This document shows positions 1-64,000 of a DNA stretch of 64,000 bases, piece by piece. Positions within the stretch are counted from its first letter, which is position 1, and every line of letters begins with the position of its first letter. The DNA lies in assembly GCA_033675265.1 (NCBI GenBank), contig JAUJYZ010000484.1, positions 248,001-312,000 on the forward strand, given 5' to 3'. The stretch comes from Actinostola sp. cb2023 (Eukaryota > Cnidaria > Anthozoa > Actiniaria > Actinostolidae). The position numbers and the translations under genes are program-made. The notes below the pieces were generated by a model. The model was not told the DNA's origin, searched no databases, and saw nothing but the letters and a program-made list of their open reading frames with translations.

Positions 1-419
1 CCATTTTGAAATGAGTGACATGAGCTGGAGGACCCTGACGACGAGTTTGCGGGGGTCTGGATTCACTGTGTTTGAACGTAATGTATTTTTTAGTCATCAT
101 ATTTCCTTAACAGTTACTTGAAGTGAAAATTAAATGTTTAGTTATTCTAGAAAAGACCAGGTTTTTGTACCGTATGTGAATCGGCCGCCATCTTTGTCTA
201 CCAATGGACGCATACAAAGTATCCAAACTTTCCAATTATTCATTTCTAACAGATAGTGGTTAATGGCTAATGATAGTGGTTAAATATTTGCCCGTTTTTT
301 TCTGTCATTTCAAGACTTGATATGCAGTTTTCCAATAAAGGGGCTGGATATCTGTGGGTTTTGTTTGTTTTTAGTTTGTTTGTCTATTCATTGCTAGATA
401 TTTGCGTTTGACTTCGGTG
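1..419. other. no recognised gene
   Basis: AT-rich spacer to the left of the first MITE. No coding, RNA or repeat structure is visible. Confidence 0.4.
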
Positions 420-422
420 TAA

Positions 423-1287
423 AGCCGAATCTACACGAGCAAGTTTTCCTTGACAAGTATCTTTGACAAGTTTCGTTGATTATGTAAACGGTCAACAAGT
501 TTTCTTTGGCAATTTTCAGTTGTCATGGTTTTCTTGCTCTTGTAGATGATCAATAAGTTTTCCTTGACAAGTGTCGGTGTGCCCGCATAGCAATGCCTTT
601 AAATCAACGGAGTAGCAAAAAATTGATTAAGTCCAATCTCCTGTCTACCAAAAACAAAATGGCGTCTCTAAGAAAAATGAGCGTGCGAAAAGACTGGGAA
701 CTGAACTCATTAATATTCCTTGTCACATTTTCCTTGTCGTTTACACGAGAAAATTTCGGCCTTGACAACTTCCGGAGGAAGCCCGAGTTATAAAATGGGC
801 CTTGTTTTTCGTAGGTTACAAAATGCGAAGTATTTGATCGTATCGGTACACAAAATGCGAAGTATTTGATCGGGTCGAGTTTCAAGATTACTCGGCAGAT
901 GTCGCTGTGCTTGCTGCATGACTGCCGTCACGCCGTGAAAAACCGCCGTTTAAAAGGTTCAAAAGCTAGGGAGCGAGGATTTGATCTCCCAGTAGATCTG
1001 CCTTGAAAAATATAATTTCAGTGAATCTCAATGTCAAATTTAGTCTCCTTCTCAGTCGTGTTTATTTTCGTCACGCAAAGCTCTTCAAACACGACTGCGA
1101 GCTAGGAGACCACATGCAGGAAGTCCAAGCTCTGTAATGTCCGAGAATACGCTCATTGAGCGTCTTGTTTCTTGACAAGAAAGCTAGCATGCCAGCTTTT
1201 CCTTGTCAAGGAAAAATTGACTATTTTTCTCAATCTACACGAACGAGTTTTCCTTGTCAAGTAAAACCTGCTCGTGTAGATTCGGCT
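423..1287. mobile_element. MITE with TAA target duplication (Harbinger-like)
   Basis: Terminal inverted repeats begin AGCCGAATCTACACGAGCA on the left and are mirrored at 1269-1287 on the right. A TAA lies directly outside both ends (420-422 and 1288-1290). Inside, the motif TTTTCCTTGACAAG recurs in both orientations and no transposase is present. A 3-bp TAA duplication is typical of PIF/Harbinger non-autonomous elements; family assignment is inference. Confidence 0.75.
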
Positions 1288-2619
1288 TAAACCATCTATT
1301 TGCATGAGCTGTCGGTTCTATCGTTCTTATCTATAACTTTAATGGACGACAAACTGGACCAGTACACTGAAGTACCATAATAACCATTATGCTTTGCGCG
1401 CGTAAGTTTTGTATTTTTAAAATAGGCATTTAGTAGCAAACAAAATTCTATTAACCTGGGAATTAAATAATGAAAGATGTTTTGAAAGATCGCTTGTAAT
1501 TTCGTAAGATTCAGATATGTGAAGAAGAATCGAAATCTTGAAAAATGGCGAACACGAAGCGCGCAAAGCATAATGGTCATTTACGGAGTTTTAATAAAAC
1601 GAACAGTCATTCTATTGTGTACCATGCAGTTGATATTTGTATTCGTGTTTTATATATAAAGGATACAAGTACAAGCTAAGTCGGTTATCATATGTATTCA
1701 TGCTAAGGGTACCAGGGAAGCGCATACACGCTAACCATTAACCTCAACCCGTGAAAATATTGGTTTTACCTGCGTTATTTTTAATAACCAACATACTTAC
1801 TTTGCATAAAATGTTGAAAAGGCCTGGCAACTCTCAGCATCAGTTGAAGTCATGCATCTGCAAAGTGTTGAGAGCTCTGACAGCGCGGTCAGCTAACCGG
1901 GCGCGAAATTTGAATTCAAAAGCCGTTTCTCAAGAATTTCAATAATATTATTCGTTCTTTACATCAAGAACACATTCCTTGTTCAAATTATTAATTATTC
2001 ACGACAATATGGATGTCTGGCTTAGTTGTATTGATGTACGAAACCATTACATTTGACTGAATCGTTGATTATGAAGACATTACATGTGTACACCATATTT
2101 TAATCAGTTAGTAAGCCTGAAATTAAGGTGGTCGTGCAGTTACACTCCATTCACACTTGAAACTGAGTGGTTTAACTCAACTTGCTCCGAAAATTATCTA
2201 CAAAGGCTGCAGAATCTTTGGTGTAACTGAACTTGATGTAAACTGTCCTTTCAGTATATACAGCTATTTAAAAAAATAGGCAGTCGAGGACTGCATGTGG
2301 CTACTGTAAATAAACAGAAAAAGATAGTCTATATAAACTACATGTAGGTACAGCGGTTTTGAAATGTAGAAGCAATGTGTAGTTGGATTGATTCCTCTGA
2401 TGAACTAGATTGAACTATCTGCGGGAACTTGTTCTTTGGTTCTATATAATGCTAATTTAAATCAGAAATGTATTTTAATACAAAGTTTAATTGAAAATAA
2501 TTGTGACAGTATACAAATAATGAACAACAACAGTTTTTAATAATAACAATAAGATGTGGTCACTTCGCCTAAATATATGAAAACATTGAGTATAATAAAT
2601 AGTATCTCTAATTTGAAGA
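1288..2619. other. spacer without recognised gene
   Basis: AT-rich non-coding stretch containing only the small MITE at 1383-1577. The reading frames are short and show no recognisable protein. Confidence 0.4.
1383..1577. mobile_element. small MITE, 195 bp
   Basis: ACCATTATGCTTTGCGCGC at the left end is mirrored at 1559-1577. The interior is AT-rich and non-coding. Confidence 0.6.
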
Positions 2620-3242
2620 TAAGTTTACACTCTAATATATATATACTATGATTTTATGCTATTTTGCACAAGAAACCAGACACATCTCTCGTGTGTAAAT
2701 ATTTTTTCAGGTTTCACAGGCTGACCACCCTCTGTTTGTGTATTGGGCTTCATGTGTCTTATTTGATCGATGAATATAATATGGCCGTAAATTCACTTCT
2801 AGGAATCCTGTCCTTTTGATATCTGCTCAGTTTCAAAATAAAGATGAATATCTAGCTACTTAAGTTCTGTGTGCCATTTATTTAACGATTAGAATGGCTT
2901 TTAGCGAGTTTTGGGACAAAGAATAACTAACGATCCAGAGCCGTGTTTGTTTCAGTGGCTCGCGTATAAAACTTATTTGTTCCTCGAAGAGAATTACTTT
3001 AAAACAGTTATCAGGCAGTTTACATGGAGCCATTGGAGGTGCTCCGACTACACAGACTAGTCGATCGTCATGGACTGATGGGGCTATTTAGTAAAAGGCC
3101 AAACAAACACAATCACCACAATCAATATTCGGCTGGAAAATAATCTCATCTTTATGAACAAACACTTGACACTTTGCACGAGAGATGTGTCTTGTTTCTG
3201 GTGCAAAATAACATAGAATAGTATATTAGAATGTAAACTTAC
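2620..3242. repeat. inverted-repeat element, arms about 70 bp
   Basis: The sequence at 2620-2690 (TAAGTTTACA...CATCTCTCGTG) is repeated in reverse complement at 3172-3242 with modest divergence. The loop of about 480 bp has no coding content. Probably a non-autonomous DNA element; no target duplication was identified. Confidence 0.55.
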
Positions 3243-3563
3243 CCTTCTAAACAAAGCGTCCCAGACTGGCAGAGTTTCCAAGTGCTTTTCGCTTCACACG
3301 ACGTAGTTTCATCGGGTACATCGTCGCGACATCGTGGCTGATTTTCGATCACCCGACTAGTTCCGAACAATATCCGATTTACGGACTTACGGACGGACGG
3401 ACTTACACACTCGATGGCATAGTGGCTACGTCTCTAAGAGACAGTAGCCACAAAAACGTCTTGTGAATACTGAATACCGACTAGTGCATTCCAAGAACGA
3501 AATGCATTGTATATCAGTGTATTTAGTATATCAGCTCCAATATAGCGAGGAAACAACTGCTGA
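3243..3563. other. spacer without recognised gene
   Basis: Short non-coding stretch between two inverted-repeat elements. Nothing recognisable. Confidence 0.3.
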
Positions 3564-4123
3564 TATACAGCTATTTCAAAAAAGGTTGGCGAAGGTTTTG
3601 TTGCATCTTGCTTGTTGCATACCAAGCCCGAAATGCACTATGGGCGATGTGAATGGAGTCAGCGAAAGGTCACAACAATATGGACTCTGGGAATTTTCCC
3701 AAACTTTATCTTCACAATATGAAGCCGGCATATTTTCTTCTGTCTTTGCATGCAGACATTGTTTACATATGATCCACAATACATTTCGGGCTTGGTATGC
3801 AACAAGCAAGATGCAAGATGCAACAAAACTGGCACCAACCTTTTTTGAAATAGCTGTATTTAAAATATGTCAAAGTATATCAGCAGCTGTTTCTTCAGTA
3901 CTCACAAGACAACATTTTTTGATTTCAAAAAAGGTTGGTGAAAGTTTTGTTGCATCTTGCATACCAAGTCCGAAATGTATTGTGGATCATATATAAGTAA
4001 TGTCAGCATGTGCATATTGTTGTGACCTTTCGCTGACTCAATTCACATCACCCATAGTGCATTTCGGGCTTGGTATGCGACATGCAACAAAACCTCACCA
4101 ACCTTTTTTGAAATAGCTGTATA
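3564..4123. mobile_element. two neighbouring copies of one MITE family
   Basis: The end motif CAGCTATTTCAAAAAAGGTT and its reverse complement occur at about 3568, 3858, 3922 (truncated) and 4121. They delimit one copy at 3564-3858 and a second at 3922-4123. Both contain GTTTTGTTGCATCTTGC and the motif CGAAATGCACTATGGG or its complement. A 177-codon open frame crosses this region but is only read-through of the repeats. Confidence 0.65.
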
Positions 4124-4269
4124 TTCCTGATAGGTTGACGCCTTTTACTTGGCAAATGTGTATATAGAATGAAACTTTGACACCGTGTCAATATAAAAAA
4201 GCACTTACATTAACTGACGTTTCGGATGTTAGTCCTTCGTTGATTGTCATTACTACACCGGTGCGATTT

Positions 4270-4672
4270 CTACTAGTCCCTATCAGTCTCTACTAGTTTA
4301 ACCACTAGTCCCTATCAGTCTCTACTAGTTTAACCACTAGTCCCTATCAGTCTCTACTAGTTTAACCACTAGTCCCTAGCTATCAGTCTCTACTAGTTTA
4401 ACCGCTAGTCCCCTATCAGTCTCTACTAGTTTAACCGCTAGTCCCTATCAGTCTCTACTAGTTTAACCACTAGTCCCTATCAGTCTCTACTAGTTTAACC
4501 ACTAGTCCCTATCAGTCTCTACTAGTTTAACCACTAGTCCCTATCAGTCTCTACTAGACAGTTTAACCACTAGTCCCTATCAGTCTCTACTAGTTTAACC
4601 GCTAGTCCCTATCAGTCTCTACTAGTTTAACCGCTAGTCCCTATCAGTCTCTACTAGTTTAACCGCTAGTCA
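4270..4672. repeat. 32-bp minisatellite, about 12 copies
   Basis: Tandem unit built on CTACTAGTTTAACCACTAGT followed by CCCTATCAGTCT, with starts spaced 32 bp apart. Copies differ by A/G in CCACTAG versus CCGCTAG and by rare 3-4-bp insertions. Each unit carries CTAGT/ACTAG inverted motifs. Confidence 0.9.
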
Positions 4673-4960
4673 CAAACTGCTTTTAAATTAGATTGGTTTT
4701 CATTAATGAATAAACACGTTTAGGTATGAATGGTGCATAAGTTCGATTTTCGATTAACACACTTAAAACCATTAAGTGTGTTGATTATATAACTGATGCC
4801 ATCAGTTGCTGTTGCATGAACCGACTTGGTTGAGTATCTGGAATGTGAAAAAGGAATTACAAATCATTGATTTGACAGTATAACTATTTGACTGGTAGAT
4901 CACGGGGAAAAGGATGAATGAATACATGAAAATAAAGTGATGGATGAATGGGTCTGGTTT

Positions 4961-5044
4961 GGGTGGCATAGCGGTAAAACATTCCGCAATCATCCCTGTA
5001 CGTGGTCCTGACTAAGAGGTTGTTGGTTCAATCCTCGTCTCGAT
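4961..5044 (+). mobile_element. tRNA-like SINE head (split by a MITE)
   Basis: A box-A-like sequence TGGCATAGCGGTAA (4964-4977) is followed by a box-B-like GGTTCAATCC (5025-5034), the internal Pol III promoter layout of tRNA-derived SINEs. The rest of the element would resume after 5837, because the MITE at 5045-5828 interrupts it just past box B. The A-B spacing is long for a true tRNA and no cloverleaf is evident, so a SINE or tRNA relic is preferred. Confidence 0.5.
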
Positions 5045-5828
5045 ACCAGATTGATTCTGGCAGCAGATTCGCCAGCAGCAGATTCGACCAGCAGCAGATT
5101 GGGATTGACGTCATTTTGACGTCACAGATTTTCGAATCTGCTGCTGGCTTGACAGCAGATTCACTAAGCAGGGGTAGGGAAGGGAAGATGATTGTTTTTA
5201 AACAGTTTGTACTGCAAACGAATCAACGAACACTAAGAATATATTCAGCGTTGGAAACGAATGATAAACAAACTTGTGCCGCGGAGGCAAAATAGCCACA
5301 AAATATAAAGTAACTCAATGTGATGTACTTTTGGATGGGCACGATGGGCTTCCTGATAGCTGTAACTTGTACATGACAACTGAGGCTAACCATATCAAAG
5401 CAAACCACTGGCCTGCGTATTAAAGTTGGTTGCATTTGAATGACCTTAGACAACCAGTAACGCAACACCGGATGTGTGATTACACAATAAATGTATGTCA
5501 ATTATCAATGCTCAAACAAAGACAATCAAACATAACACGTGATGTCAAGTTTTAAAATATTTAAAATTCGTATTGGAATTACGTACTTATTAGGCTTCTT
5601 CCACACTGTTTATGTTGTTTATGTTTGGAGTCTCCAGTATCGAAAAGTTAAAAGATTTGGGCTGGCGTTTTTGTCTTGTTGTCGCTCTTCCCTTCCCTAC
5701 CCCTGCTCAGTAAATCTGCTGTCAAGCCAGCAGCAGATTTGGAATTCTGTGACGTCGAAATGACGTCAATCCGAATCTGCTGCTTCCAATCTGCTGCTGG
5801 TCGAATCTGCTGCCAGAATCAATCTGGT
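5045..5828. mobile_element. MITE with 9-bp target duplication (MuDR-like)
   Basis: CGTCTCGAT flanks the element at 5036-5044 and 5829-5837. The ends are inverted: ACCAGATTGATTCTGGCAGC on the left, mirrored on the right. Subterminal arms run about 140 bp (5045-5185 against 5690-5828) and are rich in CAGCAGATT/AATCTGCTG motifs. The middle (~500 bp) has no transposase. An 8-10-bp duplication fits MuDR- or hAT-type mobilisation. Confidence 0.8.
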
Positions 5829-5837
5829 CGTCTCGAT

Positions 5838-6275
5838 TGGCTAATATATGTGAGTGCACTTTGTTTAATGAGTTGTTCACTCGCTCGCTCGCCACAAATA
5901 ATTGTGTTCAGGTGTTCCGCTTTCCAGTCCCTTCATTAGGGACTTTAAGCATCGAGGACGGGGACGTGAGGACGACGGCAGATCAGAGAAACAATAACGC
6001 TAATTACAAAATTCAATAACTTGTTGGAATGCATGAAATGAGCTCGATTTGGTCTTACTTCAGGCGTTCTGTGCTAAACTACAACGTGGAATGCGTATGT
6101 TTGACGTTGAAAGAGAACGAGAACGTCGTCAGTTCGATATTTGTGCAGATAGTTGTTTTGGTCAACCGGACCACAAAAAGACGATGTTATTCATCGATCA
6201 AAGAGGGCGAAATTTTAGTGAAAAACACGAAAAAAGAAACAAATATGAAAACAATAGACAACAAAACACTTTATT
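5838..6275. other. spacer, possible SINE tail
   Basis: Continues the interrupted SINE for an unknown length, then non-coding DNA up to the Penelope-like fragment. Overlapping short frames here resemble nothing known. Confidence 0.3.
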
Positions 6276-6803
6276 TTATGTGTCGCACAAGTCACACTTG
6301 AAGTTATATACGACGCACTGTTGATTCACAATAGAAGGTTTGGGTTCTTTGATTGTGAGGTCTTGCTTGATTTTGCTGCTTGTATAGACTGGCGAGATGT
6401 TTATTCCAATCCTCAAGCTGAGGTCACGTAGCTGATTTCGTACTATATCAGCCGACTTTTGGTCTTTGAAGGGGATTGCAAACCTGATAGGTGGCTTGTC
6501 GTTATTTGGCACAGATTCGCTAAGTGGCTTACTGGTGATTTGTTCTTCAATGAAGCGGTTAGTCACAGAGTTGAATAGACTGACTGGATACTGGAGTTTG
6601 GTGAAAGTTCCTTTGAGGCGATCACATTCGTCACTAAATAACTTCCATGAAGATGAAAGACGGAAAGCACGATGTAGCATTGTTTTTAGTAATGCTCGCT
6701 TGTAGGCTATGTCAACGTGGCTCTTGAAATGAAGCAACAAACCAGTATCAGTTGGTTTTCTGTATACTTCGGTCGACAAATGGCATCCAGTTTTAGTAAT
6801 CAA
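6276..6803 (-). pseudogene. Penelope-like retroelement, RT thumb/linker fragment
   Basis: A 175-codon frame begins with a sequence typical of the end of Penelope-like (PLE) reverse transcriptases, including STEVYRKPTDTGLLLHFKSH, and runs through the linker to NFKCDLCDT. That is the Cys-containing lead-in to the GIY-YIG endonuclease. The fragment stops exactly where the GIY-YIG motif should follow. The missing domain is found at 6806, but on the opposite strand, so this piece is inverted relative to the rest of the element. The catalytic RT core is absent. The assignment rests on the YRKPT..LLHF.S motif and the linked GIY-YIG piece. Confidence 0.75.
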
Positions 6804-6805
6804 CT

Positions 6806-7065
6806 AAAACTGTTATGTTGGCTATACATGCCGGCATTTATATCAGCGCATTGAGGAGCATAGATCAGGAGTGATTGGTCAACACATTGTGCAACATTGT
6901 GGGAAGCCCGCTGAGAATATCAATCACCTGTTTACCACCTTACGTCGATGCAAAGACAAATTCGAGTGTCTGATATTTGAGATGCTGTTTATTCAAGAAC
7001 TTCATCCAAATCTTAACAAACAATCAGACTCAATTAGAGCGAAATTGTTCAGTGCTCCCCAGTGA
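6806..7065 (+). pseudogene. Penelope-like GIY-YIG endonuclease fragment
   Basis: The plus-strand frame opens with CYVGYTCRHLYQRIEEHR, a GIY-YIG nuclease motif with the YVG triad half, the downstream catalytic-type Arg and the EH motif. It continues to a C-terminal tail ending SAPQ and a stop at 7063-7065. In intact PLEs this domain nicks target DNA after the reverse transcriptase. Here it abuts the inverted linker fragment at 6276-6803, so the source element was rearranged. It lacks its own start and is not a functional gene. Confidence 0.7.
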
Positions 7066-7135
7066 CTACGTACCCTCGAACTGATTATTATTCATAATGG
7101 ACTCTATATAAACTCTATACATTGACTAACACTTA

Positions 7136-7170
7136 TCCTTGAAAATGGCGTTAGCAACGCCGAAACGTCA
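7136..7170 (+). ncRNA. degenerate hammerhead-like motif after the PLE fragment
   Basis: GGCG TTAGCAA CGCC forms a stem-loop immediately followed by GAAACGTC, the stem II plus GAAA arrangement of PLE hammerhead ribozymes. The CTGATGA core is replaced by CTTGAAAAT, so this is at best an inactive relic. Confidence 0.25.
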
Positions 7171-7261
7171 TAACTTCATAATCTTAAACTTTATCGTAAA
7201 ATGTTATCCTAAAAGATTTCTTCTAAATAATAATAATAATAATAACAATAATAATAATATT

Positions 7262-7420
7262 GATAAGAAAGACAAACGCAAGGAAATTACGACGTTTCGA
7301 CATCGTCCGATGTCATTATCAAGTGAGTTTAATTTGAATAGCAAATAAAATAAACTCACTTGATAATGACATCGGACGATGTCGAAACGTCGTAATTTCC
7401 TTGCGTTTGTCTTTCTTATA
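7262..7420. repeat. near-perfect 159-bp palindrome
   Basis: GATAAGAAAGACAAACGCAA on the left is mirrored at the right end, and the arms stay complementary almost to the centre near 7341. Each arm carries GACATCGGACGATGTC followed by GAAACGTC, a stem II-like hairpin resembling PLE ribozyme relics. It probably arose from two inverted PLE terminal fragments. Confidence 0.7.
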
Positions 7421-7446
7421 AATATAGTTTCTAAGTCGAAACTCAT

Positions 7447-7547
<101 letters not shown>

Positions 7548-7579
7548 TTGTCAAGAGTAGCGCTTTACAATATAGTCGA

Positions 7580-7663
7580 ACCTCTATTAAGCGGCCGGCC
7601 AGTCTCCAGTCTCTATTTAGCGGCCACTTGCCAATTCCCCGAGGGTGTCCGCTTAATAGAGGT
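7580..7663. mobile_element. short hairpin MITE
   Basis: ACCTCTATTAAGCGG at the left is mirrored by CCGCTTAATAGAGGT at the right, separated by about 50 bp. Confidence 0.5.
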
Positions 7664-7971
7664 GCCACTGTCAGTTCAATGAAATAATTAAAACGTAATA
7701 TAAAGCTAATTATAAAAACTATGAAACTAAATTACGTTATATTATAAAGTGGCCATCCTAAGATATCTCCTTATTAATTTTAGTCATAATCAGGATAGTC
7801 TAAAATACCTATAATACCTAAAATATCTGAATATCTAAATAGAACTGTTGCGAGTGTAGCGAGCAGCGGAACTAATCTTGACGCCGGGAGTTCCTGTCCG
7901 ATGTGGCCGAGTGCGATCTGGGCCGAGCTTATGTCGTGACTGCAAATCGACTGTGTTTTACGTGGGCAGTG

Positions 7972-8398
7972 CATTCTCGTACCCAGAACCCACTCGTCAT
8001 TGTGTTGGTCGTGGGCTCTGGAAAGCCCTGTTGCTCGGTCGTCAAATTTTGACGAGCAAGTCGTCAGAGCGCTGCTCATACTAAAGACCGCTGCATGCGG
8101 AGGACTGTGGAAGCTACTAGCTGCGTAGTGTTTACGTTGGTTCGAATTCAAACAAGGACACAAGTTTGTATATTTATCTTCGTGTAGCAGTTTTTTTAAA
8201 AGCCCTTCGACGTACGTTCATAATCAGTTCTTCTCTGGCTCTGTTGCGATAAAGGCTGGACGATAAATGCATGTTCTAATATAATCTTGCATGTGAGCCT
8301 TCCTGTATTCCGGTTTGCTATTGTTTCTCTTGAATTAGGAAAATATTCCTTTGAATACTCAAAGCGAGTACGACGATCGATTGTGTCTGTACGTCTAT
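7972..8398. mobile_element. MuDR-like MITE, left part (interrupted)
   Basis: Closely similar to the left half of the intact 757-bp MITE at 42980-43736, starting at CATTCTCGTACCCAG. The match stops at about 8394 where the large YR retrotransposon begins. The right half resumes at 25514. Confidence 0.8.
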
Positions 8399-8570
8399 TT
8401 TCACTGACAAAAAAGCACCGAATCAACCGCACGCAAGTATGAGTTCCACGGGCAGACACCTATACTCCCCTGGGGGTCTGCTGGTTATATAAGAAATAAC
8501 AGAACAACAGTTCAGCCCAGTTAACCAGCTTTTTCAGCCGACGAGAGTAAAGGAGGGACTCACGGATTTA
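8395..8570 (+). repeat. A1 repeat of the YR retrotransposon
   Basis: Starts CTATTTTCACTGACAAAAAA and ends near CACGGATTTA. It matches A2 at 25199-25374 with about three differences over the first ~165 bases, pointing to recent insertion. It holds the TATA motif and the presumed transcription start for gag. Confidence 0.85.
8486..8493 (+). promoter_or_regulatory. TATA box in A1 repeat
   Basis: TATATAAG lies about 115 bases upstream of the gag start codon, within a repeat also present at the element's 3' end (25291-25298). Promoter role is inferred from position. Confidence 0.5.
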
Positions 8571-8601
8571 ATCGCTTTCAAAGCCTAAGAACGTCGCAAG
8601 C

Positions 8602-11600
8602 ATGGCTCAACAACCGCAAAGAATCGACCCAGTGGCCATTGCAGCGCTGAACGCGCCACAAGCCGTCCAAGTACAAGCTGCTCAGCCAAACGTGGCGCAA
8701 GTACAAGCAGGGAATCCAGCGAATGCAGTAAACCAAGCGAATGCAGCGAATCCACCGAACGCAGGGAATGCACCAAATGCAGCGAATGCACAACCGGCAC
8801 AAGCCGTTTAACACCAAGCAGGACAAGCAGCGCAAGCCGCAGAGCAAAACCCGCTTCAGGTTAGCATAATTTGCCGTTTCGACTCCCTAGTCATCCTACC
8901 GTAGAGATTCTGTAAGGGAACCGTTCGCCGGTACAGTGGCGTTATCATTATGTTGTGAGTTATATCACGTGTACGGCAAAAGGAGTCCTCGTTGGTCGAG
9001 ATGAACCGCCCCGCGGTTAGTTTTATCGTGTTTTATTTATTTATTTTGGTAATGTTGCCTCGGGTACGGCAAAAGGAGTCCTCGTTAGTCGAGATGAACC
9101 GTCCCGCGGTTAGTTTTATCGTGTTTTATTTATTTATTTTGGTAATGTTGCCTCGGGTACGGCAAAAGGAGTCCTCGTTAGTCGAGATGAACCGTCCCGC
9201 GGTTAGTTTTATCGTGTTTTATTTATTTATTTGAGTAATGTTGCCTCGGGTAGGGCAAAAGGAGTCCTCGTTAGTCGAGATGAACCGTCCCGCGGTTAGT
9301 TCTATGGTGTTTTATTTATTCATTTTGGTAATGTTGCCTCGTGTACGGCAAAAGGAGTCCTCGTTAGTCGAGATGAACCGTCTCGCGGTTAGTTTTATCG
9401 TGTTTTTTTTATTTATTTATTTGAGTAATGTTGCCTCGGGTAGGGCAAAAGGAGTCCTCGTTAGTCGAGATGAACCGTCCCGCGGTTAGTTTTATCGTGT
9501 TTCATTTATTTATTTCGCCTCGTGTACGGCAAAAGGAGTCCTCGTTAGTCGAGATGAACCGTCCCGCGGTTAGTTTTATCGTGTTTCATTTATTTATTTC
9601 GCCTCGTGTACGGCAAAAGGAGTCCTCGTTAGTCGAGATGAACCGTCCCGCGGTTAGTTTTATCGTGTTTCATTTATTTATTTCGCCTCGTGTACGGCAA
9701 AAGGAGTCCTCGTTAGTCGAGATGAACCGTCCCGCGGTTAGTTTTATCGGGTTTCATTTATTTATTTTGCCTCGGGTACGGCAAAAGGAGTCCTCGTTGG
9801 TCGAGATGAACCGTCCCGCGGTTAGTTTTATCGTGTTTTATTTATTTATTTGGGTAATGTTGCCTTGTGTACGGCAAAAGGAGTCCTCGTTAGTCGAGAT
9901 GAACCGTCCCGCGGTTAGTTTTATCGTGTTTCATTTATTTATTTTGCCTCGTGTACGGCAAAAGGAGTCCTCGTTGGTCGAGATGAACCGTCCCGCGGTT
10001 AGTTTTATCGTGTTTTATTTATTTATTTTGCCTCGTGTACGGCAAAAGGAGTCCTCGTTGGTCGAGATGAACCGTCCCGCGGTTAGTTTTATCGTGTTTC
10101 ATTTATTTATTTTGCCTCGTGTACGGCAAAAGGAGTCCTCGTTGGTCGAGATGAACCGTCCCGCGGTTAGTTTTATCGTGTTTTATTTATTTATTTTGGT
10201 AATGTTGCCTCGTGTACGGCAAAAGGAGTCCTCGTTAGTCGAGATGAACCGTCCCGCGGTTAGTTTTATCGTGTTTTATTTATTTATTTTGCCTCGTGTA
10301 CGGCAAAAGGAGTCCTCGTTGGTCGAGATGAACCGTCCCGCGGTTAGTTTTATCGTGTTTTATTTATTTATTTTGCCTCGTGTACGGCAAAAGGAGTCCT
10401 CGTTGGTCGAGATGAACCGTCCCGCGGTTAGTTTTATCGTGTTTTATTTATTTATTTTGGTAATGTTGCCTCGTGTACGGCAAAAGGAGTCCTCGTTAGT
10501 CGAGATGAACCGTCCCGCGGTTAGTTTTTTATCGTGTTTTATTTATTTATTTGGGTAATGTTGCCTTGTGTACGGCAAAAGGAGTCCTCGTTAGTCGAGA
10601 TGAACCGTCCCGCGGTTAGTTTTATCGTGTTTCATTTATTTATTTTGCCTCGTGTACGGCAAAAGGAGTCCTCGTTAGTCGAGATGAACCGTCCCGCAGT
10701 TAGTTTTATCGTGTTTCATTTATTTATTTCGCCTCGTGTACGGCAAAAGGAGTCCTCGTTTGTCGAGATGAACCGTCCCGCGGTTAGTTTTATCGTGTTT
10801 TATTTATTTATTTTGGTAACAGTGTTTCCTCGTGTACGGCAAAAGGAGTCCTCGTTGGTCGAGATGAACCGTCCCGCAGTTAGTTTTATCGTGTTTTATT
10901 TATTTATTTTGGTAACAGTGTTTCCTCGTGTACGGCAAAAGGAGTCCTCGTTGGTCGAGATGAACCGTCCCGCGGTTAGTTTTATCGTGTTTTATTTATT
11001 TATTTTGGTAACAGTGTTGCCTCGTGTACAGCAAAAGGAGTCCTCGTTTGTCGAGATGAACCGTCCCGCGGCTAGTTTTATTGTGTTTTGTTTATTTATT
11101 TTGGTAACAGTGTTGCCTCGTGTACGGCAAAAGGAGTCCTCGTTGGTCGAGATGAACCGTACGTCCCGCGGTTAGTTTTATCGTGTTTTATTTATTTATT
11201 TATTTTGGTAAGGTTAGTTTTATCATGTTTTATTTATTTATTTATTTTGGTAAGGTTAGTTTTATCGTGTTTTATTTATTTATTTATTTTGGTAAGGTTA
11301 GTTCTATCGTGTTTTATTTATTTATTTATTTTGGTAAGGTTAGTTTTATCGTGTTTTATTTATTTATTTATTTTGGTAAGGCTAGTTTATCGTGTTTTAT
11401 TTATTACGGCTCGTGTACGACGAACGAAAAGAGCCCTCGCGTCCTTCGGTTATGGGTATCGATCATATTTACTGCGTCGCATGGTTTGTTGTCGACATCA
11501 CCCGCTTGACCTTTCGCCAGAATTATCAGGAAGGGAAGGTTAAGGCTGGGCTAATTAGTAGTCACTGTTATGAAAATAGTTCATTTTGTGGCCCTCTGTG

Positions 11601-12129
11601 GTTGCGGGTACGTTGGAGTGACGTGACATTTTTCTTTTTAAGGACCCAGTGCCAAGAGTCGATACATTGGCATCCCTGCGGACAGAGCTGGACCAGCTCA
11701 AGACGGCAACGGCCACCCGATCGGTCGATGCAGCCCTTATACAGGTGCAGGAAGAGATCACAAAGCCAGCCGCCATTTTCGACCCCTACGTAGGCATAGC
11801 AAAGTTGAAGCAACTGGTGGACATTGCCCGCGAACAGCGCGACCCAAAGGCCCGACGGTACAACGCGGTTCTGAAGCAATGTCGACCTCTGATTCAGGCG
11901 CCCCAGTTACAGGCCATCCTGGTGAAGTTAGTCGGAAACAAGGAGGACGTAGAAGTCGCCAAAGAGATTCAGAAGTCGATACGGGCAGAGAGACTCCCTG
12001 CACCACAGGCATCGGATAGAGCCGCTCCCTACCCTCTAAGAGTTCGTCGGTCCCTAGGACCAGTATGTTATACCTGTAAACAGATCGAGGGGGCACATCG
12101 CCCGCTTCTGCCGCAACGCCCGCAACTGA
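8602..12129 (+). pseudogene. Gag of the YR retrotransposon, two exons, broken
   Basis: Exon 1 (8602-8859) starts ATG 32 bases after A1 and encodes a low-complexity Ala/Gln/Asn/Pro-rich segment with a repeated QA(N/Q) pattern. It has an in-frame TAA at 8809-8811. A donor CAG|GTTAGC at 8860 pairs with an acceptor CTTTTTAAG|GAC at 11642, keeping phase 0. Exon 2 (11643-12129) has a coiled-coil-like start (LASLRTELDQLKT), a helical body, and a zinc-knuckle Cys pair CYTC at 12066. The remaining GHIARFC part of the CCHC knuckle lies in the +1 frame after a G5 run near 12090, so one base has been gained or lost. Gag would coat element RNA and bind it through the knuckle. The splice model is inferred from site quality and frame. 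The intron is expanded by a minisatellite. Confidence 0.65.
8965..11398. repeat. minisatellite filling the gag intron (84/93/96-bp units)
   Basis: More than 20 tandem units built on GTACGGCAAAAGGAGTCCTC, then GAGATGAACCGTCCCGCGG, then GTTAGTTTTATCGTGTTTTA. Unit starts are 93 bp apart at 8971, 9064 and 9157. Variants lack 9 bp (GGTAATGTT region) or gain 3 bp (GGTAACAGTGTT). From about 11175 the array collapses to six ~42-bp subunits (GTTAGTTTTATCGTGTTTTA plus TTTATTTA). Because most length changes are multiples of three, long open frames of 376 and 213 codons appear, but they have no start context and are repeat artefacts. Confidence 0.9.
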
Positions 12130-13453
12130 TGTATCAAAATAATGATAATAAATAAAGAGTAATGCACTGCTTGTCGTTCTCGGTTTGTTTAATTTTGGAG
12201 TGGTTACGCATCCTTTTTATAGCCGTTCTTAGGACAAGGTTGTTGCAGTTTGGGTGATTCCCCATAATTTACCGTTCTAGCGCGCACCCATACCGGCGGA
12301 CGGACCAGGACAGGAATTCTTAATAAAACCTGATATCTGTCTCCGGACGGGTCCCTGGTTCGGCCCAGTCGGTGAAGTGCTTACCCTTTCCAATTTGCAA
12401 TTATATTCCGGTAGGCTCCTACAGTTCAGTCCAAATGCAAATATGTCCATTTTTTTTTCTTTCATCATAACCATAGACCCAACACAGAGGAGGTTGAGCA
12501 TTCATCACGTGACTTAATCGACCAATCACATTTGCCGTATTTCTGCGTTCACGGCAATTTAATTTTCATTGCAAGGAAAAACATACAAAGTATTTTTCAG
12601 TAAAATAGGACGAAAAACGCAATCTAAAGCTTAGAAAAGATGTAAACAAGGAGAAATGACTCGAAGCCATGAACCCATGGAATCTCAAACCAAGTAAGGA
12701 AGTATATCATGTTTTATGCTTGATTGAACTCATTGATATGAAAATGTCGCCACAACACTTGTAGAAATGACTGAAGACAAAAGACCTCTTATCATCGCTA
12801 AACCAACATAGTTATAGACACAAAAACATTTGCAATATAAAGATGAGTAATCAGTGATGCAGAAAAGTCCATCCCACCCCATCCCACCTCTTACCGTTTG
12901 CAAGTTATACGCCGTTGAAGTTTGACAACAACTTAGCCAAACAGCGCCATTTTTACTCGCCATTTTGAATTCGTGGCGATGTGAAGTTTTACGATACTCC
13001 GATATAAAAAGTGTAAAAACTTAATAATATGTCTTGTTTTTATATCACTGTCGTGTGTTATATTTACGTAGCAGTGAGGTATATGGTATTTTATGCATTG
13101 TTTTGCCCTTGGTCAACTATAAGAATTGAAAGATCTTGTCAAATATGTGGCACTCTACTCTGAAAACAATGTGTGGCCAATTCACACAAGAATGAATACT
13201 TTTGGGAGCAATGCTCAAAAGCTGTGTCTCAAACTGGAGGGAATATATAATCGATCCGGTAATTATTATAACCTGCAGCCAGTGTATGGCAATATATTTA
13301 TTGATCCATGAAATTAAAATAATTTATCTGGTTTTGATTCAAGGGGCTGCCTGTTGTGACAAGGTAATCAGAGTTCTTAAACCAAAATTCCCAACTTTGG
13401 AATATGCAGAGGAAGAATATGGCATTCTCTATTTTCTCATAGCACATTAAAGG
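12130..13453. other. start of internal spacer of the YR element
   Basis: Non-coding stretch following gag. The sequence at 12400-13440 is AT-rich with short frames only. No further element gene is seen before 21191. Confidence 0.4.
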
Positions 13454-13633
13454 AATGGTCAATGCTTAGCGTGCGTATATCCAGTTCTGGATGCACGCGG
13501 GAGGCTGCTAAGCACGAGAGAAGCGTAAGAGTCGCACGAGGCGTAGCCGAGTGCGACTCTAGCTTCTTGAGTGCTTAGCAGCCGACCAAGTGCATCCAGA
13601 ACTGGATATACGCACAGCTAAGCATTGACCATT
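13454..13633. mobile_element. hairpin MITE, 180 bp
   Basis: AATGGTCAATGCTTAGC and GTATATCCAGTTCTGGATGC on the left are mirrored on the right with small mismatches; the loop carries AGTCGCAC/GTGCGACT. The arms are imperfect, so the copy is not very young. Confidence 0.65.
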
Positions 13634-13635
13634 GC

Positions 13636-15302
13636 TTTTATAACATAGCCATGGCTTTTACGCGTCAAAAACTGATTTATTGTTATCAATAATTCTGATC
13701 AACTGACAAATTCTTCACACTGGCGCACGAATATATCTCAATTCTTTCAAATTGTTCAATATCTGAAGACAACTTTTAATACACAAGCAAAAGCCGCTAA
13801 AAGTGGTCTACATATACACACAACTAAACATAAAAGACAAGGATTTTACCGGTCAAAAACAGATTTATTGTTATCAATACTTCTGATCAACTGACAAATT
13901 CTTCTAAACCTGCGCACGTATTTCTCAATTCATTCAAAGTGTTCAAAATTAAACCTGAAGACGACTTTACACCAGCAAATGTCGCTCAAAGTGCTCTATT
14001 TTCTCAAAACTACACATTTTCCGTGGAAAATTTACAAAATAGATTTATCTAAACATTACAAAAAACACAGTTTTTCATTTTGGCACGTTCTGGAGATGAA
14101 TTTTCAAAGAACTTTTGAAGTTTAAAAACACATCGATTACGAGCGTTCGACGAAACTACAACTTGGACGTTCTGGATAGTGTAGTTGTTGAAAAGGGAAT
14201 CAAAGTGGATTGGAGGCTTCATCTGACCCTCACTAAGATGACTGACATTGTTTTGCTGTACTGCTGCTATTACTTGAAAGGACGGTTGAGCCAAAGCAAC
14301 TGCTGTACATGTAGTGTAGAAGAACTTTGCTCGAGGCTTCGTGACAAGATTTCGCTGCAGTGGTGAAGTTGTATTGACGATGGACGTGTGTTATAATGAG
14401 CCAAGCTTTGCTCATTTCGGTGCCCAGATATCGCCATGGTGTGACGATTCGGTATAAGTTATCTGTACTGAAGTAGTGTCTTTTTGCTGTACATTCCCTC
14501 GTCTGTTTTCCTCGCTTTGGCGTAAAATCGCGGCTTCAGCCAGTCAAGGTGGGCATCGAGTTTGTCATTCTTTCAAGCAAGTGGAGTTTGGACAAATTGT
14601 CTCTTTTATACACCAGGCTAAAAAAAGTGATGGAAAAGGTACTTTTAACGTAATTGATAAGCTTAATTATTACAGGAAATTTATTTAAAGTATTTTTTTT
14701 GTTGTTATTATGATATTCAGTCAGTTTCTCACACAAGTTGTGACAAGTAAAGCTTGAGCTTACTTGGACTTGAATTTGTAAAATTTTGCTACCGAAATAC
14801 AATTAAGCTTATCTGTTGCTGTACGATCATTTGTTTTCAAATAATTAGGATTACATAGTTTTCTTCTTCGTCGTTTAAACATTATGTTACTTACCTTTAA
14901 ATATTGAAACACGGCCAGTTTATCATTTTCTTTGTCCTTTTTGACTGCTTATCCATCAAAAGTTGCTGTAAATCGTCCTCCGACAAGTAAGCTTATGCGA
15001 AACCGGGATGCAAAGCGTGTTGTTTTGACACTTTCTAGTTCGGCATTTTCGATTATGTCGGGTTCGTTAACAATGAGTTTTAACCGCTGAGAAAGTCGGT
15101 AAGCTTTAGGTCTCCGTGGTCAATGCTAAATAAAGCAAAGTCATCCATTTTCGTCTTATAGTAGGTACGAAAACTTCAGCGAAAATCTTTGTTTTTGGAT
15201 TTTGACGTGATTTCCATGAAATATCTCTATGGTATATCCATTTCTTGTTCATAGATAACCAGCCAATCAGAGCGCGCGTTATATTGTAGCTATGTTATAA
15301 AA
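13636..15302. mobile_element. 1.67-kb non-autonomous DNA element
   Basis: TTTTATAACATAGC at the left end is mirrored by GCTATGTTATAAAA at the right, with TGC outside both ends (13633-13635, 15303-15305). It contains a diverged direct duplication: the segment at 13663-13800 recurs at 13853-13980. No transposase frame is present. Confidence 0.55.
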
Positions 15303-15411
15303 TGCTTTGCGCCTTGGGGGGTAATACAAAAGAAAATGGGAGCTTTCTGTCAACCATGTAATTATGCAACACCATTTTCTTTTGTATTACCCCCCAAGGC
15401 ACAAAGCATTA
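15301..15411. mobile_element. hairpin MITE, ~110 bp
   Basis: AATGCTTTGCGCCTTGGGGG and TAATACAAAAGAAAATGG are mirrored at 15368-15411. It abuts the preceding element directly. Confidence 0.6.
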
Positions 15412-15773
15412 TGCAGGGGGTCACACTCCATATCGTTCACCACCAAATCCCCCCCCCCCCCCTCCCCTCCTCAAACTTATAAATTTAAAGAGTAGACCCA
15501 GAGGAAGGGGGGTCACAGGCACCCTGTGACCTCCCCCTGCCTATGCCCCTGTTATGTGCTATGAGAAAGTAGAGAATGGACTATGTGAATGATGAAGATG
15601 TAAAAGTTGGTAAGGGCCAGCCACCAAACCATTCACCTTGGATGTTTACTGTACATAAAATTATGCATAACAATCTCTACAAATTGTCCATCACAATTGT
15701 ACATAATGCAGTACAAGCCTCATGTAATGGACATAAAAAAAGAAATATGTAAATATTATTATAATTTTTATGA
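15412..15773. other. spacer with poly-C tract
   Basis: Contains a C10 tract near 15450 and otherwise AT-rich non-coding DNA. Confidence 0.3.
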
Positions 15774-15907
15774 TAGGTTATGGAATATTATTAATATAAA
15801 ATGACATCAGCAAACCACTTGCTGGCCAAAGACTTTATTATAAATGTTTCATAACAGTCTTTGACCAGCAAGTGATTCTCCAATGTCATTTTATATTCCA
15901 TAACCTA
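15774..15907. mobile_element. hairpin MITE, 134 bp
   Basis: TAGGTTATGGAATATTA is mirrored by TATTCCATAACCTA, and ACTTGCTGGCCAAAGACT by AGTCTTTGACCAGCAAGT. Confidence 0.65.
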
Positions 15908-16058
15908 GATCATTCATTGATTGACGTCGCGTCTTGTATCATATTGATCCTGCTCGCTTGTGGCATGGTTGTTGGTGTTCCAATTTTCAATCTATATACT
16001 GGCAGCCTATTGTTATAATTATATAAACTGTATATAATATTACCATATAACTTGTATA

Positions 16059-16203
16059 TAGAGTGCAAACCATATGTCCGTGAAATAGTACTATTACTAA
16101 ATAGTACTAAATAGTGTTATCTCTATTGTTTTCTATTGTTTCATCAGTGCTATTTAGTACTAATTAGTTAGTATTGTTTCACGGACATATGGTTTGTACT
16201 CTA
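16059..16203. mobile_element. hairpin MITE, 145 bp
   Basis: GAGTGCAAACCATATGTCCG on the left is mirrored by CGGACATATGGTTTGTACTC on the right. The interior repeats AATAGTACTA. Confidence 0.65.
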
Positions 16204-16232
16204 ATATATATAATTAAATATTATTTATTTTA

Positions 16233-16519
16233 TATACACTCAATTGCAGAAAGGTTGTAGTATACATTTATACAAATATCTAATGAGATACAAGATATCT
16301 AATGAGATACAAAGTGCGGAACATCGCTTATTTTCTTTTAATATATCAGAATCATCAATTTTAGATTAGTATCGCATCCAACAAGGACAACACAATAATT
16401 TTCAGCACTATTGTGTGCTTAAACAGTTGTTTTTTAGCATGTCTAGCATTTTGCATCTCATTAGATATTTGTATATTTGTATAAATATATATTATAACGT
16501 TTCTGCAATTGAGTGTATG
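16233..16519. mobile_element. MITE, ~285 bp
   Basis: TATACACTCAATTGCAGAAA is mirrored by TTTCTGCAATTGAGTGTAT, and inside it ATCTAATGAGAT by ATCTCATTAGAT. Confidence 0.6.
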
Positions 16520-17742
16520 TAAATATAATTTATATACCTTTACAGAATACAACAGTCTGAATTCTTGGCTTTCACATGACGTCATCAAAAAGCTAAAATC
16601 CAAACTATTCACCTCACAAAACTGTTTGTTGGATATGTTGTTTATATCGTTATAAGAAAATTCTTACCAAAATAATTTTGTAATTTAGATGTTTGGTTTT
16701 CGTTTTTATTGCGAGTCAAATTCTGTCACGCAATACAGTCACGCATTTTCAAAAGCCATAGAAATAGGAAAATTCGTTTGAAATAATACGATTTTAACTT
16801 AGTAGATGATGGGTAACTTTATTTTGATGAATATAGCTATTGAAAACTTGAAGTATTTGCAAATAAACATGATTTTCAGTCTTCGTGATTTGGCCGCCAT
16901 GTTGGTGTCGCTCGATGCGACACCAACATGGCGGACCCATACATTTTAACTAAATTATGAGCATAAGCGATCGCTCATATCTTCGTATCTAAAACGTCGT
17001 TTAACTAAAACTTCGGCTGAGATATATGGTTTTGGCTGCTCTTTCGGCCTATGAAGGTTTTGTTCTATATAAGTCCTGGGAAAATGTTCGATGACGTAGG
17101 TGAAAGCCAAGAATAGATGAAGAAAATAAACATGAGTTTCATTTTCATCAAATGTGATTTTAATGTTATCTTGTATATAGAAGTGCATGTACAAGAACTT
17201 ATCATCCAGTTTCAATTTCATTTTCTAAAACTCATTAATAATTCATGAGCAATTATTGGTCCAATCAGGGTTGTCAAATCGGTCACATGCTTTGCCTCGT
17301 GGTTTTAAACCTGATAAAACACTCCTGCTCGTTTATTAAACAGTACATAAACATGCCAGTCTCTTCATATACTGCACTGTAGTAGTTTCAAGTATATAAA
17401 TATACTGGTACCAATGAACTACATTGTACTGACCTATTAAAAAGTGGCTCCTTCGGGTACCGCAAACCTTTGTATTCTGTGTTAGCTTCGTTCTATTGAA
17501 TGTATAACTTGGACTGCTTTTTGTTGTTTCCATTGAATTGCATAGACAATGTCTTGTACACAATTAGTAAATGCCAAAAAGTAGTGAGCATAAATAGTAG
17601 ATACTAATTCCATAATAAGTTTGGTAAAATCACTCTAGCATGACTGTACAATAGGCCATATGCTCTAAGGTCAAAATGACATCCAGCCATGGCATGGTAG
17701 GATGTGGATCAATGTTCTCATAGTATGTTAGTGGTGCCAACA
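16520..17742. other. spacer with a perfect short hairpin
   Basis: Non-coding. It contains a 42-bp inverted repeat at 16893-16934 (CCGCCATGTTGGTGTCG, loop CTCGATG, mirror), a common MITE-end motif, and AT-rich sequence without coding content. Confidence 0.4.
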
Positions 17743-17768
17743 CCCGGGGGGGGGGGGGGGGGGGGGGG
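17743..17768. repeat. poly-G tract at one end of a G/C-flanked element
   Basis: CCC followed by about 24 G residues, then GTACAGGTATGTG. A poly-C tract at about 18825-18842 preceded by AAGTACCCAA closes the other side. The same GGGTACTTG and AGGGGTG motifs occur beside the poly-G at 39741, so these are related elements. Confidence 0.6.
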
Positions 17769-17841
17769 TACAGGTATGTGCTGCTGGATAGGGTATGGTT
17801 TTTGAGCTTTTGGTCTTAGATATGGTATGCATTTGTATAGG

Positions 17842-18001
17842 TAATAGCATGGTTTGTAGTGATATTTGGGATAAATACCACGAGTGATATTTCAAAATTG
17901 TTAACAAAATTTCACGAGCCTCCGGCGAGTGAAATTTGTGACAATTTTGAAATATCACGAGTGGTATTTATCCCAAATATCACGTACAAAACATGCTATT
18001 A
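17842..18001. mobile_element. hairpin MITE, 160 bp
   Basis: TAATAGCATGGTTTGTAGTG and GATATTTGGGATAAATACCA are mirrored to 18001. The centre is CACGAGCCTCCGGCGAGTG, a motif also found at the centre of the hairpin at 52507-52687. Confidence 0.7.
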
Positions 18002-18006
18002 AATGT

Positions 18007-18569
18007 TTATAATATGACCTAAGAAAATACTGCAATTTCGATCAGTTTGTCTGTAGTTTTACCATGAACTAATGGAAAATGCTCTCAAGTAAATTATTTT
18101 CATAGAAAAACGTTCATAAATTAGATAACAAATGAAGAAAACAGAAACAAGAGGTTTCTAAAGCTTTATTTGTACCTTTTTCAGCAATAATTCTTAATTC
18201 ACTTCTCGATCTAAAGCAGGAAAACCTTTACTTTAGCACGATCAACAGTCGATCGTTTCTCGCTGATTTTTGCAGTCTCAGCCAAAGAAAACCTTCCTGA
18301 TTTGTCAACAATATATCCATGTTGATGTACTTTTTCAATTTGTTGTTCTTGAGATTTGTTTCTAGGCATATTTCAGCTTTTTTTAGCGAGAAAAACTCTG
18401 TCGGGTTTATCCGCCATCTTGGATTTGAATGTCATGCTTGGTGCTCAAACAATGGTTACCATGGTGATTTTGAAATACCACTCCTGAGAGCTTGAAATAC
18501 CACTATTACGCTGAAATACCACTCCTCTCAGCCAATCGAATTGCAGGATTTTCTTAGGTCATATTATAA
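18007..18569. mobile_element. MITE, 563 bp
   Basis: TTATAATATGACCTAAGAAA on the left is mirrored by TTTCTTAGGTCATATTATAA on the right. No coding content. Confidence 0.6.
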
Positions 18570-19790
18570 CACCCTAAATTGTCTTGAATAGGGTCTGTAA
18601 TTCTGACATGGATTGTAATTTTCAGTTTTTGAAAAAAAAAGTGCCTTACTATACAGGATTACTACTAACTAGACACTAAGTTGTCAATAACTGTCTAAAA
18701 TAGGGTAGAGAATTTCCCTCGAGTCTTAGATAGGGACAACTTTTTACCGACTGTATTGAACAGGGTCAGGGTTTATGGACCCCAGCGTGACACCCCTATT
18801 ATCAAAACCCAGACCAAGTACCCAACCCCCCCCCCCCCCCCCACCCCCCTCCCTGTAGAATTCCAGAAAACCTAGAATGCAATAAACAAAAAATATATAC
18901 GTCATCTAAGGAAAAAATATTAAGTCATTTGAAATGGTATCAACAATTGAAGTATTTTTAAAAAGGGTCAGTAAGGTTCTGTGTGAAACACTAAACATTG
19001 CATCGTATAAACTACAGGTAAGCTTACGGCAAACACAGTGAATGAATTCAATGACAAAACGACTAGTACTTAACTTTATATTCGACAGATCTATTTAGAG
19101 AAGTTATGCACCTTTTAATAACTTTTTAAAATCGAGAGGTTGATTGAGTAAGCTTATGGTTTTAAATGGTTCGACCAAAAAAAAACAAGTCAGATAATAT
19201 GATAAAATATCATTGCTTACCTCGATGTTATAACAAGTGATTACTTGAATAATACAGGCCACAGGGAGAGCTTTTCTCAGTCAGTTCTCTGACTTTCTCT
19301 CCGTCTGGAAACAAAACAATTCGTCGTTCACGAAGCTTGAGGGGAAAACTGACATGGCCGCCTACTACTTTCAAAGTCATGAATGGCAAAGATTTGATAG
19401 TGAAATTATGTACAAACTGAAAATCTACGCAGTGTAGGTACAATAGTTGAGAAGTTTGAAGAAAATCAACACAAAACGTTTCCACAGTTATGGCTTCCAT
19501 TAATATTTATATGCAAAGCCAAAGGACCGCGATAATACTACCGCGATACGGATTGTACCGGACACAGTAATTCAATAGAAATAACTCCTAGCTATACGTT
19601 AGAACGAAGCTATACGATAGAACGAAACTAGCACAGATTACAATAAAGGTTTACGGTACGCGAAGAAGGGAGAGCCGATTATATACGAACTGAGACATCC
19701 TCACTCTACCGCGACCAAGCTCAAGTGAGCACAAATCACTTTTTGGTCCACAATCCCTTGCGGGCCTCGCTCAACCTCCTCTGGACCCAA
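18570..19790. other. spacer without recognised gene
   Basis: Contains the poly-C end of the G/C-flanked element (18825-18842), then AT-rich DNA. No gene recognised. Confidence 0.4.
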
Positions 19791-21175
19791 CATGTATACA
19801 TTTTGTCTGCGCATGCGTTAGAATTCAGATTTGAAAGTGATTTGCCGCCATTTTCTTTGCAAATTGCACTGCGGTGGGAGATTTAGTGAGCGATCTTCTT
19901 CTCTAGAATGATGTTCAGGAAAATATTTGAAAGGAAATCAATAGTCTGCCTACTTTGTTTTACTGTAGATGATTTGTTTCCGTATAAGGGTCGTAGATGA
20001 TAAAATATCAACGAACAAAATCCGCCAAAACAAGGAGTTATCCTAAAACCAGCTACATTGTCCTTGGGTTTATTCTCATCGAAGATGATTTCAGGAGATA
20101 CTTCACAGTGAACGTTAGTACTGACACATTGAAGGTCACATTCTGTGAATTTGAGTTCTCTACATTCAAGTATTCTCAAAGTATTTTGCTCGGTTCAGTT
20201 GGGTATTTATCATTTTTGCACGTGTTTTCCTAACATTCCTACCTAAAGTACAATACTTATTAACTAGCCCCCCAGCCGAAAATAGCACAAATTGACTTCT
20301 TCTAAGCTTATTCTTTGCATTCGAGAACTTATTTTAAGCTGAAAAATTGTCCCTCGATGTGAGATCGTATTATTTTGGTACTATGGTATCAGTACACTCT
20401 ATTTGTTATGATTTTGACTGATTTTCATCGCTGGTGTATACCATATTACAAACACTCTATATGTTGAAGTTTATTGTAAAGGATAGCTTAATTCTTCATT
20501 TTTATGGACTTCTTAGAATCAGTTGTAAACCGTTTGATATAAGTTTGATTCACATTGAGTTTTTATTCAGCATTGTGTTTGCGAATCGTTTATCTGAATT
20601 GGTGACGTGTCAAACTGAATTATAAGAAAACCTCTCTTAGTAGCTCACCCCCCAGCAATTTTCTTCCGTGATTTATTGCTTCACTCATGCCAGTTTCGTA
20701 AGGTCTTGTTTGTTGGAGTTGAAAAATTGTCCCTCTTGCTTTGCGGTGGATTTAAAGTGCCCAAGTATCACTCATTCACCCGACTTCTCCGTAGAAATGT
20801 TGCCATGTTTTGGCGGATTTTGTTCCATTATACGAAAAAACAACAACACAGCACCACAAAAGTAGGCGGACTATTGATTTCCTTTCAATGATTTTCTAAA
20901 ACTTCATTCTAGAGACGTAGATCGCTCACTAAATCTTCCACAGCAGTGCACTTGGCAAAACAATAGCGATACTTCATGTTTACAAACATTAACATTGTGA
21001 TGGAAATTGCCAACCATTTCCACAAAGACTTCTCACACGTTTTGTTTCAACAGCCAATCGATCTCTGGTTGGCACATCGTTGGCACATGAATGACAAAAG
21101 CTGAAGTATCGATTATGCAAATAGTACTTTATAGTACTGAATCCAAACGCATGCGCAGACAAAATGTACACATGC
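19791..21175. mobile_element. 1.4-kb non-autonomous DNA element upstream of RT
   Basis: CATTTTGTCTGCGCATGCGTT near the left end (about 19799) is mirrored by AACGCATGCGCAGACAAAATG at about 21147-21167. Further in, TCAATAGTCTGCCTACTT (near 19939) pairs with AGTAGGCGGACTATTGA. Two internal segments beginning TAGC(TCA)CCCCCCAGC (20265, 20641) are similar direct repeats. It ends 16 bases before the RT reading frame, so the 5' end of that gene may have been cut off. Confidence 0.55.
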
Positions 21176-21190
21176 TCATAGACCCTACAT

Positions 21191-23310
21191 TTGGACTTTG
21201 AAACAAAACTACGCAATGCCATGACGTCGGGTACTCCTAAGGAGCGTTGGTGCAATTGGAAAGGGGGAACCACCGACTGGGCCGGACCATTGCCCTCTCT
21301 GGAGATGGTATCTTCGGGTATTTTTTTTGCATCGCCCGATCAGCTGCGCTTCAGGGACCCCAAGGCCTTTTTTCCGGGCAACGTGCACAACAACATCAGT
21401 CTGTGGCAGCAAATAATGCCGGGGGGGCGCCCAAAAAGCGACGAGATATTAAAGTACCTGGAACTGGGGGTAGACGTAACCAATTTCTTCACACCATTTA
21501 AAGGCATCTTCCAAGGGAAATTTTACGGCCACCCTACTCCACCGCAGGCTTGGTTCCCCAACAGCAAATCGTGCATCCCCTTCGACAACTTTGTGACAGA
21601 GACCATCCTTTCCCGCGTGAGCACCGGATCTCTTCTGGTGTGGGGTAAAGTGGGGGATATTGAACCCCTACCATTGTCATGCCAATCACCGTGGAACCGG
21701 GAAAACCACGCATGTGCCACGATGAGAGGTACCTGAACTGTTGGATCAGGGACTTGCCTTTCTCACTAGATCTAATTTCAGACCTTCCGCGGTATCTGAA
21801 ATTTGAACACTACCAGTCAACCTGTGACGATAAAAGTGGGTACGACCACATCCTTCTATCCGGGAATAGTTCTGCCTTTTTTGGTTTGGAATGGAAAGGT
21901 TGGTTTTTCGTTTTCCGTACCCTGCCCTTCGGATGGAAGGCGAGCGCGTACCTCTACCATTCCATCGGCTTAGCCGCCACCAGCTTCATTCGGTCACTGG
22001 GCGTTCCGTGCTCATAATACATCGATGACAGACACTTCGGTCAATTGAGAGTTGTTAATCCCACTGGAACCCACGGTTGGTCCGACTTCGAGAATGCACA
22101 AGCCGCTATCTTTATTGGTTGTTCTTTATTGATCGATCTGGGTTATTTCATCGCGATAGAAAAATCATCTCTGGCACCTTCCCAGTCAACAAAATTCCTT
22201 GGCTATATCGTGGACACGACCAAGCTCGCTTTCCTTCTCCCTTTAGACAAGAAAGCCAAGTTCGCAGCGTTAAGGGAGGACATCCTCGGCAAGAAGTCGG
22301 TCACCCTCAAGCCACTTCAGAAGTTCGCGGGGAAAATCAATTCCTTCTCCCTGGTTATTCCGGCCGCTCGGCTGTACGTAAGGAAAGTGTACGACGCTAT
22401 CTCTAAAGCCACAGTCTCCCCCAAGGCCATTAAGATAACAGACGCCCTGCGAGATGAGATCAGCCATTGGCGGTTTTTGGACTCCTGGGAAGGTTTCTTT
22501 CCCTGGCCAAGAGAAGAACATTGCAGATTGGAGCTGCCAATTTTTTCAGACGCCTCTAATACCGGTTGGGGCGGCGTCGTGCATACTCCCCAGGAAGCCT
22601 TGAAAGTGAGCAGATATTGGAACCCCGTCGAACGCAAACTACCTATCGTCGTCAAAGAGACCCTGGCCTTGCGTAATACCCTAAAGAGCACGTGTTCCCG
22701 CTTGAAGGGCGCACGGATCGACTGTTTCATAGACAACAAGACTCTCCTGCATTGCTGGGAAAACCATGGCTCTAGGAACGTCGAGGTCACGGATGTCCTG
22801 AAACAGATCTATGACATCTCATTGACGCACCATCTCTCGCTCAATCTACAATACATCCCATCCGCCGACAATCCAGCCGATACGCCATCCAGGCGTCTCT
22901 CCGACCTAGATTGTACACTCAGTCCGCTAGCCTGGAAGCAAGTCCAACAGGCCTACGGCCCGCATTCGATCGACCTCATGGCCATTCCAGCAAACGTCCA
23001 GAGCGACCCATCTGGCCGGCCGCTGCGTTTCTTCTCCCCCTTCCCGGTGGACCAAGCCTGTGGTACGAACATATTTTCACAGGTCCTGGCGCCTTCAGAG
23101 AACGCCTATGTTTTTCCTCCCTTCGTTCTGGTCGGACCCCTGCTCAAGTTTCTGTCCGCTCAGCCTTGCCCTTACACGATAATCGTACCTGACCTCTATC
23201 CAAGGCGTTACTGGTGGCCCCTTCTCCATGGTACGTGCTCAAGTGCCTTCAAGCTTGGCAGCCAAGGAGATACAGGCTACTTGCTCTTCCCCTCCAGGGG
23301 GCCACGCTGA
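21191..23310 (+). pseudogene. reverse transcriptase/RNase H of the YR retrotransposon
   Basis: Three collinear frames give one RT-RH protein of the DIRS order. The first (21191 to about 21670) carries the N-terminal fingers. After a one-base shift near 21670, the second continues with CHDERYLNCWIRD, motif A around DDKSGYDHI, and a palm region with RTLPFGWKASAYLYH. An in-frame TAA at 22015-22017 directly precedes the catalytic YIDD (22018-22029) and RHFGQLR. RNase H follows with acidic residues in FSDASNTGWGGV, KETLAL, CFIDNKT and NPADTPSR. The protein would copy element RNA into cDNA. Breaks are one frameshift and one stop; a MITE abuts the 5' end. Direction and order fit Ngaro/PAT elements. 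Product identity is firm, activity is not expected. Confidence 0.85.
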
Positions 23311-23620
23311 TGCAACCAAGAAAATTACAATGGGACCTTTGGGTCTTCCGTATATCGCTATAACTTGTTGATACACCATAATAGCATTAAACAGGTAGCA
23401 TAAGAACGGTAGCAGCCTTATCGGAACACCCCCAAAAGGGACGAAATAAACAAAGGAATATATAACGTAACTAATGGCATGCAGCACGTGTACACATAGT
23501 TAGTTGTCGGTTGCAACTCGGATATATATCATACGCAAAACCAGTCATTTTAATGATAGCACTCTTCATTAAAACCTTAAAACAGACGTATGAGTTTCTT
23601 TATATTATTTTATTATCCAG
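23311..23620 (+). other. spacer or intron between RT and YR genes
   Basis: AT-rich and without coding, ending in TATTATTTTATTATCCAG|AACCC, a good 3' splice site. No matching donor could be chosen with confidence. The YR frame may be expressed by splicing. Confidence 0.4.
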
Positions 23621-24991
23621 AACCCAGGGAGGATTGCCCGCATCTGGAAACAACCACAACAATGCGGAGAATGTGGTTATGTCAATGACAAGGACTTTCG
23701 GTTTTGCCAGACATGCGGGTACCAACCCAACCCACCAGTATACTGCGACCCTACCACTCAACAGCTTGATATCGACATAGAGGCCATTGACGCTCGCGTT
23801 ACAGCGCTCGAGTCGGAGAGAACCGCTAAGCCGTACGAGCAACAGAAAGCCAGACTTGAACGGGAATTAGACCACTTTTTAGCCTCCTTGCCACATCCAC
23901 AATCTTTGCCCTCGGCAAACCCACCCGACATCATCCGGTTTTTGGTATGGAAGGATAGACATGGTAGAACGAAAATTCACCGCCCCGAATGTACCCATTT
24001 GAAGTCCCAACCCAGGGGGAATTGCGCATGCTCGTGTCCGCGCCGACTTGCTGCAGGGACGGTGGACAATCTAATCGGGAAACTGCGAGCGATTTTCAAT
24101 GCTAGTGGTCGATCTCAGGACTGGGACGATGCCTTTGGGAGGGGAAATCCAGTGTCTCATGTCTCCGTCAAGCGATACTTGTCATCCATCCAGGAGGAGC
24201 AAGCAAGATTGCACGTCACACCCCGCCAAGCGACACCGATTTTCTTTGACAAGTACACCAAGCTCTGCTATTTCCTGAGAACACAAGCCCTCGCACCGTC
24301 AACCCCTCCTCTCCAGAGGTACCATTGCGCAAGAGACCTAGCTTTCTTCTCGACCGATTTCTTCTCTGGTGACAGAGCATCAGATTTGGGTCGCACCCTA
24401 ACCAAAGAGGTGTTATCTCTCCCTGATGACTCCGGTTTTATTTTTCACCACACTTTCGGGAAAACACTCCGTGGCAAGCGGGCTAAAGATGCCAACATCT
24501 TCGCCATCAAGCAGTGCTCTGACAACACCGTCTGTCCAGTGAGTAACTTGAAGCTTCATGTACAGCTGTCCGACCTGATGAAGATTGACCTGCGGGATGG
24601 TTACCTCTTTCGTGTCAGCGATCGCAAGGGAAACATCTCCAACAGCCCTTTCATCGGCTCCACCATCGCAAACCGTCTGCATGCCCACCTGACGGCGCCA
24701 AACATAGACGACGGTGAAACTATGCACAGTTTCAGGAGTGGGTGTTCTATCACCCTCTCCCTGTTAGGCGCCTCCGATCAGCAGGTAGCGAATCACGTGG
24801 GCTGGAGGAGCCTTGAGACGGCCAGATACTATATGCAGGCGGACAAGGTCATGCAGCTAAGTCAACCAGCCAGTCTCCTGGCAGAAGGCACCATGAGTGG
24901 ACCCGACGGGCGCAATTCGGCTGCCAATTTGGGACGGCAGTTTAGGGACAGAAATAACCTTAAGGACTTTAAGCTGGCGTTTTGGCAATAA
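23621..24991 (+). CDS. tyrosine recombinase with N-terminal zinc ribbon
   Basis: An uninterrupted 456-codon frame from a 3' splice site to a TAA at 24989-24991. Residues 15-33 form a four-Cys ribbon (CGECGYVNDKDFRFCQTCG). A coiled-coil-prone stretch (residues ~50-80) follows, then a second Cys/His cluster near residues 120-139 (HRPECTH...NCACSC). The C-terminal half has the integrase fold signature: Arg252 in SGDRASDLGR, His369-x-x-Arg372 in HSFRSG, His392 in NHVGW and Tyr403/404 in TARYYMQ. It would integrate the circular cDNA of the element at the CTAT core. The start is uncertain because no ATG precedes the zinc ribbon in frame. Unlike gag and RT it has no breaks. Recombinase identity is firm; the DNA-binding role of the zinc ribbon is inferred. 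Confidence 0.85.
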   Translation, partial: NPGRIARIWKQPQQCGECGYVNDKDFRFCQTCGYQPNPPVYCDPTTQQLDIDIEAIDARVTALESERTAKPYEQQKARLERELDHFLASLPHPQSLPSANPPDIIRFLVWKDRHGRTKIHRPECTHLKSQPRGNCACSCPRRLAAGTVDNLIGKLRAIFNASGRSQDWDDAFGRGNPVSHVSVKRYLSSIQEEQARLHVTPRQATPIFFDKYTKLCYFLRTQALAPSTPPLQRYHCARDLAFFSTDFFSGDRASDLGRTLTKEVLSLPDDSGFIFHHTFGKTLRGKRAKDANIFAIKQCSDNTVCPVSNLKLHVQLSDLMKIDLRDGYLFRVSDRKGNISNSPFIGSTIANRLHAHLTAPNIDDGETMHSFRSGCSITLSLLGASDQQVANHVGWRSLETARYYMQADKVMQLSQPASLLAEGTMSGPDGRNSAANLGRQFRDRNNLKDFKLAFWQ

Positions 24992-25124
24992 ACCGATCCA
25001 ATAAACCACCCTAATCTGAATGCTGTATTCAACATTTTCTGAGTTATGGGGAGGAGCAATAGCTTCAGGGGACCCGACCACACACGTTAAAAGCGGTACC
25101 CGGGCAGCTTTGGCTGGCACGGGA

Positions 25125-25202
25125 CAAATATTTTCCCCATGTCTTATCTCATACAGTGCAAACAAAAGAGGTGCAGGTTTGGTAGTGAGAATCGGTTACT
25201 AT
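25125..25202 (+). repeat. B1 repeat of the YR retrotransposon
   Basis: 78 bp from CAAATATTTTCCCCATGTC to GGTTACTAT, identical to B2 at 25440-25517. It is fused directly to A2 at the CTAT core. Confidence 0.9.
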
Positions 25203-25374
25203 TTTCACTGACAAAAAAAACACCGAATCAACCGCACGCAAGTATGAGTTCCACGGGCAGACACCTATACTCCCCTGGGGGTCTGCTGGTTATATAAGAA
25301 ATAACAGAACAACAGTTCAGCCCAGTTAACCAGCTTTTTCAGCCGGCGAGAGTAAAGGAGGGATGACGGATTTA
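25199..25374 (+). repeat. A2 repeat of the YR retrotransposon
   Basis: Copy of A1, including the TATATAAG motif (25291-25298) and the CCACGGGCAGACACCTATAC block. The B1-A2 junction preserves the sequence of the predicted circle joint. Confidence 0.85.
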
Positions 25375-25439
25375 CCCACCCACCTCCCCTTGCGACGTTC
25401 TCGGCTTCGCTTATCCAGCGCACCTCTACCTTGCACTCC

Positions 25440-25517
25440 CAAATATTTTCCCCATGTCTTATCTCATACAGTGCAAACAAAAGAGGTGCAGGTTTGGTAG
25501 TGAGAATCGGTTACTAT
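25440..25517 (+). repeat. B2 repeat, right end of the YR retrotransposon
   Basis: Identical over 78 bp to B1. It ends at CTAT, after which MITE sequence AGTATGTCTTC resumes. Between A2 and B2 lies ~65 bp including CTTGCGACGTTCT, which is complementary to AGAACGTCGCAAG just upstream of the gag start (8588-8600). Confidence 0.9.
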
Positions 25518-25850
25518 AGTATGTCTTCTCCGTGGTGGTTCACTGCAGCTGTTAATATAATAAAGTTATATATTGTTAGATTTATGTCTACACGTAGTCA
25601 CTCTCATTTCCATTCCAAAGAAAAAATGCTGAAAATAATATTGTATGATATTACTACAACCGTCACTGTCGTTCGTTAATTCGTTCGCTTTGCAAGTTTG
25701 AATCTTTGTTTATCTCATGGACCAATCAAATACGATCAGCCATTGTTGGTCTCAACGTAACAGCCAATGAAATTAGCTAAAATGTCAGGGTTCCCCAGAT
25801 CTAGAGCCAACGACAAACCAAATGAAGAGTGGGCTCTGGGTACGAGAATG
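25514..25850. mobile_element. MuDR-like MITE, right part (interrupted)
   Basis: From about 25550 this matches the right half of the intact copy at 42980-43736 (for example GAATCTTTGTTTATCTCATG). It ends GGGCTCTGGGTACGAGAATG, the inverse of the left terminus at 7972. Confidence 0.8.
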
Positions 25851-25854
25851 GTGG

Positions 25855-26731
25855 TGTGACGTACCGGCACGTCGGGCATCCCTCGCGTATCCCGGTCTGC
25901 AACGTCCCTTCACGCAATCCCCAATCACTACTAGTACGATTGTTTCTAACAACAATTTATTAAATAACTCATTAACACTTATTCTAATTATATAACTTAA
26001 TGTAACGAGTTGAAAATCTCTCAGAATTCTAAATATCCTATTAATGTGTAAAGACATGAACTTTAACTGCAAATCTAATATACTAATGATATATAATATA
26101 CTTAATGAAAAAAAGACTTTGAATTGCTTCGTATACAAATATAAATACAAGTTCAGTGTTTAAATCCGCGTCTTTGAGTATTTCGTTTGCTTTAGGTGCC
26201 GACTAAAGCTGGTCGCTGGTCACCTTGCAGTCCACTCCGTGTTCTTTGTTTCTTTCCTTTAGTCTTTGAACTTTGTACCTCGCTTTGCCTTGTCTTACAA
26301 CTTTATACTTCTTCTCTAGACTTCTTGTTCTTTAGTTTTCTTGTGGTCTCAGTTTCCTTACTTCTTAATGTTAGTTTACTGTCATATATAGGATTGACCA
26401 ATATAATTCCACTTGGTTTGACTCTCAGTTTGCTGGACCAGTTAACTCTACATGTGGATGAGTTCCACGGACTCGAGAGCGTTTCAACTGTCTTCTTCTC
26501 GTCTGCGAGTTCTTTTAAGGAGTGCCGTATTCTGTGTTCATCAGTATTTATATGCACCATGGTGACATAACATTTCTATACGATAATACTCCAAAACAAT
26601 AACAATTACGTAACGAGTTCTACAATTACAAGAAATCACTGTTTACGAAGAATACTACGCTAATTACTTTACTCTACGGAATGTGAATTGAATTTCGATT
26701 ATAATATGAAAATATTTCTGAGATCGTGACA
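25855..26731. mobile_element. probable solo LTR, 877 bp
   Basis: Starts TGTGACG and ends CGTGACA, with GGTGG immediately outside both ends (25850-25854 and 26732-26736). TG...CA termini and a 5-bp duplication are the hallmarks of an LTR left after recombination. No internal retrotransposon genes are present and no second copy is in the window, so this rests on termini alone. Confidence 0.5.
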
Positions 26732-27300
26732 GGTGGGTGACGATTCATTTTTTTGTGGCCGAGTGAGATCTGGGATGTGAATGTGCAGTACGTATAGTCA
26801 GCGGTAGACGTCGTTGCATCATCACAGTCCGTGCTTTGCATCACCACGGGCATTTTCCTTAAAAGTTAAACAGTCTACCAGCGGTGTCGCGAAGGATGAA
26901 GAAAGGCTGGTCGTCCACACATCTATATGTTCTACTAGAAAGAGAACCACAATCTTACATTTACTTACTTCTTCTCTTTTTTTACTTACATTTACGGTAT
27001 TTATCTGAGTCGGAGCCGTAAAACTGAAGTTTGAAACGGCCATGTTTCGAAAGTTATTCTGCCATCGTCAGTGTCAGTGATTACCATGGTTACAGGTAGA
27101 CGTGGGATTTGATGTGTCAATACACACGTGGGGTAAAGTATAAGGACCCCACGTATTTAGACACTTAGAAAACTCTAAAAATACCGTTCTGGCGAGCTTT
27201 AGGTCTTTAGGTAAGGAAAAAGAGGCGCTCCACATCCATTGCATGGGAGAAGCCTTCTTGAAACGCACAGGTGAAACACGTTCCCACGTGCATATTATTA

Positions 27301-27303
<3 letters not shown>
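26732..27303. other. spacer without recognised gene
   Basis: Non-coding. A GACGATGGCAG...CGAAAC arrangement near 27045-27075 (minus strand) loosely resembles a hammerhead relic but lacks a clean core. Confidence 0.3.
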
Positions 27304-27334
<31 letters not shown>

Positions 27335-27340
27335 AGCGCG

Positions 27341-27387
<47 letters not shown>

Positions 27388-27490
27388 CTTTTTAGGACGA
27401 TATTCAAAATGGCGTCTCGTTTCGCTACAGTCTCCGAATTTATTTGTTTAATAAAGGGCCATTTTTTATCCAACTGATTTGGTAAATACT
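27304..27490. mobile_element. MITE, 187 bp
   Basis: AGTATTTACCAAATCAGT is mirrored by ACTGATTTGGTAAATACT. The interior includes GATTGGCTCCCGTAACTCGG, related in layout to the MITE at 27785. Confidence 0.7.
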
Positions 27491-27784
27491 AAAACAATTA
27501 TTTTGCTCATTTAGCTCTACTTGTAACCCTGGTAACCACACTGACGATGACAAACGAAATCTCGAAATATTTATAATAATAATAATAATAATAATAATAA
27601 TTTATATATAATAATTAATAATCTATGTTACAAACCTGTGTCGTGTTCTTGTCCCGAGAATATAATATACATTTTGAACTTGCAGTCAGGAGTGCCAAAG
27701 TTGTACGTGTTTGCTGCTGACTTGTGTGTGATTAATCTCCTAGCTGCATGATGCTTGTTCTAAATAAAACATTTTAGTATACCG
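27491..27784. other. spacer with short (AAT)n tract
   Basis: Contains an AAT run at about 27573-27602 preceded by ACTGACGATGACAAACGAAA. No gene recognised. Confidence 0.3.
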
Positions 27785-27963
27785 TATACCACACAAGTGA
27801 ATAGTATAACTTTTCGCGCACTCTGATTGGCTACTCAATCTCGGAACTCCTTGGCTATTCACCACTGAGCAAAACAAGATGGTGTCGCGTTTCGCGAGCG
27901 TGTCTCTTTCTTCTTGAAAACAAATTTTATATATTTGGCTGGCTATTCACTTGTGTGGTATAT
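27785..27963. mobile_element. MITE, 179 bp
   Basis: TATACCACACAAGTGAATAG is mirrored by CTATTCACTTGTGTGGTATA. It contains CGCGCACTCTGATTGGCTA, a block shared with several other MITEs here. Confidence 0.75.
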
Positions 27964-27990
27964 AAAACAATGTGTCCCTTAGTGTCGCTG

Positions 27991-28057
27991 AGTAGTGGTA
28001 GATATTTACTTCGCCGCTCGAAGAGTCGCGGCTTGGTAAATATCCACCACTATACAC
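27991..28057. repeat. short hairpin
   Basis: TAGTGGTAGATATTTAC is mirrored by GTAAATATCCACCACTA with a GC-rich loop. Confidence 0.5.
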
Positions 28058-28327
28058 GTACTCACCTCCACTTCGGGTAATAATTGTTAACTATTCTTCT
28101 ATTCTATTGATAAACTGTCGGTTCTTGTTTGGCTATGATCATGTGACTTAACTAAGAACGCTCTCCACTGATTGGACGACGTATTTTTTTAATATTTGCA
28201 ATATTAAAATATGTAATGCAGGTGAAAAAGAGTGAAGGATACTAGTTGTTGATTATAGATCGGCTCCAGTGAACACCTGCATATATCGGTCAGTAGCAGG
28301 AAGTGCATCAACTATTCTTTCACAACC

Positions 28328-29459
28328 ATGAACGAGTCTAACATCACAACCATGAACGAGTCTAACATCACAACCATGAACGGGTCTTACATCAATCAAG
28401 GCAACAGAAACTGCAAATTCGATGGACCTCGCACAGCTCTTTCAGAAACTGGTCAGGTGATGGCGATTTTGCTAGTCAGTGGATTTGGTGTATTCGGCAA
28501 CGTCTTTATCATCGTATTGGCTGCTAAATACACTGTGCGAAGAAACCTGCATCATTTGATCATCATCATGGCCGTGTCAGATACTCTCTTAATCATATTG
28601 AATTCAATCTATATTCTCCCGAGATTATTTCATTACAACATATATATGGAACGAAATTCAAGGTATTTGGGGCGACATTCTTTGCAAAACAAGACCATTT
28701 CTCGATGACTCTTCCATTCTGGTATCACTAGTTACTCTTTTGATAATCAGCATTGAACGATTCAGAATCACCAAGCTAACTTTACAGAGATCACGACCAT
28801 ACACAATAAAGCAACGCGTGGCAGTACTCGCTTTATCCTGGCTGCTGTCCATGATGCTACATTTATATCAACTGTTGTTTTATAAATTGGGCAAGTTGAA
28901 AGGTATTCCGATATACTTCTGTGGGGACATAAATCCGCGAGTCTCTATTATTTGGTTTTTCGCTTTGAACGTTCTTTACATCATTTTCTTTTGTGTAATA
29001 TTCTCACTAAGTATTGTTACCTTCAAAAGACTATCAGTTCCACAAGCCATTCAAGCCAATCTTCCTGAGCTAGAAAGACAACGACGTAGTCAACGACTAA
29101 GGAGTACTGTTAGGATGGTTTTGTGTTCTTTGCTACTTTACATGTGCTGTTATGTTCCACAATTCACTTTCTCCGTCTTGAGGAGTCTTCGAGCCTATCT
29201 TGTGTCTTTTTATGGATACGAACCAAATATTATTATCGATCGCGAACGCTGTATCGACTGGCACGCGATCACGTTTGTGATTAACATTTTTCTTCCTGTT
29301 GTCAACTCTTGCCTCAGTCCCTGTATCTACATTGTTTTTCTGTCTGATTTTCGACGAGCAGCGAGGAGATTACTGTGTCAAAAAACTACCGCCAGCAGAC
29401 GCATCAGCAGAAGAAACTCTGTCCAACCCGACACTATGCGGCAAACTACGTCGATGTAA
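28328..29459 (+). CDS. rhodopsin-class G-protein-coupled receptor, one frameshift
   Basis: A single-exon receptor of about 376 residues. The extracellular N-terminus has a 24-base unit repeated three times, giving consecutive N-glycosylation sites (NESNITTMNESNITTMNGS). TM1 has GNVFIIVLA, TM2 has MAVSD, and ILCK supplies the conserved Cys before TM3. TM3 ends ERF in place of DRY. ECL2 has YFCGD for the disulphide. TM6 has CCYVPQF and TM7 ends NSCLSPCIYIVF, with SPxxY-type replacement of NPxxY. A basic Ser/Arg-rich tail follows. A one-base gain near 28650, just after TM2, shifts the frame. Downstream is intact from there, so this is either a recent pseudogene or a sequence error. It resembles peptide-receptor-like family A receptors, but the ligand cannot be named. 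Confidence 0.85.
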
Positions 29460-30065
29460 AAGAAACTATAGAAGGAACAAACAAATGTGTGCAACACTCG
29501 ATCAAATGATACCTTTATTGAACACTGTCTAACATTGCGAACTAAACTGCATTCATGACACTTACGAATTTCTCTCAGTTCCGGCATCGTAAATTATGTG
29601 CAAAATACCAGACAGAAAAATACACCACACAGTTACATGATCTATTCCCAGAGGCCTTTCGACCTGAAGTTCCTCTTATGTGGTTCAATGTGTGGCAGCG
29701 TGTATATTCACGGTGGAATTCTCTGCGTGTGTATCACACATGGATCCACTCAGTTGAGACCCTCTGGCTGGCTCACTGGTATATGGAGTCTCTAATCCCA
29801 CGAAATACCCTGAAAACTTCCCAAGGACTATACTATCAATTTGCATCACCACCATGAAGGTGCCAGTTCCGAGAGCTTATTCTTTGCCTTCATAAATAAT
29901 AACTTTATTTAAGTCTCTAATCTTATAGCTCGGTACATGCATGTGCTTTGATAATCGGGGAGACTGACCTAAATTTAGAAAGAAAATAACATGTATTGAT
30001 AATGGCTAAGTATATATTCGAATATCATAAAATGTGTAAATAAGTGGCTTTATTTTAATATTTAA
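29460..30065. other. GPCR 3' flank
   Basis: A 100-codon frame at 29555-29857 has no recognisable domain and is probably 3' UTR or spacer. The TTAA at 30062-30065 is the target duplication of the next transposon. Confidence 0.4.
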
Positions 30066-30080
30066 GTGGCCGTCTCTATA

Positions 30081-31365
30081 AAAACCTCTCAGTCGTTTGC
30101 GCTTCTAAAATAAATATCTCCCAAACTCTAGCTAATGAAAGACTATATCAAGGTTAAAACTAAAACGGGTTTGGTTTGCTTCAAAATATTTTTATTTTAT
30201 TTTATTTTATTTTTTGAAATGATTCCGTCTGAGAGCTGGTCAAGAGGTCAAATTTGCATGAAATTATGCACTTCTTTACGGCGCTGTACAAACTTCGTCT
30301 CGCATTATCCAGCGAAACTTTTTATATCATGTTGTAGATAAATGTATCTAGTTTGTCTAGAGGTAAAGCGTTATTCAATCGGTTCAGCCGTTTATGAGAA
30401 AATTAGTTGATAATTAACCCCACTAAGATCTAACTGAACGGCGGCTCAAAATTACCCAACTTTACTCGATTATTTTGCAAAAGTGGCACCTCGCTGGACT
30501 CTCTCATTGACACAATCGGATTGAACATCATTTCATTTACACAAATCTGTAAAAACCTGTGTACGTTTTGGATATTTCAAAAGTTACGACAATTTCAGTT
30601 GGTGCATGTTAGACGATTTACGAATATTAATTAGGTGCAATATCTCAGATATCTTATCCATATGAAGTTGGAAACGGCTTACCTCCTTCCTAAATCGCTC
30701 ATGTTTCCCATTTTACCCATGCTAGACTTCATTCCAGGTCAACATTTCCAAATACAGCGATTTAGGATGGAGGTAAGCTATTTTCAACTTCATATGGATA
30801 AGATATTGCACCTAATTAATATTCGTAAATCGTCTAACATGCACCAACTGAAATTGTCGTAACTTTTGAAATATCCAAAACGTACACAGGTTTTTACAGA
30901 TTTGTGTAAATGAAATGATGTTCAATCCGATTGTGTCAATGAGAGAGTCCAGCGAGGTGCCACTTTTGCAAAATAATCGAGTAAAGTTGGGTAATTTTGA
31001 GCCGCCGTTCAGTTAGATCTTAGTGGGGTTAATTATCAACTAATTTTCTCATAAACGGCTGAACCGATTGAATAACGCTTTACCTCTAGACAAACTAGAT
31101 ACATTTATCTACAACATGATATAAAAAGTTTCGCTGGATAATGCGAGACGAAGTTTGTACAGCGCCGTAAAGAAGTGCATAATTTCATGCAAATTTGACC
31201 TCTTGACCAGCTCTCAGACGGAATCATTTCAAAAAATAAAATAAAATAAAATAAAAATATTTTGAAGCAAACCAAACCCGTTTTAGTTTTAACCTTGATA
31301 TAGTCTTTCATTAGCTAGAGTTTGGGAGATATTTATTTTAGAAGCGAAAACGACCGAGAGGTTTT
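30081..31365. mobile_element. 1,285-bp fold-back element nested in the transposon's terminal repeat
   Basis: Two ~620-bp arms (30081-30704 and about 30757-31365) are nearly exact reverse complements around a loop of about 50 bp. An identical 68-codon frame even appears on opposite strands at 30135-30341 and 31105-31311. TATA flanks both ends (30077-30080, 31366-31369). Removing it joins CTCTATA to CACCC, exactly as at the intact right end. It encodes nothing recognisable. Confidence 0.85.
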
Positions 31366-31497
31366 TATACACCCTTTTAATAATATACGGCGCCATTTTG
31401 AATATATCATCTATGACGTCATCAGCGGAAACATTTTAGCGGGAGAAAGTCCTCTCTTTGAGTTTCGATGATTGTACTCGTGAAAACAAAGCAAGAT

Positions 31498-33854
31498 ATG
31501 GAAGAAAATGACACTTCTAGCGAAAGTTGTTCGTGCCAAGAGGTAAAGCTCGCTTTTTCTGTGTTCAAGACATATATTTTTCTCTTAAAATGGAAAGAAA
31601 ACAAGTATTTCTTTTAACATTTCCAGCTTTCATGTGAGGATATTCCAGGCTCAGTTATCGCACTGGAAGACTTAGAAAAAACAAAAAAAGACTGAGCTAA
31701 AGTTCTGGTTAATGTGTCGAGGCCTTAAACACAAGTCATCAGATACGAGGGCCGAGCTGATTTCTAGGTATGTTGGAACTCAAATAACGCAAAAACAAAA
31801 AAAGTATCGAATTGTCAGGGCGCCAAGAATTCGATACTTTTTTGTATTTTGCGTTATTTGAGTTCATGGATGTAGCTAAAATAAAGATTTATAAAGCCAT
31901 GCAGCTACTGTATACATCAAGAAAACAGTGTCTATAGTGACAAAAGCTTGTATTGTATTTTACAATTTAATGAAATTGACATGAATAAACTAAAATATTT
32001 TACAGTGTTTATTTATATTATTGACATGAGAGAAACTAAAATATACATGTATATAATATAATAATTTTATAAATTTAATACAATGTAGAACTGATTTAGG
32101 AAATTTTATTGTTTTATACCACTTCTTTCTAGAGTAAGACAGTATTTGGATAAAGACCTTCCTCTTATTGACCCTGATCCAGGGAAATGTCACACTCGCA
32201 GAAAGAGGTTGAGATGCAGTGTCTGTTCTAATCACAAGCAGACAACCAATATTCCTACAAATAAGAAGCCATGCATCCAGGCTTCCTTAGAAAAGTGGAG
32301 CAGAGATACATCGATTTTACCAATGCAGTTTTCATACATAAATATTGTAGACCATGCTAAACAGAGTGGAAGAAATTCTTCTAGCTATGTTGAAAAACCT
32401 CTTGAAAAGGGTTACAAGTTTTTCTATGAAAACTATTGCCATGATGTGCTATGTGGTCAGAATGATGGTGAAGTGCATGTAAAGGGGAAGTGTTATAGAT
32501 CACAAAAGAAGAATCAAACTCCTCATAATGTATTGATTAAACTATCAAAAAGTGGGAATGTAAATATGGCAAGGTGTTCTTGTGCAGCAGGTGCAAATGG
32601 GTACTGTAATCACACCATGGGGTTACTATATTTAATTGATCATGTTATCAAATTGAAGGCTCCTACTTTCCCTAAAGTAGGAACATGTACTGAGAATCCC
32701 CAACAATGGCACAAACCAAGAACACAGGGTATACATGCCGAACCCATTATGGGTTATACTGTAGTAAATCCAAAGTACACCAACAAGCCTTGTACAGGAG
32801 TAAAATGTACCCTCTATGAAGCCAGACAACCTACTGTACAAAATAATGAAGGGACAAATGAGTTACTTGAGTCACTTAAACAAATAAACCCTTATTTGGG
32901 ATTCTGTTCAGTGTTTTCAGATCAGCCATGTACAGTCACCACTAAGCTAAACAACAGTAAGGTTCCAAATGGAAGCATTTTGAGCTACCAACTTTCAATT
33001 ACAGAAGGAAACTTTAGTGTACTTACTAATTTTCCTGAATATTTAAGAAGACCAAGAAATGTTGGAGATTCCTTCCCTAACCTTCCTTTAGATAATGATG
33101 TACCAATTGTTGGCTTGCAGATGCCTCTTACATATGATGAAAACCAGATTATTTCTCAATTAAAAGTGACTGATCCATCCTTAACTGAGCAGGATACCAG
33201 AGGACAAAGTAACAACCCATTATGGCACAACATTAGAAAGAATAGGATCACTAGCAGTAACTTTGGACTGGTGTGTAAAAGAAGAACAACCCTCCCTCAA
33301 ACAAAGTTTGTTAACAACAATCTCTTGTTTTTCAAAAAGACATATCACATATTCAATCAATCAAGTATGGCATTTCTAATGAATCAAAGGCAGTAGAAAA
33401 ATATGTTGAATACATGAGAGCATGTGGTAATAATGTCCAAGCATTGGAGTGTGGTGTTGTTGTATCCCCAAGCATGCCATGGCTAGCTGCTTCACCCGAC
33501 AGAAAGGTCATTGATAAGGAATTTGGCCATGGTTTAGTGGAGATCAAATGTCCCTATTCACTGAGAAATTTGAAACCTGAAGAGGCATGCCAGGAACCAA
33601 CATTCTACTGCAAGATAGTCAATGAAAAGCCAAAACTTAAAGAAGAGCACAATTACTTCTACCAAGTTCAAGGCCAACTAGGCATCACTGGCTTACAATG
33701 GTGTGACTTTGTGGTATATTTGCAGAAGGGACTTATCATACAGCGCATCAGATTTGATGAGTTATTCTGGCAATCAATGATTACTAACTTGACATCATAC
33801 TACCAAAAATATGTGATGCCAGAGGCAATGAAGCATCAGCCTGATAACATTTAG
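31498..33854 (+). pseudogene. YqaJ-like nuclease with SWIM zinc finger (ISL2EU protein)
   Basis: Exon 1 (31498-31542, donor GTAAAG) encodes an acidic start. Exon 2 (31627-31767) has a SAP-like helix pair (LKFWLMCRGLKHKSSDTRAE), reached only after a one-base shift in the A7 run near 31690. Exon 3 (32133-33854) holds the SWIM finger CSCAAGANGYCNH and then the YqaJ exonuclease-like domain. That domain has GISNESKAVEKY, AASPDRK, the E-x-K core of LVEIKCPY, and QVQGQLGITG. A one-base loss near 33300-33330 separates SWIM from YqaJ. The YqaJ fold is that of phage-type exonucleases. ISL2EU transposons carry such a gene beside the transposase, role unknown. Intron 2 contains a hairpin at 31776-31865. 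Confidence 0.8.
31776..31865. repeat. 90-bp hairpin in an intron
   Basis: GAACTCAAATAACGCAAAA and AAAGTATCGAATT are mirrored to GAGTTC at 31865. A MITE-like insertion in intron 2 of the YqaJ gene. Confidence 0.6.
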
Positions 33855-34091
33855 TTAAAATAGAATATTTGCAAGGGCAGATCCAGTGAAAGGGTCCATG
33901 CAGGGAATCGAGACCCCCTGCTTTTCATTCCATGTTTCTTTTACTTTGCAGATTAAATTATCATTCCATCATACAGTGCTTATAGACACCTGCAAAAAGC
34001 TACTGGATCTACCCTTTATTTAAGATTAATCATACTCTCATATATAAATATTAGACATTCTATAAGAGTCAGAAATATATACTGAACATAA
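33855..34091. other. convergent intergenic stretch of the transposon
   Basis: About 240 bp between the two stop codons. It would hold overlapping 3' UTRs; no clear poly(A) signal pair was assigned. Confidence 0.4.
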
Positions 34092-35851
34092 CTAGGAAAT
34101 TATTGGGTTCTGAAATAGTGTTAATAGTCCACATACTGTCCATATCTGGTTTATTGATCCAGACAAAGATAGTGGAATTACCTGATCAAATATGTGGAAG
34201 TTTTTAATTTTATTTATGGCCCTCTCCACATGAATTCTTTCAGCAGCTATTTGTTGAGTCTCAATGACGTCATTAGAGGGCATTTGATCTTGCATATGTA
34301 GAAATGGAGGTATGTTGAGTTTAACACCTAAAGGATCCAATAAATCTTGTATATCAAAACCCTTGTCTGCCATCAGACAGTCACCAGGTTGGAATGGCAT
34401 TTGGAGAATACCACTACGTCCAGTTATTTCCCTGTCTGATATAGACCCAGTGTATAATTGAGACAGAAAAGTTATGTGACCATTGGGCGATATGCCTACA
34501 AGTCCCTTCAGTGTATTAGCACTCTTGTAGCTTGAATATGTCTGAGATTTGAGAACTAGTGATGAGGGCATTTCTACTTTGATTTCTGTGCAATCAATTA
34601 TGACTCTTGTCTCTGGATATTTTTTCTTGAAAGTTTCAGGCATATTCTCCTTTACCGTCTCTTTGCTAGGCCAAATAGTCAATGACCCAAGTCTCAGATA
34701 TAAGAAATTTGACCATGAAACAATAATATTGCTGACAGTTCCAATAGAAATGTTAAATCTGTAGGTAAGGTCACATTCAAAAAGTCCCAGCCTTACTCGA
34801 CAAAGGAAAAGAAAAAATTGATTTGTTGTACTTAGTTTTCTAGGCCTTCCCCTTTTTCTAGCAGGAGTAGAATCCACATTCTCTTTGGCTTCTTTTCGTG
34901 TGTAAACCAAATTCACACCATTTGGACCTGGGTTGAGGTAAGTAAGCACTGAATTATAAACCTGTCTATTCGGGAATCCTGTGTAGAAACAGACATCTTG
35001 ATCTTCAATATTTTCAATGCTGAATTCCATATCTCTGATGGTTGATTCAAGCTGTTTTGTATTATTTTTTGCCAATTCCAGTTGCTCCTTTAAAGATGAA
35101 ATCTCAGATTGTAGCTCAGATAAATCAGGTTCTTTATCTTTTTCCATATCTTCTGCAGTAAATACATCAAATTCGTCAGTACGTTCAGTAAAAATAGCCC
35201 GACTTTCTTCGTTTTCTTTCTCTGCACTGCTACTTTGACTTTGAACACAATTTGTTTCATTAATAGATCGCATTTGAAGCCTATTTTTCATCCTCTTTTT
35301 TTTCAGGCTTCGCAATAAGATGTGGTCTTTGTTCCCAACATTTAAAAACAGAAGGAAAACGTCCAGGCTTAACATACCAACGGCCAGAATACCCTGATCT
35401 TTCCAGATCCTCGTCTTTGAAATGGAGTGAACACACAACCGTGTGATTCTTTACCTGTAAAAATTGAGACATTGGTTGATCTTTAAAAATAGTAATTAAT
35501 ATTTAGCAAACTTTAAAGCATACGACTTACCTTGAAACCTGATTTTTCTTCTCTTCTAATCTTTGTAAGCCACAATCGTTTTTCGTTCGATGCCTTAGGA
35601 ATAGCATGGTAGGTCACCTTCCTGTTATGTTCTTTGTCGAACAAATTACCGTATGAACGACAAAGAGGGACAGCACAGTTGCGATTATTGGATCCTGAAA
35701 AGACAAAGTTATAGCTACTGACATTTGATACGATTAGTTCTGCTTTTTTAAACGCGAAAACACAATAAAACGAACCTCTTTTCGTTGGTGTCATGGCCGC
35801 CGTCACAGAATCAACAAGACTGGTGTACATTTCTTCCGCTGATGACGTCAT
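34092..35851 (-). pseudogene. THAP-domain DDE transposase (ISL2EU type)
   Basis: Exon 1 (35776-35851) encodes MTSSAEEMYTSLV to PTKR. Exon 2 (35531-35694) and exon 3 (from 35454) complete a THAP zinc finger: Cys pair CAVPLC, Trp in KRLWLTK, then VVCSLHF giving the C-x2-H. Introns at 35695-35775 and 35455-35530 have GT-AG ends and keep frame. A one-base shift in an A8 run near 35295 leads into the 34092-35438 frame. There a Lys/Glu-rich coiled coil is followed by a helix-turn-helix (LFLCRVRLGLFECDLTYRFN) and the DDE_4 core with IIDCTEIKVE, MADKGFDI and the Glu in AAERIHVERAINKIK. It would bind the terminal repeats and cut the element out. Intact except for the frameshift. Confidence 0.85.
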
Positions 35852-35914
35852 TACATTGTGTATTCAAAATGGCGCCGTACATTATTAAAAGGGTGTATAG
35901 AGACGGCCAGTTAA

Positions 35915-36211
35915 AAACATTCAGAAGTGATAAAATATATGAATTATATATAGACCATAATACATAAACAATTTCGCACACCTGTTTAAGAAACCTCGGT
36001 TACCTGCAAATTTAAGAAAAATTAGCATAACAACTTCGAAATCATTATTAATTGCCAATAATGGATGTTTTGACATTTCCATTCAGTCAAAAAGCTACAA
36101 AAAAGTAACAACCAAATGATGTTTTAGTCGTTCATCTATCTTTTCTTAAATTACGAATAGAACATAAAAGCTGAGACCAAAATAGTTTATGGGAAATACA
36201 GTCACTGATGC
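35915..36211. other. spacer
   Basis: AT-rich non-coding flank of the ISL2EU element. Confidence 0.3.
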
Positions 36212-36689
36212 CATTAAGGTTGTCCACCTCGGAAAAGCATATTTGCACATTTACACATTTACACATTCGCGCACTTCTAGAGAAGGAAGTATTTTCACTT
36301 GTCCGCGGCTGCCATGTCGGTAATCGTATTGACTCTGGGTTCCACGTGCGTAAAACGAATATATAATGAGACATGTGATTTTGTGAATGTGTAAAAGTGC
36401 GAATGTGTAAATTGTAAATGTACCAATGTTCTAAATGTACCAATGTATAAATGTATAAATGTACCAATGTGTAAATGTACCAATGTGTAAATGTACTAAT
36501 GTGTAAATGTACCAATGTGTAAATGTACCAATGTGTAAATGTACCAATGTGTAAATGTACCAATGTGTAAATGTACCAATGTGTAAATGTACTAATGTGT
36601 AAATGTACCAATGTGTAAATGTACCAATGTGTAAATGTACCAATGTGTAAATGCACCAATGTGCTTTTCCGAGGTGGACAACCTTAATG
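36212..36689. mobile_element. MITE carrying a 16-bp minisatellite
   Basis: CATTAAGGTTGTCCACCTCG on the left is mirrored by CGAGGTGGACAACCTTAATG on the right. From about 36410 to 36660 the interior is a tandem array of AAATGTACCAATGTGT (16 bp). Because 16 is not a multiple of 3, the apparent protein repeats every 48 bases in all frames and is meaningless. Confidence 0.85.
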
Positions 36690-36806
36690 ACATTGAACGT
36701 ATGTTAATTAGATGTTTTGCAATCAGAATACAAAAATGCATCTTGTATTTATCTCATCTTGCCCAGCTTATATGTTCTATGATTTTGAACCCGACAACGA
36801 TTCTTC

Positions 36807-37130
36807 AATTGCCCTATACCACTATGACGTCAAATCAAAACAACCTATTGTTTAAACGCTAAGGATCATGGTCGCTAGAGGGGGACAAAACAGCAACAAC
36901 ACAAAGGATTTCCCAAATAAATGTATTTTCCAGTCGATCTGAAAGCGATAAAAGTCACCAAACACAGTAAATATTGTGGGAAAAGTATCGATGAACATAA
37001 TATCTGGAAACTAGCCAATTTGAAATCAAGCGAACCTCAGCAGAGCAGATTTATTTCAAATTTCTATTGTTCTTCACGATTCTGTCCCCCTCATAAATAA
37101 GCCGTTACGTCATAATGGTATAGGGCAATT
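36807..37130. mobile_element. MITE, ~324 bp
   Basis: AATTGCCCTATACCACTATG is mirrored by CATAATGGTATAGGGCAATT. The interior is non-coding. Confidence 0.65.
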
Positions 37131-37225
37131 TGGTATATCATCATAAGAATCATACAGTTACACGCACGAGTTGGTTGATGTTTTAAAAGTCAAATGCTCA
37201 AGTTCATGGATTATACCACCAGGAG

Positions 37226-37515
37226 TGAGTGAGTGAGTGGGTGGGTGAGTGGGTGGGTGGGTGAGTGAGTGAGTGAGTGAGTGAGTGAGTGAGTGAGTGA
37301 GTGAGTGAGTGAGTGAGTGAGTGAGTGGGTGGGTGAGTGAGTGAGTGAGTGAGTGAGTGAGTGAGTGAGTGAGTGAGTGAGTGAGTGAGTGAGTGAGTGA
37401 GTGAGTGAGTGAGTGAGTGAGTGAGTGAGTGAGTGAGTGAGTGAGTGAGTGAGTGAGTGAGTGAGTGAGTGAGTGAGTGAGTGAGTGAGTGAGTGAGTGA
37501 GTGAGTGAGTGAGTG
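37226..37515. repeat. (GAGT)n microsatellite, ~290 bp
   Basis: About 72 tetranucleotide units with a few GGGT variants near 37240-37262 and 37327-37333. Confidence 0.95.
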
Positions 37516-37775
37516 ATCCCAAAATTGTCCAGTGTCATCAAGCTCATGTCTTCTTTTGGATCAACCACCTCTTACTGGTATTATTCTTTAATGTAGTCAA
37601 AATTTCATTACGTTTTTTGCTATAATAGTGACAAAACACTCCCAGTGTAATTTCGGCAATAAAATTATTTCATTAGTACGAGGATACAAAATTGTTGTCA
37701 TGAATTATCCAACCTACAAACCGACATTAGACTTAAATAGTGTAGACAAGGAAAAACGCCATACAGCTACGATCA
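37516..37775. other. spacer
   Basis: AT-rich, no gene recognised. It leads into the hammerhead-like motif. Confidence 0.3.
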
Positions 37776-37832
37776 ATTTATCCAAAGGCCTTTCGACCGT
37801 TTAATAGGTCATCATCAGTGGTATGAATAAAT
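37776..37832 (-). ncRNA. hammerhead ribozyme (PLE/retrozyme-type)
   Basis: On the minus strand the core reads CTGATGA, then stem II TGACC-TATTAAAC-GGTC(A), then GAAA, then the self-complementary AGGCCT as minimal stem III. Stem I can form from CCA with TGG plus ATTTAT with ATAAAT. Cleavage would fall after the CUU triplet. All invariant core residues appear present. Short palindromic stem III is known for hammerheads in Penelope-like elements and retrozymes, which act as dimers. No PLE coding sequence is adjacent. Confidence 0.65.
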
Positions 37833-39244
37833 ATTTGATATTAGATTTAGCTCTTTTATTGGTAAAAGGTAGATAAAAGTTCATTATATTAAGGAAATAT
37901 CTGGATCGGAACAACCTTAAATATATATCAACAACAGAGGGGATGATATCATCAAACCACCGAATACGACCCAACGAATTTTCCACTGCGGAAAGTCGTC
38001 CATCGGATATGACGTCATCCTCTACCTACTATGACGTCATCCACCGAACATCCACCTAATTTGCTTTCTTTGGGCAGCGCATGCGCAAAGAGATCAATTG
38101 CCCCTACTGAGATCCCAGAGTATCATATTCATACATAGCCTTAGTTCTAGTTGCACACGGTGACAACACGTTTATTGTTATTATAGCTCAGTTAATCGCA
38201 ATCATCGTGAAGTGAAGACTCCGCAAATTGTCCCATAAAATTTCCTTCGGAATTTACGCCTAATTTGCACCAGAACAAAAGGGTTGATTTCATGAGCACT
38301 ATACTACTTTTAAATAAAGTGTTATTACTGAAAATGTGACAACATTCAACTTCGTTCAAACCCATGCATGCACGTATATTTTGTTTTATTTTGTTTCATA
38401 ATTTGTTTTATGGCAAATACAATTATTACTCAAGGAAATTAAAGCCTGAGTATAACAATTATTCCACTCGCGCTAACTCGGTATTTCTTATCAGCAATTA
38501 TACAATAATATTACGCCGCGCTTTGATTGGTCGAGGGCAGTGTGCTATTAATTCGAGTACAGACACACAGATGACGTCACGATATCAAAAATTAAAAAAA
38601 TGCGTGAAGAATTGATCAGTCTTCCAGAAAATGGTACCAGAATTATGCTATGATAAAGAAAAGTCAAAAATCTGTTATTATTGACGACTCTTAAATAATA
38701 CTCATATGCGGACTTAGCCTCACTTCTGAGATAGAAAACAAAAGCAGAAATTAGAATAACAAAACAACAACTCCTGGATGAGGCAAAACCCGCTTATGAA
38801 TAGTATTTAAGAGTCGTCAATACCATGGTGCATGATTGCTTTGAGAATTATGTATGAAAAATAAGATAATGTTTGCATACCTAATTAATTAATTAATTTC
38901 TATTAAATTTCACTTTGTTCAATTTTTTTTTTTTTTTCATTTTGCTATTTTTAAAATTAAGTGTTTAATTTTGTAATCACTTGTGCGCGAAGCCATGAAA
39001 GTTGGCCAGCTATTGATTCATCATGAATATCTAATAATTATAGTAATAGACCTAGACTCTTTAGCTTGCTTCGATATTGCTGGTTTTCACGTGACGTCAT
39101 GGCGGCCATGTTGGTTCCCGTTAAATTCAGTAATGCCAGTTCTCCTTGTTTTTCAAATATCAATACATCATGAACGTCTGGTTCATGGTTGTTTTGCCTT
39201 TCGTCTTTTATCAGCGCTAGCTAGTATAGGTAACCTGTGTAACG
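37833..39244. other. spacer downstream of the glucuronosyltransferase gene
   Basis: AT-rich. Holds the hairpin at 38679-38822, an AATT run near 38882-38897, a T15 tract near 38927, and a CACGTGACGTCATGGCGGCC motif at about 39090 resembling a MITE end. No gene recognised. Confidence 0.4.
38679..38822. mobile_element. hairpin MITE, 144 bp
   Basis: TATTGACGACTCTTAAATA is mirrored by TATTTAAGAGTCGTCAATA. Confidence 0.65.
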
Positions 39245-39740
39245 TTACGTCTCGACGGATGGGTTTGAGGGATGTCCCTTCTTGATAAGCTGTCGTTCAC
39301 CATTGATATTGATAACCGGTGTTTCAGTTCTTGTGTGCCAGACAAAAACCTACCAACAAACAATGAAAAACAACATTTCATTTCGCAATTCAGCAATATT
39401 GTACGTGACGTCGTCACAAATCAAGATGGCGGCTTCCATAGGATGGAGAATACACTATCTTTCTACTACTCATTAATTATTCATGAGGGAATCCACCAAC
39501 CAGGGTTTCTAATTTGTACCAAGTGCAGTACTATTATTATAAATTATATATGTCAACTTGTACGAACATTTTAGAGTAAACTGATAAAGCATTCATTCAT
39601 TCATTCATTCAGTAAGAAGCAATAACCCCACGTGAAAACACACATCAACCACTACAGAAAAATCTGAGCCCCAGGTGGGAAACGAACCCACGACCTGTGT
39701 AGTGGTTCAGTTGATGTGTGTTTTCACGTGGGGTTATTGC

Positions 39741-39771
<31 letters not shown>

Positions 39772-42684
39772 TGGGTACTTGACCCATGTTTGGGTATAGG
39801 GGTGCCGCTGAGGGTTTGAAAGCCTGGCCCTGTTTAGGACAAAAAAAAACTAAACTACATACCCTGTCTAGGACAATACCCTCTATTTTAGGACCATGTT
39901 TAGGACGAAGGACATTTTATATTGACTGATGACCTGCTAAAGACCGGCAAATCTCGGATCTCAGATATATGACTAAATACCGGATAAAACCATATTTAAC
40001 GACGACAATCGTGCATTACCATACCCTGTTTAGGACAGACTCACATAAAATTATATACCCTGTTCAGGACAGAGAGGCCAAAAACCATACCCTGTCCAGC
40101 GGCACGTCCCCGTATAATTTACCATTCTATTCATTCAGTACTTTGAAACCCTGATGGAAAGCTCCCCCATGAGTTCAAAAAGCTCATGATAACAAGGCTA
40201 ATGTATTCAGTTCAAAGTCCTATATCAGGTTAATTCACCTTGAGAAAGGTCTCAAAATGTGTCGGATCATTGACCTTCCTCGACTTACGGAAACAGGGAA
40301 TCAATTAAGCCTCCTTTACATGACCTTCCCTGATAATAATGCTTCTTCGATGTGGGGTAGTACTGATGTGACATTGCAACAATCTGTTCATGCTCAGTAA
40401 CTTATTCATGTTACAGTTGATAACAAACATCAACAACGCATTTTGAAACCCCAATAGAATACAGCGACTCGTATTTGAAACAATACATCGATTATACTAA
40501 AAGACCTACAAAGATCATCGTCATGTCATACCTTCATACAGTTATCAGCTTTGGGCTCTAGTTCTTCCACTCTTGTAATCTGCTCCAGAAAAGACGTTTC
40601 CATCAGACCAGGTCGCACCTGTGGCTGAAACGAGGCGTCTGGATACTGCGAGATAATTTTACGAATGTTTATTGCGAACCCTGCCATATCGATTGGAAAT
40701 TTTCTCCATGGTTTCCAATTATTATGGAATCCAGTGACCTTGCCATCTCTGCATATAGGTCCAGACCATCGAGCAGCTCCTGTGAACGCCACTGGCCAGA
40801 TTCCAACGCCGTGTATAGAACGCATCTAAAGGAGGGAAAACATCACATATAATAAATCACTTGCTTAAAAACCTGGCATTTCAATGTCAGTGACTGTCGA
40901 TCTGAGACGGTCGGGTTCAAACGTAGAGTTGAGTTCGACTTTTCCGACTCCAGTTAAACCTGGTTTCCATTTGATCGATCGCTACGCACGAACACACTTG
41001 TTTTTTATGTTTTGTTTTTTCTTGTTTGTTTTTTTGAACAATTTTAACAGTTAATTTATACCCTAATGGTAAAAAAGCGATAGGTGTATGTAAAACTCGT
41101 AACCAATAGAGTCGTTTTCGCATGAGTGGGAAGTGGTTACGGTACGGTTCGGTGTCCAAGCATTCTGATTGGTTGAGTAATGATATTGATTGGTTGAATA
41201 CAATGTCTTCGATTCCGTACCGTGACCGTAACTCCGTGCCGTAGGTTTTCCACTCATACGGAAACGACTGCACAGGTTTTTTTCAGGTCCTGGAAACCAC
41301 GTGTTACCTCTTCAAACAGTCTTACGTCATACGTGTTGTCGTCATCTGCAAAATACACAACTCCTTTTGTCTGATTCGGGTTGACGTTTTTCCGAATCCA
41401 TTCAAGACCCAAGTTTCGTTGCTCGACACCACGTGACTTAGCCCATCGTGGCTGTTTACGCGACCTTCGTAATGGCTTTGGTGTTCTGATATTCAAGTGA
41501 GTATAAATTAAACCACAGGTTGATAGGAAATGTTCAACAAGTTTTGTCTTGTTTCTGGAGTCTTCTACGAGTATCCAGTGGAAGTTCTTAACGTGCCTGA
41601 ACGTGTTACAAATCCTTGTAAGTTCTGCTTTCTGTAAAAACCGTTTGTATGTCGGTGTAATGGCGAATATAGTGATCTCATCTGGGCGTCTTTGAACTAT
41701 TCTTTTGCTCCTTTTACGAAGTGGGATTCGTAGAATATTAATGCTATCCAGCGCACGATGGTTAATGGATCGTTCCTTGTGCAAATGCTGTGTCTTTTCC
41801 ATGGTAAACTGAACGTCAAGCATCTTTTCGGGATTGGTGGATTGCTCCTCTTCTGGAAAACGAAAAAGAAATATTCTTCACAAAAATGCGGTTTCTCGGG
41901 GATTAAAATAAATGACAATAGGTTAATAAACACATAGTGACAGATTTGTTGTCATTTAATGAACTACTGTTTTTTAGCATTTTACTATAAAATTGGAAGG
42001 CAAATGGAAGGTTATATTTTTTATTGTAAAATTAAAAAACTTCTTACAGTCAAACCTCTAGTAATGCGGTTACGTTACATTACGCTACGTTGCCTTACGT
42101 TACATTTCGTTACATTGCATTACGTTACATTACCTTAATAGGTTACATTACGTTACATTACGTTACGTGCATTAGGTTACGTTCCATTGCGTTCCATTAC
42201 GTTTCATTACGTTACGTTACATTAGGTTACAATACCTTACGCTACATTAATTATATTGCATTACATTATTACATTACGTTATATTACCTTAAGTTACATT
42301 ACGTTACATAACGTTACATTACCTTACGTTACATTACCTTACGTTACATTACCTTACGTTACATTACCTTACGCTACTTTACGTTACCTTGCGTTATATT
42401 ACCTTACGTTACGATACTTTACATTACATTTCCTTTCGTTACATTACATTACCTTACGCTACGTTACTTTACATTACGCTACGTTACATTACATTTCCTC
42501 TCGTTACATTACCTTACGCTACGTTACTTTACGTTACAACGCCGACGTTATTCAGGTGTCATGCTTGCTTGATTACTAATTTGTACAAACCTTTGAAATG
42601 TTCATTTTCAAACCGGTTCTCGATGACTTTTGTAAGCAAAAGCATGATTATAAAGCTACACAGAAAGATGACGTACTTCAGCAT
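39245..42684 (-). CDS. B3GAT-like: galactosylgalactosylxylosylprotein 3-beta-glucuronosyltransferase (GT43)
   Basis: A four-exon gene that reads through as 345 residues. Exon 1 (42591-42684) gives the short cytosolic start and signal anchor (YVIFLCSFIIMLLLT). Exon 2 (41308-41852) has the UDP-binding start ITPTYKRFLQKAELTR, then WILVEDS, GVEQRNLGLEWIR and the metal-binding DDD in VYFADDDNTYD (residues ~201-203). Exon 3 (40532-40825) has VGIWPVAFTG, RWSGPICRDGKV, FHNNWKPWRKFPIDMAGFAI and the Glu of SFLEQI. Exon 4 (39245-39349) has the C-terminal VFVWHTRTETP. All junctions are GT-AG and in phase (1, 0, 0). Family members transfer glucuronate from UDP-GlcA to galactose in the Golgi, for example completing the proteoglycan linker tetrasaccharide. 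Length is as expected for the family (about 325-345). Introns contain MITEs and repeats. The exact paralogue cannot be set from sequence alone. Confidence 0.9.
39618..39742. mobile_element. hairpin element with tRNA-like box B
   Basis: GCAATAACCCCACGTGAAAA is mirrored by TTTTCACGTGGGGTTATTGC. On the minus strand the loop reads GTGGGTTCGTTTCCCAC, a T-arm-like hairpin with a box B core. It lies in intron 3 of the glucuronosyltransferase gene. Confidence 0.55.
39741..40115. mobile_element. poly-G-headed repeat element
   Basis: CCC plus about 28 G residues, then GTGGGTACTTG and GTATAGGGGTGCCGCTG. The far end CCAGCGGCACGTCCCCGTAT is the inverse. Inside, the phrase CCCTGTTTAGGACA recurs several times in variant form. 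Same family as 17743-18842. Located in intron 3. Confidence 0.6.
42064..42540. repeat. degenerate TTACGTTACA repeat
   Basis: About 475 bp of irregular tandem 10-16-bp units such as ACGTTACATTACCTT inside intron 1 of the glucuronosyltransferase gene. The open frames here are repeat artefacts. Confidence 0.85.
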
Positions 42685-42920
42685 TCCTCTGGAAAACTAG
42701 AATGACAAAACAAAACGATTAGCTTGAAAAGGTGCACACACACAGCGGTGGCAACATTGCGCGCATGCGCGCTGACAATAAAATGATTCAGTTACAGCGT
42801 GTGTCCACCACTTCATTTGTTGTGACAAAGCGTATTGAAGAACATCACATATTTAAGCATTTCAATAATTCTGCCACATGCCGCAATGCGTGCTCCCATG
42901 AGTCATTTCAGATGTATTGA

Positions 42921-43930
42921 TATACACCTAATTCAATAAACGTTGATCATGGGCAATCTGAAATGGATGATCTGAGACCCATTCTCGTACCCAGAGCCCA
43001 CTCCTCATTTGGTTTGTCGTTGGCTCTGGGAAACCCTGTTGCTCGGTCGTCAAATTTTGACGGCCAAGTCGTCAGAGCGCATGCTCATACTAAAGACCGC
43101 TGAGAGCGGGTACTGTGGAAGAGTCTACTGGCTACGTAATGTTTACGTTGGTTTGAATATTCAAACAATGTAACAAGTACACAAGTTTGTACATTTATCT
43201 TCGTGTAGCCGTTTAAAAGCCCTTCGACGTTCATCACCGGTTCTTCTCTGGCTCTGTTGCGATAAAGGCTGGACGATAAATACATGTTCTAATATAATCT
43301 TGCATGTGAGCCTTCCTGTCTTCCGCTTTGTTATTGTTTGTCTTGAATTATAAAAATATTCCTTTGAATACTCAAAGCGAGTACGATCGATTGTGTCCAG
43401 ATTGTGTCTGTAGCCGTTACTTTTATAATTTATGTATTGTTAGATCTCCCTTTACGAATTTATGTCTACACAGTCAATGAGTCACTCTCATTTCCATTGA
43501 TTTATTATTCAAAAAAGGTATATAGTTTTTGAAAATAATATTGTATGAAATTACTACAACCGTCGCTGTCATTCGTTTCGTTCACTTTGCAAGTTTGAAT
43601 CTTTGTTTATCTCATGGACCAATCAAATACGATCATTCATTGTTGATTTCAACAGCCAATGAAATTCGCTAAAATTTCAGGGTTTCCCAGAGCCTACGAC
43701 AAACCAAATGAGGAGTGGGCTCTGGGTACGAGAATGATCTGAGACCAAGACGAATTATGGGAAACTGAGGGTCTTTCGTTAGTAACATGTGAAATTCATT
43801 CATTTGATCTGAAGCTTGGAATCATGCTTGATATTTGAACGAGATATGGCGGAGGTTAGCTTGAATTTAAAAGTTTCAGATCATCCAATTCAGATCGACC
43901 GTTATCAACGTTAATTGAAATAGGTGTATA
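42921..43930. mobile_element. outer MITE split by another MITE
   Basis: TATACACCTAATTCAATAAA on the left corresponds to the inverse of TTAATTGAAATAGGTGTATA on the right, and ATGGATGATCTGA near 42963 pairs with TCAGATCATCCAAT near 43879. The 757-bp MITE at 42980-43736 sits inside it. Confidence 0.65.
42980..43736. mobile_element. intact 757-bp MuDR-like MITE
   Basis: Terminal repeats CATTCTCGTACCCAGAGCCC and inverse, about 58 bp long. ATCTGAGACC is duplicated outside (42970-42979, 43737-43746), a 10-bp target site. This copy is the reference that shows the YR retrotransposon interrupting the copy at 7972/25850. Confidence 0.85.
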
Positions 43931-44518
43931 CGTGTATTGTTCAAATAAAACATTAAAACAAAATATTTAAATTAGCTTTAAGATCAAGGAGGCGTTGCAC
44001 AATCATTGGTTAAATCCTGAATCAGCAACTCTACCACGTTGATTAACAAAAATATTAATGTAAGGTTAAAACCTTAAACTCATTCATTAATATTTTTGTT
44101 AATCAATTCCTTTGTAATGATCTCATCATTATTCTCATATATAGCTAATTGCATAATCGTTGTCGGGTTGAAAATCATAAATCATAGAACCTGAGACCGC
44201 AAGGATGGATGGGAAATCAGTTCATGAACCACCGTTACATGCAGATATATTCAATGTTCTCGTAGTTTTGAAGGTATATGAGCTATTTAACTAATTAAGA
44301 TCCTACAAGTCTGGATAAAAAGGTCGATGATTTGACAGTGTTATTTGAGAGTTTTAATTTCCCAGAATTCCTTGTGGTCATAGCTTTCATGATTTTCGAC
44401 CCGACAACGATTATGCAATTAGCTATATACTCCTTCAAATTGGATAGCATTTTTTTGTGAGTTTGCATGAATTTTGAAAATCCGTTGTAAGATAAATTAT
44501 ACTGTAAGATAGTGATGG
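43931..44518. other. spacer with two inverted-repeat elements
   Basis: 44037-44105 is a hairpin (GATTAACAAAAATATTAATG and inverse). 44139-44428 is a MITE with ATATAGCTAATTGCATAATC mirrored at its right end. No gene. Confidence 0.55.
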
Positions 44519-45046
<528 letters not shown>

Positions 45047-45053
<7 letters not shown>

Positions 45054-46249
45054 GTGGTTCAACACTTTTAATGTGGTATGTAAGCTATATCGGTATTTCT
45101 ACGTTTGACGAAACCTTACGAACTATATTTATTTACGTTATTGAACTCAAATCATAGAAAATATAGAGAATTTAAATATTATATGTTTTATATTTGACTA
45201 CCTTGCAGTAACCAGGGAATTTTTTTGTTGTATTTTAGGTCAATAACCAGGGAGTATGAACTTCTATAATCCCATTTAAACGAGGGTTAAAAAGTCTATA
45301 ACTTTTTGATTTGAAAGAATCCAAGATTGAATACCTGTAGTACTCAGCGCCAAGCAATTTCGGCCCCAATTTTGTTTGTATTTTTTGTTTTCTAAACAAA
45401 TTCATTTAAAGGATAAACTTAGGGTATTTTCATTATGCTACATAATTTGTAGTACTCACCATTATAATTGCGAAAATCCTGAACGATTCGTCGGAAGAAA
45501 TATTCTCTCGTTCACCAAGTGCTCTTACACGGCCCTTTGCTTTCCAAAATCGATTTCGTCATCGTTGGCTTGGTGTTTGAGCCAAAAACTATATATAAAA
45601 ATAAGTTTACTTGTAGAACAAGAGTGTTTTAAAAGAACACGAAGAAAGTTATTTCACTGGCGTCGATTATTGTGTACTAGAACATGATAGTGAGACAAAG
45701 ACGAACCCACACACACTTAACTCGCTGTTTCTTATTATGCAAATTGTTATTAATTGTTAACTATGACCCGTCATTCCTTGGCTTGTTCTTCTTCGCTACC
45801 AGTTAACACCAGAAGCAACGGTGTCACTAGCAAGACCTTTGAGAATTTCTAGTCTATTGTGCGCGGTCCAATGTCCAAGAATATATTCTCTAAATAATCG
45901 CACACGAGAAATATTTGCGGACGAAAAATCAAAAATTCATTATGAAATTAGGCGACTTCTGAAGACACAAATATTCACTCTTCGTCAGGCAGATAACGTC
46001 TTCAGATATGTTAACTCCGTCCAATTGGAACCTTATGTGTTTCTATTACTAGTCCGTAAATAGCAAAAAAATAGCATCGAATGATTGGAATGAGTTTTAC
46101 TAGGACGGTGTATAGTTCATTGTCACTAAAGAAATGTATAGAGCCGTTTCTCAATGTCGTCGGGAAAGCAAGAGCTTACAGTCACATGGCGATAGAACGC
46201 TTGAATGAATGGAGGGATGAACCACGCTGAAGAACTACTCCACTGGATA
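45047..46249. other. spacer with possible unidentified exons
   Basis: Mostly non-coding. Two stretches look coding-like but unidentified: a minus-strand piece near 45455-45600 ending in a donor-like ATG|GTGAGTAC, and the plus-strand frame reported separately. Confidence 0.3.
45800..46063 (+). CDS. unidentified open frame, possible exon
   Basis: An open frame of about 88 codons after a pyrimidine-rich CTTGTTCTTCTTCGCTACCAG that could be a 3' splice site. No ATG begins it. The translation is mixed and not low-complexity, with an amphipathic helix-like region (RREIFADE-type to RQADNVFRYVNSVQ) and ends FLLLVRK-stop. No family was recognised; it may be a terminal exon or chance. Confidence 0.2.
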   Translation, partial: QLTPEATVSLARPLRISSLLCAVQCPRIYSLNNRTREIFADEKSKIHYEIRRLLKTQIFTLRQADNVFRYVNSVQLEPYVFLLLVRK

Positions 46250-46416
<167 letters not shown>

Positions 46417-46478
46417 CCGAATGCAATAATGGCGGAATAATTTGCATAAACTGAGAAAAAATACGAATTTTAAATATA

Positions 46479-46529
46479 TGGGGGGGGGGGGGGGGGGGGG
46501 GGGGTGGGGGGGGGGGGGGGGGGGGGGGT

Positions 46530-46569
<40 letters not shown>

Positions 46570-47637
46570 GGGCTGCTATGTTGAGAGAAAAGTTCAGCCA
46601 AAAATGTATGGACCTCCCCCTGTTTGGAGTCTTAAATTGTTTAGCCCTCCCAATATTTGAGTTCAAAAAAATGTGGCCCTCCCCCATTACAAGTGAACAT
46701 AAAAATCATGAAACAGTACATACTGTACATCTCAACAATAAATCCCATACGTAAATATGCATATTTATGGAGCTTTTTAGCCGATAACAAGGAACCAGGG
46801 GTTGCACGTGTAGCGAGCGCTGTAAGCGTGAGACGCTAGGGGGTTTAGGGGCATGCTCCCCCTGAAAATTGTGAAATCCAGAGGGTCTAAAATGCAATTT
46901 CCAGCTTTCTGCAAGAGCTATTTGTGATTTACACGTATCGCTAATTTGCACTTTCAGTAGCGAGCGCCATAGGCGTAAGCCGGTAGGGGGTTTTGGGGGC
47001 ATGCTCCCCCAGAAAATTTTGAAATCTAGAGGGTCGAAAATGCTATTTCCAGCGTTCTCCAAAAGCTATTTGTGTATTTACAAGTATCGCTAATTTGCAT
47101 GTGTACAGTAGCGAGCGCCGTAGGCGTGAATCGGTAGGGGGTTTGGGGGCATGCTCCTCCAGAAAATTTTGAAATCTAGCTATATAGCTGGTCGAAAATG
47201 CTATTTCCAGTGTTCTCCAAGTGCTATTTGTGATTTACACGTATCGCTAATTTGCACGTAGGTAGGCGTAAGCCGGTAGGGGTTTTGGGGGCATGCTCCC
47301 CCAGAAAATTTTGAAATCCAGAGGGGTCGAAAATGCTATTTTCAGCGGTTCTCCAAGAGCTATTTGTGATTTACACGTATGGATAATGAGCACATTTCGA
47401 TGGTCTTTCATGTTCAAATTTGCCAAATAGAACAAGGAGCGAGAGCTTGATAATAGATACTGATTAGTGATGAAGACTTGGTTTATAAAAATGAGGTTAA
47501 AAATGATGACCCTCCCCAAAACTCAAATTAAAAAATTGTGACCCTCCCCAAAGTAGCGCTTAAAAAATCGTGACCCTCCCCAAAGTAGCGCTTAAAAAAT
47601 CGTGACCCTCCCCCCAAACATAGCAGCCCTCCCCCAC
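46479..47637. mobile_element. poly-G-headed element with internal tandem repeats
   Basis: Begins with about 90 G residues (three single-base interruptions), then AGGGCTGCTATGTT. The right end AACATAGCAGCCCTCCCCC is the inverse. Between 46808 and 47390 there are four ~150-bp tandem copies containing GCATGCTCCCCCAGAAAATT and TGTGATTTACACGTATCGCT. Three ~33-bp copies of GTGACCCTCCCCAAAGTAGC follow near the right end. Confidence 0.7.
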
Positions 47638-47956
47638 CACTTATTTATCATTTTTTGAAAGAACATACATAGTCTAGTAATACATCAAAAGCCCATCAAT
47701 TTAAATGAAACCCTCGTAAAGTTATAACCACATGAATTCTAGCAATTGCATGGAAACGAGGCTAGTCAGTCCAAAACTCAATTTCCCATACAAATCTTTG
47801 TGATTTCAATTCGCTATAACTTTTTACATTTTTTGTAGAATCGCTCTAAAGTCTTGTAGGTTTGTTTTTGTTATTATACTCTTTGAAACGATGGCTGTAA
47901 CATATCACTACTATACACAATGAGATTTACTGATTCCGCCATTATTGCATTCGGTC

Positions 47957-47991
<35 letters not shown>

Positions 47992-48238
47992 AGAACAGTT
48001 ATTAGATGCCATGCCTGGTAATATATGAATTGAGGGTAATTAACTTCGTCAGGCAAAGGGAATAGACGACAAACGCGTATTCAGACGTTTCGCCGGTGAA
48101 GGCTTCATCATGCAGTGGTATATTTTAAACTGAGAATCACTATCTTAAATGACTTACATTTGAATTCTGAAATACCCAATGGTATTTAGTTGATTAAACA
48201 ATACTTTATATAATTACAATAGTAGTGTCCTGGGAATA

Positions 48239-48521
48239 CAGTCATTTGCAAAAATTCTGGCCGCCATGATATATCAATATATCAGTATATCGGGTGCATT
48301 ATGGGTAATTAAATAATACTATTTTGAGTTTCCTAACGTATTAAATGAAGCCAAAAAAAAAAAACGTATGACTAAAATAAACATTATACTAATTATTTCT
48401 ACCAACTTTGCTGGCGTTAACCCGCTTTAAGGGGAATTTTCGATTATTTAATTACCCATAATGCACCCGATATATTGATATATTGATATTTCTTAGCGGC
48501 CAGAATTTGTGCAAATGACTG
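48239..48521. mobile_element. 283-bp MITE with TA target duplication, in PLE 3' region
   Basis: CAGTCATTTGCAAAAATTCT and its inverse form the ends, with TA outside (48237-48238, 48522-48523). The unoccupied sequence GGGAATAGTAATGAC exists at 60821-60835 (and inverted at about 50747-50760), which proves the insertion boundaries. TA duplication suggests Tc1/mariner-type mobilisation. Confidence 0.85.
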
Positions 48522-48538
48522 TAGTAATGACAATATAG

Positions 48539-50333
48539 TTATATGCAGAGAAACCTGCCTACACAGCCATTCATGATGTTAGTTGAATGTTTTCTTATTT
48601 CAAGTGCTTCGATAACTTTACGCTCTTTGGGGAATTTGATGTTTGTGTGAAGTATTTTCCATCTAATTGGAGATTCTTTCAGGAAATTGGCAGAGTGTGA
48701 TGCCAAATGTGTAAACACGGTCTGGCCTCGGAGGTGTTCTTTGATCCGTGAACCAATGGTGCGTCCTGTTTCTCCAATGTAGACTGCTTGACAGTAAGAA
48801 CACTTAATGTGGTAGATGGTATTCTTTGTCAGACATCTATTTTCCCTTTCGGCCAGCACACATGTCTCACATTCGCTTGGACAATTTTGCTTAACTTTAG
48901 GCGCTGCGAAGATCTTTGAGAGTGGTCGTCCGTTCATGAAGTGTATTCTAATACTGCCAATACCAGATCGTCGTATAACACTAGACAATGTGCGTCGTTT
49001 CAGTTCCTCGTTTATGAATGGGATTTTTAGATAGATATCACTTTGATGATCTTCTGTAGTCGGTGCGTTCCGCAGCGTGCGCTTAATGGTTGTTTTGACA
49101 AACTTCTTGGGATAACCGTTCTGAATGAATATTGATGTAATTTTACGTAGTGACAATGTTCTGTTGAACGTGAAATAGCTCTCCTCGTCTCTCCAATCAA
49201 AATAGCTCTCTTGGATGATATGGGGCCATGACTATCCCACGGTACAATACACTGGCTGTGTATGGGCTTGACATATAGTGTGGTAGAGAATGATCGCTTC
49301 TCATGGTCCAGAGAAACCATGGTGTCCAGAAATGGTAGTTGGTTGTCTTGTGGCATCTCAATGGTGAATTTCAGTGCAGTATTCAAGCTATTAGCGGTAG
49401 ATAGTATTTCCTCTGCAGTGATCCCATCAGACATCCATGCGATGAAGATATCGTCGATGTAGCGTTTGAGTGACATCAAGGCTTTGTCCTGAAATTGGCA
49501 TAGTATCTGTATGTCGATCTCGTTCATGTAAATGATTGCTAGTGCTGGGGCAAGGTTGTTCCCCATGGCGAGTCCAGTCTTCTGGGTATAGCCTTTATCT
49601 CCGATCAGGATTACGTCGCTCGTCAGACAGAGTCGGAGAAATGATTCAAAATCGTCATCATTTAAACCTTTCAGTTCGCAATCCGATTTATACTTTGAAA
49701 AGAAGTGTTTAGCCACAGAGAAAACACTGGGTGTAGTTGTGTCTATATCCTCCAGTGGAATGGAGCCATACAAATTACAGACATCAAGGCTGCAAAAAAC
49801 CCTTAACTTCTCCGTCGATATCAGATAAGAACTTGATAAATTCTTATGTGTTCTTAAGATGGGCCGGTACATGTCTTAAGAGTGTATTTAGTGAATTCGC
49901 CATGAATTTAGACAGACGTGTGGCAGGGGTGTCGGTAGCTGCATGTATTGGTCGGCCTTTCAGGTATCCCACTTTGTGATCTTTAGGTAGGCAATAGGCC
50001 GAGCAGGGTAGTGGTTCACTGCAAGTGTTGCTCTTAAGATCTTGCCAGAGTTTGGGGGTCGTGTTTTCGATACTTATCTGCAATCTTGTTAAGTTGTCCA
50101 TTGAATCGTATCATTTCCGTCCTGGGGAGATTCAACTTCTTTTTTGGCTTGTAGTTTCCCGTTTCAATGGTACTTTTACGAAGGATGTCTTCATAGTGGT
50201 TGTCGTCGAGAGCAACTAGTCGTTTGACTTGTCTGTACCACTTGGTTAGGAGGGGGATGGTATACGTGTCGCTTAGAAACGACGCACATTGTCTGTTATA
50301 CGACGATCTGGTATTGACAGTATTAGAATACAC
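48539..50333 (-). pseudogene. Penelope-like element, RT + GIY-YIG (outer copy, left arm)
   Basis: Collinear minus-strand frames: N-terminal region (50333 to about 50035), then CLPKDHKVGYLKGRPI and FCSLDVCNLYGSIPLEDI, GLAMGNNLAPALAIIYM, and catalytic YIDDIFIAW (49450-49461). The thumb with QLPFLDT and YVKPIHSQ follows, then the linker with the Cys cluster CETCVLAERENRC, and the GIY-YIG nuclease (IKCSYCQAVYIGETGRTIGS, then RIKEHL). PLEs prime reverse transcription at chromosomal breaks. The frames are offset near 50040, 49860 and 49160, so at least three indels break the gene. It is 5'-truncated at about 50,285, where an inverted second fragment begins. Confidence 0.85.
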
Positions 50334-50737
50334 TTCATGAACGGACGACCACTCTCAAAGATCTTCGCAGCGCCTAAAGTTAAGCAAAATTGTCCAAGCG
50401 AATGTGAGACATGTGTGCTGGCCGAAAGGGAAAATAGATGTCTGACAAAGAATATACCATCTACCACATTAAGTGTTCTTACTGTCAAGCAGTCTACATT
50501 GGAGAAACAGGACGCACCATTGGTTCACGGATCAAAGAACACCTCCGAGGCCAGACCGTGTTTACACATTTGGCATCACACTCTGCCAACTTCCTGAAAG
50601 AATCTCCAATTAGATGGAAAATACTTCACACAAACATCAAATTCCCCAAAGAGCGTAAAGTTATCGAAGCACTTGAAATAAGAAAACATTCAACTAACAT
50701 CATGAATGGCTGTGTAGGCAGGTTTCTCTGCATATAA
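50285..50737 (+). pseudogene. 5'-truncated PLE, GIY-YIG part (inner copy, left arm)
   Basis: Starts at CGACGCACATTGTCTGTTATA, head-to-head with the outer copy. It encodes the linker and GIY-YIG endonuclease in two frames, with a shift near 50450 (MSDKEYTIYHIKCSYCQA), and ends CVGRFLCI. It lacks all RT. It also lacks the MITE found in the outer copy's 3' region, so it is an independent insertion or predates that MITE. Confidence 0.8.
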
Positions 50738-50867
50738 CTATATTGTCATTACTATTCCCAGGACACTACTATTGTGATTATGTAAAGCATTGTTTAATCA
50801 ACTAAATACCATTGGGTATTTCAGAATTCAAATGTAAGTCATTTAAGATAGTGATTCTCAGTTTAAA

Positions 50868-50925
50868 AATATACCACTGATGAAGCCTTCACCGGCGAAA
50901 CGTCTGAATACGCGTTTGTCGTCTA
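50868..50925 (+). ncRNA. hammerhead-like motif in PLE 3' terminal region
   Basis: CTGATGA (50877-50883), stem II GCC-TTCACC-GGC, then GAAA (50897-50900) and a CG...CGTT stem III. Stem I is weak. This is the arrangement described in terminal repeats of Penelope-like elements. The outer-copy equivalent (48068-48125) has CA inserted in the core (CTGCATGATGA) and should be dead. Confidence 0.55.
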
Positions 50926-50969
50926 TCCTCCTTTTTCCCTTTGCCTGACGAAGTTAAATACCCTCAATT

Positions 50970-52506
50970 CAATAATAATAATGATGATAGTTATATATTT
51001 CTTAAAAACGGAAAAGACATATGTGTTAGAACGTACGTACCTTTCTCAGGTGCTATGTTGATAGCGATCCTTTCAATATTTAGTTTTCCAACTCATTTAT
51101 TTCTCGACTTGACTACCAGAATTAATACGTATAAACTTATTAAATGAAAAACTGGTGAGACATAACCCAAACAGGACTTCCCGGGGAACTTAATTTAACA
51201 AAAACAATTGCCAATTAAGGATATAAGCTAAGGGAAATAAAGCAGCTCCGTGCTGAGGGGAATTCCCCTAAAAAACTGGTCAACTAACAATGGCACAACA
51301 CCTACCTAGAACTGTCCTGCGTGCGCTACGATACTCACATGAATATAAAATAATGTCAATCGACGACCAATGTTTTATACTACAAAACACATGCTAATAC
51401 TTGTTTTTGCTGCGTACAATGCTGCACGAGACTCTCTCTCTCTATATATATATTTATAAAATAACATAATATAACGCGCGCTCTGATTGGCTAAAAAGCT
51501 ATGTGATATAAGAGCACATAAACATGGTTCATGACCTTGAACGACCTTGAAGCGATGCAGTGGATTTGATCGACCACAAAAGTATTTTTTTTCTGTTGTC
51601 AAACATGTTTTATTTACTAAACACAAAAGCCATAGAATTACAGTTTTTCTTTTTAGTTAAGTTCAAGTTCTATGTAGATGTGATTTTGATGATTTTAACC
51701 CGAAAATTAATTTTGCAAGAATTCAAACACGGCAAGAAACAAACTCGACGAATTGTCCAATTATTTTTGTCCACAATAACGAAGAAAACTAAATATAACG
51801 GCTCAGTGTTCTCAATCACATACTAACCATTTTGTAAGTTATATAGCTACACATATTTTCTCAAGTGTACGGCTGAAAATATCAAGAAAAGATAGCCGTA
51901 TTTATACTGACAAAAGAGTGAAAACAGAGCGATTCTTGTAGCTACACAGCTACACGGCGGGTTCACCTGAACATTCATATCTCTAGTAAAATATGTCAAA
52001 GAGAAAAAATATCTTGAAATGTCTCAGACGTCCATCGTTTATACATTCTTGTCGAGAAAAGCGATGAAAAGATTCAAAAAAATACGACAAAAACTGTGGA
52101 TATTTGGCTACCTGACTTCGTGCTCCATTCATCTAGTTGTCAAATATTTCAGAAAGTTTGAGGACTCTTCGTCATTGATCGTGATTCGGCTCAGCTTTTC
52201 TCACTTTTCTTCGTGTTTCGTGTTCACAGAATACAAAAACAAAGTGTAACAAGCATTCTTCTGTAATTTTCTGACAGAAAATAGCATTCTTCAAACGTTT
52301 TTCGTGTCAAAACTGACCCAAACGGGAAAACGGCACACTGACGAAAGTTGTCGAGTCGCTTGCCATTTTGATTTCTTTCGTGAGATTTGATTGGATGATG
52401 GGCGATTTCTGACGCTTTTCAGGAGAATTGAAAATTGATCAGTAAAACCTCGCGTAAATAAAGGATTTTTACGAAAGAAATCCTTGCAGTTATTTTATAA
52501 AAGCCT
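50970..52506. other. non-coding arm segment
   Basis: Contains the MITE-type block AACGCGCGCTCTGATTGGCT at about 51474 and AT-rich sequence. Frames at 51560-51826 and 52019-52249 have mirror copies in the right arm but resemble no protein. Confidence 0.4.
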
Positions 52507-52687
52507 TATAAAATGGTTTTCCATGTTTTGTGCTCTTATATCAACACTTGGGATGTTGAGAGAACACTTGAAAAGCTTTAAAATCACTCGCCGGAGGCTC
52601 GTGATTTTAAAGCTTTTCTCGTGTTCTCCCAACATCCCGCGTGTTGATATAAGAGCACAAAACATGGAAAACCATTTTATAAAGCTT
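52507..52687. mobile_element. hairpin MITE in left arm
   Basis: TGTTTTGTGCTCTTATATCA is mirrored by TGATATAAGAGCACAAAACA, with centre CTCGCCGGAGGCTCGTG. Mirror copy at 58870-59063. Confidence 0.7.
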
Positions 52688-52867
52688 AAATATAATATAT
52701 CGATATTTCAAAGAGTTATAAACAGTGAATACTGCAAAAACTAATGACGTCTAACTTATTCGACCTTGAACAACTTGCAAGGCGAGTGTAACTCAACACG
52801 ATCAGTCCTGCCCCTGCAAGAACCGATCCGATAACGAATGGTACTGACATACGCTGAAAGCAGTTAT

Positions 52868-53113
52868 AACTAGGGAGCGCGTAAGCAGCACTGAGACGTT
52901 TTTGACAACGCGGACGGCGCGCGCACTGAAGAATGATGTTCCAAACGAACGTCGACGTCCTTGATGGCAATCTACGGCGGCACTTCACCTGTTTTCACGT
53001 CGTAGATTGCCTTCACGGACGTCAACGCTGGGTCGTTTTTGAACATTATTCGTCAGTGCGCGCGCCGTCCGTATTGACAAAAACGTCTGCTGCTTTTAAA
53101 AGTTCTCTAGTAT
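52868..53113. mobile_element. GC-rich hairpin MITE in left arm
   Basis: GACGTTTTTGACAACGCGGA and GGACGGCGCGCGCACTG are mirrored near 53095-53045; the inner pair is GGCAATCTACG/CGTAGATTGCC. Mirror copy near 58452-58697. Confidence 0.7.
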
Positions 53114-53217
53114 CCCTGGTCCAGTGCACTTCTGGTCCATTTAATTTGGCGTTTCCCCGTCGTTTACAGGTTAAAGGGTGCCCCATTAGCTGCAGTGTTT
53201 GTCCAATGTTGTGCAGT

Positions 53218-53507
53218 TATATACACCTATTTCAAATAACGTTGTCGCGTTCAAAGCAACAAGCGTCAAGCCAAGACCGAAGTGAATGCTGGTTTTGTGT
53301 TTTGCAATTATTTAAATCACAATTGTTTCTATAAGGACTAATTAAAAATGTGAACATTTCCACGTGCTCGTTTGCATATCACACTTCGATCCATAGAAAA
53401 TAGGTCTGATTTGAATAATTTGCCAACACAAAACCAGCATTCATTTCGGTCTTGGCTTGACGGTTGTTGCTTTGAACGCGACAAACGTATTTGAAATAGG
53501 TGTATAT
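53218..53507. mobile_element. MITE with ~100-bp terminal repeats in left arm
   Basis: TATACACCTATTTCAAATAA is mirrored by TATTTGAAATAGGTGTATA, including GTCAAGCCAAGACCGAA and inverse. Mirror copy at 58048-58335. Confidence 0.75.
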
Positions 53508-53559
53508 CATCTCTCATGCACCCAACGTGTCACACAGCAGGGAAGTGCTGTCACTCCCA

Positions 53560-54098
53560 ACCTGTCTGTGTTACTGCGCATGCATTGATTTGGCATGTAT
53601 AGAAGGAATCAAGGAATCATCATTCATGTTTGACAAGGAGGAGTGTTACTGTTACTGTGTTACTGCGCATGCATTGATTCGGCATGTATTAGAAGGAATC
53701 AAGGAATCATCATTCATGTTTTGACAAGGATAGTGTTACTGTTACTGTGTTACTGCGCATGCATTGATTCGGCATGTATAGAAGGAATCAAGGAATCATC
53801 ATTCATGTTTTGACAAGGATAGTGTTACTGTTACTGTGATAGGCTGCGCATGCATTGATTCGGCATGTATAGAAGGAATCAAGGAATCATCATTCATGTT
53901 TTGACAAGGATAGTGTTACTGTTACTGTGATACTGCGCATGCAATTGATTCGGCATGTATAGAAGGAATCAAGGAATCATCATTCCTGTTTTGACAAGGA
54001 TAGTGTTACTGTTACTGTGTTACTGCGCATGCATTGATTCGCATGTATAGAAGGAAATCAAGGAATCATCATTCATGTTTTGACAAGGATAGTGATAA
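53560..54098. repeat. ~88-bp minisatellite, about six copies (left arm)
   Basis: The unit contains GCGCATGCATTGATTCGGCA, AAGGAATCAAGGAATCATCA, TTTTGACAAGGATAGTG and TTACTG repeats. Unit lengths vary by one base between copies. Mirror array at 57458-57985. Confidence 0.9.
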
Positions 54099-57000
54099 AG
54101 TACCCAGGTCGCGGTTGTTCGTGGTTTTTGGCATCGTCGACAGGTGTGAAATAGGTAGGTGTGTAGCTTGTTACATTTTAATATAACTATAATGATGCCG
54201 GTTCATCAAGCTAAGGTGTTAAATATTGTTAGGGCCGTGACGGTGTGCAGAGTGGCAGTAAATAATGTAGCTCTCTTGAATGTTTAATTTTTTTCTTTTA
54301 AACTTGTTTATGGTACATGGTAGGTAAACGGTCACATTTCCCCCGGATCTGCGCCTAGTAGTAGTGGTGATATATTTGATTGTGTCCGGTCTTTTCATTT
54401 ACAATGTTAATATCAGTATTCAATATTTGATCATATAAATTCATATAACTTGTTCGCTTGATTATTTTTATCTAGCGTAATAACTAGTGTTATCTTTCTT
54501 GATTGTGTCGATATTTTCGTTTTATACAATTTGTTTAATATCATGCAGTACTCAATATTTGATCATATAAATCATATAACTTGTTGAGATGATTAGGAAT
54601 ATTGTCTTTTATTAGGTATTTGAAGTTAATCAAAATCCCGGAGGGACACCCATACATGAGGTGATGGGAAGGCTCGTCGTACCTTTTAGGGTTTGAAATC
54701 CGCGATTTGGTACTGCTTAGGTGGTCTCAGATTAAAGGACCACCTGAAGATACCAAGTCGGTACGTTTTAGGACTGATGTCTGTCAGCAAATAAAATAAT
54801 GACAGTTGCAGATATAATGATATTAAGTATATTTTAACCCCCTAACATTTGTTTTTGCGAATGTTTCTCCCGGAATCGCAAAATTAACCGCAAGATGCAA
54901 TTAAAGGAATAAATTATTTTATACTTCTTAGGGGTGAACATTAGTTCATGCCCACGCCCAATTGGAAGAAACTCGGGTACCTTTTAGGGGTTCTTTTCAA
55001 AATTGCACGACGAGCATTCCCCTGACATTCGTATAGGATTTCTCTCCCCCCCCCCCCCCCCCCCCCCCCGGGAACATAATCTGACTTGATATTGATGTTA
55101 TCACCTAACGGTTCCAAATTAAGTATCTAGTGGTGCCATTGGTTAATTCTCGAAACATTTGTGTCTATTAATTAACCACACGCTGAGGACAACTTGACAG
55201 TTCCTGACCCTCATTCTTTTAGTAAGTTATGTTAACAAGGAAAGTGGTAAACATTGCTGTGAAACCGGTTAATGTTTATTATTAGCATCACCAGCAGTTT
55301 GGTCATGATAAACAATAACGTCCACCAAGATGAACTTGATAAAAGACGTGGAAGACATGTGATTAACGCCCGCGCCGGGCATATGCAGTAACTTGTACCA
55401 GAACTCCAGTGAAAACCAAGCCACTCTATATCACTTACTACTTGTAGAATGTTAGTTAGGACAAAGCACAGCCTTTTTTCTTTTTCTTCTTTGTTTTGTT
55501 ATTGCCTACCAAAATATTATCTAACCAAACCTGGTAGATCCTATATAAAAAAAACGATAAAACGAGAGTTGTCACTGCATTGGTAGATCTAATTATTGGA
55601 CATTTTTAATAGTTCAGTATTACAAGTAGCAGCGTCCTACTTCTATTTACCATTGTTCTACTTAGCCTAGATCAATCAACAGATCCACTAAATTTCAGAA
55701 TGGAGGTATGTTACGTACCGAGGAATAAGTGATTTAGAGTGGCTTGGGTTTCCTTTGAATGATTTTTGCAAGTTTTTTTTAACTTGCAAATCAGTCAAAA
55801 TGGAAACCCAAAGCCACTCTATAAATCACTTTATTCCTCGGTACCCGTAACTACATCCCTTCTGAAATTAAGTGGATCTTTTGCTGCACTAGGCTAGAAC
55901 ATGGTAAATAGAAGTAGACGCTGATAAGTGTAATACTGAACTATAAAAATGTCCAAAATTAGATCTTACCAATCAGTGGAACAACTCTCGTTTTATCCTG
56001 TTTATATAGATCGCCCAGGTTTTGGTTAGATAAATATTTTGTTAGCAATAACAAAAAAAAAAGAAAAAGAAAAAGAAGGCTGTTCTTTGTCCCTACAACA
56101 TTCTACAAGTAGTAAGTGATATAGAGTTTCTTGGGTTTCACTGGAGTTCTGGTTAACGTTAACTGAAGATGACCGCCGCGCGTTAATAACATTGTCTTCC
56201 AAGTCCCTTTTTATCAAGGTTCATCTTGGTGGACGTTATTGGTTCTCATGAACAACTGCTGCGTGATGCCCTAATAACGAACATTAACGGTTTCACTAGA
56301 ACTATTTACCCACTTTCCTTGTTAAACATAAAACTTACTTAAAAGAAATGAGGTCAGGAATGTCAAGTGTCCTCAGAGTGTGTTAATTTACTAGACCAAT
56401 GTTTCGAGAATAACCAATGCACCAATAGATACTTAATTTGGAACCGTTTAGGGGGATAAACATCAATATCAAAGTCAGCTTATTTGTTCCGGGGGTGCGG
56501 GGGGGGGGGGGGCGAGAGAAATCATATACGAATTCAGGGGAATGCTCGTCGGCAATTTTGAAAATGACCCTAAAAGGTACCCGAGTTTCTTCCAATTGGG
56601 CGTGGCATGAACTAATGTTCACACCTAAGAAGTATAAATATTTATTCCTTTAATTGCATCTTGCGTTAATTTGCGATTCCTGAGAACATTCGCAAAAACA
56701 AATGTTAGGGGGTTAAAATATATTAATATCATTAATATCGGCAACTGTCATTATTTTATTTGCTGACAGACATCAGTCCTAAAAACGTACCGACTTGGTA
56801 TCTTCAGGTGGTCCTTTTAATCTGAGACCACCTAAGCAGTACCAAATCGCGGATTTCAAACCCTAAAAAAGGTACGACGAGCCTTCCCATCACCTCAGTG
56901 TATGGGTGTCCCTCCGGGATTTTGATTAACTTTCAAATACCTAATAAAAGACAATATTCCTAATCATCTCAAACAAGTTATATGATTTATATGATCAAAT

Positions 57001-57457
57001 ATTGAGTACTGCATGATATTAACAAATTGTATAAACGAAAATATCGACACAATCAAAGAAGATAACACTAGTTATTACGCTAGATAAAATAATCAAGCGA
57101 ACAAGTTATATGATTTATATGATCAAATATTGAATATGATATTAACATTGTAAATGAAAAGACCGACACAATCAAATATATCACTACTACTAGGCGCAGA
57201 TCCGGGGGAAATGTGACCGTTTACCTACCATGTACCATAAACAAGTTTAAAAGAAAAAATTAAACATTCAAGAGAGCTACATTTATTTACTGCCACTCTG
57301 CACACCGTCACGGCCCTAACAATATTTAACACCTTAGCTTGATGAACCGGCATCATTATATTATTTATATTAAATGTAACAAGCTACACACCTACCTATT
57401 TCACACCTGTCGACGATGCCAAAAACCACGAACAACCGCGACCTGGGTACTTTATCA
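54099..57457. other. palindrome core, non-coding
   Basis: Inner parts of both arms and the centre. Contains a C24 tract at 55046-55069 with a broken G counterpart near 56491-56512. No gene is seen. The innermost ~600 bp per side diverges more than the rest. Confidence 0.5.
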
Positions 57458-57985
57458 CTATCCTTGTCAAAACATGAATGATGATTCCTTGATTCCTTCT
57501 ATACATGCCGAATCAATGCATGCGCAGTAACACAGTAACAGTAACACTATCCTTGTCAAAACATGAATGATGATTCCTTGATTCCTTCTATACATGCCGA
57601 ATCAATGCATGCGCAGTATCACAGTAACAGTAACACTATCCTTGTCAAAACATGAATGATGATTCCTTGATTCCTTCTATACATGCCGAATCAATGCATG
57701 CGCAGTATCACAGTAACAGTTAACACTATCCTTGTCAAAACATGAATGATGATTCCTTGATTCCTTCTATACATGCCGAATCAATGCATGCGCAGTAACA
57801 CAGTAACAGTAACACTATCCTTGTCAAAACATGAATGATGATTCCTTGATTCCTTTCTATACATGCCGAATCAATGCATGCGCAGTAACACAGTAACAGT
57901 AACACTCTCCTTGTCAAAACATGAATGATGATTCCTTGATTCCTTCTATACATGCCCAAATCAATGCATGCGCAGTAACACAGAC
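57458..57985. repeat. ~88-bp minisatellite (right arm)
   Basis: Inverse copy of the 53560-54098 array with about the same number of units. Confidence 0.9.
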
Positions 57986-58047
57986 AGAACAGGTTGGGAG
58001 TGACAGCACTTCCCTGCTGTGTGACACGTTGGTGCATGAGAGATGAT

Positions 58048-58335
58048 ATACACCTATTTCAAATAACGTTGTCGCGTTCAAAGCAACAACCGTCAAGCCA
58101 AGACCGAAATGAATGCTGGTTTTGTGTTGGCAAATTATTCAAATCAGACCTATTTTCTATGGATCGAAGTGTGATATGCAAACGAGCACGTGGAAATGTT
58201 CACATGTTGTAATTAGTCCTTATAGAAACAATTGTGATTTAAATAATTGCAAACACAAAACCAGCATTCACTTCGGTCTTGGCTTGACGCTTGTTGCTTT
58301 GAACGCGACAACGTTATTTGAAATAGGTGTATATA
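58048..58335. mobile_element. MITE with ~100-bp terminal repeats in right arm
   Basis: Mirror of 53218-53507. Confidence 0.7.
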
Positions 58336-58451
58336 TAACTGCAAAAAAAAACATTGACAAACACTGCAGCTAATGGGGCACCCTTTAACCTGTAAACGAC
58401 GGGGAAACGCCAAATTAAATGGACCAGAAGTGCACTGGACCAGGGATACTA

Positions 58452-58697
58452 GAGAACTTTTAAAAGCAGCAGACGTTTTTTGTCAATACGGACGGCGCGC
58501 GCACTGACGAATAATGTTCAAAAACGACCCAGCGTTGACGTCCGTGAAGGCAATCTACGACGTGAAAACAGGTGAAGTGCCGCCGTAGATTGCCATCAAG
58601 GACGTCGACGTTCGTTTGGAACATCATTCTTCAGTGCGCGCGCCGTCCGCGTTGTCAAAAACGTCTCAGTGCTGCTTACGCGCTCCCTAGTTATAAC
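58452..58697. mobile_element. GC-rich hairpin MITE in right arm
   Basis: Mirror of 52868-53113. Confidence 0.65.
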
Positions 58698-58869
58698 TGC
58701 TTTCAGCGTATGTCAGTACCATTCGTTATCGATCGGTTCTTGCAGGGGCAGGACTGATCGTGTTGAGTTACACTCGCCTTGCAAGTTGTTCAAGGTCGAA
58801 TAAGTTAGACGTCATTAGTTTTTGCAGTATTCACTGTTTATAACTCTTTGAAATATCGATATATTATAT

Positions 58870-59063
58870 TTAAGCTTTATAAAATGGTTTTTCCATGTTT
58901 TGTGCTCTTATATCAACACGCGGGATGTTGGGAGAACACGAGAAAAGCTTTAGAACACGAGCAAAAATCACGAGCCTCCGGCGAGTGATATTTTTAAAGC
59001 TTTTCAAGTGTTCTCTCAACATCCCAAGTGTTGATATAAGAGCACAAAACATGGAAAAACCAT
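58870..59063. mobile_element. hairpin MITE in right arm
   Basis: Mirror of 52507-52687, but with about 12 extra bases at the centre (GAACACGAGCAAAAATCACG). This is a real sequence difference between the arms. Confidence 0.65.
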
Positions 59064-60654
59064 TTTATAAGGCTTTTATAAAATAACTGCAAGGATTTCT
59101 TTCGTAAAAATCCTTTATTTACGCGAGGTTTTACTGATCAAATTTTCAATTCTCCTGAAAAGCGTCAGAAATCGCCCATCATCCAATCAAAATCTCACGA
59201 AAGAAATCAAAATGGCAAGCGACTCGACAACTTTCGTCAGTGTGCCGTTTTTCCCGTTTGGTCAGTTTTGAACACGAAAAAACGTTTTGAAGAATGCTAT
59301 TTTCTGTCAGAAAAAATTACAGAAGAATGCTTGTTACACTTTGTTTTTGTATTCTGTGAACACGAAACACGAAGAAAAGTGAGAAAAGCTGAGCCGAATC
59401 ACGATCAATGACGAAGAGTCCTCAAACTTTCTGAAATATTTGACAACTAGATGAATGGAGCACGAAGTCAGGTAGCCAAATATCCACAGTTTTTTGTCGT
59501 ATTTTTGAATCTTTTCATCGCTTTTCTCGACAAGAAATGTATAAACGATGGACGTCTGAGACATTTCAAGATATTTTTTCTCTTTGACATATTTTACTAG
59601 AGATATGAATGTTCAGGTGAACCCGCCGTGTAGCTGTGTAGCTACAAGAATCGCTCTGTTTTCACTCTTTTGTCAGTATAAATACGGCTATCTTTTCTTG
59701 ATATTTTCAGCCGTACACTTGAGAAAATATGTGTAGCTATATAACTTACAAAATGGTTAGTATGTGATTGAGAACACTGAGCCGTTATATTTAGTTTTTC
59801 TTCGTTATTGTGGACAAAAATAATTGGACCAATTCGTCGAGTTTGTTTCTTGCCGTGTTTGAATTCTTGCAAAATTAATTTTCGGGTTAAAATCATCAAA
59901 ATCACATCTACATAGAAACTTGAACTTAACTAAACAAGAAAAACTGTAATTCTATGGCTTTTTGTTTAGTAAATAAAACATGTTTGACAACAGAAAAAAA
60001 TACTTTTGTGGTCGATCAAATCCACTGCATCGCTTCAAGGTCGTCAAGGTCATGAACCATGTTTATGTGCTCTTATATCACATAGCTTTTTAGCCAATCA
60101 GAGCGCGCGTTATATATATGTTATTTTATAAATATATATATAGAGAGAGAGAGTCTCGTGCAGCATTGTACGCAGCAAAAAACAAGTATTAGCATGTGTT
60201 TTGTAGTATAAAAACATTGGTCGTCGATTGACATTATTTTATATTCATGTGAGTATCGTAGCGCACGCAGGACAGTTCTAGGTAGGTGTTGTGCCATTGT
60301 TAGTTGACCAGTTTTTAGGGGAATTCCCCTCAGCACGGAGCTGCTTTATTTCCCTTAGCTTATATCCTTAATTGGCAATTGTTTTTGTTAAATTAAGTTC
60401 CCCGGGAAGTCCTGTTTGGGTTATGTCTCACCAGTTTTTTCATTTAATAAGTTTATACGTATTAATTCTGGTAGTCAAGTCGAGAAATAAATGAGTTGGA
60501 AAACTAAATATTGAAAGGATCGCTATCAACATAGCACCTGAGAAAGGTACGTACGTTCTAACACATATGTCTTTTCCGTTTTTAAGAAACATATATAACT
60601 ATCATCATTATTATTATTGAATTGAGGGTATTTAACTTCGTCAGGCAAAGGGAA
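59064..60654. other. non-coding arm segment
   Basis: Mirror of 50970-52506. No gene recognised. Confidence 0.4.
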
Positions 60655-60712
60655 TAGACGACAAACGCGTATTCAGACGTTTCGCCGGTGAAGGCTTCAT
60701 CAGTGGTATATT
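60655..60712 (-). ncRNA. hammerhead-like motif (right arm, inner PLE)
   Basis: Mirror of 50868-50925 with the CTGATGA...GAAA core intact on the minus strand. The outer right copy at about 63545-63605 has CTGCATGATGA and a changed stem II (GCC/AGGC). Confidence 0.55.
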
Positions 60713-60842
60713 TTAAACTGAGAATCACTATCTTAAATGACTTACATTTGAATTCTGAAATACCCAATGGGTATTTAGTTGATTAAACAATGCTTTACAT
60801 AATTACAATAGTAGTGTCCTGGGAATAGTAATGACAATATAG

Positions 60843-61290
60843 TTATATGCAGAGAAACCTGCCTACACAGCCATTCATGATGTTAGTTGAATGTTTTCTT
60901 ATTTCAAGTGCTTCGATAACTTTACGCTCTTTGGGGAATTTGATGTTTGTGTGAAGTATTTTCCATCTAATTGGAGATTCTTTCAGGAAGTTGGCAGAGT
61001 GTGATGCCAAATGTGTAAACACGGTCTGGCCTCGGAGGTGTTTCTTTGATCCGTGAACCAATGGTGCGTCCTGTTTCTCCAATGTAGACTGCTTGACAGT
61101 AAGAACACTTAATGTGGTAGATGGTATATTCTTTGTCAGACATCTATTTTCCCTTTCGGCCAGCACACATGTCTCACATTCGCTTGGACAATTTTTGCTT
61201 AACTTTAGGCGCTGCGAAGATCTTTGAGAGTGGTCGTCCGTTCATGAAGTGTATTCTAATACTGTCAATACCAGATCGTCGTATAACAGA
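60843..61290 (-). pseudogene. 5'-truncated PLE, GIY-YIG part (inner copy, right arm)
   Basis: Mirror of 50285-50737. Linker and GIY-YIG nuclease ending CVGRFLCI, with frameshifts near 61040 and 61130. Confidence 0.8.
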
Positions 61291-61329
61291 CAATGTGCGT
61301 CGTTTCTAAGCGACACGTATACCATCCCC

Positions 61330-63110
61330 CTCCTAACCAAGTGGTAAGACAAGTCAAAACGACTAGTTGCTCTCGACGACAACCACTATGAAGACATCCT
61401 TCGTAAAAGTACCATTGAAACGGGAAACTACAAGCCAAAAAAGAAGTTGAATCTCCCCAGGACGGAAATGATACGATTCAATGGACAAACTTAACAAGAT
61501 TGCAGATAAGTATCGAAAACACGACCCCAAACTCTGGCAAGATCTTAAGAGCAACACTTGCAGTGAACCACTACCCTGCTCGGCCTATTGCCTACCTAAA
61601 GATCACAAAGTGGGATACCTGAAAGGCCGACCAATACATGCAGCTACCGACACCCCTGCCACACGTCTGTCTAAAATTCATGGCGAATTCACTAAATACA
61701 CTCTTAAGACATGTACCGGCCCATCTTAAGAACACATAAGAATTTATCAAGTTCTTTATCTGATATCGACGGAGAAGTTAAGGGTTTTTGCAGCCTTGAT
61801 GTCTGTAATTTGTATGGCTCCATTCCACTGGAGGATATAGACACAACTACACCCAGTGTTTTCTCTGTGGCTAAACACTTCTTTTCAAAGTATAAATCGG
61901 ATTGCGAACTGAAAGGTTTAAATGATGACGATTTTGAATCATTTCTCCGACTCTGTCTGACGAGCGACGTAATCCTGATCGGAGATAAAGGCTATACCCA
62001 GAAGACTGGACTCGCCATGGGGAACAACCTTGCCCCAGCACTAGCAATCATTTACATGAACGAGATCGACATACAGATACTATGCCAATTTCAGGACAAA
62101 AGCCTTGATGTCACTCAAACGCTACATCGACGATATCTTCATCGCATGGATGTCTGATGGGATCACTGCAGAGGAAATACTATCTACCGCTAATAGCTTG
62201 AATACTGCACTGAAATTCACCATTGAGATGCCACAAGAAACCAACTACCATTTCTGGACACCATGGTTTCTCTGGACCATGAGAGCGATCATTCTCTACC
62301 ACACTATATGTCAAGCCCATACATAGCCAGTGTATTGTACCGTGGGATAGTCATGGCCCCATATCATCCAAGAGAGCTATTTTGATTGGAGAGACGAGGA
62401 GAGAAAAATTTAAAAAAAAAAAAAAAAAAAAAGAAAGAAAATTACAAAAAACCATTAATGCGCACGGATACAAAGAAAAGATCATAAAAAAAATTATAAC
62501 GTTCAAGAACATTGTCACTACGTAAAATTACATCAATATTCATTCAGAACGGTTATCCCAAGAAGTTTGTCAAAACAACCATTAAGCGCACGCTGCGGAA
62601 CGCACCGACTACAGAAGATCATCAAAGTGATATCTATCTAAAAATCCCATTCATAAACGAGGACTGAAACGACGCACATTGTCTAGCTGTTATACGACGA
62701 TCTGGTATTGGCAGTATTAGAATACACTTCATGAACGGACGACCACTCTCAAAGATCTTCGCAGCGCCTAAAGTTAAGCAAAATTGTCCAAGCGAATGTG
62801 AGACCTGTGTGCTGGCCGAAAGGGAAAATAGATGTCTGACAAAGAATACCATCTACCACATTAAGTGTTCTTACTGTCAAGCAGTCTACTTTGGAGAAAC
62901 AGGACGCACCATTGGTTCACGGATCAAAGAACACCTCCGAGGCCAGACCGTGTTTACACATTTGGCATCACACTCTGCCAACTTCCTGAAAGAATCTCCC
63001 AATTAGATGGAAAATACTTCACACAAACATCAAATTCCCCAAAGAGCGTAAAGTTATCGAAGCACTTGAAATAAGAAAACATTCAACTAACATCATGAAT
63101 GTAGGCAGGT
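61330..63110 (+). pseudogene. Penelope-like element, RT + GIY-YIG (outer copy, right arm)
   Basis: Mirror of the left-arm outer PLE. YIDDIFIAW lies at 62123-62149 and the GIY-YIG motif (QAVYFGETGRTIGS) near 62879-62920. Frames change near 61480, 61720, 62105, 62240 and 63000. Between about 62400 and 62510 it has an A-rich insert of roughly 80-90 bp, including an A20 run, absent from the left arm. Near 63100 it lacks six bases (of CVGRF) present in the other copies. Confidence 0.8.
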
Positions 63111-63143
63111 TTCTCTGCATATAACTATATATTGTCATTACTA

Positions 63144-63430
63144 CAGTCATTTGCACAAATTCTGGACGCTAAGAAATATCAATATATCAATATATCGGGT
63201 GCATTATGGGTAATTAAATAATCGAAAAATTCCCCTTAAAGCGGGTTAACGCCAGCAAAGTTGGTAGAAATAATTAGTATAATGTTTTATTTTAGTCATA
63301 CGTTGTTTTTTTTTTTGCTTCATTTATACGTTAGGAAACTCAAAATAGTATTATTTAATTACCCATTAATGCACCCGATATACTGATATATTGATATATC
63401 ATGGCGGCCCAGAATTTTTGCAAATGACTG
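63144..63430. mobile_element. MITE with TA duplication (right arm)
   Basis: Mirror of 48239-48521, with TA at 63142-63143 and 63431-63432. Confidence 0.8.
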
Positions 63431-63678
63431 TATTCCCAGGACACTACTATTGTAATTATATAAAGTATTGTTTAATCAACTAAATACCATTGGGTATTTC
63501 AGAATTCAAATGTAAGTCATTTAAGATAGTGATTCTCAGTTTAAAATATACCACTGCATGATGAAAGCCTTCACAGGCGAAACGTCTGAATACGCGTTGG
63601 TCGTCTATTCCCTTTGCCTGACGAAGTTAAATACCCTCAATTCATATATTACCAGGCATGGCATCTAATAACTGTTCT

Positions 63679-63713
<35 letters not shown>

Positions 63714-64000
63714 GACCGAATGCAATAATGGCGGAATCAGTAAATCTCATTGTTGTATAGTAGTGATATGTTACAGCCATCGTTTCAAAGAGTATAATAA
63801 CAAAAAAACAAACCTACAAGACTTTAGAGCGATTCTACAAAAAATGTAAAAAGTTATAGCGAAATTGAAATCACAAAGATTTGTATGGGAAATTGAGTTT
63901 TGGACTGACTAGCCTCGTTTCCATGCAATTGCTAGAATTCAAATGGTTATAACTTTACTAGGGTTTTCATTTAAAATTGATGGGCTTTTGATGTATTACT
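63431..64000. other. PLE terminal region and flank
   Basis: Mirror of 47672-48236. It includes the damaged hammerhead-like motif, an ATT tract at about 63683-63712 and CCGAATGCAATAATGGCGGA. No gene. Confidence 0.5.

Follow-up and report, generated by a model that had tools for sequence, protein, structure and literature searches.

The last 16.3 kb of the window analysed here, a 64-kb stretch of the genome assembly of the deep-sea anemone Actinostola sp. cb2023, reads as a palindrome. Judging from the kind and the placement of the differences between its arms, this palindrome is most probably an artefact and not a real feature of the genome. The reading that I favour is that it derives from a fold-back molecule, to which I would give a probability of roughly 0.8; that it is an artefact of one kind or another appears more probable still. 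The first-pass annotation had set two explanations side by side, namely an inverted duplication kept alike by gene conversion and a fold-back read or assembly error. The latter is favoured and the former disfavoured, since single-base indels next to the same base dominate the differences and since the density of the differences peaks at the junction.

Self-BLAST of the 64-kb window and an alignment of the arms place two inverted arms, each about 8.1-8.2 kb in length, on either side of a spacer of six T residues. The left arm lies at 47,676-55,774 on the forward strand. The right arm, at 55,781-64,000 on the reverse strand, is most likely left-arm DNA read a second time. The junction, read from the sequence, runs TTGCAAGTT (55,766-55,774), TTTTTT (55,775-55,780), and AACTTGCAA (55,781-55,789). 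It was found by self-BLAST that the stretch 49,179-62,403 matches itself in inverted orientation at 95.9% identity, and that 47,676-49,171 matches 62,499-64,000 at 97.6%. As expected of a fold-back, the right arm reads as the reverse complement of the left arm across a 6-base spacer, and the length of the match rules out chance. These inverted arms around T6 bear out the earlier description of a palindrome of at least 16 kb with a spacer of about 6 nt. The right arm had also been described as still matching at its final base, and the self-BLAST match does reach position 64,000. Thus, the outer end of the palindrome lies beyond the view, and the left arm appears to stop at 47,676 solely because the window stops at 64,000.

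The arms had further been thought to carry their elements in exact mirror order. The mirror order stands, with a minisatellite and reverse-transcriptase (RVT_1) fragments in both arms, but the copies are not exact and differ by substitutions and indels. In the left arm, a Penelope-like retroelement at 48,539-50,354 (reverse strand) is split into several frames. Its mirror copy in the right arm, at 61,468-63,143 (forward strand), has more frameshifts relative to P0001 and a T-rich insertion of about 90 bases (62,404-62,498), which the arm alignment places in the right arm only. The resemblance of this insertion to the adjoining stretch is slightly higher than that of shuffled sequence, with a score of 52 against a maximum of 45 in 300 shuffles. 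Pfam matches to RVT_1 were found in both arms, the one in the right arm being below the cut-off, and a match to GIY-YIG in the left arm fell just short of the cut-off. Each arm also contains a second, inverted piece of the retroelement. The minisatellite, with a unit of about 90 bp and 5.9 copies in either arm, was located by repeat analysis at 53,566-54,094 (forward strand) in the left arm and at 57,456-57,983 (reverse strand) in the right arm. A poly-C run of about 24 bases lies about 700 bases from the palindrome centre. The protein P0136 (QZH41_016131 of Actinostola sp. cb2023) aligns to the window as four exons and departs from it only where the aligned stretches begin or end. A search of the whole window against Rfam at gathering scores gave no match.

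What kind of differences separate the two arms? By BLAST, there are 87 substitutions and 155 gaps, counted over three aligned pieces and without the right-arm insertion of about 90 bases near 62,404-62,498. As controls, 13 repeat pairs elsewhere in the window were compared by BLAST with the same settings and showed about 198 substitutions and about 44 gaps (Fisher p 3e-25 for the contrast between arms and controls). The controls were non-tandem repeat pairs outside the arms, each of at least 100 bases and none reaching past position 47,600. Two arrays, a tandem one at 8.9-11.5 kb and one of AAT at 7.2-7.5 kb, were set aside, as were overlapping matches and direct repeats separated by less than 1.5 kb. 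Single-base gaps adjoining an identical base make up 100 of the 155 gaps in the arms and 3 of the 45 in the controls, the control total being 44 or 45 due to the rounding of halved self-matches. In a palindromic element of the same window (30,077-31,369), BLAST counted 23 substitutions and 1 gap, halved because the element matches itself. Because the arm differences are rich in indels and in same-base single gaps, unlike those of the 13 control pairs, most of them look like sequencing errors rather than evolved changes. This is the pattern that raw-read errors would leave. Evolved copies should differ mostly by substitutions, which the arms do not, although this distinction would fail for a palindrome of very recent origin whose arms retain residual errors.

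The counts depend on the aligner. Another aligner gave 59 substitutions and 182 indel events between the arms. My own aligner inflates the gaps in the controls (7 substitutions and 7 gaps in the element at 30,077-31,369, against 23 and 1 by BLAST), so BLAST was used for arms and controls alike. An ungapped mirror comparison of the arms was dropped owing to too many indels, and a global MAFFT alignment misaligned the centre and inflated the substitutions to 237, so that its counts were not used. Of the 59 substitutions, 48 equal the adjacent base, a count that comes without a control and is not used as evidence. The ratio of transitions to transversions is 7:55 in the centre, unlike the 78:119 of the controls, while the 8:17 outside the centre is not different from the controls (p 0.52).

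The differences are unevenly spread along the arms. Within 700 bases of the centre, they number 13-16 per 100 bases; the figure falls to 10 at 700-800 bases, to 6 at 800-1,000 bases, and to 1-4 at 1,000-2,000 bases, and beyond 2,000 bases there are 2-12 per 500 bases. In the outermost kilobase there is a slight rise (12 and 8 differences per 500 bases; 7 of the 20 are substitutions), which the fold-back model does not predict and which is unexplained. Outside the central kilobase, BLAST counted 95 gaps and 25 substitutions over about 7,000 aligned bases. The central 975 bases or so are 86% identical, against 97.7% and 97.6% in two outer pieces, as poor polishing at a junction would leave them. 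This noisy core, at 54,800-56,750 with halves of about 1 kb, contains mixed indels and substitutions. The density of homopolymer runs in the left half of the centre, 58 per kb, is close to that of the remaining left arm (57 per kb) and of the first 44 kb of the window (62 per kb). Thus, composition fails to account for the central peak.

According to the genome report, the Actinostola assembly was made from a PacBio library with 20-kb inserts and a 500-bp Illumina library, using LoRDEC correction, DBG2OLC, polishing with Racon and Pilon, and Redundans (PMC10803348). According to the same report, the coverage is 280x, the contigs have an N50 of 373 kb, and the heterozygosity is 0.9%, with a step to reduce it; the reads are public under SRR25988563-SRR25988567. 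I infer that the joint rests on one or very few PacBio molecules that were sequenced along one strand and then back along its complement. This may have happened on a SMRTbell without an adapter, by a strand jump of the polymerase, or by snap-back self-priming of a 3′ end in library preparation. DBG2OLC would then have taken the fold-back read into the contig, and the right arm would be left-arm DNA read again. The outer parts of both arms may have been polished by normal reads, while about 1 kb on either side of the false joint would have kept near raw-read quality, because under mapping-based polishing no normal read would be collinear across the joint. The adapter sequence reached a best local score of 15 in the 400 bases around the centre, and shuffles averaged 15.6. 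The lack of an adapter trace at the centre points to a missing adapter, a strand jump, or a snap-back, rather than to an unrecognised adapter.

Alternatively, the palindrome may be a real inverted duplication in the anemone genome, at least 16 kb in length with a 6-nt spacer, whose differences are mostly residual sequencing errors. It could have been formed, for example, by hairpin-primed synthesis at a short inverted repeat, and would be either too young to have diverged or homogenised by gene conversion. Hairpin-primed synthesis leaves a short stem with a loop, and the stem of TTGCAAGTT and AACTTGCAA with its T6 loop is the trace to be expected. True substitutions between the arms would be few (25 in some 7,000 bases once the centre is set aside), and three older differences between the retroelement pieces are identical in both arms. 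However, given the stated 280x and the 20-kb inserts, many reads should cross and polish the centre of a real palindrome, yet the identity there is 86%. A failure of short reads at a true hairpin could also yield a noisy centre, which counts against an artefact, but the excess of differences extends 900-1,000 bases outwards, farther than one 500-bp short-read insert. Moreover, long palindromes with very short spacers are known to be unstable. A real duplication is thus quite unlikely. Equally improbable is the version in which a true palindrome, at least 16 kb long with near-identical arms 6 nt apart, persists in the genome and owes its poorly polished centre solely to the failure of short reads at the hairpin. 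Large palindromes do occur in nature, for example on primate Y chromosomes, and they too have long inverted arms with high identity. They differ from the anemone palindrome in their longer unique spacers, in arm differences of the substitution type, and in the support of spanning reads.

A palindrome with a loop-sized spacer, as observed here, would also result if a polymerase read through a closed hairpin end of linear DNA in which the strands are covalently joined. In that case, every read would turn at the same base and the centre should be well supported, but it is noisy. Hairpin telomeres are not known from cnidarians, and the chance that this is the origin of the palindrome is practically negligible.

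Returning to a fold-back molecule, is only one of the two arms faulty? When the inverted second piece of the retroelement in each arm serves as the reference, 8 changes are private to the right arm and 1 to the left arm. Relative to P0001, there are 9 frameshifts in the right arm and 4 in the left arm; one is at the same residue in both arms, and for another the two positions are no more than ten residues apart. The minisatellite, counted by eye, shows 7 private changes in the left arm and 3 in the right arm, while one difference and an insertion of 5 bases are ambiguous. A hand tally of private changes gives 15 in the right arm and 3 in the left arm without the minisatellite (p 0.008), and 18 and 10, respectively, with it (p 0.18). 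The idea that the right arm alone is a bad copy, for which the retroelement speaks and against which the minisatellite speaks, was dropped. The presence of errors in both arms fits two passes over one molecule.

One observation sits less easily with this reading. The protein P0008 (QZH41_005524), from another contig of 288,247 bases, spans four of the arm differences and agrees by eye with the left arm at two of them and with the right arm at the other two. It shares with the right arm, and not with the left, a one-base deletion and one substitution. Thus, not all right-arm changes are noise, and another copy or allele of the retroelement exists. Some right-arm changes may be real variants, which could have entered through a fold-back molecule derived from the other haplotype or through correction by the reads of that copy.

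Such a second version of the sequence in the assembly would also suit a strand switch at the assembly level. No read would be folded; instead, the contig path would have flipped to the opposite strand, either of the same locus or of a haplotype or copy nearly identical to it, turning at a repeat or a coverage gap such as the poly-C run of about 24 bases about 700 bases from the centre. The heterozygosity of 0.9% and the reduction step are in favour of this possibility (PMC10803348), under which the palindrome would again be an artefact. However, reads of consensus quality should not leave a divergence of 14% at the joint, and the 25 substitutions counted over some 7,000 bases beyond the central kilobase are fewer than expected from 0.9%. 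I therefore regard a strand switch as unlikely.

Palindromic PacBio reads offer a precedent for the favoured fold-back molecule. In an unamplified PacBio control, 0.5% of the reads had palindromes, which the authors ascribe to false positives and to missed or missing SMRTbell adaptors, while in amplified Arabidopsis data a palindrome was present in 40-50% of the reads (PMC6218980). With amplified palindrome-rich reads, the same study reports a decrease of about 26-fold in the N50 of DBG2OLC and an increase of the duplication ratio from 1.08 to 1.34. The palindrome load in those amplified data is far heavier than expected for the anemone library. The anemone palindrome resembles these reads in that one stretch has been read twice in opposite orientations, the readings meet at the turn, and they differ by long-read errors. 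Such reads were reported from unamplified PacBio data and harm DBG2OLC assemblies when frequent. It differs from them in that it sits in an assembled, polished contig and has no adapter trace at the turn. Another assembler is described as correcting read artefacts that include missed adapters and polymerase strand jumps (PMC6304105). The authors of DBG2OLC regard chimeric reads as a problem, worse on PacBio, and their filter drops reads whose left and right parts link to inconsistent read sets (PMC5004134). This filter counts against a fold-back artefact; since the two read sets of a fold-back would be identical, such a read may escape it.

The anemone palindrome also resembles a class of fold-back artefact reads, whose two halves mirror each other almost perfectly and meet with hardly any sequence, or none, between them (PMC12870357). 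The turn sequences of that study are enriched in homopolymers, among others, and the anemone turn is T6. Unlike the anemone case on PacBio, those fold-backs were found chiefly with Oxford Nanopore, being virtually absent from the PacBio HiFi sample and present at 0.03% in Iso-Seq. The near-absence in HiFi counts against an artefact. However, PacBio was represented in that study by three samples only, and a raw-read genomic library is not named among its Results.

The combination of indel-type differences, a peak of these at the joint, and repeats of the same sequence as controls may separate fold-back artefacts from real palindromes using the assembled sequence alone. If the palindrome were real after all, it would rank with the longest short-spacer palindromes that an animal genome tolerates, and it would challenge the view that palindromes so large with so short a spacer fail to last. 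As biology, the palindrome is probably unimportant; as a caution, it is a case in which a false arm would double genes and repeats in a public assembly.

A palindromic element of 1.3 kb was found at 30077-31369, with arms of ~646 bases and almost no spacer between them. When the two arms were compared by BLAST, they differed by 23 substitutions and only one gap. Thus, this sequence appears to be a genuine, aged palindromic mobile element.

Two further features lie inside the arms of the large palindrome. A T-rich insertion of ~90 bases (62404-62498) is present in the right arm only and faintly resembles a degraded repeat of the adjoining ~100 bases. Upstream, the broken Penelope-like retroelement carries a ~480-base segment of its end in inverted orientation (48522-49001 and 50276-50754, 98.5% identical), and this segment has a mirror counterpart in the right arm.

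As for low-complexity sequences, a G run of 93 bases with a purity of 93% (46480-46572) adjoins an (AAT)n stretch (46,253-46,415). Such a G run is unusual and is perhaps itself a sequencing problem. A tandem array of ~2.4 kb (8968-11405), composed of units of 84-96 bases and then of 42 bases, is open for 377 codons in a single frame.

The region 22018-24991 has RNase H-like matches near their cut-offs. An ALOG domain follows, as does a weak match to tyrosine recombinase; the region is perhaps a DIRS-like retroelement.

A rhodopsin-type receptor locus (28259-29459) has a 7tm_1 match at 28,602-29,459. Since the upstream open frame (28,259-28,708) differs from that of the 7tm_1 stretch, the locus may have a residual frameshift. 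A four-exon glycosyltransferase family 43 gene lies on the minus strand (39248-42684), and it is identical to QZH41_016131, a protein of Actinostola sp. cb2023, except at the edges of the matched stretches.
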